From: Flavobacteriaceae bacterium
Lineage (GTDB): Bacteria; Bacteroidota; Bacteroidia; Flavobacteriales; Flavobacteriaceae
Assembly (NCBI GenBank): GCA_004762155.1
Contig: SIHP01000005.1
Coordinates: 1-64,000 of the forward strand
Direction of reading: 5' to 3'
DNA length: 64,000 bases
Shown here one piece after another: positions 1 to 64,000 of this stretch; the stretch's first letter is position 1; each line of letters starts with the position of its first letter. Below the pieces are notes generated by a model. That model was given only the letters and a program-made list of their open reading frames with translations. It did no database searches and had not been told where the DNA came from. Both the position numbers and the translations under genes were made by a program.

Positions 1-83
1 TGTTTGTCAACTATTTGATCATATTCTTTGCAAAATTCATCAACAAGACAGAAAATTTCAGTAATTTTAGAGTAAATTATCAT
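1..83 (-). mobile_element. IS982-like transposase, N-terminus only (cut by window edge)
   Basis: Reading leftwards from an ATG at 83, an open frame runs off the window edge after 27 codons. It begins [11 protein letters not shown] and continues with a DEFCKEYD segment. This resembles the start of IS982-family transposases as I know them (SKITEIF...DEFCK), which carry a DDE catalytic domain further on. Only the first residues are visible, so the catalytic residues and both inverted repeats cannot be checked. The AT-rich 80-90 bases before the ATG would hold the insertion-sequence end, but I could not identify the terminal repeat. It could also be an unrelated short protein. Confidence 0.5.
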
Positions 84-167
84 AGATAGGTTTTTAGATT
101 AAAAAATTGAAATTCAACACTTTAATTCACTGAAAATCTATCTTTTTTTCAAATAAAAACCACTTAA

Positions 168-598
168 TTATTAATCGAACTCAGGTTCAAACATGATTAT
201 AGCAAAACTACTAGTTTTGAAATTGACATAGATAATATTGCAATAATAGAAACTTATCTCACTGTGATAATTGATGATGAAGCAGCCTTTATAGTCTTTA
301 TTGAAAAATTAAAAAGAAACATTTCATCCCTATAATTGAAGATTTAAATTCAGAAAGCTTTTTAAAGCTTAAATCTTATTTTAATTTAGACCTTGATTTG
401 AGTAAATATTCATATGATGAATACATGAGAGTAACCACTGAAGTTTTATATCCTAAAAAGTTAAAAACTAAACCTATGTACAAAAGAATAGATTTTTTAT
501 TTTGTTTTTTCTTTATTATACTAAAAATTTTTAAAATTAAAAAAATTGCTGATGTTTTTTTAACAAAAGAAGTTAATGATTATATTGAAAGGTTATAA
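168..598 (+). pseudogene. Frameshifted and 5'-truncated hypothetical gene remnant
   Basis: An open frame without a start codon runs from 168 to a stop at 333-335. It encodes residues such as SFEIDIDN, IIDDEAAF and FIEKLKRN. A second frame, open from 305, continues with HFIPIIEDLNSESF and ends at 598 after a hydrophobic stretch and a final YIERL. Deleting one frame change near base 319 joins the two into one plausible protein of about 140 residues, so a single-base loss is the simplest explanation. The missing 5' end lies against the IS982-like element at the window edge, which may have truncated it. A TTG at 398 could give a 66-residue product, but I see no reason to believe it is used. I do not recognise the family. 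Confidence 0.5.
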
Positions 599-613
599 AA
601 CTCATTATAGAGC

Positions 614-663
614 ATAAAAAAAGGTCAAGAGAATTATTAATAGTTCTCTTGACCTTTTTTTAT
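614..663. terminator. Bidirectional terminator hairpin
   Basis: A perfect 20-base inverted repeat (614-633 and 644-663) encloses a 10-base loop. The arm contains GGTCAAGAGAA flanked by seven A on the left and seven T on the right, so it can terminate on both strands. It sits between the convergent gene remnant and gldC. Confidence 0.85.
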
Positions 664-682
664 GTTGTAAGTAATATCTACT

Positions 683-1021
683 TTACTTTTCCTTCAATTC
701 TAGCTTCTCCGCAAAATAATCACAAAAATCGCGCATGGTTGCACCCATTTTTTCATCATCTGTAGCACGTTCAAAAGAATTTGCCATAGATACTAATGTT
801 TGATGATAAAATTGCTTCATTTCATCTACAGGCATGTCTTTAGTCCACAAATCCATACGTAATGTATCCTTTTTATTATGATCCCAAACAGATAACATTA
901 TTGCCTTAGAAGCTTCATTATCTATTCCTCCATCTTCTGCTGTCCAAGAAATTTCTTCTGGAACTCTATTTTCGTCTAAATCTACTTTAAATGTAATGTT
1001 TGATGTATGTGCTATCGCCAT
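683..1021 (-). CDS. gldC: Gliding motility protein GldC
   Basis: This 112-residue protein matches GldC in length and sequence, beginning with an ITFKVDLDENRVPEEI-type strand and containing the conserved DLWTKDM segment. It has no signal peptide or membrane segment, so it should be cytoplasmic. GldC is a small accessory protein that improves gliding in Flavobacterium and is not a core T9SS channel component. The start overlaps the gldB stop in a TAATG arrangement at 1021, so the two are translationally coupled. The gldB-gldC pair next to nadE is a familiar Flavobacteriaceae arrangement. Its biochemical role is unknown. Confidence 0.92.
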   Translation of the reverse strand: MAIAHTSNITFKVDLDENRVPEEISWTAEDGGIDNEASKAIMLSVWDHNKKDTLRMDLWTKDMPVDEMKQFYHQTLVSMANSFERATDDEKMGATMRDFCDYFAEKLELKEK

Positions 1022-1977
1022 TATCGTTTCGGTTTATATTTTGATTTTTTAAAGATATACTCTTCGTTTGTTTTCATTAATTGCTGCAAAGATACATCAT
1101 TATTACGCATATAAGCACGTACAATTTGCCAACCAATATACACACCTATACGGCCTGGAGATAAATTATCTTCTCCTAAATAGAATTTAGAAAATGGTGC
1201 AATATCTAAAAAACGCTGATTTAATTTTAAACTAGTATCATATAACAAATCCCGTTCAATAAAATATTTCCAAACTTCCTCTTCTGAATTTTCAGCCCAT
1301 TGAAACTTGTCTTTTGAATATCCTATTTTTTGCCAATCAGTAACATTTGGTAAATACCTATCTAATAGATACATTTTCTTTCCTTCAGCAATCATTTTTT
1401 GTAAAAATTTTCGATTTCTGTTAGGCGGAACTTGTTTATTTATATAGGCATTAGCAACATCTATAATTAAATGTTTTTTAGTATTATTTTGCTTGATATA
1501 ATGTGGATAATCATTATAAAAAACATGACTTTCTCCTAAATAAGCATCTAAAGAAATTAACAACAAACTATCTCCAACAATTATTCTATTATCATAATCA
1601 ATATTGGTGAGCATTGTTATTACTCTTGGAGCATTAAAATTAGTATTGTAATATTTTATATGTTTAAATAAATCTTCTAAATCATTTTCAAGAAAAGTAA
1701 CTTCTTTAAACTGTTTTTGTGTTTCTAAAAACAATTCTTGTTCATCTTTATCATTAATTTTATTAATCCAAACACTATCTGCTTCTTGCGGAAATAACAT
1801 TGGATATTTTAATTTTGTTTCTGATAACGTTTCTTTTGTAGATTTGTAAAAATCTACATCAAATCTATCTATTTCTACAGATGCTTTAATATGTGAAACA
1901 TCTATTTTCTTACTATTAGATTCTTTACAAGAAAATAAAAAACAAATTCCTAAAAAAACTATTAAAAAACTTCTCAT
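1021..1977 (-). CDS. gldB: Gliding motility lipoprotein GldB
   Basis: This 318-residue protein starts with a lipoprotein signal. A hydrophobic stretch ends in a LFSC lipobox, so Cys17 is the expected lipidation site. The rest is a soluble domain with the GldB-type features IDRFDVDFY near residue 36 and GRIGVYIGWQIVRAYM near residue 275. GldB is required for gliding in Flavobacterium johnsoniae; its exact function is not established. It may carry a Zn-peptidase-like fold related to DUF2268, which is family knowledge and not visible here. It is the first gene of a gldBC operon and diverges from nadE with 58 bases between the starts. Confidence 0.93.
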   Translation of the reverse strand: MRSFLIVFLGICFLFSCKESNSKKIDVSHIKASVEIDRFDVDFYKSTKETLSETKLKYPMLFPQEADSVWINKINDKDEQELFLETQKQFKEVTFLENDLEDLFKHIKYYNTNFNAPRVITMLTNIDYDNRIIVGDSLLLISLDAYLGESHVFYNDYPHYIKQNNTKKHLIIDVANAYINKQVPPNRNRKFLQKMIAEGKKMYLLDRYLPNVTDWQKIGYSKDKFQWAENSEEEVWKYFIERDLLYDTSLKLNQRFLDIAPFSKFYLGEDNLSPGRIGVYIGWQIVRAYMRNNDVSLQQLMKTNEEYIFKKSKYKPKR

Positions 1978-1986
1978 TAACTTTAT

Positions 1987-1994
1987 TATATTTG
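1987..1994 (+). promoter_or_regulatory. Putative -7 element for nadE
   Basis: TATATTTG matches the Bacteroidota TAnnTTTG element and lies 41 bases before the nadE start. I found no TTG at the usual distance upstream, so this is a half-supported promoter. Confidence 0.4.
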
Positions 1995-2035
1995 TGTTTA
2001 AGGTTAAAACTTCGAATTTACTAAAATAGTATCAC

Positions 2036-2830
2036 ATGAATACATCTAAAGTTGCTGAACATATTGTAAAATGGTTAAAAGATTATGCTGGAAATGCAAA
2101 AGTTAAAGGTTTTGTAGTTGGTGTATCTGGTGGAATTGATAGTGCAGTTACCTCTACATTATGTGCAAAAACAGGTTTACCAACCTTATGTGTTGAGTTA
2201 CCAATTCACCAAGCAGAAAGTCAAGTAAACAGAGCTAATGAACACATAAAACAATTGCGTGAACGTTTTAGTAATGTTAGCGAAGCTGAAGTAAATTTAA
2301 CAAGTACTTTTGAAGATTTTAAAACTGTTGTACCAAAAGCAGAAGATAACTCGCAAACAAACTTAGCTTTGGCTAATACTCGTGCTCGTTTACGTATGAC
2401 AACTTTGTATTACTTTGCAGGATTACACGGTTTGTTAGTTGCTGGAACTGGAAATAAAGTTGAAGATTTTGGTGTAGGTTTTTACACCAAATATGGTGAT
2501 GGTGGCGTAGATTTAAGTCCAATTGCTGATTTAGTAAAGTCAGAAGTTTTTGCTTTAGGAGAATACCTACAAGTGCCAAAATCTATACAAACTGCACAAC
2601 CAACAGATGGTTTATTTGGTGATAGCCGAACAGATGAAGATCAAATAGGCGCTTCTTATGATGAATTAGAATGGGCAATGAAAATGCAAGATCAAGGTAA
2701 ATCTGAAACTGATTTTACAGGTAGAGAATTGGATGTTTATAAGATATATACGCGATTAAACCGTATTAATCAACATAAAATGAATCCTATACCTGTTTGT
2801 GAGATTTCAGAAAGCTTTAAAGTAGATTAG
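2036..2830 (+). CDS. nadE: NAD synthetase, NadE
   Basis: NadE amidates deamido-NAD to NAD in the last step of NAD synthesis, using ATP. The 264-residue protein has the ATP pyrophosphatase P-loop SGGIDS at residues 31-36. It also has the conserved GTGNKVEDFGVGFYTKYGDGG segment near residue 138, followed by DLSPIADLVKSEV, which is typical of the substrate-binding region. There is no N-terminal nitrilase-type glutaminase domain, so by length it is the ammonia-dependent short form, although short forms in this phylum may obtain ammonia from partners. It is cytoplasmic and probably transcribed alone. Confidence 0.96.
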   Translation: MNTSKVAEHIVKWLKDYAGNAKVKGFVVGVSGGIDSAVTSTLCAKTGLPTLCVELPIHQAESQVNRANEHIKQLRERFSNVSEAEVNLTSTFEDFKTVVPKAEDNSQTNLALANTRARLRMTTLYYFAGLHGLLVAGTGNKVEDFGVGFYTKYGDGGVDLSPIADLVKSEVFALGEYLQVPKSIQTAQPTDGLFGDSRTDEDQIGASYDELEWAMKMQDQGKSETDFTGRELDVYKIYTRLNRINQHKMNPIPVCEISESFKVD

Positions 2831-2948
2831 CCGAGACCATTAAGTTTTTAATTTTCCGATACGCTTGTTTTTTATGACCGTTAGATATTCTAAATGGAAG
2901 TTGAACAAACAGCCAAACTAGCTCGATGAGTTGTGATAATTTTTTCAT
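2817..2948 (-). CDS. Possible 43-residue small protein
   Basis: A 43-codon frame starts with ATG at 2948 and ends at 2817, so its last codons overlap the 3' end of nadE in antisense. The product begins MKKLSQLIELVWLFVQLPFR, an amphipathic to hydrophobic helix, followed by a basic stretch (GHKKQAYRKIKN). An A/G-rich stretch precedes the start. This lies in the 190-base space between nadE and dnaG, which otherwise holds nothing I can name. It could be a membrane-associated microprotein or chance; the mixed composition, unlike random AT-rich sequence, is the main point in its favour. Confidence 0.35.
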   Translation of the reverse strand: MKKLSQLIELVWLFVQLPFRISNGHKKQAYRKIKNLMVSANLL

Positions 2949-3022
2949 AATTTTCTTCTTTCTTTTCGCAAGCTAAGATAGTAAAAAAAGAATGTCGTTT
3001 GAATCAATATGTTAAAAAACAG

Positions 3023-5026
3023 TTAAATCACCCTATTTAACTTTTCAAATAAGAGTTTTTTTAGCTCGGTATAATTGGTAATCTCTTCTAAATCGGGGGC
3101 TACTTGATTGGTTTGAATCTCCTTTAAGATATCTCCTATCTTTTTTTCTATTAATACACGCCTTAAATTTAACATTGCATCACTAACCAGTTTAGGTAAA
3201 ATTTTAACTATCTTAGTTACAACAACCTCTTTTCGTTCCCAATCGCTTAAAAAATATTTCTCTTCATCCATTAAAATATTAGTAACGACACTTGATATAT
3301 TTACATCTTCATGACCAACTAATCTTTCTATAGAAATTTTTTCGTCTTGATTTAACTGATGAATTAACTCATAATATATTGTTTTAAAGATCTCATTTGA
3401 AAATTCAATCTCATCTTCTTGTAAGTTTAAATACAATTCGTTAGAAATTGTATTTCTATATTCTTCTTTTTCTATAATTGGCCTTCCTTGTTTATCTTCT
3501 CCATCTATCCAATTTACAAAATCAATTTCTTCATTACCATACATTAATAATATTCTAATGATCTCTTTTTCTAGAATATGTAATTGATCTACTTTTTTAG
3601 AAGACTTATCTGATCTTTTTACCACCCCCATTTTAACTTGCTCTTTTTGTACAAAAGTTTCTGGTGATGATTGATTATTATTTTGAGTGTCTGTTTTTGC
3701 TCTATTTAATGCTCCTTTTTTTAGTAATTGTGCAAGCTCATTAAACAATACTTGCTCAGATATATCCATTATTCTAGAACATTCTTGCAAATAAACTTCT
3801 CGTTGTATTGCATCAGGGATTTTAGAGATACTAGTAACAATATCGCGAATTAAACCTGCTTTTTTAACAGGATCATTCTTAGCTTCTTTCATTAATAAAG
3901 AAACTTTAAATTCTATAAAATCTTGTGCTTTTTCATCTAAATACTCTTTTAATGCTGCATTAGATTTTGATTTTGCAAAACTATCTGGATCTTCACCTTC
4001 TGGAAATCCAACTACTCTTACATTCATCCCTTGTTCTAAAATCAAATCAATACCTCTTATAGAAGCTCTCATTCCTGCAGCATCTCCATCAAAAAGAACA
4101 GTTATATTGTTTGTTAACCTATTTACCAACCTAATTTGATCTGATGTTAACGCTGTTCCTGAAGACGCAACAACATTCTCTATTCCAGATTGGTGAAATG
4201 AAATAACATCTGTATATCCTTCTACTAAATAACAATTATCTTGTTTTGCTATCTCTTTTTTTGCTTGATAAATACCATAGAGGATTTTACTTTTATGATA
4301 AATGTCACTCTCTGGAGAGTTTAAATATTTAGCAGCTTTTTTATCATTGGTTAAAATTCTTCCTCCAAAGCCAAGTATTCTTCCAGACATACTATGTATT
4401 GGAAACATTACACGGCCTTTAAAGCGATCGAATTTTCTATCTTGAGCGCCACCTTCTTTTACAATAGTTAATCCTGTACTCTTTAAATATTTTAACTCAT
4501 ATCCTTTAGCTAGTGCTCCTTTGGTAAAATTATCCCACTCGTCTTTACAATATCCTAAATCGAACTTTTCAATAATATCTTCTCGAAAACCTCTTTCTTT
4601 AAAATAAGACAAACCAATAGCTCTACCATTTTGGCTATTCATTAATATATCATGAAAGTATTCTTTAGCAAACTTAGACACCAAAAACATACTCTCACGT
4701 TCATTTATTTGCTCTTTTTGTTCATCTGTCTGTTCTGTTTCTTCAATCTCTATATTATACTTCTTAGCTAACCAACGAATTGCTTCTGGATATGAATAAT
4801 GTTCATGTTCCATTAAAAAAGAAATAGCATTTCCTCCTTTTCCTGTACTAAAATCTTTCCAGATTTGTTTTACTGGTGACACCATAAAAGATGGTGATTT
4901 TTCATCTACAAACGGGCTTAAACCTTTGAAATTACTTCCTGCTTTTTTTAGTTGTACAAACTCACCTATCACCTCCTCTACACGAGCAGTTTCAAAAACG
5001 CGATCTATTGTTTGTTTAGTAATCAT
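3023..5026 (-). CDS. dnaG: DNA primase DnaG, Bacteroidota type without zinc ligands
   Basis: DnaG makes RNA primers for replication with the DnaB helicase. From the ATG at 5026 the protein is 667 residues long and starts MITKQTIDRVFETA, as DnaG proteins do. An upstream in-frame ATG at 5053 is rejected because it lies inside a terminator hairpin. The N-terminal zinc-binding domain is present by homology (NFKGLSPFVDEKSPSF, then KDFSTGKGGNAISFLM), but the Cys/His ligands are replaced by Ser, Val, Ser and Lys. The TOPRIM core is intact (VEGYTDVISF, then LFDGDAAG). The long C-terminal part should bind the helicase. Loss of the zinc ligands is, to my knowledge, common in this phylum. Confidence 0.95.
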   Translation of the reverse strand: MITKQTIDRVFETARVEEVIGEFVQLKKAGSNFKGLSPFVDEKSPSFMVSPVKQIWKDFSTGKGGNAISFLMEHEHYSYPEAIRWLAKKYNIEIEETEQTDEQKEQINERESMFLVSKFAKEYFHDILMNSQNGRAIGLSYFKERGFREDIIEKFDLGYCKDEWDNFTKGALAKGYELKYLKSTGLTIVKEGGAQDRKFDRFKGRVMFPIHSMSGRILGFGGRILTNDKKAAKYLNSPESDIYHKSKILYGIYQAKKEIAKQDNCYLVEGYTDVISFHQSGIENVVASSGTALTSDQIRLVNRLTNNITVLFDGDAAGMRASIRGIDLILEQGMNVRVVGFPEGEDPDSFAKSKSNAALKEYLDEKAQDFIEFKVSLLMKEAKNDPVKKAGLIRDIVTSISKIPDAIQREVYLQECSRIMDISEQVLFNELAQLLKKGALNRAKTDTQNNNQSSPETFVQKEQVKMGVVKRSDKSSKKVDQLHILEKEIIRILLMYGNEEIDFVNWIDGEDKQGRPIIEKEEYRNTISNELYLNLQEDEIEFSNEIFKTIYYELIHQLNQDEKISIERLVGHEDVNISSVVTNILMDEEKYFLSDWERKEVVVTKIVKILPKLVSDAMLNLRRVLIEKKIGDILKEIQTNQVAPDLEEITNYTELKKLLFEKLNRVI

Positions 5027-5040
5027 AAATGAGATAGAAA

Positions 5041-5076
5041 TTAAAAACCTCACAAAATTAAAAAATATTTGTGAGG
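5041..5076 (-). terminator. Terminator after clpX, just upstream of dnaG
   Basis: CCTCACAAA (5048-5056) pairs with TTTGTGAGG (5068-5076), and on the minus strand the stem is followed by five T at 5047-5043. It lies about 50 bases beyond the clpX stop and about 20 bases before the dnaG start. It should end clpPX transcripts, or attenuate read-through into dnaG. A TAATTTTG match to the -7 element (5053-5060) lies inside the hairpin, so dnaG may start there instead. Confidence 0.6.
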
Positions 5077-5128
5077 TAATTTATGTTTTATTCAAATCAC
5101 TTGTTTGAAGTAATTCTATTTTCTTTTA

Positions 5129-6367
5129 TTAAGAAGCTGCTTTCAACTTTTTTAAAGTTGTATTGGTTAATTTACCTTCTGCATAATCTTTCGTGACTAC
5201 AAATTCTTTCGTTTCAGAACCTGGTAACTCAAACATAGCGTCTGTTAAAATAGCTTCACATAATGAACGTAAACCACGAGCTCCTAATCTATATTGAACC
5301 GCTTTATCTACTATATAAATCAATGCATCTTCTTCTATAGTAAAAGTTACATCATCCATAGCGAAAAGCTTTGTATATTGTTTAATAATAGAATTTTTTG
5401 GCTCTGTTAAAATGGCTCTTAACGTGTTTGCATCCAAAGGATTCATATAACTTAAGACTGGTAATCTACCAATAATTTCAGGTATTAAACCAAATGATTT
5501 TAAATCTGAAGGAATTATATACTGTAATAAATTTTCTTCATCAATTTTATCATCCGCTAAAGAAGCTCCAAAACCTACAGCTTGACGATTTAATCTTTTA
5601 CTTATTATTCTATCGATTCCTGAGAAAGCTCCTCCAGCAATAAATAAAATATCTTTAGTATCTACTTGAATAAATTTTTGTTCAGGATGTTTTCTTCCTC
5701 CTTTTGGCGCAACATTTACAACCGTACCTTCTAATAATTTAAGTAATGCTTGCTGAACACCTTCACCAGATACATCTCTTGTTATTGATGGATTATCTCC
5801 TTTACGAGCAATCTTATCAATTTCATCAATAAAAACAATACCTCTTTGTGCTTTCTCTACATCATAATCAGCAGCTTGCAACAATCTACTTAAAATACTC
5901 TCTACATCTTCCCCTACATAACCAGCTTGAGTCAAAACAGTAGCATCTACAATAGAAAAAGGAACATTTAACATCTTTGCAATTGTACGCGCAACTAATG
6001 TTTTTCCTGTACCAGTTTCTCCTACTAAAACAATATTAGATTTTTCAATTTCTACTTCGTCATCATCATCTTTAGTTTGCAACAACCTCTTGTAGTGATT
6101 ATATACCGCTACTGACATTGCTTTTTTAGTCTGATCTTGACCTATTATATACGTATCTAAAAAACCTTTAATTTCTTTTGGCTTTTTAAGTATTAAATCG
6201 TCTGTTAAACCAGTCTTTTGTAATTCTGCAACCTCTTCTTCTACTATTCCGTGTGCTTGTTCTATACATTTATCACATATATGGGCATCCATACCAGCGA
6301 TTAATAAATCTGTTTCAGGTTTTTTTCTTCCACAAAACGAGCATTGTAAATCTTGTTCTTTTGACAT
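5129..6367 (-). CDS. clpX: ATP-dependent Clp protease ATPase subunit ClpX
   Basis: ClpX is the AAA+ unfoldase that feeds substrates to ClpP. The 412-residue length is normal. The N-terminal zinc-binding domain has Cys9, Cys12, Cys31 and Cys34. The AAA+ module shows Walker A GETGTGKT near residue 116, Walker [12 protein letters not shown] near residue 177, and a sensor-2 type GARGLRS near residue 364. It is 38 bases downstream of clpP on the same strand, so the two form a clpPX operon in which the peptidase gene comes first. A hairpin with a T-run follows the gene. Confidence 0.97.
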
Positions 6368-6405
6368 CTTCTTCTTGAGGGATTTTAAACGTTCTTTTTA
6401 TTGAA

Positions 6406-7065
6406 TTATTTTCTGCTTAGAATTTCATCTACCATTCCATAGGCTTTTGCTTCGTCGGCTTTCATCCAATAATCACGATCAGAATCGTTGTGTACTTTTT
6501 CTATAGTTTGACCAGAATGATTTGCTATAATTGCATATAATTCATCTTTTAACTTTAAAATCTCACGCGTTGTAATTTCTATATCAGAAGCTTGTCCTTG
6601 CGCTCCACCTAATGGTTGGTGAATCATAATTCTTGAATGTGGTAATGCAGAACGTTTTCCTTTTTGACCTGCGCACATTAATACCGCTCCCATTGATGCT
6701 GCCATTCCTGTACAAATTGTTGCTACATCTGGCTTTATAAACTGCATCGTATCATAAATACCTAAACCAGCATATACTCCACCTCCTGGTGAATTAATAT
6801 AAATTGATATATCTTTTGATGCATCAACACTTTCTAAAAACAATAACTGAGCTTGAATTACATTAGCTATTTGGTCGTTAATACCTGTTCCTAAAAAGAT
6901 AATTCTATCCATCATTAAACGAGAAAAAACATCCATTTGAGTAATGTTTAATTGACGTTCTTCCATGATATATGGAGTTAAACTACTTGTTATTTTTGTA
7001 TAGTGAGTACTACTTATTCCATGATGTTTAGTAGCATATTTTTCAAATTCTTTTCCGTAATCCAT
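6406..7065 (-). CDS. clpP: ATP-dependent Clp protease proteolytic subunit ClpP
   Basis: ClpP is the serine peptidase chamber that degrades proteins unfolded by ClpX. The 219-residue protein has the catalytic serine in GMAASMGA (Ser124) and the catalytic histidine in MIHQPLGGAQGQ (His149), with an Asp expected near residue 198. The INSPGGGVYAG segment near residue 90 is the usual oxyanion-side loop. An N-terminal extension of about 30 residues probably includes a propeptide. Trigger factor (tig), a common upstream neighbour, is not here; instead there is a long AT-rich gap. Confidence 0.97.
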   Translation of the reverse strand: MDYGKEFEKYATKHHGISSTHYTKITSSLTPYIMEERQLNITQMDVFSRLMMDRIIFLGTGINDQIANVIQAQLLFLESVDASKDISIYINSPGGGVYAGLGIYDTMQFIKPDVATICTGMAASMGAVLMCAGQKGKRSALPHSRIMIHQPLGGAQGQASDIEITTREILKLKDELYAIIANHSGQTIEKVHNDSDRDYWMKADEAKAYGMVDEILSRK

Positions 7066-7166
7066 TACTTTAAATATTTTGAGTTGCGATTGGTAAAGAT
7101 ACGAAGATTTTCTGGTTAAAAAATTCTATTAATTTCCCTTTAGGGTATATATTTATGAATATTTAC

Positions 7167-7295
7167 TTACCATGAGTAAAATGTTGCTTTACATGTAAAA
7201 CATTTGTATTTTTTTTTATTCAAAAAAAACACTTTATCTATAATTCTTCTTTTTTTTCTTCCTACTGATGTAGATTTACACTTTATACAAATCAT
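7167..7295 (-). CDS. 42-residue zinc-ribbon protein
   Basis: A short frame from ATG at 7295 to a stop at 7167 encodes 42 residues with two CxxC knuckles: CIKC at residues 3-6 and CFTC at residues 32-35. Between them lies a strongly basic linker (GRKKRR) and a hydrophobic KVFFL stretch. This spacing and the C-terminal KCFTCKATFYSW resemble small zinc-ribbon proteins of the type CPxC...RRxR...YxCxxC...F found in many bacteria. A nucleic-acid-binding or protein-docking role is possible but not shown. The protein is too short for most gene finders, and the four ordered cysteines make chance unlikely. It lies upstream of clpP's promoter region in the reading direction of clpP, with a hairpin further upstream. 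Confidence 0.65.
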   Translation of the reverse strand: MICIKCKSTSVGRKKRRIIDKVFFLNKKKYKCFTCKATFYSW

Positions 7296-7642
7296 TACTT
7301 TTTATTACAAAAGAAATTATATATAGTAAACATAAATACTAAAAAACCTTTAAAGAGATTTATTTATACTTTAAAGACTTAATTTAATACTTAAAACAAA
7401 AGCCAGCACATTATTTAATAATGAACTGACTTTTATCAATCGTGGGGAAAATTAAGAAATAAAAATTATTTAGATATTTTGAAATTAACTATTACATTAA
7501 AACTATTGCAATAGTAGCTATGTTTCTTTAATTTAACTAAAAAACAAGGTAGCAAAAGGTGACAAAATGAAATTTTTACCGTTATTTGGGTAATAAAGAG
7601 TAACAAAAAAAATTAAATAGTTAGTTTTAAATATTTAAAAGG
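7296..7642. other. AT-rich intergenic stretch
   Basis: This 347-base stretch lies between the zinc-ribbon gene and the response regulator gene. It holds the hairpin at 7398-7434 and, at 7547-7610, loosely repeated A-rich motifs of the GGTAnCAAA/GGTGACAAAA kind. I see no convincing coding frame. Confidence 0.6.
7398..7434. terminator. Long two-part hairpin, possible terminator of the LytTR operon
   Basis: AAAAGCCAG (7398-7406) pairs with CTGACTTTT (7426-7434) with one G-T type mismatch, and inside it CATTAT pairs with ATAATG. On the minus strand the arm begins with A and ends in TTTT. It lies about 200 bases beyond the response-regulator stop, so it could end that transcript. Confidence 0.4.
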
Positions 7643-8395
7643 CTAGCAAAAAATATCATTATCTTTTCTGAAAATTGTTTTATAATGATCACTAAATGGT
7701 AGTTTATCGTTATTCAACAAAACAATTAAACTATCTTCAAAGTAAATTTCTTTAATTTTTTCTGTATTAACAATAAAACTTCTGTGAACTTGTTTGAATT
7801 TTTCTTCTGATAAAATTTGCTGAACTTTTTTTAGTGACATTTTAATTAAATAATTTGTTTCATCACATTGCAACTTGCAATATTTTTCTTCTACCTGGAC
7901 ATAATTAATTGTTGACACATTTAATTTTACCACTTTCTTATTCTTCTTTACAAAAAGATATTCAGGGTAATTTTTATCTTTTTCTTCTAAAAGGACACTT
8001 TCTTTTTCCTTATATGACTTATCAAAGTTGTCTAAGGCTATATTTATTGTAGTAATTAATGTCACCTCTTGATAAGGTTTCATTAAATATCCATTAGGAT
8101 TTGTATTTAAAACTTCTTTTATTGTTTTTTGATCTCCATAAGCAGTTAAAAAAACCACTGGAATATTATAGTACTTTCTTATTTGTTCAACTAACCAAAC
8201 TCCATTTTTCTTTCCTGCTAAATTGATATCAACTAATAATAAATCTACTTTTAAATATTGTAACTCATTCCAAGCAGTTTCTGCTTTAGCTGCAGAACCT
8301 ATAACATCAAAATTATTATCTAACAACATAGCTTCAAGAGATGCCCTAGCTATTGCAACATCTTCAACTATATATACTTTTATTAAATCATCCAT
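7643..8395 (-). CDS. LytTR-family response regulator
   Basis: The 250-residue protein has an N-terminal receiver domain with phosphoacceptor Asp56 (LLLVDINL), a conserved Thr in VFLTAYG near residue 84, and Lys in MKPY near residue 106. The C-terminal half (about residues 145-245) is a LytTR DNA-binding domain, with KVVKLNVSTINYVQVEEKYC at its start and FKQVHRSFIVNTEKI in the middle. It should activate or repress target promoters after phosphorylation. The start overlaps the end of the sensor kinase gene by 8 bases, so the kinase is its cognate partner. No target can be named from the sequence. Confidence 0.93.
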   Translation of the reverse strand: MDDLIKVYIVEDVAIARASLEAMLLDNNFDVIGSAAKAETAWNELQYLKVDLLLVDINLAGKKNGVWLVEQIRKYYNIPVVFLTAYGDQKTIKEVLNTNPNGYLMKPYQEVTLITTINIALDNFDKSYKEKESVLLEEKDKNYPEYLFVKKNKKVVKLNVSTINYVQVEEKYCKLQCDETNYLIKMSLKKVQQILSEEKFKQVHRSFIVNTEKIKEIYFEDSLIVLLNNDKLPFSDHYKTIFRKDNDIFC

Positions 8396-9143
8396 TCTTA
8401 TCAGATTGAAAGTTTAATTCATATACCAATCCATTTTCATTCTTAACCTTTAAATCAGCATCTATTTCTTCTGAAAACATTCTTATAAGTTTTAAGCCTA
8501 ATGTTTTTTTCTTGCCTTCTTTTAAATCCATTCCTATACCATCATCTTTATACTCGAATTTATAACTTAATTCATTTATTTCTTCAATACTCACCAAAAT
8601 AGAACCTTTATTGTCTTCAAAAGCATATTTTAATGAATTTGTAATTAATTCATTAAAAATTAAACCTAATGTTGTTGCATAATTTTCAGGTAAGTAAATA
8701 TCGTTGATATCAATATTTAAATTTACTTTTTTAGATTCTGATAAGTTTAAAATATTACCACCCAATTCCGTCAAATATTTCTTCATGTCAACTAGTGATA
8801 ATGTCTTTTCATTGTACAACATTTCATGAACAAGTGCAATAGAATTAATATGCTTTTGAAGATCATTTAACACATCTATAATCTCTGGTGTTTTGTATTT
8901 ATTAGACTGTAAATATATTAAACCTGATACTAACTGTAAGTTGTTTTTTACTCTATGATGAACTTCCTTAAGCAACACCGTTTTTTTAGATAAATTATCT
9001 TCTGTTTTTTTCTTTTGCTTTTGAATCTTTTTCCTATCTATTCTAGACTTTATAATAAAAACAATAATACTTATTATTACAACAGATAAGAAGACAATAG
9101 CATAAGTAACCCCTTTTAAAAGTTTATCATCTATCATATGCAT
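8388..9143 (-). CDS. Sensor histidine kinase, HisKA_2 type
   Basis: The 251-residue protein has one membrane helix (about residues 10-31), a short basic linker, then a HisKA_2 dimerisation domain with EVHHRVKNNLQ, where His62 or His63 is the phosphorylation site. The ATPase domain has the N-box NELITNSLKYAF, the G1 box DDGIGMD and a G2-like LGLKLI. There is no recognisable sensor domain in this chain, so signal input probably comes from the membrane protein encoded just upstream. The gene overlaps both neighbours (17 bases upstream, 8 bases downstream), consistent with fixed stoichiometry. An alternative start two codons later (MIDDK) is possible. Confidence 0.92.
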   Translation of the reverse strand: MHMIDDKLLKGVTYAIVFLSVVIISIIVFIIKSRIDRKKIQKQKKKTEDNLSKKTVLLKEVHHRVKNNLQLVSGLIYLQSNKYKTPEIIDVLNDLQKHINSIALVHEMLYNEKTLSLVDMKKYLTELGGNILNLSESKKVNLNIDINDIYLPENYATTLGLIFNELITNSLKYAFEDNKGSILVSIEEINELSYKFEYKDDGIGMDLKEGKKKTLGLKLIRMFSEEIDADLKVKNENGLVYELNFQSDKNG

Positions 9144-9780
9144 TTACTTTCTTCATAAACAACCATTCTTTGAATATTAATATTTGGTATAGTATGTAAA
9201 ATAATGTGTTAAAAATCCAAATATCTATATATGGATCTTCTATAAATACCAACTGGTAGTTACCTGATATAAAAATCAAAGAGCTGCATATTAAATATAA
9301 AATTAAACCAATACATAAGAAAAAATATATTTTCTCTTTATTTAAAGTATCAAACAAATGAATTAAAACATACAAAACAAGAATAGATGATGTACTTACG
9401 ATCTCGAACAAATTAAACTCCCAAAAACTATTAAAATCAACTATATAACCTATAATTATGATACTAGTTATTAGTAAATAACACAATAACACAACCTTTT
9501 TTAAACTCTCATCATCGAATAATTGATAAAAAAACAGACTTAATAACAAGAATTGACTATTGAAATAAAAATGAGATAAAAATGAATTTTCACCTGGCTT
9601 AAGATACCCTATTATGTTACAGAATAATTCCACAAAAAACAAAACAGTTAAATACGTTGCGACTACTTTATAAACTCTGTTATTAGTTTTGACTTTTAAT
9701 AAAAACAAAATAGCATTAACGAACAATAATAGTAGACTAAAAACACTTAACGCAAAACCAAAAAAAAATGGGTCATTCAT
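9127..9780 (-). CDS. Multi-pass membrane protein of the kinase operon
   Basis: The 217-residue protein is almost entirely hydrophobic, with about seven predicted membrane helices separated by short loops and few charged residues. It resembles the seven-helix sensor parts that are fused to histidine kinases in other Bacteroidota, but I do not recognise a named family. It is the first gene of the operon and overlaps the kinase gene by 17 bases, so it is a good candidate for a separate sensory subunit. That role is inferred from context only. Confidence 0.8.
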   Translation of the reverse strand: MNDPFFFGFALSVFSLLLLFVNAILFLLKVKTNNRVYKVVATYLTVLFFVELFCNIIGYLKPGENSFLSHFYFNSQFLLLSLFFYQLFDDESLKKVVLLCYLLITSIIIIGYIVDFNSFWEFNLFEIVSTSSILVLYVLIHLFDTLNKEKIYFFLCIGLILYLICSSLIFISGNYQLVFIEDPYIDIWIFNTLFYILYQILIFKEWLFMKKVNAYDR

Positions 9781-9797
9781 TTATTATTATTTTATTA

Positions 9798-9805
9798 CAA
9801 ATATA
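9798..9805 (-). promoter_or_regulatory. Putative -7 element for the sensor operon
   Basis: On the minus strand TATATTTG fits TAnnTTTG and lies 17 bases before the start of the membrane protein gene. It is immediately beside the nqrF terminator. No TTG is found at the usual distance, so the support is partial. Confidence 0.4.
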
Positions 9806-9831
9806 AAAAAACCGACACTCTCGTGTCGGTT
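9805..9831 (-). terminator. Terminator of the nqr operon
   Basis: AACCGACAC (9810-9818) pairs perfectly with GTGTCGGTT (9823-9831) around the loop TCTC. On the minus strand the stem is followed by a run of T. It lies 25 bases beyond the nqrF stop. Confidence 0.9.
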
Positions 9832-9855
9832 ATATTTTTAACATATCTTATTGGT

Positions 9856-11166
9856 TTATCCACCAAAATCATCAAAACGGATATTTTCATCTGGAATCCC
9901 AAAATCTTCTCCCATTTTTTGAACTGCTTTATTCATTAAAGGTGGTCCACAGAAGTATAACTCTATATCTTCTGGTGAATCATGTTTACTTAAATAATTA
10001 TCAATAACACAATTATGTACAAAACCTACAAAACCATCTCCTTCATCTTCCATACTATTTTTAACTTTCCAGTTATCTTCTGGTAAAGGTTCAGATAAAG
10101 CAATATGAAATTTAAAGTTAGGGAAGTTCTTTTCTAAATCATAAAAATGATCTAAATAAAACAATTCACGTTTAGAACGTCCTCCATACCAATATGATAC
10201 AGTTCTTCCTGTTTCTAAAGTTTTAAATAAATGATATAAGTGAGAACGCATTGGTGCCATACCTGCTCCACCACCTACATACAACATTTCTGCTTCTGAC
10301 TCATTAATGAAGAACTCTCCATAAGGTCCAGAAATAGTTACTTTATCTCCTACTTTTCTAGAAAAAACATAAGATGATGCAACTCCAGGATTAACATCCA
10401 TCCAAGCTCCTTTTGCTCTATCAAATGGAGGTGTTGCAATACGTACGTTTAACATAATTTCTCTTCCTTCTGCTGGGAAAGAAGCCATTGAATAAGCTCT
10501 TTCTACAGTTTCTGGATTTTTCATTACCATTGGCCATAATCCAAATTTATCCCATTCTGCTTGGAACTTATCTGGAGTTTCATGCTCTTCTGGATGCGCA
10601 GTAATATCCATATCTTCAAACTTCACCTCACAAGGTGGGATTTCAATCTGAATATATCCTCCTGCCTTATATCCCATATCTTCTGGAATTTCAACAACAA
10701 ACTCTTTAATAAATGATGCAACATTGTAGTTACGAACTACCGTTGCTTCCCATTTCTTGATTCCAAAAATTTCTTCTGGAATAGAAATATCCATATCTTG
10801 TTTAACCTTTACTTGACAAGCTAAACGAATACCATGTTGTAATTCTTTACGCGTAAAATGAGGCGTTTCTGTTGGTAAAGCTTCTCCACCACCAGAATTT
10901 ACGTGACACTCACATTGTACACAAGATCCACCTCCACCACATGCTGATGGTAAAAATATCTTCTCGTTTCCTAATGTAGATAAAAGAGTACTTCCCGAAG
11001 GAACTTCTATTGTTTTATCTCCATTAATTGTTATTTTAACTGGACCTGAAGGTGCTAATTTTTGTTTTACAAATAGCAATATTGAAATTAAAGCTAATGC
11101 AATTATTAAAAAAGCTATTACTGTTACAGCAACTGTTCCGCCTGTACTTACTTCTAAAAACATCAT
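9856..11166 (-). CDS. nqrF: Na+-translocating NADH:quinone reductase subunit F
   Basis: NqrF is the electron-entry subunit that oxidises NADH and passes electrons through FAD and a 2Fe-2S centre. The 436-residue chain has an N-terminal membrane helix (about residues 11-33), then a ferredoxin domain with Cys76, Cys82, Cys85 and Cys117. The FAD-binding motif RAYSMASFP lies near residue 224, and the NADH-binding segment YVGGGAGMAPMRSHL near residue 297. The C-terminus YFCGPPLMNKAV completes the ferredoxin-reductase fold. It is the last gene of the operon and its start overlaps the nqrE stop by one base. Confidence 0.97.
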   Translation of the reverse strand: MMFLEVSTGGTVAVTVIAFLIIALALISILLFVKQKLAPSGPVKITINGDKTIEVPSGSTLLSTLGNEKIFLPSACGGGGSCVQCECHVNSGGGEALPTETPHFTRKELQHGIRLACQVKVKQDMDISIPEEIFGIKKWEATVVRNYNVASFIKEFVVEIPEDMGYKAGGYIQIEIPPCEVKFEDMDITAHPEEHETPDKFQAEWDKFGLWPMVMKNPETVERAYSMASFPAEGREIMLNVRIATPPFDRAKGAWMDVNPGVASSYVFSRKVGDKVTISGPYGEFFINESEAEMLYVGGGAGMAPMRSHLYHLFKTLETGRTVSYWYGGRSKRELFYLDHFYDLEKNFPNFKFHIALSEPLPEDNWKVKNSMEDEGDGFVGFVHNCVIDNYLSKHDSPEDIELYFCGPPLMNKAVQKMGEDFGIPDENIRFDDFGG

Positions 11167-11894
11167 TATTCTGTAATTTTTTTAGTGTTATTTGCTAACT
11201 CTTTTTCCAGTTCTTTCTTTTGAATAACTTCTACTTTAGCCTTTGTTTCTTTCTTATCATCTGCAGGTTCCTCTCCGCCAGTTAACATTCCTCCAAAGCT
11301 CATAAAACCAATAGCCATTAAACCAGTGATAATAAAAGTTATACCTAACCCTCTTAATGCTGGAGGTACTGATGAGTATCTTATTTTCTCACGAATTGCA
11401 GCAATTGCAAGAATAGCTAAAAACCAACCAATTCCTGAACCTATACCATATGTTAATGATAAACCTAAAGTTGGTATTTCACGAGACTGCATAAATAACG
11501 AACCTCCTAAAATAGCACAGTTTACCGCAATTAATGGTAAGAAAATACCTAATGAATTGTATAATGCTGGTGCAAATTTCTCTACAATAATCTCTACCAA
11601 TTGAACCATTGTTGCAATGGTTGCAATAAACATGATGAATGATAAAAAGCTTAAATCGTAATCTGCATACTCATCACCTAACCAAGTACCTAATGCTCCT
11701 GGTTGTAATAAATATTGATCTAACAACCAATTTACAGGTACCGTTACCGCTAGTACAAAAATTACTGCAGCTCCTAAACCTACGGCTGTTGATACTTTTT
11801 TAGATACAGCAAGATAAGAACACATTCCTAAGAATGTAGCAAAAACCATGTTATCTATAAATATCGACTTGAAAAATAATTCTATATGTTCCAT
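11166..11894 (-). CDS. nqrE: Na+-translocating NADH:quinone reductase subunit E
   Basis: NqrE is an integral membrane subunit related to RnfA; with NqrD it holds an iron site between the two subunits. The chain has six membrane helices, including conserved [10 protein letters not shown] near the N-terminus and [10 protein letters not shown] near residue 125, with the Cys expected to bind iron. At 242 residues it is about 40 longer than usual. The extra part is a C-terminal, highly charged, Lys/Glu-rich tail (residues about 205-242) on one side of the membrane. It lies in the nqr operon between nqrD and nqrF, with a 78-base gap before it. Confidence 0.96.
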
Positions 11895-11972
11895 ATATTT
11901 TTATAGTATTGAGTAGTGATCAGTTAGTATTGAATTTTCTTAATTCTCATTTCTAACATCTCATTACTATTT
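11895..11972. repeat. Degenerate short repeats inside the nqr operon
   Basis: This gap between nqrD and nqrE is unusually long for the operon. It contains imperfect repeats of the kind TATTGAGTAGTGATCAGTTAGTATTGA and TTCTTAATTCTCATTTCTAAC. Similar degenerate repeats occur in intergenic spaces of related genomes as far as I recall; no hairpin with a T-run is obvious. Confidence 0.35.
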
Positions 11973-12617
11973 TTAATCTTCTATTAATGCTGGATTTTTA
12001 GTACGTTGAATCCAAATAATAATTCCAACAACTATTAATGCCATTGGTGACAATAACATAAATCCGTTATTTTCATACCCAATAGCGTATAGTCCAGTTT
12101 TTTCAATTGGATCTCCTAATACTTTAAAACCTAATAAAGTTCCAGAACCTAATAACTCTCTAAAGAAACCAACAGCAATTAAAATAACTCCATACCCTAA
12201 AGCATTTCCTATTCCATCTAAAAATGATTTCCAAGGTCCGTTTCCTAAAGCAAAAGCTTCAAAACGTCCCATAATAATACAGTTTGTTATTATTAATCCA
12301 ACAAAAACCGATAAGGTTTTACTTAGTTCATATGCAAAAGCTTTTAAAACTAAATCAACAATAATTACTAAAGCTGCAACAACTATTAATTGTACAATAA
12401 TTCTAATTTTAGAAGGAATAATATTTCTCAATAAAGAAATAACTACGTTTCCTATTCCTAATACAAATAGTACAGATATAGACATTACAATAGATGCCTT
12501 TAACTCTGCCGTAATTGCCAATGCAGAACAAATACCTAAAACCTGAATAGTAATAGGGTTATTATCCGCTAAAGGATCTGTAATTAAGGCTGCGTCTTTT
12601 TTTGATAAAAGTCCCAT
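11973..12617 (-). CDS. nqrD: Na+-translocating NADH:quinone reductase subunit D
   Basis: NqrD is the membrane partner of NqrE. The 214-residue protein has six hydrophobic helices and the conserved NCIIMGRFEAFALGNGPW segment near residue 110, where the Cys is the expected iron ligand. QVLGICSALAIT near residue 27 provides a second one, mirroring the inverted topology of NqrE. The length is normal for the family. It follows nqrC by two bases, so the genes are co-transcribed. Confidence 0.96.
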   Translation of the reverse strand: MGLLSKKDAALITDPLADNNPITIQVLGICSALAITAELKASIVMSISVLFVLGIGNVVISLLRNIIPSKIRIIVQLIVVAALVIIVDLVLKAFAYELSKTLSVFVGLIITNCIIMGRFEAFALGNGPWKSFLDGIGNALGYGVILIAVGFFRELLGSGTLLGFKVLGDPIEKTGLYAIGYENNGFMLLSPMALIVVGIIIWIQRTKNPALIED

Positions 12618-12619
12618 AA

Positions 12620-13360
12620 TTATTTTAATGTTTTAAAGTAAGGTACATACTGACTTAATTCAGACTTGATCATTGCAGCTACACCATCACCTGTAATGGT
12701 TGCTCCTGCAATAGCATCTACCTCGTTATCGTTCTTATCTATATTTTTTGGATCATTGTTGCTTTTAGAAACAGTAATTCCTTTAAAAACACCATTACTC
12801 ATTAAGTTTTCACCAATAAAATCATCCATAAAGTAGCGTTGTTTAATATTCGCTCCTAAACCTGGTGTTTCACCTTTATGATCAAAAAAAGCTCCTTGTA
12901 CTACCATATTTTGATCCATAGCAACATATCCCCATATAGCATCCCAAAGACCTTTACCTCTAATTGGTGCTATATAAAAAGTTTTACCTTCTTTTTCTCC
13001 TACAAATAATGGTAATTTTCTAGTAATTCCATTTTTTGCATTTGTTTGCTCTTTCTTTACATTAATTAAATATGCTTCGTTATTCTCAGTAACTTCAGCA
13101 CCTTTAATGATTAATTGTTTTTTAATGTATTTAGAAAATTCAGCTCCCGCTTTATCAGATGAAATAAATACAGCACTAGATTCATCATTTTCATTTACGC
13201 CCATTGCGTATAAGATATTCTGTTGCTTTTCTATCTTTTGATTCTGTGTAATTAATGGTTTTGTTTGTGAAAAAACAAAAGCCAATAATGAACCAACTAT
13301 TACTACCATTCCTATGGCAAATAACATTGTATATAAATTACTGTCTGTTCTCTTGCTCAT
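12620..13360 (-). CDS. nqrC: Na+-translocating NADH:quinone reductase subunit C
   Basis: NqrC carries a covalently bound FMN on its periplasmic domain. The 246-residue protein has one N-terminal membrane helix (about residues 12-31) and a soluble domain. The flavinylation motif is AGAT, with Thr221 the expected FMN attachment site, preceded by an Asp at residue 215 as the ApbE recognition motif requires. The ApbE flavin transferase itself is not in the window and must be elsewhere. GKGLWDAIWGYVAMD near residue 135 and ETPGLGA near residue 164 are family-typical. The gene is tightly spaced between nqrB and nqrD. Confidence 0.96.
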   Translation of the reverse strand: MSKRTDSNLYTMLFAIGMVVIVGSLLAFVFSQTKPLITQNQKIEKQQNILYAMGVNENDESSAVFISSDKAGAEFSKYIKKQLIIKGAEVTENNEAYLINVKKEQTNAKNGITRKLPLFVGEKEGKTFYIAPIRGKGLWDAIWGYVAMDQNMVVQGAFFDHKGETPGLGANIKQRYFMDDFIGENLMSNGVFKGITVSKSNNDPKNIDKNDNEVDAIAGATITGDGVAAMIKSELSQYVPYFKTLK

Positions 13361-13362
13361 AA

Positions 13363-14568
13363 TTAGGCAGTTTTAACTTTAGTACGTTTTAATCTCCTTT
13401 TCACATTTCCTTGTACCACATAATGGTCAATTGTTGGAGCAAATACGTTCATTAATAAAATAGCTAACATTACTCCTTCTGGATATGCTGGATTAAATAC
13501 ACGAATCATAATTGAAATAAATCCAATTAAGAAACCATAAATCCACTTTCCTTTATTTGTTTGTGATGCAGTTACAGGGTCAGTTGCCATATATACAACA
13601 CCAAATGCAAAACCACCAATTAATAAATGTTTCCAAAAATCTAAGTTCATTAATCCGTAAAACTTACTTGTTTCACCAATTATACCAGAACTTACAACAA
13701 AGTTAAAAATGAATCCCATTACTAAGGCTCCTATTACTGATGATAACATTATTCTCCAGCTTCCTATTTTTGTAAAAATTAAAAATAAAGCTCCTAATAA
13801 AATTAAAAATGTAGATGTTTCACCAACAGAACCTGGAATAAATCCAAAGAACATATCTGCAACCGAGTAATCTAATGGTTGAGACTGTGCTAAACTTCCT
13901 AAAACAGTTTCTCCAGAAATAGCATCCGCTCCTCCTGATTTTGCAACCGCATCATGCACCCAAACTTTATCTCCAGACATCCAAGTTGGATATGCAAAGA
14001 ATAAAAAGGCTCTAATAGTTAATGCTGGATTTAGGATATTCATTCCTGTTCCTCCAAAAACTTCTTTACCAATAACAACTCCAAAAGCAACTGCTACTGC
14101 TAACATCCATAAAGGTAAGTCTACTGGTACAATTAACGGAACTAACATTCCAGTAACCAAATATCCTTCTTCAATTTCGTGTCCTTTTATAATACAGAAA
14201 ACAAATTCTATAGCTAAACCAACTACGTATGAAACAATTACCAATGGTAATACTTTTATTGCTCCAATCCATAAATTGCTTAAGTTCCAAAAGTTTCCAC
14301 TAAAAAAACCAGTTACTCTTTCTACTTCACCTGTAACTACATGATGTTGGTAACCTGCATTAAACATACCGAATATTAAACATGGAATTAATGCCATGAT
14401 TACTGTATTCATTGTACGCTTTAAATCGTCTGCTGCCTTGATATGAGTTCCTCCGTGAGTTGTCTCATTTGGCAGGTATAAAAAAGTATGAAAACCATTA
14501 AATAGCGGTGCCATTTTAGTTCCTTTATACTTTTCTTTTAAGTTATGTAAGTTTTGTTTTAATCCCAT
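13363..14568 (-). CDS. nqrB: Na+-translocating NADH:quinone reductase subunit B
   Basis: NqrB is the large membrane subunit that contains a covalent FMN, riboflavin and the sodium path. The 401-residue protein has about ten membrane helices. The FMN attachment motif is SGET with Thr221, a small change from the more usual SGAT. GMFNAGYQ near residue 67 and GGTGMNILNPALTIRAF near residue 172 are conserved. The C-terminal region contains the PAYPEG and NVFAP segments typical of the family. It starts 4 bases after nqrA. Confidence 0.97.
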   Translation of the reverse strand: MGLKQNLHNLKEKYKGTKMAPLFNGFHTFLYLPNETTHGGTHIKAADDLKRTMNTVIMALIPCLIFGMFNAGYQHHVVTGEVERVTGFFSGNFWNLSNLWIGAIKVLPLVIVSYVVGLAIEFVFCIIKGHEIEEGYLVTGMLVPLIVPVDLPLWMLAVAVAFGVVIGKEVFGGTGMNILNPALTIRAFLFFAYPTWMSGDKVWVHDAVAKSGGADAISGETVLGSLAQSQPLDYSVADMFFGFIPGSVGETSTFLILLGALFLIFTKIGSWRIMLSSVIGALVMGFIFNFVVSSGIIGETSKFYGLMNLDFWKHLLIGGFAFGVVYMATDPVTASQTNKGKWIYGFLIGFISIMIRVFNPAYPEGVMLAILLMNVFAPTIDHYVVQGNVKRRLKRTKVKTA

Positions 14569-14572
14569 AATC

Positions 14573-15919
14573 TTATCCTAATTCTTCTCTCATCATATCT
14601 AATCCTTCACGAATTATTTTTTGATGAGGCTGTTTAGATACACAAATAAATTCTGTTAAAGCGAAATCTTCTGGTGCAATTTCATAAGCACCTAAACCTT
14701 CCATTTCGTCAATGTCTTTGTACATACAAGCTTTTAATAATTGCATTGGAAAAATATCTAAAGGAAATACTTCTTCATATGCTCCTGTAACTACAAAGGC
14801 TCTATGTTCTCCGTTAGTATTTGTATTTAAATCGTATTTTTTCTTAGGGTTTAACCATGAAAAGGTTAACGCTCTTGTAGTAGAAATCTTGTTAAAAACT
14901 GGTTTATTCCATCCAAAAAGCTCATAATCGTCTCCTTCTGGAATAGCGGTTACTTGATTTTCATAATATCCTAAAAAACCATTCTCACCAACTTGTAAAC
15001 CACTTAATACATTTCCGCTTATTACACGTGCATTAGCTTCTTCTAAATTACCTTTTACTAAATCACTAATATTAGCTCCTGCTAAAGCAGTAACATATTT
15101 TGGTGTTTTAAATTTAGATCCAGTTAAAGCAATTGTACGTGTTGCATTAAATTTACCTGTTAAAAATAATTCTCCAATAACCACTAAATCTTGAGGTGTT
15201 ACCACCCAAACAACTTCTCCTTTGTTTATTGGATTAACTTGTGCTATTTGAGTACTTACATTACCTACTGGATGTGGCCCAGAAACATTATGTAGCTCAA
15301 CTCCATTTAAACCAGCTAATGGCGATTTTGAAGAAGCAACTGAAACATGTACCTTTCCTTCTGTTAACTTTGTTAACGCAGTTAACGCAGTTTGTAACTC
15401 GGCTTCCTTCCCTTTTAAAGTATAATCTAAATCAGCTGCTAAAGGAGCACTTGCATGTCCAGATACAAAAATAGCTTTCGGTGCTTGATTTGGATTGGCA
15501 ACAACATCATATGGACGTTGTTTTATAAATGGCCAACAACCTGAAGTAAATAAGTGGTTTTTCACTTCTTCTCCAGACATCACTGAGACATCTTTTGTAC
15601 CAAAATCCTCAAAAGCTTGTGTGCTATTTGCAGTGATTTTAATCTCTAATACTTTTCTTCGTGCTCCACGAACGATTTCTGTAACTTTACCACTTACAGG
15701 ACTTGGAAATAAAATACGCTCATCACTTTTATTGTAAAAAAGTGCTTGACCTGCCTTTACTTCTGTTCCTTCTTTTGCTAAAATTTTTGGAATAACGCCA
15801 TGAAAATCATCGGGACGGATTGCATACAAACTACCCAAAGGAAGATGAGTCGTTTCATGTTCTGCACTTCCTATGAGCTTAACATCAAGCCCTTTTTTTA
15901 TGCGGATGTCTTTTGACAT
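14573..15919 (-). CDS. nqrA: Na+-translocating NADH:quinone reductase subunit A
   Basis: NqrA is the soluble cytoplasmic subunit at the quinone-binding end of Na+-NQR. The 448-residue protein has the N-terminal barrel-sandwich region with a HLPLGSLYAIRP-type segment, then GHASAPLAADLDY near residue 155, and the conserved C-terminal part with ICVSKQPHQKIIREGLDMM. It is the first gene of nqrABCDEF. The order and the complete set of six genes indicate a working sodium pump, which fits a marine organism. Confidence 0.97.
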   Translation of the reverse strand: MSKDIRIKKGLDVKLIGSAEHETTHLPLGSLYAIRPDDFHGVIPKILAKEGTEVKAGQALFYNKSDERILFPSPVSGKVTEIVRGARRKVLEIKITANSTQAFEDFGTKDVSVMSGEEVKNHLFTSGCWPFIKQRPYDVVANPNQAPKAIFVSGHASAPLAADLDYTLKGKEAELQTALTALTKLTEGKVHVSVASSKSPLAGLNGVELHNVSGPHPVGNVSTQIAQVNPINKGEVVWVVTPQDLVVIGELFLTGKFNATRTIALTGSKFKTPKYVTALAGANISDLVKGNLEEANARVISGNVLSGLQVGENGFLGYYENQVTAIPEGDDYELFGWNKPVFNKISTTRALTFSWLNPKKKYDLNTNTNGEHRAFVVTGAYEEVFPLDIFPMQLLKACMYKDIDEMEGLGAYEIAPEDFALTEFICVSKQPHQKIIREGLDMMREELG

Positions 15920-16227
15920 AGAACTATATATTTGATTTTCTTAAAAACATGCAAATTTAAAAATTTTGAAAATGAGTTCTCCTTAAATATAATTTTATCT
16001 TGTTAAAAACACTTTATTTATATTTATTCTAAATAAACCTGTTTTGTTTTTGATAATTTTATCACCTTGAATATCTTTTTTTAATTATTTAAACACATTA
16101 ATTTGTCATATTAATAAAACTACTTCCTACTTCTTTCCCTGCTCTCATAAAAACAACTAACCAAAAAAACTTCCTTTTGTAAGTAAAGAGGTCTTATTTA
16201 GAAATAAAAAAATTGAGTTATACAGTC
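15920..16227. other. AT-rich intergenic region upstream of nqrA
   Basis: This 308-base stretch separates the secreted-protein operon from nqrA. Apart from the possible nqr -7 element at 15952-15959, I see no coding frame, RNA or clear terminator hairpin. The end of the secreted-protein operon must terminate here by something I cannot recognise. Confidence 0.5.
15952..15959 (-). promoter_or_regulatory. Putative -7 element for the nqr operon
   Basis: TAAATTTG on the minus strand fits TAnnTTTG and lies 32 bases before the nqrA start. I see no TTG at the expected spacing. Confidence 0.35.
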
Positions 16228-18243
16228 CTATTTCTTTAGAATTTGCTTTATAAAAACCTCTTCTCCTACAATAATTTTTAACACATAAGCTCCTGTACTT
16301 AAACCTGCTAATTGAGTTCTTGTTTTTATGTTTTTTTCTTGCTTAACAAGTTTTCCTGAAAGATTATAAATAAGAACCTCTATATATTCTTTTTCATTAT
16401 CTATTTTTATATTTAAAAAATTTTCAACTGGACAAGGGTACAAACTTATCTTATCACTTAAAGCAACATTATCAATTCCTGCTGTTGGATTTTCTATAAT
16501 CTCAAAAAAATCTTCTATAAATAGAATATTATAATTATCCCCCAAAGTTAAATCACCAATTTGAATGGTATACATTCCCACATCCTCTCCTTGTTCTCTT
16601 CTTAAACTTCCATTTAACGTATCATTTCCTATTAAATCTTCCGATAATACATAAGTCAATTCGGGATCTTCTGTTCCATAAACTTTTGTTAATGGATTTG
16701 CTGTAATTATTATTGGTTTAGCCGTAATTGATAAATAGGAACTTATAAAAGTAATATTGTATTTTGAATTTGATAAAGTTGAGGTTATTACATAATTACC
16801 TACATCTTCTCCTTCTTCTCTGTTTAAACTACCATTTAATGTTTCCCCTTCTAATAAATTTTCTGATAAAACATATGTTAACTCTGGATCTCCTGTCCCA
16901 TAAACTTTAGTTAATGGATTTGCTGTAATTGTTATTGGCTTTTTATTATTTAAAAAATATGCTTCAATATCTGTCTGTACTAATAAATTTCCAGAGACAT
17001 CTGTTATACTATTTGTTTCTTTAATATTTAATGATACTGCACCTAAAACTTCACTGATTCCAGAAACCTTCAATTTATATTGCATGCTTGAAACTTTTTC
17101 TATTGATAATATTTCTAACTCTTCTGATCCCTGTCCTGCTAATTCAAAATTAAAAACATCAACATTTAAAACCTCCTCATTAAAATCTATTAAAAAACTC
17201 CAAGAAGCTTCATCTTCATCTATAGAAACATTGGTTATTAATGGCTTAACAATATCATACGTTAAACTAATTTTATTAGAGGCTTCATTATAATTATTAT
17301 TTATATCCAGAACAGCTTCTTGAGGAACTTGTATACTAAATTCGCCTTGTGAAAGAGGTATTAAACTTACTTTATATGTTTTATCATCCTCTGTTATTAA
17401 AGATGAAATCATTGCGTTTTCTAATAACAAACTGGTTGTCTGAAAACCAGAAACTACCTCAGAAAAAGTAATATCTAAAGAAATAGGTACTGAATTGACA
17501 TTTGTCGACCCTGAATTAGATATAATGACTGTTATTGGCTCATTATTCACAAAATTAGCAACGGAAACTTCATATTCATTTAAATTTACTTCGTCTTCAG
17601 ATAGAACTTCATAAACAATTGGTCTTGTAAAATCTTTTGTTATACTTTCTGTTTCTTGCAAAATATTATTTACAAAAACCTTCGAATTATTACTTGTTGT
17701 AAACTCAGGTGTTAAATTAGTTAAATCTGTATTTTGTGGTAAAATAATATTTATTTTATCTGATAAAATTTCTGTTGAAATAGCGGACATCTCCATAAAA
17801 CCAAAAGATTTAAATATTGCCTCATTATTTAATTGTGAATTTGAAATACTATACGCCTGGAAAACACTTCCCAAACTTTCATCAATTTTAAATATTGCTG
17901 TTTTTTCAACCTCTTCAACAAACTGAGTAATACTATTGTATATTTTAAAATTAATAGTTTCATTATTTGCATTGGCATAAACAGTTAAAAACGTAACATA
18001 TTTATCTACACTTTCAATATATTCCACATTAGCAACTCCTCTTACTTCATCGCCTACAAACGCAAAAACTTTATCATTAACTGAAGTCAATACTGTTCCG
18101 TTAACACTTAAAAACGCAGTAAACGTCATACTATACTGATAATTGGCTGCATTTACTGACCAATCAGAAACCTGGCCTTGTACATTTTTATAAATCATAC
18201 AAAAAGTACTTATTAAAACTATTTTATATATAAATACTTTCAT
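16228..18243 (-). CDS. Secreted MBG-repeat protein with T9SS sorting domain
   Basis: The 671-residue protein begins with a signal peptide (MKVFIYK onward, cleavage expected near residue 23); an upstream ATG ten codons earlier would overlap the preceding gene and is less likely. Residues about 27-140 form the domain shared with its two upstream neighbours, with FAFVGDEVRG near its middle. Ig-like regions follow. Residues 436-509 and about 510-583 are two MBG repeats of the YGx type (ITANPLTKVYGT...DPELTYVLSE), visible also as a 222-base direct repeat. Residues about 590-671 are a type A sorting domain (LYPCPVENFLNIKI, then STGAYVLKI). T9SS would export and anchor it. The function is unknown; adhesion is a guess. 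Confidence 0.85.
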   Translation of the reverse strand: MKVFIYKIVLISTFCMIYKNVQGQVSDWSVNAANYQYSMTFTAFLSVNGTVLTSVNDKVFAFVGDEVRGVANVEYIESVDKYVTFLTVYANANNETINFKIYNSITQFVEEVEKTAIFKIDESLGSVFQAYSISNSQLNNEAIFKSFGFMEMSAISTEILSDKINIILPQNTDLTNLTPEFTTSNNSKVFVNNILQETESITKDFTRPIVYEVLSEDEVNLNEYEVSVANFVNNEPITVIISNSGSTNVNSVPISLDITFSEVVSGFQTTSLLLENAMISSLITEDDKTYKVSLIPLSQGEFSIQVPQEAVLDINNNYNEASNKISLTYDIVKPLITNVSIDEDEASWSFLIDFNEEVLNVDVFNFELAGQGSEELEILSIEKVSSMQYKLKVSGISEVLGAVSLNIKETNSITDVSGNLLVQTDIEAYFLNNKKPITITANPLTKVYGTGDPELTYVLSENLLEGETLNGSLNREEGEDVGNYVITSTLSNSKYNITFISSYLSITAKPIIITANPLTKVYGTEDPELTYVLSEDLIGNDTLNGSLRREQGEDVGMYTIQIGDLTLGDNYNILFIEDFFEIIENPTAGIDNVALSDKISLYPCPVENFLNIKIDNEKEYIEVLIYNLSGKLVKQEKNIKTRTQLAGLSTGAYVLKIIVGEEVFIKQILKK
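16470..16943 (-). repeat. 222-base tandem repeat encoding two MBG domains
   Basis: Two nearly identical nucleotide segments (for example 16681-16716 and 16907-16938) repeat with a 222-base period inside the secreted-protein gene, giving two 74-residue MBG units that keep ANPLTKVYGT and DPELTYVLSE. The high DNA identity suggests a recent duplication, or gene conversion between the copies. Confidence 0.8.
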
Positions 18244-18247
18244 ATTC

Positions 18248-19537
18248 TTAGTTTTGATATGTATTAAAAACACTATTTATCAACAAATTATTCGCTTTAT
18301 CTTTTATTGTATTTGAGGTTTTTATATGCAAAGGAACTACACCATAAAAATCTTCTATATTAGTAATATTTACGGTATATGTATAGTTGTTTTCTAATGT
18401 TATAGTAATACTTGCATTAGCAACACTTTCGAAATCTGATGAAGAAACACCTTCTACTTCTTCACTAAAAATCACTTCATATGTTAAAACATTACTTGTT
18501 GTTACTTCATTAATAGGATTTTTTCTTTTGATTGACACTACATAAGGATTTATCAAATCATAAATTAAGGACAGTTTATTTGATGGTGAATTCCCTTCTC
18601 CATTATAATTAAATATTTTATTTTCTAACACCTCTATACTAAATTCACCTTGTTGTATAGGAACTATTTGTAATTTATAATTTAATTCACTCTCTTCTTC
18701 TATAGATAAAACAATAGCATTGTTTAATGACAAACTACTTTTATTAAAAATAGTAATAACTTGATTTGTTTTTAAATTGACAAAAACAGGAGTTTTATTT
18801 ATATTAATACTCTCACTTGTTTCTAAAGCAATTATAGGTGGATTTTCACTTACTTGTTCTACCGAAACATTAACTTCAAAAGTTTTTAAAACGGCTTGAT
18901 TTTCTGACAAAAGACTATAAACAACTACATCTGTAAAATCTTGACTTGATTCTCCCGATATTTGTAGTGTATTATCTACAAAAAAACGAGCGCCGTTACT
19001 AATACTATATGTTGCAGAAAGACTCCTCAAGTCTGTGTCAGCAGGTACAATAATATTTATTTTATCATTTTCTATTACTTCTTCAATACTTGTAATTCCT
19101 AAAAAACTGTATGAATTTAAAACAACTTCATTACTTAACGCTGGACTTGCAATACTGTAAGATTGAAAAACATCTCCTAAACTACCATCAACACTAAAGT
19201 TCTCTGTTTTTGAAACCTCAACAATATTTTGATTTGTACTGTCATATATTTTAAAACTTAAAACCTCATCGCTTGTATTTGCATATACCGTTAAAAAAGC
19301 CACATACTTATTGTATCTAGAAACATAAACTAAATTTGAAACACCTCTAATTTCTTCGTTCACAAAAACAGCAACTTTATCTTCTGGAGAAGATAAAGTT
19401 GTACCATTTAAATTTAAAAACGCTGTAAAATTCATACTAAACTGATAGCTAGAAACATCAACAAACCATTCTGGGTCTTGTGCTTTAGCATTAAAAAAGC
19501 AAAAGCTTATTATTATAAAACAAACTATTTTACGCAT
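18248..19537 (-). CDS. Secreted paralogue lacking MBG repeats and sorting domain
   Basis: The 429-residue protein has a signal peptide (cleavage after about residue 19, FNAKAQ). It parallels the first 430 or so residues of the next gene in the operon: the shared domain at residues about 22-135 (VAVFVNEEIRG, then VAFLTVYAN), then Ig-like regions ending IKTSNTIKDKANNLL. It stops just where the paralogue begins its MBG repeats, and has no sorting domain. It should therefore reach the periplasm by Sec but has no visible T9SS signal. It may be a real short form or a truncated copy; the intact frame and tight spacing (2 bases after one gene, 4 before the next) favour a real gene. Confidence 0.8.
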   Translation of the reverse strand: MRKIVCFIIISFCFFNAKAQDPEWFVDVSSYQFSMNFTAFLNLNGTTLSSPEDKVAVFVNEEIRGVSNLVYVSRYNKYVAFLTVYANTSDEVLSFKIYDSTNQNIVEVSKTENFSVDGSLGDVFQSYSIASPALSNEVVLNSYSFLGITSIEEVIENDKINIIVPADTDLRSLSATYSISNGARFFVDNTLQISGESSQDFTDVVVYSLLSENQAVLKTFEVNVSVEQVSENPPIIALETSESININKTPVFVNLKTNQVITIFNKSSLSLNNAIVLSIEEESELNYKLQIVPIQQGEFSIEVLENKIFNYNGEGNSPSNKLSLIYDLINPYVVSIKRKNPINEVTTSNVLTYEVIFSEEVEGVSSSDFESVANASITITLENNYTYTVNITNIEDFYGVVPLHIKTSNTIKDKANNLLINSVFNTYQN

Positions 19538-19539
19538 CT

Positions 19540-22500
19540 TTATTTTTTTACTATTTTCTTAATAATCTTTTTTCCTGAAGAAGTTGTCAACTTTATCAAA
19601 TAAACTCCCCTTGCAAAATCTGACGTATCTATCGTCGTCTTACGCTCTGAAGTCACTTCTTGATAAATCTGGTTGCCTATTATAGAATAAATATCAATTT
19701 TTATAAATTCATCACTCCTTAAAACAGTATCAACAATAAAATTATCTGCAAAAGGATTTGGCTGCAACAATACCTCACCTAAAGACATTTCCTCTGATGA
19801 AAGAGTTTTTAAACCTAATGCTACCGGATTATTAATATCACCCATTACTTTATTATTTTCAAAAACAAAACTATAATGAAGGTCTACTAACTCACCATTA
19901 ATTGAAGTCATAAATTTCAACGTTTCTTCCTTATCACTATAAACAGTAATAAAACTTAACTTTTTGCCATGTATGTCTACAATTGGAGAAGTTCCTCTTA
20001 ACGTTCCTTTTTCATCATAAACAAGCACATCGGTGTAATCTCCATCAATTACAAGCTCAGCTATAATATTCATGTTCTCATTATACTTTAAAAAAGACAC
20101 ATTATTCTCCTTATAAGCGTCTTTGAAGCTAGTTACATACTTCGCTACTGTTCCTGAATTAGGATAATTAAAAACCTGAACTATTCCTGCTTTAAGCATA
20201 TACCCATTATTAGGTGTTAAATAACTCAAGGAACCACTCCAACCAGAGAATTCATCATAAATAGCAAAACTAAATTGATCTTTTATAACATCTCCATCAG
20301 CTGGATTGTATAAAGAAAATGCTTCCTCTAATTTTGTGCTTTTATGAATTGGGAAAGGCAACCAGTTCCAACCTTCATTAATTGTCAAGTTTATATCCGT
20401 TTCATCAACATCTTGCCCCCCTATTGTTAATGTATTCGCATTTAACAACTTAATTTTATACATACTTTTAGCTTCTATTGCTAATAAAGATCCATACCAA
20501 TCACCATTCTCATATTGTGTAAATAATTTTTGAGATTTTATCTGATCTCCCGACTCTAACGTTAATCCATCAAAAGTTGTTTTTATGCTGGTAAAATTAG
20601 CGTCTTCTACATAAGGTGAAAACCAAGTCCATCCTTCATTTAAGCTTATTGTTTGTTCTGAAAAAGAACCTGCAGAAAAAATTACTGAATTAGATTTTGA
20701 CCCCAAAACATCATTCTGTAAAAACGGCACATTTAGCTGAGCATCTATTGAAGAAGTTAATACCTTTCCATTAAGCGCATCCCAAATTTTAAAACTCACA
20801 CTTTCTCCACTAGAAACATTACTATAAATAGACAAATACACAAAGTAACTATCATAGTTTTCATCATAAGTCAAATATGCTTCACCTCTTGGCTCATCAT
20901 TAACGAAAGCACCTACTTTTGTATAGACATCTCTAGAAAACTGTTCATTAATTTTAATAGCACCTACTATATTCATACTTTTTGAATAATCAGGTTCGCT
21001 TACAGACCAATCAGGTGCTTCATTTAACACTCTTAAACTTAACTGTAACCTCTCATCTAAACCAAAATCTGTTTCTAAATATAAATCTTCTACATATTCT
21101 CCTATACTTAGTTCTTTATCAACTGTTGCTGTGATTATTACTCCATTACTTGGATCTAATGTTCCTAAAGATTCACTTAAAGTTAACCAATCTGGAATAT
21201 TTTTAATCTCAAACCTTTCTTCAACATTCCCTTTATTTAACACTGTTATTTCAAACTCATAAGAATCTCCCGAAACCTTTTCTATCTCAACAAGATCTTT
21301 ATTATCACCTACATACCACTCTATATTTTTTTTAGATACATATGCTGTCCATGTAACTGGTGAGGCTTGTCTATTTTCTGCGTCATCAAACAAATGATCT
21401 ACCGTTATATCTAATGTTTGATTTTCTAATATCGCCCAATCACTAACCTCTGGAGTTATAATAATTTCATCTCCATTAATCACTGAAGACACATCAAAAC
21501 TTAACAATTCTCTTGCTGGTTGCAAGCTTGGTGAATCTTCTGAATAATTAGATACTCCACTACTTAATCTAGTATTTGCTGAAATCATAGTTCCATCTGA
21601 CAATGCATGAAAATAAGCAGGTCCTTTTACATTGACTACTTCTGGACTATTCATACTCGCATACATTACTAAACCTAATGTAGTTGAAGGAATTTCTGTA
21701 TAACTATCTCGTTCAATTTGAACTAATGAACGTGCTGTATTCCAAAGTCTTATTTCTTCTAATTTACCCGTAAAATTTCTATCCACAGTTTCTTCACCAG
21801 TTTCATTGATATGACCTCTAGCTCCAATCCAAAACTTACTACCTGAAACACCTCCGATATTAGTAACAGAATGTGATGACACTAATCCGTTATCAAGATA
21901 AGTATTTAACGCTCCTGTACGCCTTACAACTATAGCCACATGATGCCATTTATCATCTGCAATACTATTTTCTGTAAGTTCGTAAGAAAACCCTTCGTTA
22001 TTAAAAATCAACTTTCCATTTGCATCTAATTCTACAGACCATTTATTACGTTTACCGCTAGACTGCACTACATCATCTTCTGTTCCTCTTCCATTTGAAA
22101 TTAATCCGGCAGCAGTATTACTTGATGTTTTAACCCAAAATGAAAGCGTAACATCCATTTCATCATCTATCTGCTTTACTCCTCCATATGTTGAAAAGTC
22201 ATTCAAATCTAACTCTAAATATTCATTCCCATTAAACTCATAACTTGTGGTTTTAGGACTTATGTCCCATCCTGTATTGACAACAGCATGAATAAATCTT
22301 GCCAAATCATTTGCAATAGCACCACGTCCTTCATTCATTTTCCAATACCCAACTAAATCACGTTCCGACCCTGTATATTGTTCGTACAAACTAGCAACAG
22401 ACTCTGCAAGTGAAATAGGCTTAGTCCACATACGTAAATCATGTATATTCCCTATAAAACTGCTACCACCTAGCGTTAAAGTATTTGAATTTGTAAAATT

Positions 22501-25500
22501 CATTTCTTCTACACTTACTACCTTTAACTCGGTACTATCTTCATAAATGCGCAATTCTCCATCTCCTTCATCGTATGTTAATGTATAATGATGAAATAAA
22601 TCATCTTGTAAAATTACTCCTTTTACAGTTTCTCCTCCTAAAGTCCAAACCAATTCTCCTCCAGCTAGTGTTAAACTAAACCCGTTTTCTTGTTCCATAA
22701 TAATAGCATCTCCTATTGTTTTATTATGCATCCAAAACTCAATACTATAATCACCCGTAAAAACATTTGTTTTTTCTATCGTCATATTATTTCCTGTTCC
22801 ATTAAAAGCAACAGATACTGAATGATTAATAGGCATTTGATTTGTTTCTGCTACGATTTCTATTTTACTTATAGCGCTATTATAATTAATTGGCTCACTA
22901 AATTGTAAACGCAAATCATCCCCTGCACTCAAAATTCCATCGGCAGGAGAAGGTGTCCCAAACTGTTGAGGTTTAGTTAAGTCTATAGTTCCTGAAATTA
23001 CATCGGATACATATTCTGTGCCATCTATACAATAAGAAATAGCTCTTATTTCGTATTCACTATCATCCAAACCTAAGCCTGCTATATCAAAATCATATGA
23101 GATAGTAATATCTTCAATCGAACTATTTTTATCTTCTCCATTTTCTTCAGCTATTGCTAAATAATCAACCACTTCTCCTTCATTTGATGTAAATGGAGCT
23201 TTATAATAGGTATGTAATCTATTCCATGAAGAACTTGTAGTTTTTCTGTATTGTAAATCTATCTTTTTAAAAGTACTATAGTCTGGTCTAAATTCTGATA
23301 ATTCTACTTTTAAAGTATTCACAGTACCATCATCATTATAAATATCTTCATTATTTACCACCCAACCATCAAAAGGAGCACTCACTGTAACACTTGAACA
23401 AGAAGGTACAAATGTTGCTGACAACTCAATACTATCCGAAGGGTTATCTCCATCACATAAAGACTCCAAAACAAGAACTATCCCTTCGTATTTAAATTGA
23501 TCTTCGAGTGATTTTTCCATTGTAATCGTATAATACACACGTTCTCCTTTAGGAATATTTACAATATTACCATCATCAGCTATATTTAATATTACATTAT
23601 ACGGATTTGATGCTGTATCTACTTTTAGATTAAAATCGGTATCCTCAGATGCTCCAACTCCGTTATTTTCTAAAGCAAGTGTAAATTCTGCTTTTCCATC
23701 TTCTGGAACATTTGTAATATTTGTTACTTCTGCACTTATTACAGGGTCCTCTACCTTTTGTGTAGCATAATTTAAAGTAAAACCATTAGCTTCACCGTCT
23801 TCCTCAAACTCTTCTATAGCTGGTAAACTAGGGGCTTCAACCAATTCAGGCTCACTTAAACTACAAGAAGACGACGCTATTTTACATTGTTCATACTCAT
23901 CTTTCTTTATCAAATAAGTATTATATATATCTAAAGCTTCATAATAAGGCTTATAAATATTAGTATACGAATCTTCATCTAAGAAATAAGCGTTAGATGC
24001 ATCTTCATAAGGACATGAAGTACGTCCTCCAATAGTAGTAAAAATAGGACCATTACCATCAAAGGCATTAATTACATTTACACTCAATATATTTGAATCA
24101 TCATTATCCATTAAGGTATAACTAATAACTGAAGTAGCTTCTTCCTCAACTCCAACACTTCTAGCAGACGATTCATTAAATGCTACTGTAAAAAACTTAC
24201 TTGTACCTACCCCATTTAGCTCAAAACCATTAACCCCTGTAAATTCTTCATCTGCTGAAAAACTATACTCACTTGCACGACTAGATACCGATGCTATTTC
24301 AAAACTTTTTGTAAACTCACCAACTCCTGCATCTAAAGAAATATTTTCTGAAAAACGATTTAATAATTCTTCTTCTAGCATCTCTAAATCATTTAATGCA
24401 TCCGTCAAATCAGAATCTGTATCATAACCACCTAACTCATCTATTTTAATTTGAGTTTCAATTTTGGCTTTATCTTTGGCTATAGAAAGTTTTAAACCAG
24501 CAAGAAAACCTTCTGGGTTTTCATTAGATTCATACTTAGCATACTCATTTTTTAAAATACTCTCTCTCCATAATTCTATCTGCTGTTCATAGTGTCTTAA
24601 TGACAAGACACCTTCTTCGTTAGCTGTTAGAACACCATTATTTATGTTAGAAATAATTAATTCTAACTCTGGAATAAGTGTTTCTAGTATGTGTTTTTGA
24701 CTATATATAAAAAAAGTACTAGAAGCTTCTTCAGCAAACCTAAATGCTTTTACTTTTGATATAAATAAAGGAACCTTTTCACCTGAAGAATTTAATTTTA
24801 ATAATTCTATGCCTACAGAATTATCCTCATCAAAATTATTTCTATTAATTTGAATATTGTCATAAGAACCATAAAAATAGTTTTTAGAATTACCTATATA
24901 TAAATCTCCATCCGCCCCTACATAATCAGGTTCAGCACTCGTAGATATTACCTGATTAAAAGTATATGTTTTAGTTAAACTAACCCCATCAGTTGAAGAT
25001 GTTTCTAAAGATACACCTGTTTCTGCATCATTTGTAAAATCAGTCGCAATAACAGGACCTAACAAACCTCCTCCTATTTTAAAATCCGTACCTAAACTAA
25101 CCGTAAGCCCTGCTGAATTCGCTGCTGCATTTGTAAAACTACTTTCTGTAGTAAAACTAACACTTGTTCCTGCTTCTATAGACGCAAAACTATTCGTTCC
25201 TGGAGGATCTCTTAAAATGATAGCTGGAACATCTGGAGCCGCAGTAACAAACGTTTGACTACCATCTGACTTACCTCCAAGTATTAACCCTCCCGGATTG
25301 TATCCAATAGCCTCTGTATCTATACCATTTACTCTATAATTAATAGAAAGTGTTTTTAAAAATGGTGCAATAATTCCAGGAATTCCTCCTCTAAACGTAT
25401 AGATTGATTTGCTTTTATCATCCTCATCATACACTATGCCTTCACTATCTTCTAAAGCTAAGTTATTATTAATAATAAACTCACCATCTAAAACAGGTAC

Positions 25501-28374
25501 CTTAGCTACAGTAACTTCATCTTTAGTGTCATAATTACTATATAACTCATAGGTTTCTAAATCGATATAATAAGATTGAGCTTGTTTATAAATAGCTAAT
25601 TCTTCACCATTCAATGTGGCATCTTTTGCTTCGAAAACCTCATCTTCTATTTCAATTTGTTCTTCTGATGTTTGCCTTGTAACAAACAATTGAGGTGAGG
25701 AGCGATAAATAAAACTTTTTTCAAAATGATAAGGTACTGACTCCAAATCAATCTCATTTCCTACCGAAAAAGTAGTTATGATTGCTAATGGTACTTCACT
25801 TAAATTTAAGCTTTCATTAGCACTTAAAAAGTTATCACTTATATTATCTTCATCATTAACAATTGTAACCCCGTAACTTGTACTTGTTTTTTCTATTACA
25901 TACTGTAAAGGCGCCAACTCTCTTCTATATTCTCCTGAATCTTCATTCGTTGTTAGAATAACATCTCCTCCTTCATGGCTTAATTTTATGGTAGCAATAC
26001 CTATATTATTAATAGCACTTATTGCTACTTTTTCTTCATCAGTAGTCCCCTCATCAAACGGATAATAATAAACTCCATCACCACCAAAACCAATAGGTTT
26101 AGCTCCTTCTACGGAGCCTCCAACTACTTTACCCACTAGTGTAACTTTGGTTTCATCTAAAAAAGTAACCGATGATTCTTGGTGTTCAAAAAATTCAAAA
26201 TTTATTTTATGCTTCTTTGTAATAAAGGCTATTTCTTCATCCGTTAAGGCATTACCACTTACACGTTCTTCTTGCGCTAAAGCATCTTGGGTAAGCATTG
26301 GAAAACGACCTCCATATGTAAAGTTATGGTTCTCTTTTTTCACCTCTATATAATGATTTCCTATAGGAACTTCTATTTCAAAGTTTCCGTTTTCATCCGT
26401 AGTTACTGGCAAGCTCTCATCATCCAAAACAAGTTCTCCATCAATATATACATTTGCACCTTCTACTCCTATATTAGGCATATCTACAATTGTATTTATG
26501 GTATCTCCTGATTGGTAATCTCCTTTTTGATAGGTCTTACTACTTTCGTTTGTATCGGTTACTGTATATTCATTATACCCAGTCTCATTTACCTGTAAAA
26601 CATCTGGCACATTAATACTACCATCATTATTTTTAATTGGATCAAAAGTCCCTACTAAATCCATACGTGCTGTTCCTTTAAAAATAAACGAAGAAACATC
26701 TTCAAAATCTACTTGATTAACAACTTTAGCCCCATCACCTAAGAATATTGATGCTTGATTAGGACTAAACTGATGCACACCAAAAGATGGTGTAATATTG
26801 TATGATTCACCTGTACCTGCATAAGGTATAGACGCTATTATATAATTACCATTTTCATCGGTAACTCCTACAACTCCTAACTGGTTACTAGTAGGCCTAT
26901 CATCCGAGCTACTAGTCCATGCACTTTTATATAAAAAGGCTTCATTTTTATTAAAATCAAAACCTTTTGCAGATAAATCATAAGCATATGAACCATTCTG
27001 TTCGTCAATGCGCAAATACATTAACAAGTTCGACTCTGTACCACTTAAATAACGTTTAAAATCCTGACGAATTTCATCTGTACTTAAAACATCTTGCCAT
27101 AAACGAACTTCATCTATAATTCCATTTAATTTATCTGCAATAGCTATACTATTAAATGTAGCATCTGCAGGATACGTATAGTTAGAAACTGTAATTAATT
27201 CTGGAATTTTCCTTTCATCTTCATTATTTTTTTCTTCTTCTACTACTATTATTTCATCAATATATTCATCGCTTAACAACCGCCCATTTAAATACAACTT
27301 AGGGCTTTCATTTTCATTTAAAACAATTGAAAGATGTATAAAATTTTGAGAGATTTCTGAAATAGGATTTAAAATATCATCTCCCTTACCGTCTACATCC
27401 CCTGTTGGGTAAAACTTTTTTAAAGTAACTTTATGTAATTCACTGCTATTAGTAGCATTCCCTACAGTAAAATCAAGCGCTTTTTCATCTCCATCATCCA
27501 CTAAAGCTACTTTGGTATATACATAATCATTAGAAGCACTACCTGTAGCTGGTAATGTTTCTTGTAATTTTAACCACGTAAAGTTTGCTGTTTCGGGCAT
27601 ACGTAACCATGATTGAAAGGTTGCTTTGGCAGTAATCTCTTTATTCAAGTACTGAACTTCTAGCCTTCCTTCATCAGAAACTAAAACACTACTTCTTACA
27701 CTTATATCATCTCCTTGGGGTTCAGCCCTAACAATTACATCTTTCACAGGACTATCTCCAGAAAAACTGACATTACCTGTAACTACTGCTGTAGGGTTTC
27801 TATATCCTATACCTGTAATATAATTAGTGTACCTATTTGCTATTACAGAAACACCTTTAGCATATACCAAATATTCATATAGTAAAACCCCTTCTATAGC
27901 TGTATCAGAATATGTGTAAACATCATTACTTAAGGTTACGATTGGTTTACCAAAAGACTCATGCACTATGGTTGTTCCGTCGTTATCTAATTGAAAATAC
28001 TCAGCACTTACAGTCGCTGTATAAGGTCTTCTATAAATAAGTATATTTTCAATATCTTCTATATTTTCTCCAATAGACCAATCTAACTGAACTCTATCTC
28101 CATAATACCCTTTAGAAACCTCAAATCCAGCTTCATAAAAAGTAGACAATTTATACAAAACACCATAAGGAAAACCCAAATAAACATTTACATCTCCGCT
28201 ATACGAGTTAGGAGGCAATACTCCACCTACTTGCATTTGCATATGCACCCCCTTGGCTGTTGATGAATAATCTATCGCTGCATTTCCTAAAAAAGGGTGA
28301 TTTTCACTTTGTTCTTGCGCCGTGACAAAAAGAGTCATTAAACACATACATAAAACATGTAGTATTTTTTTCAT
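19540..28374 (-). CDS. Giant LamG-domain surface protein with T9SS sorting domain
   Basis: This 2944-residue protein has a signal peptide (cleavage near residue 19, FVTAQ). Seen in order: a carboxypeptidase-regulatory-like Ig segment near residue 195; a LamG-like jellyroll at about 240-460 (IIDEVRLWQD); another Ig-like segment at about 640-695; a Glu/Lys-rich predicted coiled coil at about 1210-1350; two more LamG-like domains at about 1850-2040 (IHDLRMWTKP) and 2040-2260 (LEEIRLWNTA); the domain shared with the two downstream proteins at about 2450-2560; two NEGWxW repeats at about 2565-2740; a shorter copy of the shared domain at about 2750-2855; and a type A sorting domain at about 2862-2944 (LQPNPFADNFIV, ARGVYLIKL). 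T9SS should display it on the surface. Binding of glycans or surfaces is plausible for LamG but not shown. Confidence 0.88.
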   Translation of the reverse strand: MKKILHVLCMCLMTLFVTAQEQSENHPFLGNAAIDYSSTAKGVHMQMQVGGVLPPNSYSGDVNVYLGFPYGVLYKLSTFYEAGFEVSKGYYGDRVQLDWSIGENIEDIENILIYRRPYTATVSAEYFQLDNDGTTIVHESFGKPIVTLSNDVYTYSDTAIEGVLLYEYLVYAKGVSVIANRYTNYITGIGYRNPTAVVTGNVSFSGDSPVKDVIVRAEPQGDDISVRSSVLVSDEGRLEVQYLNKEITAKATFQSWLRMPETANFTWLKLQETLPATGSASNDYVYTKVALVDDGDEKALDFTVGNATNSSELHKVTLKKFYPTGDVDGKGDDILNPISEISQNFIHLSIVLNENESPKLYLNGRLLSDEYIDEIIVVEEEKNNEDERKIPELITVSNYTYPADATFNSIAIADKLNGIIDEVRLWQDVLSTDEIRQDFKRYLSGTESNLLMYLRIDEQNGSYAYDLSAKGFDFNKNEAFLYKSAWTSSSDDRPTSNQLGVVGVTDENGNYIIASIPYAGTGESYNITPSFGVHQFSPNQASIFLGDGAKVVNQVDFEDVSSFIFKGTARMDLVGTFDPIKNNDGSINVPDVLQVNETGYNEYTVTDTNESSKTYQKGDYQSGDTINTIVDMPNIGVEGANVYIDGELVLDDESLPVTTDENGNFEIEVPIGNHYIEVKKENHNFTYGGRFPMLTQDALAQEERVSGNALTDEEIAFITKKHKINFEFFEHQESSVTFLDETKVTLVGKVVGGSVEGAKPIGFGGDGVYYYPFDEGTTDEEKVAISAINNIGIATIKLSHEGGDVILTTNEDSGEYRRELAPLQYVIEKTSTSYGVTIVNDEDNISDNFLSANESLNLSEVPLAIITTFSVGNEIDLESVPYHFEKSFIYRSSPQLFVTRQTSEEQIEIEDEVFEAKDATLNGEELAIYKQAQSYYIDLETYELYSNYDTKDEVTVAKVPVLDGEFIINNNLALEDSEGIVYDEDDKSKSIYTFRGGIPGIIAPFLKTLSINYRVNGIDTEAIGYNPGGLILGGKSDGSQTFVTAAPDVPAIILRDPPGTNSFASIEAGTSVSFTTESSFTNAAANSAGLTVSLGTDFKIGGGLLGPVIATDFTNDAETGVSLETSSTDGVSLTKTYTFNQVISTSAEPDYVGADGDLYIGNSKNYFYGSYDNIQINRNNFDEDNSVGIELLKLNSSGEKVPLFISKVKAFRFAEEASSTFFIYSQKHILETLIPELELIISNINNGVLTANEEGVLSLRHYEQQIELWRESILKNEYAKYESNENPEGFLAGLKLSIAKDKAKIETQIKIDELGGYDTDSDLTDALNDLEMLEEELLNRFSENISLDAGVGEFTKSFEIASVSSRASEYSFSADEEFTGVNGFELNGVGTSKFFTVAFNESSARSVGVEEEATSVISYTLMDNDDSNILSVNVINAFDGNGPIFTTIGGRTSCPYEDASNAYFLDEDSYTNIYKPYYEALDIYNTYLIKKDEYEQCKIASSSCSLSEPELVEAPSLPAIEEFEEDGEANGFTLNYATQKVEDPVISAEVTNITNVPEDGKAEFTLALENNGVGASEDTDFNLKVDTASNPYNVILNIADDGNIVNIPKGERVYYTITMEKSLEDQFKYEGIVLVLESLCDGDNPSDSIELSATFVPSCSSVTVSAPFDGWVVNNEDIYNDDGTVNTLKVELSEFRPDYSTFKKIDLQYRKTTSSSWNRLHTYYKAPFTSNEGEVVDYLAIAEENGEDKNSSIEDITISYDFDIAGLGLDDSEYEIRAISYCIDGTEYVSDVISGTIDLTKPQQFGTPSPADGILSAGDDLRLQFSEPINYNSAISKIEIVAETNQMPINHSVSVAFNGTGNNMTIEKTNVFTGDYSIEFWMHNKTIGDAIIMEQENGFSLTLAGGELVWTLGGETVKGVILQDDLFHHYTLTYDEGDGELRIYEDSTELKVVSVEEMNFTNSNTLTLGGSSFIGNIHDLRMWTKPISLAESVASLYEQYTGSERDLVGYWKMNEGRGAIANDLARFIHAVVNTGWDISPKTTSYEFNGNEYLELDLNDFSTYGGVKQIDDEMDVTLSFWVKTSSNTAAGLISNGRGTEDDVVQSSGKRNKWSVELDANGKLIFNNEGFSYELTENSIADDKWHHVAIVVRRTGALNTYLDNGLVSSHSVTNIGGVSGSKFWIGARGHINETGEETVDRNFTGKLEEIRLWNTARSLVQIERDSYTEIPSTTLGLVMYASMNSPEVVNVKGPAYFHALSDGTMISANTRLSSGVSNYSEDSPSLQPARELLSFDVSSVINGDEIIITPEVSDWAILENQTLDITVDHLFDDAENRQASPVTWTAYVSKKNIEWYVGDNKDLVEIEKVSGDSYEFEITVLNKGNVEERFEIKNIPDWLTLSESLGTLDPSNGVIITATVDKELSIGEYVEDLYLETDFGLDERLQLSLRVLNEAPDWSVSEPDYSKSMNIVGAIKINEQFSRDVYTKVGAFVNDEPRGEAYLTYDENYDSYFVYLSIYSNVSSGESVSFKIWDALNGKVLTSSIDAQLNVPFLQNDVLGSKSNSVIFSAGSFSEQTISLNEGWTWFSPYVEDANFTSIKTTFDGLTLESGDQIKSQKLFTQYENGDWYGSLLAIEAKSMYKIKLLNANTLTIGGQDVDETDINLTINEGWNWLPFPIHKSTKLEEAFSLYNPADGDVIKDQFSFAIYDEFSGWSGSLSYLTPNNGYMLKAGIVQVFNYPNSGTVAKYVTSFKDAYKENNVSFLKYNENMNIIAELVIDGDYTDVLVYDEKGTLRGTSPIVDIHGKKLSFITVYSDKEETLKFMTSINGELVDLHYSFVFENNKVMGDINNPVALGLKTLSSEEMSLGEVLLQPNPFADNFIVDTVLRSDEFIKIDIYSIIGNQIYQEVTSERKTTIDTSDFARGVYLIKLTTSSGKKIIKKIVKK

Positions 28375-28397
28375 TTTTATATGTTTTAGTTAAGAAC

Positions 28398-29276
28398 TTA
28401 TAGTTTTATAATGTAATTCACACCAAAGTTTACTGGACGTGATTCGTCACTTCCACTATCATCTGTTGAACCATCAATAGTAATTTCATGCGTATGAGCT
28501 CCATCTGTTGATGTATAAAGGTCACTTCCATTATTAACCCATTTTGTAGTAGAATTACCAAGACCATCTTGATATGATTTTGTACCCATACTAGTATTTA
28601 CAAAATGTCTATGCGCCCCATCATTATTTGTTTCCCCTGTTAAAGTTACATCATGGTTATGCTTTTTATTAGCGTCTTCTTGTGTTTCAAGTAAACTTGG
28701 CCCCACATATTTAGCATCTAAAGAACTAGTACCCGTACCTCTTAAAAACAAACCTTGTAAATCTGGTGTATTATTACCTATAAGTGCTATTAATTTTGTT
28801 GCTCCAGTTATAGCTGTTAATTCTTGCCCATTACAAAGCACCCAACCTCTTGGTGCTTCTGTCCCTGTAAAGGGCAAAATAGATCCCGTTGGCACACCAT
28901 TTCTTGCATAATGTGCATAAGGCGTGTATTGTAAGACTTGGTTATAAACTTCTATATCCTCTGAGTTATAGTTTATAGAAACTTTTAATTTTAAATTATC
29001 TATAGCGAAGTCTATATCATCAAAATTACTTGTCGCAACTGGAGTACCTGACCTAATAATGTGAGAAAACACTCCAAAATCATCTGTTTTAATAGCTTGT
29101 GTTTCTGCATAAAGTTCCGTGCCATCTTCTTCTGTAATACTAAATCTAAATGTTAAATAGGTAGCTACAATAGCAGAACTTGAATTATCTCTTGCAATAC
29201 CTTGTAAAGAAATCCCCTGTGCTAATGAAATTGTTGTGAGTAAAAAAAATGATAGTAGAAAATAATAATTTTTCAT
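28398..29276 (-). CDS. Secreted protein with phage tail collar domain
   Basis: The 292-residue protein has a signal peptide (cleavage near residue 20, SLAQ). Residues about 22-125 form the N-terminal domain common in secreted tail-fibre-like proteins of Bacteroidota (LQGIARD, then FRFSITEEDG and DDFGVFSHII). Residues about 130-190 are a tail collar domain (TGSILPFTG, APRGWVLCNGQEL, DLQGLFLRG). A His-rich region follows (KKHNHDV, GAHRHF, GAHTHEI), and the chain ends SRPVNFGVNYIIKL, the usual collar-protein end. It has no sorting domain. It is the first gene of the four-gene operon, 23 bases before the giant gene. No phage genes are nearby, so this is a cellular secreted protein rather than a prophage relic. 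Confidence 0.85.
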   Translation of the reverse strand: MKNYYFLLSFFLLTTISLAQGISLQGIARDNSSSAIVATYLTFRFSITEEDGTELYAETQAIKTDDFGVFSHIIRSGTPVATSNFDDIDFAIDNLKLKVSINYNSEDIEVYNQVLQYTPYAHYARNGVPTGSILPFTGTEAPRGWVLCNGQELTAITGATKLIALIGNNTPDLQGLFLRGTGTSSLDAKYVGPSLLETQEDANKKHNHDVTLTGETNNDGAHRHFVNTSMGTKSYQDGLGNSTTKWVNNGSDLYTSTDGAHTHEITIDGSTDDSGSDESRPVNFGVNYIIKL

Positions 29277-29577
29277 AATTTAAATTTTATATGTGTGTGG
29301 TATTACGCCTCTATAATGACAGAAGCATCTTTTGAAGTAAAACTACACAGAAACCCTATTCGAAAAACATATAGAAGCTAGACAAAAAGTCACAAATAGT
29401 ATTTTTTCAGTTACAAAACTCACCATTTGGTAAATAAATATTATTTTAACAATTAAAATACACTCTAAAAAAAACTCATCTACAAACGAATAAGTTTCAG
29501 TAACCATTTGTGTATTTAAAACAAACACATCAAAAATCTTTATAAAAGGATTACTTTTGATAAAAATTTTATATTAT
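29277..29577. other. Divergent intergenic region
   Basis: This 300-base region separates the secreted-protein operon from the plug-protein gene. It carries a clear -7 match for the rightward gene at 29552-29559. I found no TAnnTTTG match at a sensible distance for the leftward operon. A 61-codon open frame on the minus strand here looks like chance. Confidence 0.5.
29552..29559 (+). promoter_or_regulatory. -7 element for the plug-protein gene
   Basis: TACTTTTG fits TAnnTTTG exactly and lies 18 bases before the ATG at 29578, leaving a short leader. This position also argues against a TTG start at 29557, which would lie inside the promoter. Confidence 0.5.
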
Positions 29578-30798
29578 ATGCATAAAAAGACAATTGTATT
29601 TTTTTTATTTTTATTTATCTATCTAAGCATACAATCTCAGAATATTAAAACGGTACAACTTACACCTGTTAATAGCAATTCTTTTCAACCAATTGTTAAA
29701 CTTGGTAATGTTTTAGAATTATCTTTTGATGATTTGGATGCTGACAATAAAGAATACCAGTATGAGATTAAACACATGACGAAAGACTGGAAACCTAGTA
29801 ATTTAAGTCCAAACCAGTATATAAATGGATATGAAAAAGACTACATCATCAATACAACAAACTCTTTTAATACACTACAAGACTATACTCATTATACTAT
29901 AAGAATACCTAATGATAACACTAGAATTACAAAAAGTGGAAATTATTTAATTTCTATATATGATGAAGATGATGAAATTGTATTTACAAGACGTTGTATT
30001 TTTTACGAAAACCTAACCACTACAGGAGTTGCCGTATTTAGAAGCAGAGATTTAAAAACTAGTAATACACAACAAACTGTTCAACTCACTTTAGATCATT
30101 CTAGCTTTTCATTTACAAACGCAAACCAAGAAGTTAATGTAGCAATCTTTCAAAATAATGATTGGTCAACATTAATAAGTAACTTAAAACCGTTGTTTTT
30201 TAAACCAAATCAATTAATTTATAATTACACAGATAAAACAAATTTCTGGGGAAATAATGAATACTTAAATTTTGATACAAAAAGTATAAGAAATGCTAAT
30301 TTAAACATTTCTCATATAGAACAAAAAGATCTTTTCAATACATACCTCTATACTAATGAACCTAGAGCTACTAAATTATACTCTTACAATCCAGATATAA
30401 ATGGTGAATTTAAGATACGTTCTTTAGAGGCTGATGATGAAAATACAGAAGCTGACTATAGCTTAGTTCATTTTTCACTTGATGCTTCAAACATCAGTTC
30501 TGATAAAAACATTTTTGTTTATGGATCTTTTAATAACTACAAAACTTTTGAAGAAAACAAAATGACTTTTAATCCAACAAAAGACAAATATGAATGTGTT
30601 ATTCTTTTAAAACAGGGCTTTTATAATTATAGTTTCGCTACAGTAAACAAAGAATCTAAACCTAACCTTCATGAGATAAATGGTTCTTTTTACGAAACTG
30701 AAAATGAATACACTGCTATTGTATATTACAGTGGTATTGGTGAAATTTACGATAGAGTAATTGGCGTTGGAAAAGGCTTCTTTAATCAAAATAGGTAA
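29578..30798 (+). CDS. DUF5103 family protein, T9SS plug type
   Basis: From ATG at 29578 the protein is 406 residues with a signal peptide (hydrophobic stretch, cleavage near IQSQ at about residue 21). The body matches DUF5103: LSFDDLDADNKEYQYEIKHMTKDW near residue 45, a VFRSRDLKTSNTQQTV segment in the middle, and a C-terminal carbohydrate-binding-like fold with FVYGSFNNY. A member of this family in Flavobacterium johnsoniae was found as the plug of the SprA translocon. Whether this orthologue plugs SprA here is inferred. It diverges from an operon of presumed T9SS cargo, which makes a T9SS role attractive. Confidence 0.85.
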   Translation: MHKKTIVFFLFLFIYLSIQSQNIKTVQLTPVNSNSFQPIVKLGNVLELSFDDLDADNKEYQYEIKHMTKDWKPSNLSPNQYINGYEKDYIINTTNSFNTLQDYTHYTIRIPNDNTRITKSGNYLISIYDEDDEIVFTRRCIFYENLTTTGVAVFRSRDLKTSNTQQTVQLTLDHSSFSFTNANQEVNVAIFQNNDWSTLISNLKPLFFKPNQLIYNYTDKTNFWGNNEYLNFDTKSIRNANLNISHIEQKDLFNTYLYTNEPRATKLYSYNPDINGEFKIRSLEADDENTEADYSLVHFSLDASNISSDKNIFVYGSFNNYKTFEENKMTFNPTKDKYECVILLKQGFYNYSFATVNKESKPNLHEINGSFYETENEYTAIVYYSGIGEIYDRVIGVGKGFFNQNR

Positions 30799-30850
30799 TC
30801 TAATTTAGATTATTATTGCAATATTCAATAAAAAAAATTACATTTATTAA

Positions 30851-31237
30851 ATGTTCCAACAAATAACCAGAGATATAAAAATATCTGTAAAAACGAAATA
30901 CAATGGCATTGTTTCACATGGACAAACAACTTACCATGCTTTTAGTTATTTTATAACTATTACAAACAAATCAAAAGAAACTGTTCAATTATTAGAAAGA
31001 TACTGGAATATATACGATTCTTTAAATAACAGTGAATTCATTGAAGGAAAAGGAGTTGTAGGTCAAACACCTGTTCTTCATCCAAATTCTGAATATAACT
31101 ACACCTCAAATTGTTTTTTATCATCAACAGCAGGGTCGATGTCTGGAAACTACAAAATGATTAATTTAAATACCTCTGAAGAGTTTTTAGTTAACATACC
31201 TAATTTTCAACTTATCACTACTCCCACACTTAATTAA
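30851..31237 (+). CDS. apaG: ApaG family protein
   Basis: The 128-residue protein is a single ApaG domain, an Ig-like beta sandwich: VKTKYNGIVSHGQTTYHAFSYFITITN at the N-terminal side, then YWNIYDSLNNSEFIEGKGVVGQTP with the conserved GVVGxxP, and a C-terminal GSMSGNYKM. ApaG has been linked to cobalt and magnesium resistance in Salmonella, but the biochemical role is unclear and the name Co2+/Mg2+ efflux protein is weakly based. It is cytoplasmic. The next gene begins on the base after its stop, so they are co-translated. Confidence 0.95.
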   Translation: MFQQITRDIKISVKTKYNGIVSHGQTTYHAFSYFITITNKSKETVQLLERYWNIYDSLNNSEFIEGKGVVGQTPVLHPNSEYNYTSNCFLSSTAGSMSGNYKMINLNTSEEFLVNIPNFQLITTPTLN

Positions 31238-32206
31238 ATGAGCCCAAAAGAAGTAAGTTTAAAGCAACCTAATTGTTTAAATTGTGGATACCCATTCGAT
31301 GGACAAGAAAAATTTTGTGCAGAATGTGGTCAAAAAAACAAAGGGAAAAATCTAAAGTTAAAAGATTTTATGCGAGAAGTTTTTGCTGGCTTTTTATCTT
31401 GGGACGCTAAATTCTGGAGAACTTTACTTCCTCTTTTAACCAAACCTGGTAAAATCTCTAAAGATTACATAGAAGGTAAGAGAATTAGATTCACCAATCC
31501 GTTTCGTTTTTTCTTTATAATTTCTATTGTTTTTTTCTTTTTAGTTAAGTTAACTACCAATTACGAAAATGATCTTAACTTTAATAACAATAAAGGTAAC
31601 GTTAAAAAAGACAGTATTACTAATGCTACTATTTTTAAAAAAGACATTGGTAGTTATATAATGTTTCAAAAAAAACATCCAAAAATTAAAGCTGAAGCTG
31701 CTTTAGATAGCTTAAAAGAAGAAAACACTTTTAGTAATAGACTTTTTTATAAAAAAGCAAAAACAATAAATGAGCTTTCTGACAACACAGATGAGACAAT
31801 AATTAAGCTTATAAAGCTTGGTTTTTCCTATTTATCTTCTGCCTTTTTATTTCTTTTACCTGTCTTTGCGCTTTTTTTAAAGTTTGTATACATAAGAAGA
31901 AAACAAAACTACATGAATCACCTTATTTTTGTGTTTCATATTGCTACTTTCTTTTTTATATGTTTAGTATTTTTTCAACTTGTTACTTTAATTCCTTTTA
32001 TTGAAGAACTTTTTAAGAACAATGTTTTTAAAATAATAAAGTACATTATGATTTTTAGTGTTTATCCTTTTATTGCGATGAAGACATTTTATCAACAAAG
32101 CAACATTAAAACATTTTTAAAACTACTTTTAATAAGTTTCGTTTTTTCTTTAATGATAACTTTCGCTATTTCTTTAATTTTTATTTTTGCTTTCTTAATG
32201 ATGTAA
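31238..32206 (+). CDS. DUF3667 membrane protein with zinc ribbon
   Basis: The 322-residue protein has an N-terminal zinc ribbon with Cys13, Cys16, Cys27 and Cys30 (CLNCG and CAECG). It is followed by the DUF3667 core: FAGFLSWDAKFWRTLLPLL and the conserved GKISKDYIEGKRIRFTNPFRFF. Four or five hydrophobic helices follow, mainly at about 90-105 and 205-320. The function of the family is unknown; the protein is an inner-membrane one with its ribbon in the cytoplasm. The start is fixed by direct abutment to apaG. Confidence 0.9.
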   Translation: MSPKEVSLKQPNCLNCGYPFDGQEKFCAECGQKNKGKNLKLKDFMREVFAGFLSWDAKFWRTLLPLLTKPGKISKDYIEGKRIRFTNPFRFFFIISIVFFFLVKLTTNYENDLNFNNNKGNVKKDSITNATIFKKDIGSYIMFQKKHPKIKAEAALDSLKEENTFSNRLFYKKAKTINELSDNTDETIIKLIKLGFSYLSSAFLFLLPVFALFLKFVYIRRKQNYMNHLIFVFHIATFFFICLVFFQLVTLIPFIEELFKNNVFKIIKYIMIFSVYPFIAMKTFYQQSNIKTFLKLLLISFVFSLMITFAISLIFIFAFLMM

Positions 32207-32280
32207 CACCTTTTTAATTAACTTTTTTTTAAAATAAATTCAAATAAATAACCTTAAATATTTTTCTTTAATTAATAGTT

Positions 32281-33621
32281 TTAGGCTAGTATAAGTTGTG
32301 TTAAAAAGAATCTTGATTCATCCTCTAAATCAACTCTTGCTTTTAAAGTGTTATTGGCATCAATAGATAATTGTACAGTTTTCATTAAATTGAAATACTT
32401 ATTACTTACTTTAAAAAGACCTTCACTATTCTTTTTGTAATTATGTACATTAAAAAAGATTTTAAATTTCTCTGAACTTTTAGAAAATCCAACATCATTA
32501 TTTCCTGATGTTATCCATAAATTATTTTTTTGATTAAAAACAACTGTTTTAAACAAAGGCATTATTGCTAATATATCTTCTCCTTCTATCTCTTGCACTA
32601 CATTCTTACTTAATAAATAGTTTTTTAACTTACTCTGATTGTCTTCCACAACTAAAGTCGCTAAAGGAATAGTGTTTTTAGCAATTGACTTCTTCTCTAT
32701 CTTGTTAAAATCATCATCATATTCATAAGTAATAATCGTATCTGTTTTCTGATTAAAAGAAGCCAAATTAAAAGACAAATCACCATTCCAGGAATTTAAT
32801 ATGGAATCTAATGATAGTGTTGTCCATTTTTTGAATTTAACTTTATGCGAATCCGTTAAATTATCTTTAACAATCGTTGTATTTAATTTTCCTGATACAT
32901 TGATTAATAATGAATCTCCGAAAGATTTTGATTCATTTGGTAAAACAGCATTAAATTCTTTATTAAATTGACCATTTACTTCTAAAAAACCTGCATTTAA
33001 ATCAAACGCTATAAAATCGTTTTTTAACGTAACTATAGTTATAGAACTATTACTCTTTTTAAGTTTAGTTATTAGGCTGTTATTTACATCTAAATACTCT
33101 GTATTAGCAAAAACGGCAGCAACAATGCTTGCTACATTTATTTTTCCTGTTTTAAAAAAACAGACTAACTGGTTTTCTTTTAAAGCAAAAAACAAATTAC
33201 CTTTTTGATAAACATTTACTTCACTATAAACAACCTTTTTATATTTTTCTTTTTTAAATATTTTTTTTATTGAAACCTCATCTTTGAGATTAAAAAAACT
33301 ACTAATAAAACAATTTTCAAAAATTGTTTTATTAGTATAAAAAAATGTATTTACAGGTATATTAACACATTTATAGAAAGATTTCGACTTGCTTAAAGTG
33401 TCTTTTTTTTTCGTTTCAGAACCTGATTTATAAGATAATGGATTCCTAAAGAAATCCATTACTAAACCGTACTCTATTTCACGTAAATTAACTTGTATAA
33501 CTGTTTCTGCTGTTTGTGGTATTTTATCTTTATAATCCAATGTTGGATTATACCTAAAATAACCAAAGATCAAAAGAACAATTGAAACTAAAATTAAAAA
33601 ATATCCTATTTTTTTAATCAT
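32281..33621 (-). CDS. Membrane-anchored protein, paralogue of its upstream neighbour
   Basis: The 446-residue protein has an N-terminal membrane anchor (residues about 5-22) and a large periplasmic part. I do not recognise it with confidence. It shares a segment order with the gene before it: an acidic tyrosine stretch (YEYDDDFNKIE), then KNTIPLATLVVEDNQSKLKNYLL, in place of KYDEEYKRTE and PDITFMIGTKEEALLNKLF. This suggests an old duplication. Its context is a three-gene operon of exported proteins. It follows the neighbour by one base. Confidence 0.75.
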   Translation of the reverse strand: MIKKIGYFLILVSIVLLIFGYFRYNPTLDYKDKIPQTAETVIQVNLREIEYGLVMDFFRNPLSYKSGSETKKKDTLSKSKSFYKCVNIPVNTFFYTNKTIFENCFISSFFNLKDEVSIKKIFKKEKYKKVVYSEVNVYQKGNLFFALKENQLVCFFKTGKINVASIVAAVFANTEYLDVNNSLITKLKKSNSSITIVTLKNDFIAFDLNAGFLEVNGQFNKEFNAVLPNESKSFGDSLLINVSGKLNTTIVKDNLTDSHKVKFKKWTTLSLDSILNSWNGDLSFNLASFNQKTDTIITYEYDDDFNKIEKKSIAKNTIPLATLVVEDNQSKLKNYLLSKNVVQEIEGEDILAIMPLFKTVVFNQKNNLWITSGNNDVGFSKSSEKFKIFFNVHNYKKNSEGLFKVSNKYFNLMKTVQLSIDANNTLKARVDLEDESRFFLTQLILA

Positions 33622-33622
33622 A

Positions 33623-35254
33623 TTAATTCATATAATTGAAAAACGACAACAATAATTTAAGCGAATTCTCTTGATTACCACTTGTATTCAACCTCAATTC
33701 TGAACTTATTTTATTTCCTTTTACTTTAGATACTTTTAAATACACATCTTTTAAATTTTTATATCCAAAATCAAATGCTTTCTTTTCAGTTTTTTTGAAA
33801 GATAAATCTGAAAATTCCCCCATAGTTTTGTGAATATTAAAATAAGTTACTAAACTATTTTTTCTAATTATTTTTGAATGTTCTGATGACTTATAATCTT
33901 TAGTTGAATTATAAATATTTAAAGCTCCTTCTTCTGATGTTGTAAAATATAAAACATTATTTTTTACCAGTACATATATACCAAATGGAATGTTATTAGA
34001 TGTTTCTGTAAACTTATATATATTTTTATCAGCATCTAAAACTTTATATTTCTTACCAATTTGAAATAATTTATTTAATAACGCTTCTTCTTTAGTACCT
34101 ATCATAAAAGTAATATCTGGAACAGTCTCTTCTTTTGTTTCAACAACCTCTGTACGCTTATACTCTTCATCATATTTATACGTTGTATATTCTACTTCTT
34201 TTTTAGAGAAATCATTTAACACCAAAAGTACATCTCCTGTAACCAAATCTCCTATTGCTTTTTCGTCTATAATTAACGAAAACAAATCTGTTCCAAATTC
34301 TATTTCTTCTTCCTTACCAGGAAGCATCATTCCATACATTTTTTTTACTAACCTAGGATATTGCAACAAAACCTCTTCTGAATTTACAGAAAGACTAAAA
34401 AAAGCTAATATTTCTTTTGAATTTAAATTCTTCAAAAGGTTAGTACTCATTTTTTTATTATACATTTTCTTAAAAGCATCTTTTAGCTCGTCATCAACGG
34501 AAACATCAACTTTCATATTTGCATTATCTTTTTCAAAATATAAATTAGCCGTGATTTCATCTACACCAATAAGATCTTTACCATTAAAACCATAAGAAGA
34601 AAAAACAAATTTCCTTAAAGAATAGGCAAGCTCTGTCATTAAATTACCATAATCACGAACCCAAACTGTTGCTACTGAATTTCTTCTCTTTGCTTTTTGA
34701 AAGTTCTTATTAGTACTTATTGAAGTACTCATTTTATTTTCTAAAACAGCAAACGCATAATCTTTAACACTTTCGAATCCTTTTTCTTCCATAGAAGTTT
34801 TACCTTTTATTAACAAAAGATAATTATCATTCCAAATGGTTATATTACTATATCCTTTTATATAACTATAACCTTTTTCCGTTTCTATTTTTTCTAACTT
34901 TCTTTCTGAGAAGTTTGCTTCAAATTGTTTTTTATTTTTTAACTCTACAAAAAACGAATGAAATCCAATGTTATTTATATGCTTAGAGAAGTAGTAAGCA
35001 TTCGATTTAACATCAATCCCTAAATCTTCTATTGATGTTCTTTGTTCGTCCTTTCCTCTATTAACATCTTTTAAAATCATCTCTCCTAAAAAATTAGTAT
35101 CGATATCAGAAATAGTTATCAATTCAAATAAATTTTTAGCATTAGATGTTATAATGATGTCAACATCATTAGGTATTTTCTTTTCAAGGTTTTGGGCTAT
35201 TAAACCGTTTATTAAACCTAAAAACAATAGTGTGGTAGTAATAATTCTTTTCAT
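33623..35254 (-). CDS. Exported DUF4836-like protein
   Basis: The 543-residue protein has a signal peptide (cleavage near residue 20, GLIAQ). The mature start KKIPNDVDIIITSNAKNLFELI resembles the opening of DUF4836 proteins, where a protein of this kind begins with IPxDAxxVxxxN. I treat this only as a possible relation. The rest is a soluble, charged, beta-rich domain with a C-terminal part like that of its downstream neighbour. It is 3 bases after the lipoprotein gene. The function is unknown; the periplasm or outer membrane is the expected location. Confidence 0.7.
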   Translation of the reverse strand: MKRIITTTLLFLGLINGLIAQNLEKKIPNDVDIIITSNAKNLFELITISDIDTNFLGEMILKDVNRGKDEQRTSIEDLGIDVKSNAYYFSKHINNIGFHSFFVELKNKKQFEANFSERKLEKIETEKGYSYIKGYSNITIWNDNYLLLIKGKTSMEEKGFESVKDYAFAVLENKMSTSISTNKNFQKAKRRNSVATVWVRDYGNLMTELAYSLRKFVFSSYGFNGKDLIGVDEITANLYFEKDNANMKVDVSVDDELKDAFKKMYNKKMSTNLLKNLNSKEILAFFSLSVNSEEVLLQYPRLVKKMYGMMLPGKEEEIEFGTDLFSLIIDEKAIGDLVTGDVLLVLNDFSKKEVEYTTYKYDEEYKRTEVVETKEETVPDITFMIGTKEEALLNKLFQIGKKYKVLDADKNIYKFTETSNNIPFGIYVLVKNNVLYFTTSEEGALNIYNSTKDYKSSEHSKIIRKNSLVTYFNIHKTMGEFSDLSFKKTEKKAFDFGYKNLKDVYLKVSKVKGNKISSELRLNTSGNQENSLKLLLSFFNYMN

Positions 35255-35257
35255 TTT

Positions 35258-35929
35258 TTAATTTTCTAGTTGTATATAATTTTTAATAGTTTTTTTGTTT
35301 GTTATAATATCTTGAGCATTTAGCTTTAATAATATTGCTTTTTTATTTTTAGAAATTTTAGCTTCTTTATTTTTAAATGTTTTTATTGGAGAATCAAAAC
35401 GATAAATACTGGTATAGCTTGCTTTTTTTAATATTTTTCTATCTTCCATCTTTGCTTTTGCTACTTCTTTTCCAAAATTGAAATGATGACTCCTTGTAAA
35501 TACTTTTTCTATTTCGCTAAATTTAAAATGCTTGTGTTCTTTAATGGCCTTGGCGTCTTTTTTAGAACTAAAATTAGATATTACTGTATTTAAAACAGCT
35601 ACATTATCAAAATCACAGGAAATGGTTACAATATATTCTTCAAAATTAAGTGTGCTTTTTACATTATGTACACCTGCTACTTTTTTAATTTTAGTTACTA
35701 CATCATTAACTTTTTTTCTTATTAATGCTTCACTAGGCACTTTGTAACCATTAACGCTATCTAAAAGCATAATAGATGCTATTTTTGACTTACTTCTACT
35801 TAAGTTTAATGTTAAAACAGTACTTCCTGATCCGTCTTTATTAAAAGCAACTTCTTCTATAAACTCAAAGCAACTTGTAAATAATAAGATAATTAGTAAC
35901 GAAAAAAATAATTGTATTCTTTTATTCAT
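35258..35929 (-). CDS. Putative lipoprotein of unknown function
   Basis: The 223-residue protein has a lipoprotein signal with lipobox LFTSC (Cys20), so it is lipidated and exported. Next to the Cys is FEFIEEVAFNKDGSGSTVLTLNLS, a pattern seen at the start of several Bacteroidota lipoproteins of unknown function. The remainder is mixed alpha/beta with many lysines. It is the first gene of the three-gene operon 35929-32281 and has a good promoter upstream. Confidence 0.75.
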   Translation of the reverse strand: MNKRIQLFFSLLIILLFTSCFEFIEEVAFNKDGSGSTVLTLNLSRSKSKIASIMLLDSVNGYKVPSEALIRKKVNDVVTKIKKVAGVHNVKSTLNFEEYIVTISCDFDNVAVLNTVISNFSSKKDAKAIKEHKHFKFSEIEKVFTRSHHFNFGKEVAKAKMEDRKILKKASYTSIYRFDSPIKTFKNKEAKISKNKKAILLKLNAQDIITNKKTIKNYIQLEN

Positions 35930-35951
35930 AGTCTCTTTTTATTTTTTTAAT

Positions 35952-35979
35952 CAAATTTAAAACCTCAATAATATTACAA
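35952..35979 (-). promoter_or_regulatory. Promoter of the lipoprotein operon
   Basis: On the minus strand a TTG (35979-35977) is followed after 17 bases by TAAATTTG (35959-35952), a full match to the TTG-N17-23-TAnnTTTG form. It lies 22 bases before the start of the lipoprotein gene. Confidence 0.65.
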
Positions 35980-36233
35980 GTAACGATTGTAGTACTATTG
36001 AATCATTTCTATTACAGTAAACCTATTATTTTTTTATTTATTTTTTGACAGAACTAATAAAATGCTTCTTATTTAACCCAAGTTATAAAATATTGAAAAA
36101 CTATATTGCAAAAGTGTAAGAAAAATACAGAGAAGAAACCCCTCTTTAAAGTTAAAATTGCACCCCTGTTTTCTGGGGGTTAGTTTTATAAAAAACATAG
36201 AATTTGTAAAATACAGATGAAAAGCCTCTTGTT
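35980..36233. other. AT-rich intergenic region, including a weak hairpin
   Basis: Together with the promoter just before it, this is a 304-base gap. The only structure I see is at 36162-36180, where ACCCC pairs with GGGGT around a 9-base loop; on the minus strand it is followed by a few T, so it may weakly terminate the NRDE gene. No coding frame is supported. Confidence 0.4.
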
Positions 36234-36911
36234 TTACACAAAACTCTTATAATCCATTATTACTTCTTTGTCTTTTTTTTGAACAGAAGTTATACTAACA
36301 GTTTCTACATTAGTTCTTTTCATCTTAATTGAAACATCAGCAGTACCATTTGTAGTATCATTATGAAAAGCTAGGATATCCTCTTTTTTATAGACTTTTT
36401 TATCTTTAAACCAATCTAAAAACCACTTCTCTCTCAATTCTTTCATATCATTATTATACAAAGTAGATGAAGACCAAATTTGAGGCTTAGTTCCTAATTC
36501 TTTTAAATGTTTTTTTGCTCCATCCCAAACCAACTCATGTGCTTGTAAAGAAACATTCCAATTAACCAAAACTATTGTAAAAGGCTCTATGTTATTAAAA
36601 TCATATTCTTTTATAAATTTTAAAGAATCATCTACTTTTAATAAATCTTTTACAACAACACCTCTACTTAGCCTGTAGCTATCTTCTCTTTTGTGTTTTT
36701 TAAAGCCACCATTCAACAAACAAACTAATCGTTTTTTATTACTTAAACCAATCCAAGTACCTCCTGCTAAGGCATCTTTTGGATACGTTAAAACAACCCC
36801 GTCCTCTGTATATTCTTTAGGTGAAATGGTTTTTCTTGATGAATCTTCGTCTCTATTTGATGTTAAAATAAAATTATTATCTCCTAACGGAATGAAGGTA
36901 ACTGTACACAT
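36234..36911 (-). CDS. NRDE family protein
   Basis: The 225-residue protein belongs to the NRDE (TANGO2-like) family. The start MCTVTFIPLGDNNFILTSNRDED puts Cys2 at the mature N-terminus, as in N-terminal-nucleophile hydrolases, and carries the name-giving NRDE tetrapeptide at residues 19-22. KDALAGGTWIGLS near residue 45 and the LLNGG segment are typical. The family is linked to transport of heme or Golgi organisation in eukaryotes, and bacterial roles are unclear. It is a single gene, divergent from pruA. Confidence 0.92.
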   Translation of the reverse strand: MCTVTFIPLGDNNFILTSNRDEDSSRKTISPKEYTEDGVVLTYPKDALAGGTWIGLSNKKRLVCLLNGGFKKHKREDSYRLSRGVVVKDLLKVDDSLKFIKEYDFNNIEPFTIVLVNWNVSLQAHELVWDGAKKHLKELGTKPQIWSSSTLYNNDMKELREKWFLDWFKDKKVYKKEDILAFHNDTTNGTADVSIKMKRTNVETVSITSVQKKDKEVIMDYKSFV

Positions 36912-36966
36912 TTAGTTTAAATAATATAGTGATTGATTAGTTACGAAATCGTTTGATTAAAAAACG

Positions 36967-36974
36967 TAACTTTG
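36967..36974 (+). promoter_or_regulatory. -7 element for pruA
   Basis: TAACTTTG fits TAnnTTTG and lies 41 bases before the ATG. A TTG exists at 36953-36955, but the 11-base gap is too short, so the upstream element is uncertain. Confidence 0.5.
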
Positions 36975-37015
36975 TAATCCAAAATTAGTCGATTAAATTT
37001 AAAAAACATACAAAA

Positions 37016-38641
37016 ATGGCAAGAGGATTTTTTAATGTTCCAAAAGCGATAAACGAACCTGTTAAAGGTTATGCTCCTGGTTCTTCTGAAAGAGAAGAAC
37101 TTCTTTCAACATACAAAACAATGTTTAACAGTAATATTGATGTGCCAATGCATATTAATGGACAAGAAGTTAGAACTGGAAACACAAAAAACATAACTCC
37201 TCCTCACGATCATAAACATATCGTAGGACAATATCATACAGCTGACAAATCTCACGTAGAAACTGCAATTTCAACAGCATTAGATGCAAGAGAAGCTTGG
37301 TCTAGCACAAGTTGGACAGAACGTGCTTCTATTTTTTTAAAAGCTGCTGAATTATTAGCTGGTCCATACAGAGCTAAAATGAATGCTTCAACTATGATTG
37401 CACAATCTAAAAATGTTCATCAAGCTGAAATTGATGCAGCTTGTGAAATGATTGATTTTTTCCGTTTTAATGTACAATACATGACGGATATCTTTAAAGA
37501 TCAGCCTGCTTCTGCTCCTGGTATTTGGAACAGAGTTGAATACAGACCTTTAGAAGGTTTTGTTTATGCTATTACACCTTTTAACTTCACTTCTATTGCT
37601 GCTAATTTACCTGCTGCTGCTGCTTTAATGGGAAATGTTGTTGTTTGGAAACCATCTGATCACCAAGCTTATTCTGCACAAGTTATTGTTGATTTATTTA
37701 AAGAGGCTGGTTTACCTGACGGTGTAATTAATGTTGTCTATGGAGATCCTGTTATGATTACAGACACTGCCTTAACTTCACCTGATTTTGCTGGTTTACA
37801 TTTTACAGGTTCTACATTTGTTTTTAAAGAACTTTGGAAAAAAATAGGAGAAAACATACACACTTATAAAACATATCCAAGAATTGTTGGAGAAACTGGT
37901 GGAAAAGATTTTATCTGGGCTCATAACTCTGCAAATCCTCTACAAGTTGCTACAGCAATTACAAGAGGGGCTTTTGAATATCAAGGACAAAAATGTTCAG
38001 CAGCATCAAGAGCTTATATCCCTGCTTCTATTTGGGAAAATGTAAAATCTCACTTAACAACTCAAGTTAAAGAAATTAAAGTTGGTTCTCCTGCAGATCC
38101 TTCTAATTTTGTAAACGCTGTTATTCATGAAGGTTCTTTTGATAAAATTGCAAAATATATTGATGCCGCTAAAGCTGATAAAGATGCAGAAATTGTTATT
38201 GGTGGTACTTATGATAAATCTAAAGGATATTTTATTGATCCAACTGTAATCTTAGCAAAATCACCAACATACGCAACAATGACTACTGAGTTATTTGGCC
38301 CAGTAATTACAATTTATGTTTATGAAGATGCCGAATGGGAAGCTTCCTTAAAATTAGTTGACGAATCAACAGAATACGCGTTAACTGGTGCTGTTTTTTC
38401 TACAGATAGATATATTGTTGAAAAAGCTTCTAAAGCATTAGAAAACGCTGCTGGAAACTTTTACATTAACGATAAACCAACTGGAGCTGTTGTAGGACAA
38501 CAACCTTTTGGTGGTGCAAGATCTTCTGGTACTAATGACAAAGCTGGATCTGCTCAAAACTTATTACGTTGGACTTCTGTACGTTTAATTAAAGAAACAT
38601 TTGTAACTCCTACGGATTACAAATATCCTTTTTTAGGATAG
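37016..38641 (+). CDS. pruA: L-glutamate gamma-semialdehyde dehydrogenase (P5C dehydrogenase)
   Basis: The enzyme oxidises glutamate semialdehyde (from proline through P5C) to glutamate with NAD. The 541-residue protein is an aldehyde dehydrogenase of the stand-alone Bacteroidota form, so it is not fused to proline dehydrogenase. The catalytic cysteine is in QGQKCSAASR (Cys327). The general-base Glu lies in VGETGGKD near residue 290. The segment FNFTSIAANLPAAAALMGN is the typical NAD-side motif. The gene ends before a strong terminator. No putA-type gene is adjacent, so the first step of proline breakdown must be elsewhere. Confidence 0.95.
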   Translation: MARGFFNVPKAINEPVKGYAPGSSEREELLSTYKTMFNSNIDVPMHINGQEVRTGNTKNITPPHDHKHIVGQYHTADKSHVETAISTALDAREAWSSTSWTERASIFLKAAELLAGPYRAKMNASTMIAQSKNVHQAEIDAACEMIDFFRFNVQYMTDIFKDQPASAPGIWNRVEYRPLEGFVYAITPFNFTSIAANLPAAAALMGNVVVWKPSDHQAYSAQVIVDLFKEAGLPDGVINVVYGDPVMITDTALTSPDFAGLHFTGSTFVFKELWKKIGENIHTYKTYPRIVGETGGKDFIWAHNSANPLQVATAITRGAFEYQGQKCSAASRAYIPASIWENVKSHLTTQVKEIKVGSPADPSNFVNAVIHEGSFDKIAKYIDAAKADKDAEIVIGGTYDKSKGYFIDPTVILAKSPTYATMTTELFGPVITIYVYEDAEWEASLKLVDESTEYALTGAVFSTDRYIVEKASKALENAAGNFYINDKPTGAVVGQQPFGGARSSGTNDKAGSAQNLLRWTSVRLIKETFVTPTDYKYPFLG

Positions 38642-38654
38642 GAAAATATACTTT

Positions 38655-38705
38655 TAACATTAAAAAGGCAGCATATTGTTATAATATGCTGCCTTTTTAA
38701 TGTTA
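38655..38705 (+). terminator. Strong terminator after pruA
   Basis: A perfect 23-base stem (38655-38677 with 38683-38705) surrounds the 5-base loop GTTAT. The arm contains GGCAGCATATT flanked by A-rich and T-rich ends, so it may work on both strands. Confidence 0.92.
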
Positions 38706-38775
38706 AACTTTTTTATAAAAATTACTCAAAAAATTCACGCACTTATCTTCAAAACAATATAATTTTTCATAAAAA

Positions 38776-38864
38776 AAGGATTACCAACTAAATGGTAATC
38801 CTTAGACTACATAAAAATTATGTAGCAATTTTGATAGAAGTCCCCCGAAATCTATCAATTTTTT
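38776..38864 (+). ncRNA. Candidate structured RNA: three hairpins ending in a T-run
   Basis: Three stems follow each other: AAGGATTACCA/TGGTAATCCTT (38776-38803), CTACATAA/TTATGTAG (38807-38825), and TTGATAG/CTATCAA (38831-38858) with a C-rich loop TCCCCC, followed by six T. The last hairpin plus T-run looks like an intrinsic terminator on the plus strand. This may be a small RNA or simply stacked terminators; I found no clear promoter in front of it. Confidence 0.35.
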
Positions 38865-38926
38865 AATGATAATACTATATCAAATTCATCTTTAAACAAC
38901 AAATATATTATTTATATTAATATAAT

Positions 38927-39799
38927 TTACTTTTTTATTACTAATTTATTATCAACTAACTCTTTAATCGGAAAAACAACTTCCCCTTCATTAGTCTTTA
39001 AAATAAAACAAATATTATCAATTGAAACTACTTCTCCTTCTGTATCTTCTATTTTTATTGTAGATCCTATTTGTATATTTTTACGTGTATAGTACCCAAA
39101 TAACAACCTGCTAACAGCATCTCTTGCTCCTAAACCAAAAGCAATAGTAAAAGCTAATAATACTGAACCAATTACTAATGTTAGATTACTTTTTATAACA
39201 GAAGTATCTATACCTGCTTGATCTAATGCTGTTATAGATAAAAACACTACTATTAAATAGAACGCAATATTTCCAACTAAATTACCTCCATTAATATCTA
39301 ATGACTTAAACATAGACTGGATAGTATTTTTTACTGTAGTTCCAAGATAAGCTCCTGCAACGAAAATTGCTAACGCAGTTATCAATCTTGGAAGATAACT
39401 AAAGAAACTTTTCAACCCATCTGAAACAGCTGTTAATCCAAAGATTTCTGATCCTGCCATTACAAAGATCATTATTAGAAACCACTTTAAAACATTTATG
39501 ATCACTTTGGTTAAAACAACATTAATGGTTGAATCTCCAAAAATTTTGGTTTCACTGAGTTTCTCTGACCATTTATCTACGTTGGTTTTTACTAATATTT
39601 TTTTAACTACAAATAAAAATATCTTTATAAACAACCAAGCAAAAATAACAAAGCCTATAAATCCAGCTACTTTTGGTAGTGACTCAACAATGTCTTTATA
39701 AATATCTTTAAAAGGTTGTAAAAAACTAATCTCTTGATCATTGTTATTAGTAGTAATCTCTTGAAAAGGTGCTAAAACATCAATTTTTAATGTTCTCAT
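38927..39799 (-). CDS. Mechanosensitive ion channel family protein (MscS type)
   Basis: The 290-residue protein has about five hydrophobic helices. The last hydrophobic segment contains SVLLAFTIAFGLGARDAVSRLLFGYYTRKNI, where AFGLGARD is the pore-lining glycine-rich helix, followed by a short beta domain (GSTIKIEDTEGEVVSID). That arrangement fits a short MscS-like protein with the beta domain but without the large C-terminal cage. It would open under membrane tension to release solutes. It is a single gene, 38 bases from the start of the small protein gene before it. Confidence 0.88.
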   Translation of the reverse strand: MRTLKIDVLAPFQEITTNNNDQEISFLQPFKDIYKDIVESLPKVAGFIGFVIFAWLFIKIFLFVVKKILVKTNVDKWSEKLSETKIFGDSTINVVLTKVIINVLKWFLIMIFVMAGSEIFGLTAVSDGLKSFFSYLPRLITALAIFVAGAYLGTTVKNTIQSMFKSLDINGGNLVGNIAFYLIVVFLSITALDQAGIDTSVIKSNLTLVIGSVLLAFTIAFGLGARDAVSRLLFGYYTRKNIQIGSTIKIEDTEGEVVSIDNICFILKTNEGEVVFPIKELVDNKLVIKK

Positions 39800-39837
39800 A
39801 GTTTAAAGTTTATAATGTATGTAAAGTTAGTTAGTTT

Positions 39838-40053
39838 TTATTTTTTGTCTTTATTCTCTTTTTGGTCTTTTTTACTCTCCTCTGATGAACGTCCTCCCAT
39901 CAACAAATCTCCTATAGTACTAGGATATTTCACTACAAATAAATCTGCCATATCTATGGTTAATTTAATCATAGCAACATCATCAAGTACTTTTTTCTTA
40001 AGCACCTCTGGTAGTTCTTTGTTATGTAAGATTTTCTTAAATGGATTATCCAT
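39838..40053 (-). CDS. Small protein downstream of the ECF sigma factor
   Basis: The 71-residue protein is cytoplasmic, with no signal or membrane segment. The first 50 residues (MDNPFKKILHNKELPEVLKKKV, then LTIDMADLFVVKYP) look globular and helical, and the last 17 are Lys/Glu/Ser-rich and probably disordered. I do not recognise it. It lies 2 bases after the sigma-factor gene, so it is co-expressed and could be a sigma regulator, but it has no membrane segment or zinc motif of a typical anti-sigma factor. Confidence 0.7.
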   Translation of the reverse strand: MDNPFKKILHNKELPEVLKKKVLDDVAMIKLTIDMADLFVVKYPSTIGDLLMGGRSSEESKKDQKENKDKK

Positions 40054-40055
40054 AA

Positions 40056-40631
40056 CTAGGTTAATTTATTATATGCATTAACTACTTTTTCTTTCGCTCT
40101 TTTTATTCGCATTTTCACAGCACTTGCACCTAAATCTAAAGCTTCTTGTATTTCTTTTATACTCATATCATCTTGATATTTCATTAAAAGAATCATTTTA
40201 TCTTCAACATCTATTTTTGTTAATGCCTTTGCTAACTTGTCAGACTTTAACTCAAATAATGTAGCGTCATCAATTTCATTATCATCAATATCTTCATCTT
40301 TGATAACATCAGTTACCACAGTAACTCTTTCTTTTTTCTTATCACTATTTCTTTGGACGTAGTTTACACAAAAATTATAGGTAAATGAATATAGCCATGT
40401 AGAGAATTTAGACCTCCCTTTAAACATTCTTAATTTTACAAACAGCTGTACAAACACATCATGTGTTAAATCTTGTGCTTCTTCTTTATTCTTAGAAAAA
40501 CCATAACATTTATTATACACAAGACCAGCGTATCGATCATATAAAATAGCGAACAAATGGGTATCATTTTTTTCAACTATTTTACGAACTAACTCTTCGT
40601 CACTAAACTTTATATCACTATTAGTTTTCAA
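40056..40631 (-). CDS. ECF-type RNA polymerase sigma factor
   Basis: The 191-residue protein has sigma region 2 (LFAILYDRYAGLVYNKCYGFSKNKEEAQDLTHDVFVQLF, then RGRSKFSTWLYSFTYNFCVNYVQR) and region 4 (KALTKIDVEDKMILLMKYQDDMSIKEIQEALDLGASAVKMRIKRAKEKV). Between them lies an acidic linker of about 25 residues (DEDIDDNEIDD). It directs RNA polymerase to a specific set of promoters, unknown here. The start is divergent from rpoD, with 218 bases between. The 71-residue gene follows it in the same operon. Confidence 0.92.
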   Translation of the reverse strand: MKTNSDIKFSDEELVRKIVEKNDTHLFAILYDRYAGLVYNKCYGFSKNKEEAQDLTHDVFVQLFVKLRMFKGRSKFSTWLYSFTYNFCVNYVQRNSDKKKERVTVVTDVIKDEDIDDNEIDDATLFELKSDKLAKALTKIDVEDKMILLMKYQDDMSIKEIQEALDLGASAVKMRIKRAKEKVVNAYNKLT

Positions 40632-40849
40632 GAATTTCTTTCTAATTACTTATTTGGTTATGACTATAAGACACTTAACCGTTAATTAAGTCACAGTTTT
40701 ATTTTAAACCTCTAAATTAACACTTCTATTTATTATGAAAACCATCTTATTAAAAAATATTTATCTTTTTTTGTAACATTTTCTTAAAACCAAACGTATA
40801 AGTAAATGTGCACCCATAATTAATAACTTAATAATTACCTTTTAATTAG
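40632..40849. promoter_or_regulatory. Divergent control region of the two sigma-factor genes
   Basis: The 218 bases between the starts of the ECF sigma gene and rpoD are AT-rich. They contain the odd palindrome TTAAC-C-GTTAA at 40675-40685, which could be an operator or chance. I found no full TAnnTTTG match for rpoD; TACCTTTT just before its start is close. Confidence 0.3.
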
Positions 40850-41713
40850 ATGAGACAACTTAAAATTACAAAACAGGTTACCAATAGAGAAACCGCTTCT
40901 TTAGATAAATATTTACAAGAAATTGGAAAAGTAGATTTAATTACTGCTGACGAAGAAGTAGAATTAGCTCAACTTATTAAAGCTGGTGACCAAAGAGCAT
41001 TAGAAAAATTAACTAAAGCTAACTTACGTTTCGTTGTTTCTGTTGCAAAGCAATATCAAAATCAAGGATTAACATTACCAGATTTAATTAATGAAGGTAA
41101 CTTAGGATTAATTAAAGCCGCAAGACGTTTTGATGAAACGCGTGGTTTTAAATTTATCTCATATGCAGTATGGTGGATTCGTCAATCTATATTACAAGCT
41201 TTAGCTGAGCAATCTCGTATTGTTCGTTTACCTTTAAACAAAATTGGATCTATTAATAAAATTAATAAGATGTACGCTTTCTTAGAACAAGAAAACGAAC
41301 GTCCTCCAAGTGCTGAAGAAATTGCTAAGAAATTAGACATGACAGTTAATGATGTTAAAGAGTCTATGAAAAACTCTGGTCGTCATGTATCAATGGATGC
41401 GCCTTTAATTGAAGGAGAAGATTCTAATTTATATGATGTATTAAACTCAGGTGAATCTCCAAATCCAGACAGAACTTTATTACACGAATCTTTGCGTATT
41501 GAAATCAACAGAGCTTTAGAGACTTTAACTCCTCGTGAAGCTGATGTAGTAAAATTATATTTTGGTTTAGGTGAACACCAACCAATGACTTTAGAAGAAA
41601 TAGGTGAAACTTTTGATTTAACTCGTGAACGTGTTCGCCAGATTAAAGAAAAAGCAATTAGAAGATTAAAACATACTTCTAGAAGTAAAATCTTAATGAC
41701 ATACTTAGGTTAA
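40850..41713 (+). CDS. rpoD: Primary sigma factor RpoD, Bacteroidota type
   Basis: This is the housekeeping sigma factor of the phylum. The 287-residue protein lacks region 1.1 and the long non-conserved insert, as in Bacteroidota RpoD. Region 1.2 starts with [14 protein letters not shown], region 2 has [17 protein letters not shown] and [18 protein letters not shown], then the strand-opening [10 protein letters not shown]. Region 3 has [13 protein letters not shown]. Region 4 contains [16 protein letters not shown] and [18 protein letters not shown] strong terminator follows, so it is transcribed alone or with little downstream read-through. It would recognise the TAnnTTTG promoters noted here. 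Confidence 0.96.
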
Positions 41714-41740
41714 TAAGAAGTTACCACTTTATAAATCATA

Positions 41741-41777
41741 AAAAGAAAGCTCTCAATAATTTTGAGAGCTTTCTTTT
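41741..41777 (+). terminator. Terminator after rpoD
   Basis: A perfect 16-base stem (41741-41756 with 41762-41777) with loop TAATT. The arms carry GAAAGCTCTCAA and its complement, and T-runs continue past the 3' arm. Confidence 0.92.
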
Positions 41778-41820
41778 TTATATTGTATTTTTACACACTT
41801 AAACAACACACACAAAACAA

Positions 41821-42477
41821 ATGAATAAACTTATTGCTCCATCAATGTTAGCTGCTGACTTTGGCAATTTACAACGAGACATAGAAATGGTAAATAATAG
41901 TGATGCTGATTGGTTTCATATTGATGTAATGGACGGACATTTTGTACCTAACATCTCTTATGGAATGCCAGTTATTCAAGCTATAAAAAAACATGCAACA
42001 AAACCTTTAGATGTTCACTTAATGATTGAAAAACCTGAACGTTATATTGAAGAATTTGCGAATATTGGTGCAGATATTATTACGGTACATTATGAATCTA
42101 CGGTACATTTACATAGAACTTTAACTCAAATTGAAGACGCTGGATGTAAAGCTGGTGTAGTACTAAACCTTACCACTCCTGTGTCTGTTTTAGAAGATAT
42201 TTTACCTAAATGTTATATGGTTTTAATAATGTCTATAAACCCAGGATTTGGAGGACAGAAATTTGAGCAAATAACATATCAAAAAGTAAAAAAGCTCCGT
42301 AAAATGATTACAGAACAAGGTTTAGATACGTTAATTGAAATTGACGGAGGAGTTACTAACAAAAACGCAAAAGATTTAATTGACGCTGGAGCAGATGTAC
42401 TTGTTTCTGGTAGTTATATTTTTAAAAGTGAAAACCCTACTAGTACAATTAGTGATTTAAAATCGATTTGTAATTAA
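41821..42477 (+). CDS. rpe: Ribulose-phosphate 3-epimerase
   Basis: Rpe interconverts ribulose 5-phosphate and xylulose 5-phosphate in the pentose phosphate pathway. The 218-residue TIM barrel has the usual motifs: APSMLAADFGNL at residues 5-17, WFHIDVMDGHFVPN near residue 31, VHLMIEKPE near residue 67, MSINPGFGGQKF near residue 138, and IEIDGGVTNKNA near residue 173, ending VSGSYIF. The metal-binding His and Asp residues are in place. Its last 29 bases overlap the 3' end of the convergent MtfA-type gene. Confidence 0.96.
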   Translation: MNKLIAPSMLAADFGNLQRDIEMVNNSDADWFHIDVMDGHFVPNISYGMPVIQAIKKHATKPLDVHLMIEKPERYIEEFANIGADIITVHYESTVHLHRTLTQIEDAGCKAGVVLNLTTPVSVLEDILPKCYMVLIMSINPGFGGQKFEQITYQKVKKLRKMITEQGLDTLIEIDGGVTNKNAKDLIDAGADVLVSGSYIFKSENPTSTISDLKSICN

Positions 42478-43261
42478 GCATTCTTTTAATTTTAGTATAT
42501 AAAACAGGAAATTGTTGCTGTAATTCTTTTGGAGACTCAAAGAAACACTCCGTAATTACAGCAACAAACTCCATTTTATTGACAAATGCATATTCTCTAA
42601 AGTAATTTGACTTTCTTACTTCTTCCATTTCTTTTTTATTTTGAAGAAAATCATCTAAACCTTTATATCCTCTAAAAAATATTGAAGCACTGATGTCTTT
42701 TGATTTTTGACTATGGAATGTTAAAGCATGAACAAACTCGTGAATTCCTAAATTTAAATTGTCATTAGTAATTATATCACCTAATAAAAAATCTTCCCAA
42801 GAAAAGACAATCATTTTAAATGCAGGATTATACTCCCCTTTATGTTGTTGCTTAGTAATTACAGAATAAAAACTTTTAGGATAAACTACTATTTTGTCAA
42901 AGACCGATGTTATATAGGTTCTCATTCCAAAAGTTAATTTTATATATGATGCGGCTATTAATACTTTTACTTCAGGAGTAATTACAAACCCATCTCTACC
43001 TATAAAATTATAATTACGAATAAAAACAGCCAATCTATGCTCAAAGTAAATCTTGTTTTTATTATCAAGCATTTTATAAAAACTAATATTAGCTATTAAA
43101 AAATTCTTTTGCTTTTTAGATAGCCTTTTTTTTATTAAATAAAAATGAATAAAGAGAGGCTTATTAAAAATATAACCATGTATTCTATTAATGCCATTCA
43201 CCAAAAGCGTAAAAGCACTTACAAGAAAGGTTATTAATTTAATTATATAAATGTGTTTCAT
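42449..43261 (-). CDS. Zinc-dependent peptidase, MtfA family
   Basis: The 270-residue protein has one N-terminal hydrophobic helix (residues about 5-20) and a metallopeptidase core with HEFVH at residues 174-178 and the downstream glutamate in EFVAVITECFFE near residue 240. This arrangement matches MtfA peptidases, which in enterobacteria bind Mlc and cleave oligopeptides. The substrate here is unknown. The helix suggests a membrane-bound form, which classic MtfA lacks. Its 3' end overlaps rpe by 29 bases tail to tail. Confidence 0.88.
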   Translation of the reverse strand: MKHIYIIKLITFLVSAFTLLVNGINRIHGYIFNKPLFIHFYLIKKRLSKKQKNFLIANISFYKMLDNKNKIYFEHRLAVFIRNYNFIGRDGFVITPEVKVLIAASYIKLTFGMRTYITSVFDKIVVYPKSFYSVITKQQHKGEYNPAFKMIVFSWEDFLLGDIITNDNLNLGIHEFVHALTFHSQKSKDISASIFFRGYKGLDDFLQNKKEMEEVRKSNYFREYAFVNKMEFVAVITECFFESPKELQQQFPVLYTKIKRMLNYKSILNH

Positions 43262-43271
43262 AAAAATATAA

Positions 43272-43297
43272 AAACCCGAAAGAAAACTTTCGAGTTT
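43272..43297 (-). terminator. Terminator after the O-antigen-ligase gene
   Basis: AAAC-C-CGAAAG (43272-43282) pairs with CTTTCG-A-GTTT (43287-43297) around a 4-base A loop, with one internal C/A mismatch. It lies 27 bases beyond the stop of the leftward gene and is followed by T-rich sequence on that strand. Confidence 0.7.
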
Positions 43298-43323
43298 ATT
43301 TTAAATATAAATTGAAATTAATT

Positions 43324-45738
43324 TTAATTGTTTTTTAGTTGATCTATTGCTTTTTGAGCTGACTTATATCCCTTAATTCTGCTTACTTCAAAGTCTTGCA
43401 TTGCTTTATCTTTATCTCCTAATTTAGAATAACACAAACCTCTATTATATTCAGGCTGTCCATTTTTCATGTAGTTAGCATTAATTACTTTATTTAAATG
43501 CTGAATAGAAATAGTATAATTTTTACAAACTCTTTCTAAAACAGCCAAATTAATTAAAGTCGCCATATTATTGGCTTTTAACTTTAAAACTTCATGAAAT
43601 TGATTTCTAGCATCTTTATATTTTTTTTGGTTGAAAAACTTTATCCCTTTATTATAATGTTTCTCTATCAGAACATTATTTGCAACAACAAGTTCTTTAT
43701 CTTCTTTCTTAAATCTTGATTGCTTTTTTCTATACGTTTTAATTTTTTCATCATTCGGGTTTAAAGCATATGCTGAGTCTATAACTTCTATAAACCTATC
43801 ATAACCTTTTTTATAGACATACAAATGCTCTGCTTTTTTAATCCAAGCATTTACATCTTTAGGAACAACTTTTGTATATATATTTAATGTTTTTATTAAA
43901 TTAATTGTATCATTACTATCTGCGTAATACCTCCTTAAGATTTCAAAATTCTGACTTTTTGATGGCTGTATATCAAATGCTTTTTGGGCATAATACAAAG
44001 CACTATCCTTATTAATTATATCTTTATCTTGAAAATACAATAATGCTTTTACTCCTAATGGCTCAGCATGATATGGCCCCATTTTAATAGCTTCATTTAA
44101 ATGCTGTAATGCCTTATTCTTTTTCTTACTATTATATGCAAAAAATGCTTTCATTATTGGAGTAGCTCTTCCATAAGCATCTAACTCAGGAAAGCTAGGA
44201 AGTATATTTAACATTTCGTCGTAGGAAATACTATATTTTTCTTTAAAAAAATCTTTCCCAATAAAATCTGTATATAAAATTTTATGAGTTTTACTAGCTT
44301 GATAGCCTTTATAACTTACTATTAAAAAAACTGAACTTAATAAAAAAAGCATTACAATAGACGGGAAAGGATTAACCTTTAATTTTATTTTTTGCTTAGT
44401 AAAAGCCAAAACTAATGCTAAAATAAAAAAGGTAAAAACCTGAATTGGAGTTCTCTCATGTGGAAAATTAAAAAAAGAATCTAAGAAATAAATCAAAAGG
44501 CTTGCTAACAAAACAACTGTAATAAATGCTTCTTCTTTTTTAGACTCTTTCAAATTATTATAAATTCTTTTTAGTAAGAAACAAAATATTACAATATATA
44601 AAGCCACATATATTAAAAAACCCAAAAAACCTACTTCTGAAAAAACTTGTAAAAAATCATTATGTACTCTTTTAGGATAAAAATAATTTTTCTTACTTGA
44701 AGTACCAATTAATTCTTCTTTAGGCATTAATTTCCAATTTCCCAGGCCTATACCTAAGAGAGGGTTTTTTTTAATGTCTTCAATTGCTGCTTGCCAATAC
44801 TTTTCTCTTCCACTACCATCTATTACCTCTTTATTTTTATTGTTTTTTTGTTCTCGATTATCATCATTTTTCTTCTTGTATATTATGTTTTTTTTAGAAG
44901 TTGTAAACACCAGATCTTTAAAAGAATTTAACTTCCCTCCATGTATTTTATTAAAATTTAAAGAAATAAACAATGAAAGCACCGTTATTAGAAACAAAGG
45001 TAAAACCTGTTTTAAAAATACAAATTTATAATTTTTAGTTATTAAGTTCAAATACAACAACAACATTCCTAATAGAATCGCTCCACCTAAAATAGCCGTC
45101 CTTGTTCCTATCAATAAGATTGCCGTAAATACAAATAACAAAAACATTAAAGCTAAAAACTTAAGCATAACTTTATCTTTTTTAACAAAAAGATAAAACA
45201 AAAATGGAAATTTCATAGCAATACTAATCGCTAAAATATTCCTGTTACCATAATTATGCTTAAACGAAGTTATTAACTCCTCACTTCTTATTTGATTATT
45301 ATTAGATACAAAATAATTAACAACCTGTAACGATTCTATTAACCCGACACCTGCTATTAATATACATAAGAATTCAAAATACTTTTTTGGGCTTTCTTTA
45401 ACAAACACATAAAAAACAAACAATGCTACAATAGTTAAAACCAAGTATGAAAGTGTTACTATACTTTCACTAACTAATATAGATTTTGTAATCGATACTA
45501 ATGAAATTAATAAAAATAGAAAGCCTCCAATAAAAACAGACACTACCAACTTACTAGTAGTAATTAAGTCGTATTCTTTTCTTTTAAAGAAAATATAACT
45601 CAAACTAAAAGTATTTAAAATAGCTATGTAAAACCATTGTGTATTAACAATTTCATGAGCTCCTAAATTAGGTATAAAAGCAACCATGAAATACAGTATA
45701 ATGATGATCCTATTTACAAATACATTCTTGTCTTCCAT
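43324..45738 (-). CDS. O-antigen ligase family protein with C-terminal TPR repeats
   Basis: The 804-residue protein has about 12 membrane helices in residues 1-475. The Wzy_C-type region includes RTAILGGAILLGMLLLYLN near residue 209 and a periplasmic loop with LLGIGLGNWKLMPKEELIG and KRVHNDFLQVFSEVGFLGFLIYV near residues 330-385, where the catalytic HNDFLQ segment lies. From about residue 480 it becomes a soluble part with several tetratricopeptide-like units, the last being YNRGLCYSKLGDKDKAMQDFEVS. It probably joins or polymerises lipid-linked glycans at the periplasmic face. The TPR part may bind a partner. No glycosyltransferase genes are adjacent. A WaaL role is only one option. Confidence 0.88.
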   Translation of the reverse strand: MEDKNVFVNRIIIILYFMVAFIPNLGAHEIVNTQWFYIAILNTFSLSYIFFKRKEYDLITTSKLVVSVFIGGFLFLLISLVSITKSILVSESIVTLSYLVLTIVALFVFYVFVKESPKKYFEFLCILIAGVGLIESLQVVNYFVSNNNQIRSEELITSFKHNYGNRNILAISIAMKFPFLFYLFVKKDKVMLKFLALMFLLFVFTAILLIGTRTAILGGAILLGMLLLYLNLITKNYKFVFLKQVLPLFLITVLSLFISLNFNKIHGGKLNSFKDLVFTTSKKNIIYKKKNDDNREQKNNKNKEVIDGSGREKYWQAAIEDIKKNPLLGIGLGNWKLMPKEELIGTSSKKNYFYPKRVHNDFLQVFSEVGFLGFLIYVALYIVIFCFLLKRIYNNLKESKKEEAFITVVLLASLLIYFLDSFFNFPHERTPIQVFTFFILALVLAFTKQKIKLKVNPFPSIVMLFLLSSVFLIVSYKGYQASKTHKILYTDFIGKDFFKEKYSISYDEMLNILPSFPELDAYGRATPIMKAFFAYNSKKKNKALQHLNEAIKMGPYHAEPLGVKALLYFQDKDIINKDSALYYAQKAFDIQPSKSQNFEILRRYYADSNDTINLIKTLNIYTKVVPKDVNAWIKKAEHLYVYKKGYDRFIEVIDSAYALNPNDEKIKTYRKKQSRFKKEDKELVVANNVLIEKHYNKGIKFFNQKKYKDARNQFHEVLKLKANNMATLINLAVLERVCKNYTISIQHLNKVINANYMKNGQPEYNRGLCYSKLGDKDKAMQDFEVSRIKGYKSAQKAIDQLKNN

Positions 45739-45753
45739 TATTATTTAAATTTG

Positions 45754-45827
45754 TGACTTCGAGAGGATTCGAACCTCCAACCCTCAGAGCCGAAATCTGA
45801 TATTCTATCCAGTTGAACTACGAAGCC
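45754..45827 (-). tRNA. tRNA-Arg (anticodon TCG)
   Basis: The minus strand folds into a 74-base cloverleaf: acceptor GGCTTCG with CGAAGTC (one G-T pair), D-arm with AGTTCAACTGGATAGAA, anticodon stem TCAGA/TCTGA around the loop TTTCGGC with anticodon TCG, and T-arm with GGTTCGAATCC. The 3' CCA is not encoded, as usual in this phylum. It should read CGN arginine codons, mostly CGA. Confidence 0.93.
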
Positions 45828-45845
45828 TTATCTTTTTTTATTAGT

Positions 45846-46295
45846 TTAAGATAGTTTATTACGAACAATAGTGGATATTGTTTTACCATCTGCTTGTCCT
45901 CCTATTTCTTTAGAAACGAGTCCCATTACTTTCCCCATATCTTTCATCCCTTCTGCTCCTATTTTTTCAATAGTTGACAATACAACTTTTTCTATTTCTT
46001 CTTCTGATAAAGCTTCTGGTAAAAACTGCTCTAATACTTTTGCTTCGTCTAACTCTGGCGTTGCTAAATCCTCTCTCTTTTGTGTTAAAAAAATCGAAGC
46101 ACTATCCTTACGTTGTTTAACTTGTTTTTGAACTATCTTTATTTCTTGTTCTTCTGTTAAATCTTGTACAGTACCAGTCTCTGTTTTTGCTAATAAAAAA
46201 GCAGACTTTAACGATCTTAAAGCAGCTAAAGCTACAGTGTCTTTAGCCTTCATTGCCTCTTTCATTTTATTCATTACCTCTTTTTGTAAACTCAT
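45846..46295 (-). CDS. GatB/YqeY domain protein
   Basis: The 149-residue protein is a stand-alone YqeY domain: MKAKDTVALAALRSLKSA near the N-terminus, then DSASIFLTQKREDLATPELDE, LEQFLPEALSEEEI and MGKVMGLVSKEIGGQADGKTIS. The family has similarity to the tail domain of GatB amidotransferase and may bind tRNA, but its role is not established. It is typically next to ftsZ in Bacteroidota and shares its orientation here. The ftsZ terminator lies between the two genes. Confidence 0.94.
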   Translation of the reverse strand: MSLQKEVMNKMKEAMKAKDTVALAALRSLKSAFLLAKTETGTVQDLTEEQEIKIVQKQVKQRKDSASIFLTQKREDLATPELDEAKVLEQFLPEALSEEEIEKVVLSTIEKIGAEGMKDMGKVMGLVSKEIGGQADGKTISTIVRNKLS

Positions 46296-46324
46296 GATTT
46301 TTTATTTTAAATATCAAATATACA

Positions 46325-46356
46325 TATAAAAAAAGTTCCTGATTTCTCAGGAACTT
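46325..46356 (-). terminator. Terminator after ftsZ, end of the dcw cluster
   Basis: AAGTTCCTGA (46333-46342) pairs perfectly with TCAGGAACTT (46347-46356) around TTTC. On the minus strand it is followed by a long T-run and lies 11 bases beyond the ftsZ stop. Confidence 0.92.
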
Positions 46357-46367
46357 ATACTTCTTTA

Positions 46368-48239
46368 TTAATCAACATTGTCGTGTAAATAAGAATTATT
46401 AGAACTGAGGCCTATATCTTCTTTATTAGTTTTTAATGTTGTTTTAGTATTACTTATTCTGGCATTACCATCTAAATCTACGCCCTGCCTTTTGTATGCT
46501 GGCTGACGCTCTATCTCATCAATATTTTTATTTAACTGATCATTAAATTTATAATTAAATCCTTTCATCTTTTCTCTACGCGCTTGAGCTCTTCTCTCTA
46601 ACTCCGTAATTGTTAAATCTAAAGGTGAAATCTCTTTAGTATCATTTAATCTTTGCTCTTCTAATTCTTCTTTCGTTTGAGTTCTTACTTCAAACTGTAA
46701 ATCTTCTTCTACTTCTTTTTTTACTGGAGAAGTAGATGCTTTACCTATTGTTGGTTTAGCTTCAAAATCTTCTAAAACAAAACGAGTTTCTTGAACTTGC
46801 CTTACTTCTTCCGCAACTACCTCTATATTTTTAATTGATTCTGAAGTTTCAACCAAAGTGCTATTCGACTTTATTTCTTCTTCTGTATTTAAAGGTAAAT
46901 CAAATAACAAATCTTGTTGTACTGCTGCTACTTGTTTTTCTTCAACAACAGGTTTTGTTTCACTTATATTAGTGATTATGAAGTCTTCGGAAGAGATACT
47001 TTCTAAAGTAACTTCTTCATATTGAACATCTATATTTTTTATTACTTCAGAAGTTTTAATTAAACCTTTTTCTTCTTTAACTTCTTTTTCAAAATCTAAA
47101 ACATGAACAACTTTCTCTTCTTTTACAGGAGGAGTTAATGGTTCTTGTATTGTAGGTGATTTCGTTATCGTTTTAGCTTCAAAATTATATGTTGCTTTTT
47201 GTTCATCTTCTAATGTATGAACAATTTTTTTAACCTCGGTATTTGTAATTGTACTTTGTTGATCAGCTGCAAATCCAGTAGCTACAATAGTTACAGCAAT
47301 ACCGTCCTCTAAACTTTCATCTTCACCGATACCCATAATGATATTAGCATCAAAACCTGCTTCATCTTGAATATAGTCATTAATTTCTCCTATTTCATCT
47401 AGAGTTACCTCATTAGTCCCAGATACTATTAACAGTAAAACATTTTTTGCACCCGTTATTTTATTATCATTTAATAATGGAGAATCTAACGCTTTTGTTA
47501 TAGCACTTTTTGCTCTATTTTCTCCAGACTCTTTTGCAGAACCCATGATAGCTGTACCACTATTAGACAATACTGTTTTAGCATCATGTAAATCAATATT
47601 TTGTTTATAATGATGTGTTATAACTTCTGCTATTCCTTTTGCAGCTGTAGCTAACACTTCATCTGCTTTGGAAAAACCTGCTTTAAAACCTAAATTCCCG
47701 TATACTTCACGAAGTTTATTATTATTAATAACAATTAAAGAATCTACATTTCTTCTCAACTCATCAATTCCTTTTTGAGCTTGATGTGAACGTCTTTTTC
47801 CTTCAAATTGAAATGGCATTGTAACGATACCTACCGTTAAAATATCCATATCCTTTGCTATTTTTGCTATAATAGGTGCAGCTCCAGTTCCTGTTCCACC
47901 TCCCATACCTGCAGTAATAAATACCATTTTAGTATGTGTACTCAACATTTGCTGAATATCTTGTATACTTTCTGCTGCTGCTTGTGCTCCAACTTCTGGA
48001 TTTGCTCCAGCTCCCAAACCTGAAGTTAAATGTGCTCCTAATTGAATTTTATTAGGTATTGCACTGCTTTCTAATGCTTGTGCATCTGTATTACAAATCA
48101 CAAAGTCTACACCATGAATTTGTTTACTATACATGTGATTTACAGCATTGCTTCCTCCCCCACCAACACCGATGACTTTAATTGCATTAGATTGTGATTT
48201 TGGCATATCAAATGAAATGTTATCGAATTCTTCGCTCAT
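46368..48239 (-). CDS. ftsZ: Cell division protein FtsZ, with long C-terminal extension
   Basis: FtsZ is the tubulin-like GTPase that forms the division ring. The 623-residue protein has the GTPase core in residues 1-330: [11 protein letters not shown] near residue 27, [18 protein letters not shown] near residue 110 (tubulin signature), and the T7-loop region [16 protein letters not shown] near residue 300. From about residue 335 a long Glu- and Lys-rich, low-complexity linker of about 220 residues follows, ending in a conserved basic C-terminal part ([19 protein letters not shown]). This is well over the E. coli size of 383 but usual for the phylum. The tail likely binds FtsA or other partners. 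Confidence 0.97.
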
Positions 48240-48322
48240 AATAACTCTTCTTTTTTTTAGTTCTTTCTTTAATTACTTTATTGTCTTTTCTATGTTGGGG
48301 ACTTTTTACTAGGACCTATCTT

Positions 48323-49654
48323 TTATTCTGCGTTATCTAAAAATTCTTTAAATCGTTCTGTAAACTTTTCAAAGAATGATTTACTCTTTTGTTTTGGTTG
48401 TTCAATTATTTTTTCTTCAAACTGATTTTCTAAAAGCTCTTCTGAATTAATAGTATTATCAATTTGAACTTCTTCTTCAAAAACCTCTATACTTTCTTTC
48501 TCAAGACCTTCCATTAACAAACCAACTGCCGTTGCATAAGAAGGACTTGATAAAATATCGTCACTATCTCCAGCCAAATGTTCGTTTGGAAAACCAATAC
48601 GAGCATCCATACCTGTTATATATTCAACTAACTGACGAAGATGTTTTAATTGAGACCCTCCTCCTGTTAAAACTATTCCTGCAATTAATTTTCCTTTTTG
48701 AGTTTCGTGTCCGTAATTTTTAATTTCTAAATACACATGTTCAATAATTTCTTGAACTCTTGCATGAATTATTTTCGATAGATTTTTTAAAGTTATTTCC
48801 TTAGGCTCTCTTCCTCTTAAACCTGGTATCGAAACTATCTCTGTTTCTTTATTTTCTCCTGGCCAAGCAGAACCAAATTTTACTTTTAATAACTCTGCTT
48901 GTTTTTCTATAATAGAACAACCTTCTTTAATATCTTCCGTTATTACGTTTCCTCCAAAAGGAATAACAGCAGTATGACGAATTATTCCATCTTTAAAAAT
49001 GGCTAAATCTGTTGTACCACCACCTATATCTATCAAAGCAACTCCTGCTTCTTTTTCTTCTCTACTTAAAACTGCTGATGCAGATGCTAATGGTTCTAAT
49101 GTAATATCCCCTAAACTTAAACCAGCACTTTTTACACATCTTCCTATATTTCTAATAGAAGAAACCTGACCTACAACAACATGAAAATTAGCTTCTAATC
49201 TACCTCCATACATTCCGATTGGTTCTTTTACATCTGCTTGGCTATCTACCTTAAACTCTTGTGGTAACACATGAATTATTTCTTCTCCAGGTAACATTAC
49301 CAACTTATGTACTTGGTTTACCAAATCATCAATATCATTATTCTCTATAACTTCATCTGCATTTGAACGAGTTATATAATCACTATGATGTAAACTTCTA
49401 ATATGTTGGCCGGCAATACCAACTACAACGTTTTCTATTCTTTGTCCAGAGACACTTTCCGCCTCATCAACAGCTTGCTGTATTGATTGTATTGTTTGTG
49501 TAATATTATTTACCACACCTCGTTTTACACCTAAACTTTTTGCTTTACCAATACCAAGAACTTCAATTTTCCCGTATTCGTTTTTGCGTCCAATCATGGC
49601 AACAATCTTGGTAGTACCAATGTCTAAACCAACTGCTATTTTATTGTTTTCCAT
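48323..49654 (-). CDS. ftsA: Cell division protein FtsA
   Basis: FtsA is the actin-like membrane anchor of FtsZ. From MENNKIAVGLDIGTTK the protein is 443 residues; an upstream in-frame ATG eight codons earlier is less likely. Actin-type phosphate loops are at IGTTKIVAMIG near residue 11 and VALIDIGGGTTDLAIF near residue 206, with GIVLTGGGSQLKHLRQL near residue 330. A C-terminal amphipathic helix with KSKSFFEKFTERFKEFLDN would bind the membrane, after an acidic linker. It overlaps the 3' end of ftsQ by about 14 bases. Confidence 0.96.
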   Translation of the reverse strand: MENNKIAVGLDIGTTKIVAMIGRKNEYGKIEVLGIGKAKSLGVKRGVVNNITQTIQSIQQAVDEAESVSGQRIENVVVGIAGQHIRSLHHSDYITRSNADEVIENNDIDDLVNQVHKLVMLPGEEIIHVLPQEFKVDSQADVKEPIGMYGGRLEANFHVVVGQVSSIRNIGRCVKSAGLSLGDITLEPLASASAVLSREEKEAGVALIDIGGGTTDLAIFKDGIIRHTAVIPFGGNVITEDIKEGCSIIEKQAELLKVKFGSAWPGENKETEIVSIPGLRGREPKEITLKNLSKIIHARVQEIIEHVYLEIKNYGHETQKGKLIAGIVLTGGGSQLKHLRQLVEYITGMDARIGFPNEHLAGDSDDILSSPSYATAVGLLMEGLEKESIEVFEEEVQIDNTINSEELLENQFEEKIIEQPKQKSKSFFEKFTERFKEFLDNAE

Positions 49655-50381
49655 CTTGATTTTGTTTTGTGCACACAACTTGGTTGTGATACTTTAGATT
49701 AATTATTTTATAATTATGAATTGTTTTATCCAATAAAGCTTTGTTATAAAATGCTTTTAGTTTTTTAATTTTTTTATCAACGTTAATAAATTTTCCAAAA
49801 TTCACCTTATAATCTCCACTTCGTACATTAAAAACATACTCAGAATTTTCTTTTTTTGTTATTGTTATAATTTCTTTTTTTAAAAAATCATCTTTAGAAA
49901 ACAACGTAACTAACTTGGTTATTTCTTCCACATCATCAAAAGCATCTAATCCAAAAACCAAAGGAACTCTTGCTGAGTGTTTAATCGACAAAGGCATTTT
50001 AACCGAATACTTATCAACATAATAAGCATCATCATTGGTTATAATTCTTGCCAAAGGTTCTCTTTGTTTAACTTTTGTTTTTAACTTACCTTCTACAGTT
50101 AAAGAAACAGTTACTTTCTCTACAAACGGACTAGCTAACACTTTCTTTTCTAGGACATGTAAATCTATAACTCTTTTGGGTTGGTTTTTAATTGACCTTT
50201 CATTTTGTATTAACAATTTATTAACCGACTCATGAGTTAAAAAAGAATTATCTCCTCCATAAAATTTAACTTCAATTTCTTCAACCTCTTTTTGTTGATT
50301 TCTATCAAAAGAAAAACCATACAAAAGCAATATTGATAAAATCAATATTGGAAAAACTAGGTATGGAATTAACTTTTTCAT
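49641..50381 (-). CDS. ftsQ: Cell division protein FtsQ
   Basis: FtsQ links the early and late divisome across the periplasm. The 246-residue protein has one N-terminal membrane helix (about residues 6-24), a POTRA-like region (EVKFYGGDNSFLTHESVNKLL) and a beta domain, containing RVIDLHVLEKKVLASPFVEKVTVSLTVEGKLKTKVKQREPLARI, which is the typical order. The gene lies between murC and ftsA. Confidence 0.93.
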   Translation of the reverse strand: MKKLIPYLVFPILILSILLLYGFSFDRNQQKEVEEIEVKFYGGDNSFLTHESVNKLLIQNERSIKNQPKRVIDLHVLEKKVLASPFVEKVTVSLTVEGKLKTKVKQREPLARIITNDDAYYVDKYSVKMPLSIKHSARVPLVFGLDAFDDVEEITKLVTLFSKDDFLKKEIITITKKENSEYVFNVRSGDYKVNFGKFINVDKKIKKLKAFYNKALLDKTIHNYKIINLKYHNQVVCTKQNQDGKQ

Positions 50382-50389
50382 TCTTTAAA

Positions 50390-51727
50390 TTATTTATTTT
50401 CTAAAGCCGATTTAACATCATTTACTAATAAACCAATATCTCCAGCTCCTAACATTACTATTATTTTTGCTGATGATTTTAAAACCTTAGAAACTAAACT
50501 TTCTTTTGTTGTTAATATTTTATTTTTTGTGGTAATTTTTTCTAATAACCATGCTGAATTAACTCCTTTTACTGGCAATTCTCTTGCAGGATAAATATCT
50601 AATAAAACAACTTCGTTAAATTTAGATAATGCTTCTGCAAAATCATCAATAAAATCTTTAGTTCTACTAAACAAATGAGGCTGGAAAACTACCAATACAT
50701 TTTCATTAGGGTACATTTCTCTTACCGAATGCTCAACAGCTCTTATTTCTGTTGGATGATGTGCATAATCATCGATTAAAATTAAATCTTCATTTTTAAT
50801 TTTATAAGAAAACCTGCGTTGTACACCTTTAAATGTTGCCAACCTATTCTTTATATCTTCCAAGGAAACACCTTTTACATCTGCCATTGCTAATGCAGCC
50901 AATGCATTCATTATATTATGTTTTCCTGGTAAATTAAATTCTATATTTTTAATTTCTGATGTTGGTGTTTTAACATCAAAAAAATACGTTCCGTTTGTTA
51001 TTTTTAAATTGAATGCCTTATAATCTGCATCTTCATTAACAGCATAGGTTAATCCTTCTAATGGAATTCCTTTCGCAACAATTAATGTATCAGTTACTTT
51101 ATTAGCAAACTCTTTAAACGATTCTAGCAAGGCTTCATGAACGCCATAAATATCTAAATGATCTGCATCCATAGATGTTATGCAAGCAATATTTGGTGAT
51201 AATTGCAAAAAAGACCTATCAAACTCATCTGCTTCTACAACTGAAATCTTGTCTTCTCCTAAAATTAAATTAGAATTATAATTCTCTGCAATTCCTCCTA
51301 AAAAAGCCGTTGCTTTTGAAGGTTGCATAATGTGACCTAAAATTGAAGAAGTTGTTGTTTTTCCATGAGTCCCTGCAACAGCTAAACAAAAAGTACTTTC
51401 TGTTATTTTTCCTAAAATTTCAGCGCGTTTTAATACTCTAAAATTATTTTTAAAAAAATAGTTTAACTCCGAATGATGTTCAGGAATTGCTGGTGTATAC
51501 ACAACCAAAGTAGCTTCCTTATTTAAAAAAGAAATAGGAATGTTTTTAAAGGCATCTTCAAAATGAATTGAAACACCTATAGCTTCTAAATCTTTGGTAA
51601 TTGGTGATGGTGTTTTATCATACCCCGCTACATTTTTTCCGTTTACACAAAAATAACGCGCAATAGCACTCATACCGATTCCTCCGATACCTATAAAATA
51701 AACATTATGTATGTTTGTTAAATTCAC
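50390..51727 (-). CDS. murC: UDP-N-acetylmuramate--L-alanine ligase
   Basis: MurC adds the first amino acid, L-alanine, to UDP-N-acetylmuramic acid. The 445-residue protein has the N-terminal Rossmann-like [13 protein letters not shown] at residues 13-25, the ATP-binding [15 protein letters not shown] near residue 118, and the ligase-family [10 protein letters not shown] near residue 165, plus [22 protein letters not shown] near residue 318. It overlaps murG by 4 bases. Confidence 0.97.
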
Positions 51728-52818
51728 TTATTTATTAATTTCTCTACTTCGTTTACAATATCTTTTGTTGCATTTGGTAATGCCAACATTTTTATTTTTT
51801 TTGATAATTCTTTTTGTTGCTCTGTATCTTTTAGCAAATCTTTAAAAAAGCTTGCAAAAGTACTCAATTCATTTTCTTTAATCATCAATGCAGCTCCTTT
51901 ATTTACTACAGATTGTGCATTTTTTGTTTGATGATCTTCCGCCACATTTGGTGATGGAATAAAAACAGTTGGCTTACCTACAATGCATAATTCTGATACT
52001 GAGCTTGCTCCTGCTCTAGAGATAATAAAATCTGCCGCTGCGTAAGCATAATCCATCTTATTTAAAAACTGATGAACCTGAACATTTTCTAATGAATTAT
52101 ACTTTTTATAAGCTTCATAATACAGTTTTCCACATTGCCAAATCAGTTGAATATTTTCCTTTTTAAAAAAATCAAGCTGTGCTTCTATTAACTGATTTAC
52201 TCTTCTTGCTCCTAAACTTCCTCCAATAATTAGAACCGCCTTTCTATCAGCATTTAATTTAAAAAAAACTTTAGCTTCTTTTAACTTTGTTTCTATTGAT
52301 AATAAATCTTGTCGAACAGGATTCCCTGTTTTTATTATTTTATCTGAAGGAAAAAATCTTTCTAAATTATCATAAGCAACACAAATTTTCCCTGCTTTTT
52401 TAGACAATAACTTATTTGTTATTCCTGGATAAGAATTCTGTTCTTGTACCAACGTTGGTATCTTTTTTCTATTTGCAACCATTAACGTTGGCCCACTAGC
52501 AAATCCTCCAGTACCAATAGCCACATCTGGCTTAAACTTTCTTATAATTTTATTTGCATTCCACAAACTGCTTAGCAACTTAAATGGAAACATTAAATTA
52601 CTTAATGTCAATTTCCTTTGAATACCAGAAATCCATAATCCTTTTATTTCATAACCTGCTTGTGGAACTTTTTCCATTTCCATCTTATCTTTTGCTCCTA
52701 CAAATAAAATTTCCGCTTGCGGATAACGCAGCTTAATTTCATTTGCTATGGCAATTGCAGGATAAATATGACCTCCTGTTCCACCTCCACTTACAATAAC
52801 TTTAATCGATTGTTTCAT
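51724..52818 (-). CDS. murG: UDP-N-acetylglucosamine--lipid I GlcNAc transferase MurG
   Basis: MurG makes lipid II from lipid I at the inner face of the membrane. The 364-residue GT-B protein has [18 protein letters not shown] at residues 10-27, [16 protein letters not shown] near residue 101, [16 protein letters not shown] near residue 124, and the C-terminal UDP-GlcNAc motif [35 protein letters not shown] near residue 264. Its start overlaps the ftsW stop by 17 bases. Confidence 0.97.
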
Positions 52819-53995
52819 GTAAAATATCTAAAGGATTATCATCTAATATTGTTTCTTCTGTTTCGTTTTTAGAAGCACTTACGCTTAAAATCATTCCCAA
52901 TCCAAAACAAGTCATCCAAATTGATGTACCACCACTACTAATAAGCGGCAGTGTTTGTCCTGTTACGGGAAATAAATTTACTGCTACAGCCATATTAATC
53001 ATCGCTTGAAAAATTATAGGCAAACCAACACCTATAACTAACAAAGTTGCAAAAATGGTGGTACATTTTTTTGCTGTAATCAATATCCTAAATAACAATA
53101 AAAAGTAAACAAATATGACTAACAGTGACCCTATTAAACCATACTCTTCTACAATAATTGCATAAATAAAATCAGAAGAAGATTGCGGTAGAAAATTTTT
53201 CTGCACACTTTTACCTGGACCTTTTCCTATAACCCCACCAGTGGCAATAGCTATTTTAGCTTTTTCTACCTGATAATTCTCAACTCCTTCCGATTTATTA
53301 AAAAAACCTTCTATTCTACTTTCCCATGTACTAACACGGTTAGGCATTGCTTCTGGAAACGCTTTTGCTACTAGTATAAATAAACTTAAGCCAACAAATC
53401 CCATTCCTAAAACATAACCTATATATTTTAATGGATAACCACCTATAAAAACAACTAACAAAATCATGGTAAATAATATAGCCGTAGTAGAAAAATTAGC
53501 TGGTAAGATCAATATTAAAATAATACCTACTGGCAACCATAACTGAATCAAACTTTCTCTAAAATCTATTACTTGCTCTTTCTTCCTAGCTAAATATCTT
53601 GCGACATAAACCATTAAAACTAAACCTGCTAATGTTGATGTTTGAAAACCAACACCTACAAATGGTATTTGAATCCATCTACTTGCATTTGCTCCTCCAA
53701 TTGTTCTTCCTTGTGAAATAGTTACTATTAATAACAAAACCACCACTGGCAATAACAATACAGAGCCTCCACTGAAATATCGATACGGAATTTTATGCAC
53801 TCCATAAATGATTAAAAAACCAATAACTAATAAAACTATATGCTTTACTAAATGCCCAAGTGTTGACCCATTACCAACAACATAAACTAAGTTTGTACTT
53901 GCACTATATACTGGCATAAACGAGAAAATAGCTAATACAGCAACAATTGCCCAAATAGCTCTATCTCCTTTTATATGTCGAAAAATTTCTTTCAC
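52802..53995 (-). CDS. ftsW: SEDS-family peptidoglycan glycosyltransferase FtsW
   Basis: FtsW polymerises septal glycan strands with FtsI. The 397-residue protein has about ten membrane helices. The periplasmic loop has [37 protein letters not shown] near residue 258, a SEDS-family hallmark, and the C-terminal [31 protein letters not shown]. The C-terminal cytoplasmic tail is acidic ([12 protein letters not shown]). The gene is next to murD, with 19 bases between. Confidence 0.96.
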
Positions 53996-54014
53996 TTTAT
54001 ATTACTAATACTTT

Positions 54015-55349
54015 TTAAATGCTTCTTACCGCCTCTTTAAACTTGTCCCCTCTATCTTCATAACTTTCAAACAAATCAAAACTTGCACACGCTGGCGATA
54101 ACAAAACAGTATCTCCTTTTTGCGCTATTTTCTGTGCTACTTTTACTGCCTCTTCAGCTCCTGCTGTTTCCACAATAATATCTACAACATTTCCAAAAGT
54201 TTCTTTTATTTTTTGATTGTCTAAACCCAAACAAACAATACTTTTTACTTTTTCACGTACTAAAGACATCAATTCTGTATAATCATTACCTTTATCTACA
54301 CCACCAACAATCCAAACTGTGGGAGTTTCCATACATTCTAAAGCATAAAATGTAGCATTAATATTTGTTGCCTTACTATCATTTATATATTTAACTCCAT
54401 GTATTTTAGCTACTTTTTCTAAACGATGTTCTGCTCCTTCAAAATCTTCTAAACTTTCTGCAATATCCTGGTTCCTTACCTTCAATAATTTTGAAGCCAT
54501 AATAGCCGCCATTGCATTCTTTGTATTGTGTTTTCCTTGTATCTTTAGTTTAGAAACCTCCATTATATCTTCTTGTCTGTTTAATCTTGTTATTATTTTT
54601 CCTTTTTGTAAAAACGCACCATACTCTAATTCCTTTTCAACAGAAAAAGGTATTAATTTTGCTTTTATTGTATTCTTTTTTATCCAATCACATAGCACCT
54701 CATCATCCGCATCATAAATTAAAAAATCATCTTTATTTTGATTCTTTGTAATTCTAAATTTTGAAGCTATATAGTTTTCAAAAACATATTCATATCTATC
54801 TAAGTGATCTGGAGTTATATTGGTTATAATTGCAATATGCGGATGAAATTCCTCAATTCCATCTAACTGAAAACTACTCAATTCCAGCACATATTCATCA
54901 TACGACTGCTCTGCTACTTGCTGCGCAAAACTATCTCCTATATTCCCTCCAACTCCTATATTTAATCCTGCTCTTTTTAAAACATGATGTGTTAACATCG
55001 TCGTTGTTGTTTTTCCATTTGAACCCGTTATACCTACAATTGTTGCTTCGGTATATTTAGCTGCAAACTCAATTTCAGAAACAACTTTTATATTTTTTGA
55101 AATTAAATCCTGTATTAACTTAACCTTATCTGGTATTCCAGGGCTTTTCATCACTAGATCAGCTTTAAAAATTTCACTTTCCGTATGCTGATTCTCTTCA
55201 AAAATTATATTATTATTTAAAAGAACTTTTTTATACTTCTCTTTAATACTTCCTTTATCAGAAACAAAAACATCATAGCCTTTTTGTTTTCCTAAAATTG
55301 CAGTACCAACACCACTTTCTCCTCCTCCAAGAACTACAAGTTTTTTCAT
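54015..55349 (-). CDS. murD: UDP-N-acetylmuramoylalanine--D-glutamate ligase
   Basis: MurD adds D-glutamate to UDP-MurNAc-L-Ala. The correct start is the ATG at 55349, giving [21 protein letters not shown], which overlaps the mraY stop by one base (TAATG); a longer frame with 19 extra residues lies inside mraY. The 444-residue product has the ATP loop GITGSNGKTTTTMLTHHVL, the NITPDHLDRY segment, and NDSKATNINATFYALECM. The C-terminal domain is complete. Confidence 0.96.
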   Translation of the reverse strand: MKKLVVLGGGESGVGTAILGKQKGYDVFVSDKGSIKEKYKKVLLNNNIIFEENQHTESEIFKADLVMKSPGIPDKVKLIQDLISKNIKVVSEIEFAAKYTEATIVGITGSNGKTTTTMLTHHVLKRAGLNIGVGGNIGDSFAQQVAEQSYDEYVLELSSFQLDGIEEFHPHIAIITNITPDHLDRYEYVFENYIASKFRITKNQNKDDFLIYDADDEVLCDWIKKNTIKAKLIPFSVEKELEYGAFLQKGKIITRLNRQEDIMEVSKLKIQGKHNTKNAMAAIMASKLLKVRNQDIAESLEDFEGAEHRLEKVAKIHGVKYINDSKATNINATFYALECMETPTVWIVGGVDKGNDYTELMSLVREKVKSIVCLGLDNQKIKETFGNVVDIIVETAGAEEAVKVAQKIAQKGDTVLLSPACASFDLFESYEDRGDKFKEAVRSI

Positions 55350-56575
55350 TATCTCAACTTCAAGGTTACTATGGTTAATACCGCTAATAAAATTCCAACA
55401 ATCCAAAAACGAGTTACAATTTTACTTTCGTGATATTTTAATTTTTGATAATGATGATGTAATGGTGCCATTTTAAAAACTCGTCTACCTTCTCCAAATT
55501 TCTTCTTTGTGTATTTAAAATAACCAACCTGAATCATTACTGATAAATTTTCTACAACAAAGACACCTGCTAAAATTGGCAATAACAACTCTTTACGAAT
55601 AGCAATAGCAATTACTGCTATAATCCCTCCAATTGTTAAACTTCCTGTATCTCCCATAAAAACTTGAGCAGGATACGTATTGTACCATAAAAACCCAATT
55701 AAAGCACCTGCAAAAGCAAGTATAAACACTGTCATTTCTCCCGACATCGGTATATACATTACATCTAAATAATCAGCAAAAATTATATTCCCAGATACCC
55801 AAGCAAAAACTGCTAATGTAATAACCATTATTGCGGATGTACCTGCTGCTAAACCATCTATTCCATCTGTTAAATTTGCTCCATTTGATATTGCTGTTAT
55901 TAAAAAAACCACAACAAAAATGAAAACGATCCAACCGTATGCTTTATAATTATCTCCTAAAAAACTTAGTGCTTTTGCATAATCCAGTTCATTATCTTTT
56001 AAAAACGGAATTGTTGTTTTTGTTGATTTATGAGCATCTCCAAAAACTTGTATTTTTCCGTCTTCCTGAACAATTTGCTGCACTACAGGCAGTTGTTCTT
56101 TAATAGTAACATCTGGATGAAAATAAAGCATTGAACCCACAATGATCCCTAAACCAACTTGTCCAATAACTTTAAACCTACCTTTTAGACCGCCTTTATC
56201 TTTTTTGAACACCTTTATATAATCATCCGTAAACCCAATTAATCCCATCCAAACGGTTGTAATTAGCAATATGATGATGTAAACATTTTCTAATTTTGAT
56301 AATAATAAGACAGGAATTAATGTTGCCATGATGATAATTATCCCTCCCATAGTTGGAGTTCCAGCTTTTTCTACCTGACCTTCCAAACCTAAATCTCTAA
56401 CACTTTCTCCAACCTGTTGTTTTCTAAGAAAATTAATAATTCTCTTACCAAAAACCATTGAGATCAATAAAGACAAAACAAACGCTATCGCTGCACGAAA
56501 CGTAATAAACTGAAACACACTTGCTCCTGTTAATTTAAATTGTTCTTCTAAATATTGAAATAAATAATATAACAT
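55349..56575 (-). CDS. mraY: Phospho-N-acetylmuramoyl-pentapeptide transferase MraY
   Basis: MraY makes lipid I from UDP-MurNAc-pentapeptide and undecaprenyl phosphate. The 408-residue integral membrane protein has about ten helices and the conserved [11 protein letters not shown] near residue 72, [16 protein letters not shown] near residue 114, [16 protein letters not shown] near residue 232, [20 protein letters not shown] near residue 292, and [26 protein letters not shown] at the end. These include the catalytic Asp and HHH motif. Confidence 0.97.
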
Positions 56576-56578
56576 TCG

Positions 56579-58045
56579 TTATGATTTTTTTAATTGATTA
56601 AAACATTTTGTCACCTCTTCTAAGTCATCAAAATGCAATCTTTCTCCTTTTATTTCCTGATAATTTTCATGTCCTTTTCCTGCAATCAGAATAATATCTC
56701 CAGAATTTGCGAACTTACATGCTGTTTTTATCGCCTGCTTCCTATCTACAACAGATAATGTTTTTCTGAAATTTTCAGCAGCAACTCCTTCTTCCATTTC
56801 ATCAATAATAACTTGAGCTTCTTCTGACCTTGGATTATCTGATGTAAAAATCGCTTGACTACTCAGCTGCGATGCAATATGAGCCATTTTTGGTCGCTTA
56901 GTTTTATCTCTATCGCCACCACAACCAACAACAGTTATAACTTCCTCGTTTCCTGTACGGATATCATTAATTGTTTGCAATACATTTTTTAACGCATCTG
57001 GCGTATGAGCATAATCTACAATAGCCGTTACATTTTCTTCTGAAACAACATACTGAAAACGACCACTTACACTTTCTAACTGACTTATACCCGTAAGTAT
57101 TTCCATTTTTTCTAAGCCAAGCATTTCAGCTACTCCGTAAATTGCTAATAAATTATAAACATTAAACTCACCAATTAACTTTGTCCAAACTTCTGTTCCA
57201 TTTATTGTTACCAAAGTCCCTGAAAACCCTTTTTCTAAAATTTTAGCTTTATAGTCTGCTATTGTTTTTAACGCGTAAAAATGTTTTTTTGATTTTGTGT
57301 TTTGCAACATAATCTTACCATTTTTATCATCTTCATTCACCAATGAAAAAGCAGATTTAGGTAAATCATCGAAAAAGCATTTTTTAACATCCCTATACTC
57401 TGCAAAAGTTTCGTGATAATCTAAATGATCATGAGAAAGATTAGTAAACACTCCACCTTCAAAATGCAAACCTGCTGTTCTTTTTTGATGAATTCCATGA
57501 GAACTCACCTCCATAAAACAATATTCAACTCCAGCTTCGATCATCTCATCTAGATAGCTGTTTATCGTTAATGAATCTGGTGTTGTATGCGTTGCTTTAT
57601 ATTCTTTATCATCAACCATTATTTTTACTGTTGATAATAAACCTACACTGTAACCAATGTTTTTAAACAACTGATACAATAAGGTTGTAATTGTTGTTTT
57701 CCCGTTTGTTCCTGTTACACCAATTAGCTGAATTTTTGATGATGGATTATCGTAATAATTCGCCGCCAAAATCGCCAGAGCAACATCTGAATCCTCCACT
57801 TTTACATAGGTTACTCCTTCTTTCTTTTCTTCAGGAAAAACCTCACATATAATTGAAGTTGCCCCTAGAGAAATAGCCTTTTCTATATACAAATGACCAT
57901 CTACTTGAACTCCTTTTTGAGCCACAAAAACATCATCTTGAACAACCTTACGGCTATCAAAAACAATTCTATTAACACTTTTATTAGTATCACCAACTAC
58001 AGCATTAACAGAAACCTTATATAATATGTCTTTTAAAATTTTCAA
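56579..58045 (-). CDS. murE: UDP-MurNAc-tripeptide synthetase MurE, meso-diaminopimelate type
   Basis: MurE adds the third residue of the stem peptide. The 488-residue protein has the ATP loop GVTGTNGKTTITTLLYQ near residue 107, the THTTPDSLTINSYLDEM segment, the SSHGIHQKRTAGLHFEGGVFTNLSHDHLDYH region near residue 181, and DYAHTPDALKNVL near residue 340. The motif DNPRSE near residue 410 is the one that marks meso-diaminopimelate specificity. The expected cell wall is therefore of the mDAP type. It is 3 bases from mraY and adjacent to ftsI. Confidence 0.96.
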   Translation of the reverse strand: MKILKDILYKVSVNAVVGDTNKSVNRIVFDSRKVVQDDVFVAQKGVQVDGHLYIEKAISLGATSIICEVFPEEKKEGVTYVKVEDSDVALAILAANYYDNPSSKIQLIGVTGTNGKTTITTLLYQLFKNIGYSVGLLSTVKIMVDDKEYKATHTTPDSLTINSYLDEMIEAGVEYCFMEVSSHGIHQKRTAGLHFEGGVFTNLSHDHLDYHETFAEYRDVKKCFFDDLPKSAFSLVNEDDKNGKIMLQNTKSKKHFYALKTIADYKAKILEKGFSGTLVTINGTEVWTKLIGEFNVYNLLAIYGVAEMLGLEKMEILTGISQLESVSGRFQYVVSEENVTAIVDYAHTPDALKNVLQTINDIRTGNEEVITVVGCGGDRDKTKRPKMAHIASQLSSQAIFTSDNPRSEEAQVIIDEMEEGVAAENFRKTLSVVDRKQAIKTACKFANSGDIILIAGKGHENYQEIKGERLHFDDLEEVTKCFNQLKKS

Positions 58046-60061
58046 TTATGATAGTTTTAAATAAACTGTTGCTCCTTTTTTTACTTTTAACCCTTTTTCT
58101 ATAGATTGCTCCATTACTTTTCCTTCTCCTGAAAACTCAACTTTTAAACCCATGTTTTCTAATAAAGAAATTGCATCCATACCACTCATTCCAATTAACC
58201 TTGGCATTATTGTTTTATACTTTCTTAATACCGAGTAATATTTTTCGTAATCTTTATCTAAACCCACAAATGACACACTATCTAAAACTGACTGATTATC
58301 AATTGGTGTAGATGTATATATTTTTTGTGCTATTTCTTTAAAAATCGGAGCCGCAACATCTGCTCCATAATATCCCTTTTCTTTCTTAGGCTCATTCACA
58401 ACGACAATACAAGAATATTTAGGTTCTTTAGCTGGAAAAAAACCTGCAAAAGAAGCTACATATTTTTTATTTGAATAATGCCCTGCTATAGTTTCTCCTT
58501 TTTCATTTTTATGTCTTGGTATCCACTTTTTAGCCGTACCTGTTTTTCCTGCCATTGAAAAATTTGGAGAATATATGTTTTTAGCCGTTCCTTTTTCAAC
58601 TACATTTTCCATAACCTTACGAACCTTATTAATAGTTTCTTGTGACGCTATTTTATCCTCTAAAACAACTTTTCCAAAACGTTGCTCTATTCTACCTCCA
58701 ACTCTTAACTCTTTTATAAACCTTGGTTTTACCACCTGTCCATTATTAGCTACAGCATTATAAAACGTTAACATCTGTAATGGTGTTAAAGACACTCCAT
58801 AACCCCAAGCCATCCATTCTAAAGCTATTGGACTCCATTGATTTGTTTTGGGAGCAGGAACAAAAGGCTTTCCTTCTCCTTTTATTTTTACACCTGTTTG
58901 TTTATCTAATCCGAATTTTTTAATTTTCTTGATAAACTTCTCAGGTTTTTTATCGTAATACTTTTGAACCACCTTAACAATACCAATATTAGAAGAAACC
59001 TCCAAAGCTCTTCCTACAGATATCTTTCCATATCCACCATATTTACTATCCTCTATCTTTCTATTATTCACAAAAAAACGTCCTTTACCTGTATCCACAA
59101 CTGTAGACGTGTCAATTACTTTATCATCTAAAGCAACCATTAAACTAGCCAACTTAAAAGTTGACCCAGGCTCATGACTCTCCCAAACAGCATAGTTTCT
59201 TTTTTCGTAATACCTCCCATTTGAAGTTCTTCCTAAATTAGAAATCGCTTTAACTTCTCCTGTTTCTGTTTCCATTACAACAGCACAACCATGATCAGCT
59301 TCAAAATATTCCATTTGCTTCAACAAAGCATGATGTGTTATGTCTTGAATATTTACATCTATTGTTGTTATTACATCTCTACCATCTACAGGTTCTTGTT
59401 CATTTAAATCATTAATAGGCTTCCATTGCCCTTTTGCAATCTTCTGCTTTAATCGCCAACCATTTTTTCCTTCCATATACTCCGTAAAAGCACCTTCAAT
59501 TCCTGCACCTCCACGATGATCATCATAACCTATTGTTCTCTCTGCAATTTTACCTATCGGATGTGCACGAACTGTCTTTTGCTCCGCTATAAAACCACCT
59601 CTATAAACACCTAATCGGAAAATCGGAAAATCTTTCATTCGCACATAATCACTGTACCCTACATTACGAGCAATTAGCAAATACCTATTCCTCGTTTCTT
59701 TTGCCTCTCTAAGTTTATTCTTATAATGATTAACTGAACGACCAAACATATTAGACAACTCTTTAGACAAGCCTTCTATATTTTCTTCAAAAACATCTTT
59801 ATCCACAGAAACAACATCCATTCTAATAGTAAATTTAGACATTGATGTTGCTAATAGATTACCATCTGATGCATACACATTTCCCCTATTTGCAAAAATG
59901 GTATCGTTTTTTATATTGCTCTCTTTTGCTTTTTTTCGATACTTATCCCCACTTAAATACTGCAGATCAAAAACCTTCACACCTATCACAATAAAAAAAA
60001 GCGTCATTAATAGTGTGACTATATAAAACTTATTTAATATGCTTTTTTTCAATACTGTCAA
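58046..60061 (-). CDS. ftsI: Penicillin-binding protein FtsI with a C-terminal PASTA domain
   Basis: FtsI is the septal transpeptidase. The 671-residue protein has an N-terminal membrane helix (about residues 12-31), a dimerisation domain, and a transpeptidase domain with Ser300 in EPGSTFK, SSN near residue 354, and the KTG triad in MAGKTGTAKKW near residue 505. A PASTA domain of about 60 residues closes the chain (IMPRLIGMSGMDAISLLENMGLKVEFSG). PASTA domains on FtsI occur in Bacteroidota, unlike E. coli. The gene follows the FtsL-like gene by 2 bases and is adjacent to murE. Confidence 0.95.
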   Translation of the reverse strand: MTVLKKSILNKFYIVTLLMTLFFIVIGVKVFDLQYLSGDKYRKKAKESNIKNDTIFANRGNVYASDGNLLATSMSKFTIRMDVVSVDKDVFEENIEGLSKELSNMFGRSVNHYKNKLREAKETRNRYLLIARNVGYSDYVRMKDFPIFRLGVYRGGFIAEQKTVRAHPIGKIAERTIGYDDHRGGAGIEGAFTEYMEGKNGWRLKQKIAKGQWKPINDLNEQEPVDGRDVITTIDVNIQDITHHALLKQMEYFEADHGCAVVMETETGEVKAISNLGRTSNGRYYEKRNYAVWESHEPGSTFKLASLMVALDDKVIDTSTVVDTGKGRFFVNNRKIEDSKYGGYGKISVGRALEVSSNIGIVKVVQKYYDKKPEKFIKKIKKFGLDKQTGVKIKGEGKPFVPAPKTNQWSPIALEWMAWGYGVSLTPLQMLTFYNAVANNGQVVKPRFIKELRVGGRIEQRFGKVVLEDKIASQETINKVRKVMENVVEKGTAKNIYSPNFSMAGKTGTAKKWIPRHKNEKGETIAGHYSNKKYVASFAGFFPAKEPKYSCIVVVNEPKKEKGYYGADVAAPIFKEIAQKIYTSTPIDNQSVLDSVSFVGLDKDYEKYYSVLRKYKTIMPRLIGMSGMDAISLLENMGLKVEFSGEGKVMEQSIEKGLKVKKGATVYLKLS

Positions 60062-60063
60062 TT

Positions 60064-60393
60064 CTATTCTTTTTGTGTTGTTACTTTAATTTTTTTTGGG
60101 GGAGTTTTTGCAGATTCTAAACCAATTTTATTTACTTTTTTCCGAATACTACTTTCCAACTTCATCCTCATCAATATGGTACTTGTATCTATATACTCTG
60201 CACGCAGCTCTCGTTTTTGTTTTTTTAAACTAGCAACGTATACTACTTTTTCTTGAACAGAATGAGCACTCCATATCATTACCAACAATAGAACAACTAC
60301 AAAAATAATCATCCTCCAATTCTTTAAAGACGATTCTCCTGTTAAGAAACTTCCTCGCAGCAAATCATAAAAACCCTTAGATTTTTCAGTCAT
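60064..60393 (-). CDS. FtsL-like small division protein
   Basis: The 109-residue protein has one membrane helix (residues about 27-44) followed by a charged, coiled-coil-like periplasmic part (QEKVVYVASLKKQKRELRAEYIDTSTILMRMKLESSIRKKV). This is the size, topology and position of FtsL, between rsmH and ftsI, although FtsL sequences diverge strongly and I cannot prove it from sequence. FtsL would pair with FtsQ and FtsB. Confidence 0.8.
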   Translation of the reverse strand: MTEKSKGFYDLLRGSFLTGESSLKNWRMIIFVVVLLLVMIWSAHSVQEKVVYVASLKKQKRELRAEYIDTSTILMRMKLESSIRKKVNKIGLESAKTPPKKIKVTTQKE

Positions 60394-61290
60394 TTATTTT
60401 AATGTTGCTATTCTTAATTTAGCACTTCTTGCCCTGTTATTTTCTTTAATCTCCAATGATGTTGGTATAATCATTTTACCCACTTTCTTTAACGGAACAT
60501 CTATGTTTCCAAAAAAATCTTTTTCTGGCTCACCAACAAACAAACCTTTCTGGATAAACCTCTTCACTAATCTATCCTCTAAAGAATGATACGAGATCAC
60601 ACTTAACCTACCTTCTTCTTTTAACAAACTAGGCATTTGCTGTAAAAACTCCTTTAACACATCTAATTCTTCATTCACCTCAATACGAAAAGCCTGAAAA
60701 ATTTGCGCTAACATTTTATGCTCTTTCGCTTTCGGCAAATGTCTTTGCAACACTTCTTTTAACTGAAAACTAGTTTTTACTTTATTTTCTTCTCTAGCCT
60801 CTACAATTGTTTTGGCCAATGCACGAGCATTTCTTAACTCACCATATAAAAACAAAATATCCGCCAACTCTTTCTCTCCATAAGTATTTACAATCTTCTC
60901 AGCCGACAACTCAGACTTTTGATTCATACGCATATCCAGTTCAGCATCAAACCTTGTTGAAAATCCTCTTTCAGCTTCATCAAACTGATGTGACGAAACC
61001 CCTAAATCCGCCAAAACTCCGTCTACTTTTTTAACTCCATAAAAACGTAAAAACCTAGTTATATAACGAAAATTCTCAGCTATTAAAACAAAACGCTTAT
61101 CATCAATCTTATTTCGTTGCGCATCTGGATCCTGATCAAAAGCAAACAATCTTCCATTCTCTCCCAACCTACTCAATATCTCTCTGGAATGTCCACCACC
61201 TCCAAAAGTCACATCAATATAAACACCATCTTCTTTTATAGAAAGTGCATCCACACTTTCTTTTAATAATACTGGACTATGATATTTCAT
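60394..61290 (-). CDS. rsmH: 16S rRNA (cytosine1402-N4)-methyltransferase RsmH
   Basis: RsmH methylates the N4 position of C1402 in 16S rRNA. The 298-residue protein has the SAM-binding motif DVTFGGGGHSREILSRLG near residue 26, FAFDQDPDAQ near residue 49, DGVLADLGVSSHQFDEAERGFS near residue 90 and the C-terminal RLSVISYHSLEDRLVKRF with SRAR-like NRARSAKLRIATL. The length is normal. It overlaps mraZ by 14 bases and is adjacent to the FtsL-like gene. Confidence 0.96.
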   Translation of the reverse strand: MKYHSPVLLKESVDALSIKEDGVYIDVTFGGGGHSREILSRLGENGRLFAFDQDPDAQRNKIDDKRFVLIAENFRYITRFLRFYGVKKVDGVLADLGVSSHQFDEAERGFSTRFDAELDMRMNQKSELSAEKIVNTYGEKELADILFLYGELRNARALAKTIVEAREENKVKTSFQLKEVLQRHLPKAKEHKMLAQIFQAFRIEVNEELDVLKEFLQQMPSLLKEEGRLSVISYHSLEDRLVKRFIQKGLFVGEPEKDFFGNIDVPLKKVGKMIIPTSLEIKENNRARSAKLRIATLK

Positions 61291-61744
61291 CTTCTCCTAT
61301 ATTTCCCATTACCTCTTCTGCTAACTCTGCAAAATCGGATGTAGCATCTTCAATTGCTGTTTCATATTTGTTTTTATCCCATATTTCGATAATATTTATC
61401 GCACTAGACAAAACAAGTTCTTTCTCTATATTTGCAAACACACATAAATCTTTTGGAATCAAAATCCTTCCAGAAGCATCCATATCTAACATTTTAACAC
61501 CAGCTGTAAACCTTCTAATAAAATCATTGTTCTTTTTAACAAAACGATTTAATTTATTTATTTTCGCCATCATCAAATTCCACTCCTTCATAGGATATAA
61601 TTCTAAGCACGGCTGAAAAACTGATCTTTTTATCACAAAACCTTCTTGTAAAACTGGCGACAACTGCTTTTTTAAGGCTGATGAAATCATCAGTCTTCCT
61701 TTAGCATCTGCTTTACATTCATATGTACCTATTAGATTCACCAA
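61277..61744 (-). CDS. mraZ: Transcriptional regulator MraZ
   Basis: MraZ is the DNA-binding protein that controls the dcw cluster. The 155-residue protein has two SpoVT-AbrB-like units: GTYECKADAKGRLMISSALKKQL at residues 6-28, and MLDMDASGRILIPKDLCVFA near residue 86, each with the DxxGR motif. It is the first gene of the cluster. Three spaced boxes upstream match the operator arrangement expected for it, so it probably represses its own operon. Confidence 0.95.
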   Translation of the reverse strand: MVNLIGTYECKADAKGRLMISSALKKQLSPVLQEGFVIKRSVFQPCLELYPMKEWNLMMAKINKLNRFVKKNNDFIRRFTAGVKMLDMDASGRILIPKDLCVFANIEKELVLSSAINIIEIWDKNKYETAIEDATSDFAELAEEVMGNIGEDEIS

Positions 61745-61766
61745 TTATTAAAAGTGTGTTTGATGT

Positions 61767-61774
61767 CAAAAATA
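61767..61774 (-). promoter_or_regulatory. -7 element of the mraZ (dcw) promoter
   Basis: On the minus strand TATTTTTG fits TAnnTTTG and lies 22 bases before the mraZ start. The upstream element would fall within the MraZ boxes at 61783-61810, and no clean TTG is visible there. Confidence 0.5.
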
Positions 61775-61782
61775 TAAAATAA

Positions 61783-61810
61783 TTACCACTTTTTACCACT
61801 TTTTACCACA
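61783..61810 (-). promoter_or_regulatory. MraZ operator: three GTGGTA boxes with 10-base spacing
   Basis: On the minus strand GTGGTA occurs three times, at 61809-61804, 61799-61794 and 61789-61784, with exact 10-base periodicity; the first two are followed by AAAA. MraZ is known to bind clustered short direct repeats of GTGGG type, spaced about one DNA turn apart, upstream of its own gene. The boxes overlap the expected -33 region, so bound MraZ would block RNA polymerase. Confidence 0.8.
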
Positions 61811-61892
61811 TTGTTAATAACTTACCTTTTTGAAATACTTAAAAGGAGTTCAACGAGTTACAATAACCCGCTAGTGTTAATTTTAAAAGAGA

Positions 61893-61922
61893 TTGATATC
61901 TAATAAAAAAAAGTTACATTTG
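61893..61922 (+). promoter_or_regulatory. Promoter of the hydrolase gene
   Basis: TTG (61893-61895) followed after 19 bases by TACATTTG (61915-61922) is a full match to TTG-N17-23-TAnnTTTG. It lies 22 bases before the ATG at 61945. Confidence 0.7.
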
Positions 61923-61944
61923 TATCTAAGTGAATGATTAACTA

Positions 61945-62709
61945 ATGACAGAATATTTAAAGAACGAAGGCAAATTTACTTATGCGGAAGCAGGAGAAGG
62001 AAGACCTTTAATTATACTTCATGGCTTAATGGGAGCACTAAGTAATTTTGATGCGACTTTTGAACATTTATCTCAAAATGGTTATAAAGTTTTGATACCA
62101 GAATTACCACTATACACCCTTCCTCTAATAAAAACTAACGTAAAAAATCTAGCTGATTTCTTACATGATTTTATTGAATTTAAAAACCTTGAAAATGTTG
62201 TTTTAATGGGCAACTCTCTTGGTGGTCATATAGCATTATATTATATCAAACATTACCCTAAAGATGTGTCTGGACTTGTTTTAACAGGTAGTTCTGGACT
62301 CTATGAAAACTCTATGGGTAATAATTACCCTCGTAGAGGAGATAAAGATTTTATCCGTAAAAAAACAGAAGAAGTTTTTTATGATAGTGCTATTGCTACA
62401 GATGAATTAATTGAGGATGTTTACGAAATAATAAACGATCGTAATACTTTAATTAGAACTCTAGCTATTGCAAAAAGTGCTGTTAGACACAATATGGCTA
62501 AAGACCTACCTAATATGGAACAGCCAACTTGCTTAATTTGGGGAGAAAACGATAGTGTAACACCTCCTGAAGTTGCTGAAGATTTTCATAAACTACTACC
62601 TAATAGTGAATTATTTTGGGTTGAAAAATGTGGACATGCACCTATGATGGAACATCCAGAGACGTTTAACAACCTTTTAAAAGATTGGTTGAAAACAAAC
62701 AACCTTTAA
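61945..62709 (+). CDS. Alpha/beta hydrolase
   Basis: The 254-residue protein has the alpha/beta-hydrolase fold. The oxyanion-side HGLMGALSNF lies at residues 26-35, the nucleophile elbow GNSLGG has Ser91, the acid is the Asp in WGENDSVTP near residue 208, and the His is in CGHAPMMEHPE near residue 233. The lid segment YENSMGNNYPRRGDK is not diagnostic. The substrate is unknown, probably a small ester or thioester. It is 3 bases upstream of engB, so they form an operon, and this pair is common in Flavobacteriaceae. Confidence 0.93.
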   Translation: MTEYLKNEGKFTYAEAGEGRPLIILHGLMGALSNFDATFEHLSQNGYKVLIPELPLYTLPLIKTNVKNLADFLHDFIEFKNLENVVLMGNSLGGHIALYYIKHYPKDVSGLVLTGSSGLYENSMGNNYPRRGDKDFIRKKTEEVFYDSAIATDELIEDVYEIINDRNTLIRTLAIAKSAVRHNMAKDLPNMEQPTCLIWGENDSVTPPEVAEDFHKLLPNSELFWVEKCGHAPMMEHPETFNNLLKDWLKTNNL

Positions 62710-62712
62710 ATT

Positions 62713-63324
62713 ATGAAAATAAAAAGTGCTGAATTCGTAATGAGCAACAGCAATGTTATTAAAGCTCCTAAAGACAGAATTCCAGAATACGCTTTTATTG
62801 GTCGCTCTAATGTTGGTAAATCTTCATTAATTAATATGTTAATGGAGCGCAAAAGCTTAGCCAAAACATCAGGAAAACCTGGTAAAACACAACTTATTAA
62901 TCATTTTAAAATAAATGATGAATGGTTTTTAGTGGATTTACCTGGTTATGGATATGCCAAAATTTCTAAAAAGAAAAGAACAATTTTTCAGTATTTTATT
63001 GAAAACTACTTTAAAGAAAGAGAACAATTAGTTTGCACCTTTGTTTTAATAGACAGTAGACACGATCCTCAAAAAATAGATTTAGAGTTTATGCAGTTTT
63101 TAGGTAATACAGGTATTCCTTTTTGTATTGTATTTACAAAAGCAGATAAACTAACACCTACCAAACTAGAAAAACAAATTACCTCTTATAAAGGTAAATT
63201 ATTAGAACATTGGGAATCTCTTCCTACATCATTTATAACTTCATCATCAAATAGTTTAGGTCGTGATGAATTTTTAAGTTTTATTGATCAAATTAATAAA
63301 GACGTTGCTGACGATTTTAAATAA
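62713..63324 (+). CDS. engB: Ribosome biogenesis GTPase EngB (YsxC/YihA)
   Basis: EngB is a GTPase needed for assembly of the large ribosomal subunit. The 203-residue protein has the G1 motif GRSNVGKSSLIN at residues 30-41, a G2 Thr in KTSGKPGKTQ, the G3 motif DLPGYGYAK near residue 76, the G4 motif TKADK near residue 141, and a G5-like SSS near residue 176. Length and motifs are standard. A short gap of 24 bases leads to the next gene. Confidence 0.96.
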   Translation: MKIKSAEFVMSNSNVIKAPKDRIPEYAFIGRSNVGKSSLINMLMERKSLAKTSGKPGKTQLINHFKINDEWFLVDLPGYGYAKISKKKRTIFQYFIENYFKEREQLVCTFVLIDSRHDPQKIDLEFMQFLGNTGIPFCIVFTKADKLTPTKLEKQITSYKGKLLEHWESLPTSFITSSSNSLGRDEFLSFIDQINKDVADDFK

Positions 63325-63348
63325 TCAATCGTTTAAATTCAACACAGC

Positions 63349-64000
63349 ATGCATTCTACCAAAAACAATTTACAGGTTTTACACGAAGACAATCATATTA
63401 TTATGATTAATAAACGTGCAGGTGATATTGTTCAAGGTGATAAAACTGGAGACAAACCACTAAGTGACGTTGTAAAAGAATATATTAAAGACAAATACAA
63501 TAAACCAGGTGAAGTTTTTTTAGGAACTGTTCATCGCTTGGACAGACCAACTTCTGGTATTATTATTTTTGCACGAACTTCTAAAGCATTAGAGCGTTTA
63601 AATAAAATGCTTCGTGAAAAAAAAGTAAATAAAACGTATTGGGCAGTTGTTAAGAATCATCCTACAAAAGCAAAGGACACACTTTCTCATCACCTTAAAA
63701 AAAATCCTAAAAACAATAAATCTACCGCTTTTAAAAAAGAAGTTAACGGAAGTAAACACGCCATATTACATTATCAAGTTTTAAAAAAGCTAGACAATTA
63801 TTCATTATTAGAAATTGATCTAGAAACTGGCCGTCATCATCAAATTCGTTGTCAACTTTCATCTATTGGCTCTTCTATCAAAGGAGATTTAAAATACGGT
63901 GCAGCTAGAAGCAATAAAAATGGTAGTATTCATTTACATGCAAGAAAAATTAATTTCATTCATCCTGTTAACAAGGAAGAAATAAACATAATAGCACCAT
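63349..64000 (+). CDS. RluA-family pseudouridine synthase, 3' end cut by window
   Basis: An open frame starts with ATG at 63349 and remains open to the window end (217 codons visible). The sequence has the RluA-family motif VHRLDRPTSGIIIFARTSKAL near residue 63, in which the Asp of HRLDRPTSG is catalytic, followed by LNKMLREKKVNKTYWAVV. ETGRHHQIRCQLS near residue 162 is the second conserved block. The enzyme isomerises specific uridines in rRNA or tRNA; the target cannot be told from the sequence. Confidence 0.93.
   Translation, partial: MHSTKNNLQVLHEDNHIIMINKRAGDIVQGDKTGDKPLSDVVKEYIKDKYNKPGEVFLGTVHRLDRPTSGIIIFARTSKALERLNKMLREKKVNKTYWAVVKNHPTKAKDTLSHHLKKNPKNNKSTAFKKEVNGSKHAILHYQVLKKLDNYSLLEIDLETGRHHQIRCQLSSIGSSIKGDLKYGAARSNKNGSIHLHARKINFIHPVNKEEINIIAP

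What the first reader, a model, noticed from the sequence alone, without database searches (positions are those of the whole stretch)
16228..29276. Four-gene secreted-protein operon with a giant LamG protein: best candidate for an undescribed surface system
Seen: four leftward genes with gaps of 23, 2 and 4 bases encode a collar-domain protein, a 2944-residue multidomain protein, a 429-residue protein and a 671-residue protein. All have signal peptides, and two end in T9SS sorting domains. Known: LamG and MBG domains are common in surface adhesins, and T9SS exports proteins with such C-terminal domains. Inferred: the four products form one surface fibre or adhesin complex, with the collar protein possibly a tip or cap. 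I know of no named system with this gene set.
Basis: partly seen in the sequence, partly recalled or inferred. Interest (0 to 1): 0.75.

Follow-up and report, generated by a model that had tools for sequence, protein, structure and literature searches.

The report
Conserved Bacteroidota fibre-and-giant surface operon
Four neighbouring genes of a marine bacterium form a widely conserved but apparently undescribed set that probably builds a cell-surface structure, combining a phage-type fibre tip with a giant exported protein whose outer part was swapped in from another bacterial lineage.

Summary
The four genes and gaps are as described. That they form one system is strongly supported: on named Bacteroidota contigs a collar-fibre gene lies directly upstream of the giant in 51 of 53 testable loci and a partner gene directly downstream in 54 of 55. 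Partners share an unannotated domain ("SDM") with the giant's end; SDM occurs three times in this genome, all in this operon. In a class sample 23 of 26 SDM genomes carry the giant's central domain, against 30 of 395 overall. The collar protein resembles T4 gp12/gp37 tips and its tip is its most variable part. New here: the window's giant is a natural chimaera, residues ~60-2410 being nearest an Aquimarina giant, both ends nearest Polaribacter. The operon is an insertion between nqrA and the T9SS plug gene, 118-484 bp apart in 49 of 55 genomes. Best reading: a surface recognition/adhesion apparatus exported at least partly by T9SS, its outer part exchanged at least once. Assembly, adhesion and target are inferred. 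Four open-access literature searches named no such system.

The parts
28398..29276 (-). Gene 1: secreted collar-fibre protein, 292 aa; first gene of the operon
   Evidence: PF07484 1e-8; PHROG tail collar fiber 3.7e-24; profile of 8 homologues matches T4 gp37 tip 2e-7 and gp12 6.3e-7 in PDB; weak Bdello_MAT_N at residues 8-99
28449..28736 (-). Variable fibre tip of gene 1 (residues 181-276) with HxH pairs H206/H208, H222/H224, H261/H263
   Evidence: these His columns are invariant in the 8-member alignment; tip mean pairwise identity 0.28 against 0.44 (N-domain) and 0.57 (collar) in 28 members
19540..28374 (-). Gene 2: giant exported protein, 2944 aa
   Evidence: LamG_3 in two stretches and T9SS type A tail
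21145..28197 (-). Exchanged block of the giant, residues ~60-2410, nearest an Aquimarina giant; borders approximate
   Evidence: trees and sliding identity, BLASTP by segment
23995..25287 (-). Central domain of the giant (residues 1030-1460; DPPG...TSCPYE), two long hairpins around a helical insert
   Evidence: AF2 model of residues 565-1660, mean pLDDT 81.3; in 30 of 395 genomes of the class at E<=1e-5; no Pfam family in the window protein
21715..22161 (-). Best LamG_3 stretch of the giant (residues 2072-2220)
20671..21030 (-). SDM domain of the giant
   Evidence: profile match 3.3e-54; match to the downstream proteins first seen
19549..19761 (-). T9SS type A sorting domain of the giant
18248..19537 (-). 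Gene 3: 429-aa secreted SDM partner without sorting domain
   Evidence: an SDM gene is directly downstream of the giant in 54 of 55 testable loci
19112..19483 (-). SDM domain of gene 3
16228..18243 (-). Gene 4: 671-aa SDM partner with Ig/MBG stalk and T9SS tail
17806..18183 (-). SDM domain of gene 4
16570..16959 (-). Two MBG repeats of gene 4 (168 nt, 79% alike, spacing 222)
   Evidence: orthologues of 521, 1120 and 1196 aa differ mainly in this stalk
16240..16443 (-). T9SS type A sorting domain of gene 4
15920..29556 (.). Inserted segment that carries the operon, between nqrA (14573-15919, -) and the T9SS plug gene (29557-30798, +)
   Evidence: gap between the matches 118-484 bp in 49 of 55 genomes with both on one contig; 13.6-15.8 kb and filled by this operon in 3

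Best explanation
The operon is an insertable surface-recognition (adhesion) cassette. Shown here by sequence: conserved gene order, a shared SDM domain, fibre-tip homology, two T9SS tails, chimaerism and insertion at a fixed site. Inferred: the giant is exported by the type IX system and held at the surface by its C-terminal domain; its string of beta-sandwich and LamG domains forms the projecting body; the collar protein is a short trimer whose phage-type tip binds a target glycan or cell surface; SDM domains in the giant's end and in the partner proteins dock these parts at the cell surface. In many lineages the fourth gene is a small lipoprotein (possible anchor); in the window's Polaribacter lineage a second SDM protein with an MBG stalk and its own T9SS tail stands there. 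The giant's outer part was exchanged at least once between lineages while its SDM/sorting end stayed of the type of the local partners.
For: Order: collar upstream 51 of 53, SDM gene downstream 54 of 55; fourth gene small in 36 of 53, second SDM gene in 7 (all titled Polaribacter), other in 2, none close in 8. SDM: 3 of 3 matches in the own genome lie in this operon although 92 T9SS-tail matches exist there; 11 of 117 relatives have SDM; in the class sample 23 of 26 SDM genomes have the central domain, Fisher p 4.7e-28, and 76 of 85 SDM hits lie within 10 kb of one. Fibre tip; variable tip. In locus L141 SDM is fused to a lipoprotein signal next to a collar and a giant gene. Acidic motif after the lipobox in 29 of 38 small genes by a loose pattern of mine, like the lipoprotein export signal of PMC5080379 (12 passages read). 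Histidine kinase/response regulator or AraC-type genes within 4.5 kb upstream in 25 of 45. Chimaera with the SDM end kept local. SDM partner distances follow the giant's C-terminal part, not its outer part (partial r 0.58 against 0.03).
Against: No function, localisation or contact was tested. Loci were collected with the giant as query, so the order counts are conditional on it, and the species are related. Distant giants (22-31% identity, L050-L054; also L117, L120) lack the collar gene and L115 the SDM gene. Collar and 429-aa protein have no T9SS tail, so their way out is unexplained. Nine of 85 SDM hits lie away from a listed central-domain hit (four of the nine are in G117, where only the 4 best candidates were scored for the central domain), and 7 of 30 genomes with the central domain lack SDM. 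Only one exchange event is shown: a scan of 57 loci for further discordant cases flagged only L057b, the partner in this same event. The co-variation is confounded by linkage, as each partner gene adjoins the corresponding end of the giant gene. In 14 of 45 loci no upstream regulator was seen, in 6 only a TPR protein without a DNA-binding match; the window has none. Ten of 54 collars have fewer than three HxH. LamG and collar folds do not prove binding.
Confidence: 0.5

Rival explanations
1. Contact apparatus that perforates or kills another cell: the fibre tip recognises the target and the giant's central domain inserts its two long hairpins as a membrane-piercing element, on a T9SS-anchored protein.
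For: AF2 gives strands of 19-24 residues and hairpins of low confidence around a helical bundle; windows over these hairpins are the five most Ser/Thr-rich of the giant, hairpins 0.28-0.30 against a window mean of 0.16, often with GGG at the first tip; collar N-domains show weak relation to predator Bdellovibrio fibre proteins, 12 of 28.
Against: No aerolysin, ETX/MTX or MACPF family among the 11 families matched by 13 central domains at E<=1; one member touches CEL-III C-terminal, from a haemolytic lectin (nature recalled), at an insignificant 0.13. Beta moment of the hairpins is not exceptional, 87th and 94th percentile. No specific structural match was listed for this part, which the searches barely tested. 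No enzyme or immunity gene is recognised in the operon.
Confidence: 0.12
2. Polysaccharide-capture system for feeding: LamG domains and fibre tip bind algal glycans, and local regulators switch it on with the substrate.
For: LamG_3 domains; TPR histidine kinase + LuxR-type regulator, or propeller-AraC regulator, upstream in part of the loci, types known from glycan loci (recalled).
Against: The cassette genes themselves show no SusC/SusD, hydrolase or lyase family; flanking genes were not scanned for these. Regulator type is not conserved and the window has none.
Confidence: 0.2
3. Coincidental neighbours: unrelated T9SS cargo genes that happen to be adjacent here.
For: The genome has 92 T9SS-tail matches, several in clusters.
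Against: 51 of 53 and 54 of 55 conserved adjacencies; shared domain restricted to the operon in this genome.
Confidence: 0.02

Closest known systems
Bdellovibrio mosaic adhesive trimer (MAT) fibres (PMC10769870; start of abstract, 12 passages and one short section seen)
   Same: Secreted fibre with a constant N-terminal domain and a diversified C-terminal tip; weak N-domain match
   Different: Below the curated cutoff (25.5 against 60 bits); short, 292 aa; beside a giant T9SS protein; tip is of T4 gp12/gp37 type
T4 short tail fibre gp12 and gp37 tip
   Same: Collar plus HxH-bearing C-terminal tip, profile E 6.3e-7 and 2e-7
   Different: Bacterial secreted protein with signal peptide and another N-domain, in an operon with T9SS proteins
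T9SS surface adhesins of gliding Bacteroidota (SprB, RemA; recalled)
   Same: Large, T9SS-type C-terminal sorting domain; tail of the model matches the RemA CTD (8gl6, Z 10.5, rmsd 1.8, 75 aligned)
   Different: Non-repetitive, with dedicated collar and SDM genes; link to gliding not tested
TCS/AraC-regulated glycan-capture (Sus-like) loci (recalled)
   Same: Possible surface glycan binding and, in part of the loci, local regulators
   Different: No SusCD pair or enzyme among the cassette genes

Membership tests
T9SS type A cargo | C-terminal Por_Secre_tail/TIGR04183 above cutoff | tested here: met
   Giant 42.8 bits and 671-aa protein 38.3 bits against cutoff 23
T9SS type A cargo | Same tail in collar and 429-aa protein | tested here: not met
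   No match; these two are not filed as T9SS cargo
T9SS type A cargo | T9SS-dependent appearance outside the cell | not testable with these tools
   needs mutants and fractionation
Phage gp12/gp37-type fibre tip | Collar domain followed by HxH-bearing tip | tested here: met
Phage gp12/gp37-type fibre tip | Metal-bound trimer | not testable with these tools
   metal role of HxH is recalled, not from a call
MAT superfamily | N-terminal MAT domain at curated cutoff | tested here: not met
   25.5 bits against 60 for the window protein; 12 of 28 homologues at E<=0.01, best 6e-11: related at most
MAT superfamily | Surface location and role in prey contact | not testable with these tools
   needs experiments
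Beta pore-forming toxins (aerolysin/ETX/MACPF) | Recognisable family profile or fold | tested here: inconclusive
   No such Pfam family at E<=1 in 13 members; fold lists dominated by Ig domains
Alpha-2-macroglobulin/complement | Overall fold | tested here: inconclusive
   Foldseek E 1.4e-9 but TM 0.08 and rmsd 48.9: only a string of Ig-like domains
Surface-exported lipoprotein (fourth gene in other lineages) | Lipobox followed by acidic export motif | tested here: inconclusive
   29 of 38 by a loose pattern of mine; no such gene in the window operon
Anti-phage defence system | PADLOC model match | tested here: not met
   0 families for all four proteins at E<=0.01

The most novel reading that the evidence does not exclude
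A cell-surface contact machine of Bacteroidota not yet described: a phage-derived fibre tip recognises another cell, a T9SS-displayed giant with an exchangeable ~2350-residue cartridge and two insertable hairpins acts on it, and SDM domains are a private docking code that lets new cartridges be plugged into the local base.
Probability: 0.12. Interest if true: 0.9.

Novelty: new variant of a known kind. Interest (0 to 1): 0.62.

Why it matters
The cassette recurs in several families of Bacteroidota, and two of its key parts (SDM and the central domain) matched no Pfam family in the searches made. The natural chimaera suggests which part of the giant is the local base and which can be replaced, and so gives direct tests of how T9SS-displayed complexes are assembled and retargeted. 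It also places a phage-type fibre tip in a conserved bacterial surface operon next to a T9SS giant.

Tried and rejected
Fusogen lead: model residues 977-1096 (giant 1541-1660) match HAP2 and archaeal Fsx1 at Z 9.7-10.5, but only over one Ig-like domain (103-110 residues aligned), tied within 1 Z with complement and other Ig domains; rejected. Sequence profile of giant residues 565-1660 against PDB: nothing below E 1.5. Foldseek against viral models: low-TM matches only at the top of the list. Beta-moment scan to support pore hairpins: not exceptional. Naming relatives with the giant sequence alone: 26 stretches matched a pattern, none confirmed; the alignment scan gave 69 loci. Promoter scan: no excess, 76 against 75.1 expected. 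Composition of the inserted segment lies within the range of its surroundings. Papers: 'LamG domain'+'type IX secretion'+'Tenacibaculum', 'tail collar'+'LamG'+'Bacteroidetes', 'tail collar'+'type IX secretion' and 'LamG domain-containing'+'T9SS'+'Polaribacter' returned 0 papers each; one search listed 12 of 686 papers, mostly on T9SS or outer-membrane biology (listing only).

Both fold jobs went to giant residues 565-1660 and 2262-2944; SDM and the collar protein were not folded alone, and no pair was modelled. The fold lists tested mainly Ig domains, so no claim is made that SDM or the central domain has a new fold.
Full report
Observation. The four genes exist with the stated coordinates, lengths and gaps. 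Domain content is as claimed in substance, except that MBG repeats belong to the 671-aa protein. The genome (4.69 Mb, 47 contigs) has 92 matches to the T9SS tail, so two tailed neighbours alone would be unremarkable.

Where it comes from. The window's genus is Polaribacter by inference: contig C7 of same-genus genome G060 has the same length, 507,832 bases, as NZ_VANR01000003.1, Polaribacter aestuariivivens, and the two giants are sisters.

Conservation of the set. In the window's genus, seven further giants (in G037, G063, G029, G021 twice, G040, G060) have a collar gene directly upstream and an SDM-type gene directly downstream on the same strand, 7 of 7. Five more distant giants (L050-L054; 22-31% identity) have no collar gene there. 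A profile scan of named genomes gave 69 loci, with titles such as Polaribacter, Aquimarina, Lutibacter, Flavobacterium, Winogradskyella, Leeuwenhoekiella, Psychroflexus, Cyclobacterium, Lunatimonas, Pleomorphovibrio and Pedobacter (Flavobacteriaceae, Cyclobacteriaceae and Sphingobacteriaceae; family names recalled), unclassified MAGs, and a Prevotella MAG at 25% identity (L115). They hold 64 ORFs with the central domain; 7 split or truncated ones were dropped, leaving 57 of 2600 aa or more. Where at least 1.2 kb of flank is held, a collar gene is next upstream in 51 of 53 (median gap 11 bp) and an SDM gene next downstream in 54 of 55 (median gap 16 bp); the exceptions are L117 and L120 (no collar) and L115 (no SDM gene). 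The loci were found through the giant, so these numbers are conditional on it. The converse: of nine collar homologues with E below 1e-39, own copy included, eight lie beside a giant; the ninth, in G002, lies 8.7 kb from an SDM gene. The tenth, in G041 (2.8e-23, residues 6-172), was not examined.

The fourth position varies. Of 53 testable loci, 36 have a small gene there (35 of them lipoprotein-like by eye, many ending in DFELVE or similar), 7 a second SDM gene (all seven contigs titled Polaribacter), 2 another gene, 8 nothing close. The window has the second type; other Polaribacter cassettes have the first (L080, and G037). The stalk of this fourth protein varies: 521, 671, 1120 and 1196 aa.

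SDM, the shared domain. About 120 residues near the giant's end match the N-terminal parts of both downstream proteins. Pfam gave no family for it at E 0.1. In the whole own genome there are three matches, all in this operon. Of 117 relatives, 11 have SDM at E<=1e-5; ten of these had a giant-type match, the eleventh (G085) was not resolved. In 395 genomes of the class, 26 have SDM and 30 the central domain, 23 have both (Fisher p 4.7e-28, not corrected for kinship, own genome included); 76 of 85 SDM hits lie within 10 kb of a central-domain hit, 9 do not, four of these in G117, where the central-domain search scored only 4 of 24 candidates. In L141 SDM sits directly behind a lipoprotein-type signal, next to a collar gene and a 2102-aa giant. 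This makes SDM look like a private base or docking domain; binding is inferred.

The collar protein. A profile of eight homologues matches another short tail fibre (5.1e-14, collar part), the T4 gp37 tip (2e-7) and gp12 (6.3e-7) in the PDB. Three HxH pairs are invariant among these eight; 10 of 54 collars from named loci have fewer than three HxH. Twelve of 28 homologues match the Bdellovibrio MAT N-terminal model at E<=0.01, the window protein at 25.5 bits against a cutoff of 60. In 28 members (27 of the 54 plus the window) the tip is the least conserved part (mean pairwise identity 0.28, gap fraction 0.15) against 0.44 for the N-domain and 0.57 for the collar; over 27 loci its distances follow the giant's only weakly (rho 0.28, against 0.82 for the N-domain). 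That is the pattern of a receptor-binding tip, though saturation would also lower the correlation.

The giant. In the 69 giants aligned the median length is 2858 aa, range 2631-3530; those from named loci were pre-selected at 2600-3300 aa, so the narrow range is partly selection. TRF finds one short array in the operon, inside gene 4, and none in the giant. AF2 of residues 2262-2944 (mean pLDDT 85.4) is nearly all beta and ends in a T9SS tail close to that of RemA. AF2 of residues 565-1660 (mean pLDDT 81.3) shows beta domains and a central domain with long strands, a helical insert and two hairpins of low confidence. Windows over the hairpins are the five most Ser/Thr-rich, but their beta moment is ordinary and no pore-former family was significant. 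The central domain also occurs in other proteins: ORFs with it in the class sample run from 463 to 5698 aa, some without SDM.

A natural chimaera. Trees by segment (FastTree local supports) join the window and its sister L056 with the Aquimarina giant L057b for residues 160-1050 (1.0), 1051-1640 (0.98) and 1641-2400 (1.0), but with Polaribacter giants for the SDM domain (0.93), residues 2571-2944 (0.97) and residues 1-140 (0.79, then 0.93). Sliding identity changes sides near residues 40-60 and near 2410-2420; the 1-140 segment spans the left border, which is therefore the less certain one. BLASTP by segment, free of the multiple alignment, agrees: segments 60-700, 700-1500 and 1530-2400 score 835, 828 and 1164 bits to L057b against at most 416, 404 and 602 to the other Polaribacter giants tested (L056 apart), while for 1-45, 2445-2570 and 2571-2944 Polaribacter giants lead (11 subjects). 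Collar and first SDM protein of the window group with Polaribacter. So about four fifths of the giant, its outer part, was exchanged, while signal peptide, SDM and sorting end are of the local type. L057b is the nearest relative in hand, not a proven donor. A scan of 57 loci for other discordant giants flagged only L057b, so one event is shown, not a habit.

Co-variation. In 57 loci, distances of the SDM partner follow the giant's C-terminal part (partial r 0.58 given the outer part, permutation p 0.001) and not the outer part (0.03, p 0.29). Collar distances follow the outer part (0.41, p 0.001) more than the C-terminal part (0.18, p 0.002). Without the two chimaeras the four values are 0.46, 0.05, 0.43 and 0.02 (no permutation). 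Because each partner gene adjoins the corresponding end of the giant gene, linkage can cause the same pattern; it is support, not proof, of contact.

Insertion site. nqrA and the T9SS plug gene (PF17116) are divergent neighbours with 118-484 bp between the matches in 49 of 55 genomes (own included) in which both lie on one contig. The gap is 13.6, 14.7 and 15.8 kb in G000, G021 and G029, which hold this operon there (in G029 in the opposite orientation and with a response regulator and kinase-like pair), 3.1 kb in G016 and 10.2 kb in G004; in G071 the genes are far apart. In G004 the site holds a different 3093-aa protein that ends like a T9SS cargo, so the site has taken up surface-protein genes more than once.

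Regulation. Within 4.5 kb upstream, 25 of 45 testable cassettes have relatives of a histidine kinase plus LuxR-type response regulator (11), a propeller-AraC hybrid (7), an AraC protein (6) or a mixture (1); 6 more have only a TPR protein without DNA-binding match, and 14 have none that my queries saw. The window has none of these directly upstream: the divergent plug gene is there.

Mechanism and verdict. Shown by sequence: one conserved system; a shared, system-linked domain; a phage-type fibre tip; two T9SS-tailed proteins; one exchange of the giant's outer part; insertion at a fixed site. Inferred: surface assembly, docking by SDM, target binding by the tip and LamG domains. I hold adhesion/recognition most likely (0.5), glycan capture 0.2, a perforating contact apparatus 0.12. 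The kind (a T9SS-displayed surface recognition apparatus) is known; this gene set, its SDM domain and the chimaera were not found described in the four searches of an open-access library.

Noticed in passing
L143:1306-10587: In genome G004 the same nqrA-plug site holds a 3093-aa repetitive (QSDGKILIAD-type) protein that ends like a T9SS cargo: the site looks like a hotspot for surface-protein genes.
   Followed up: partly
window 19372-19401, strand -: A 13-pair stem with U-rich tail inside the start of the 429-aa gene, like an intrinsic terminator; 5 such sites found in the region against 3.4 expected by chance.
   Followed up: no
L051, L052, L053, L054: Distant giants (2915-2978 aa ORFs, 22-23% identity) in two genomes, two copies each, with another pair upstream (182-192 aa and 205-333 aa) instead of a collar gene.
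   Followed up: partly
L057:445-22853: Tandem pair of complete cassettes in an Aquimarina contig; the second giant is the nearest relative of the window's exchanged block.
   Followed up: partly
L130, L131, L132, L135: The central domain also occurs without a detected SDM in five proteins of ~860-2170 aa, three of them with a GEVED domain and three with a T9SS tail: a mobile module.
   Followed up: partly
L138:6829-12235: A 1417-aa SDM protein is followed by a PorP/SprF gene (PF11751 4e-46), which suggests another T9SS export type in that lineage; L139 looks similar but was not scanned.
   Followed up: no
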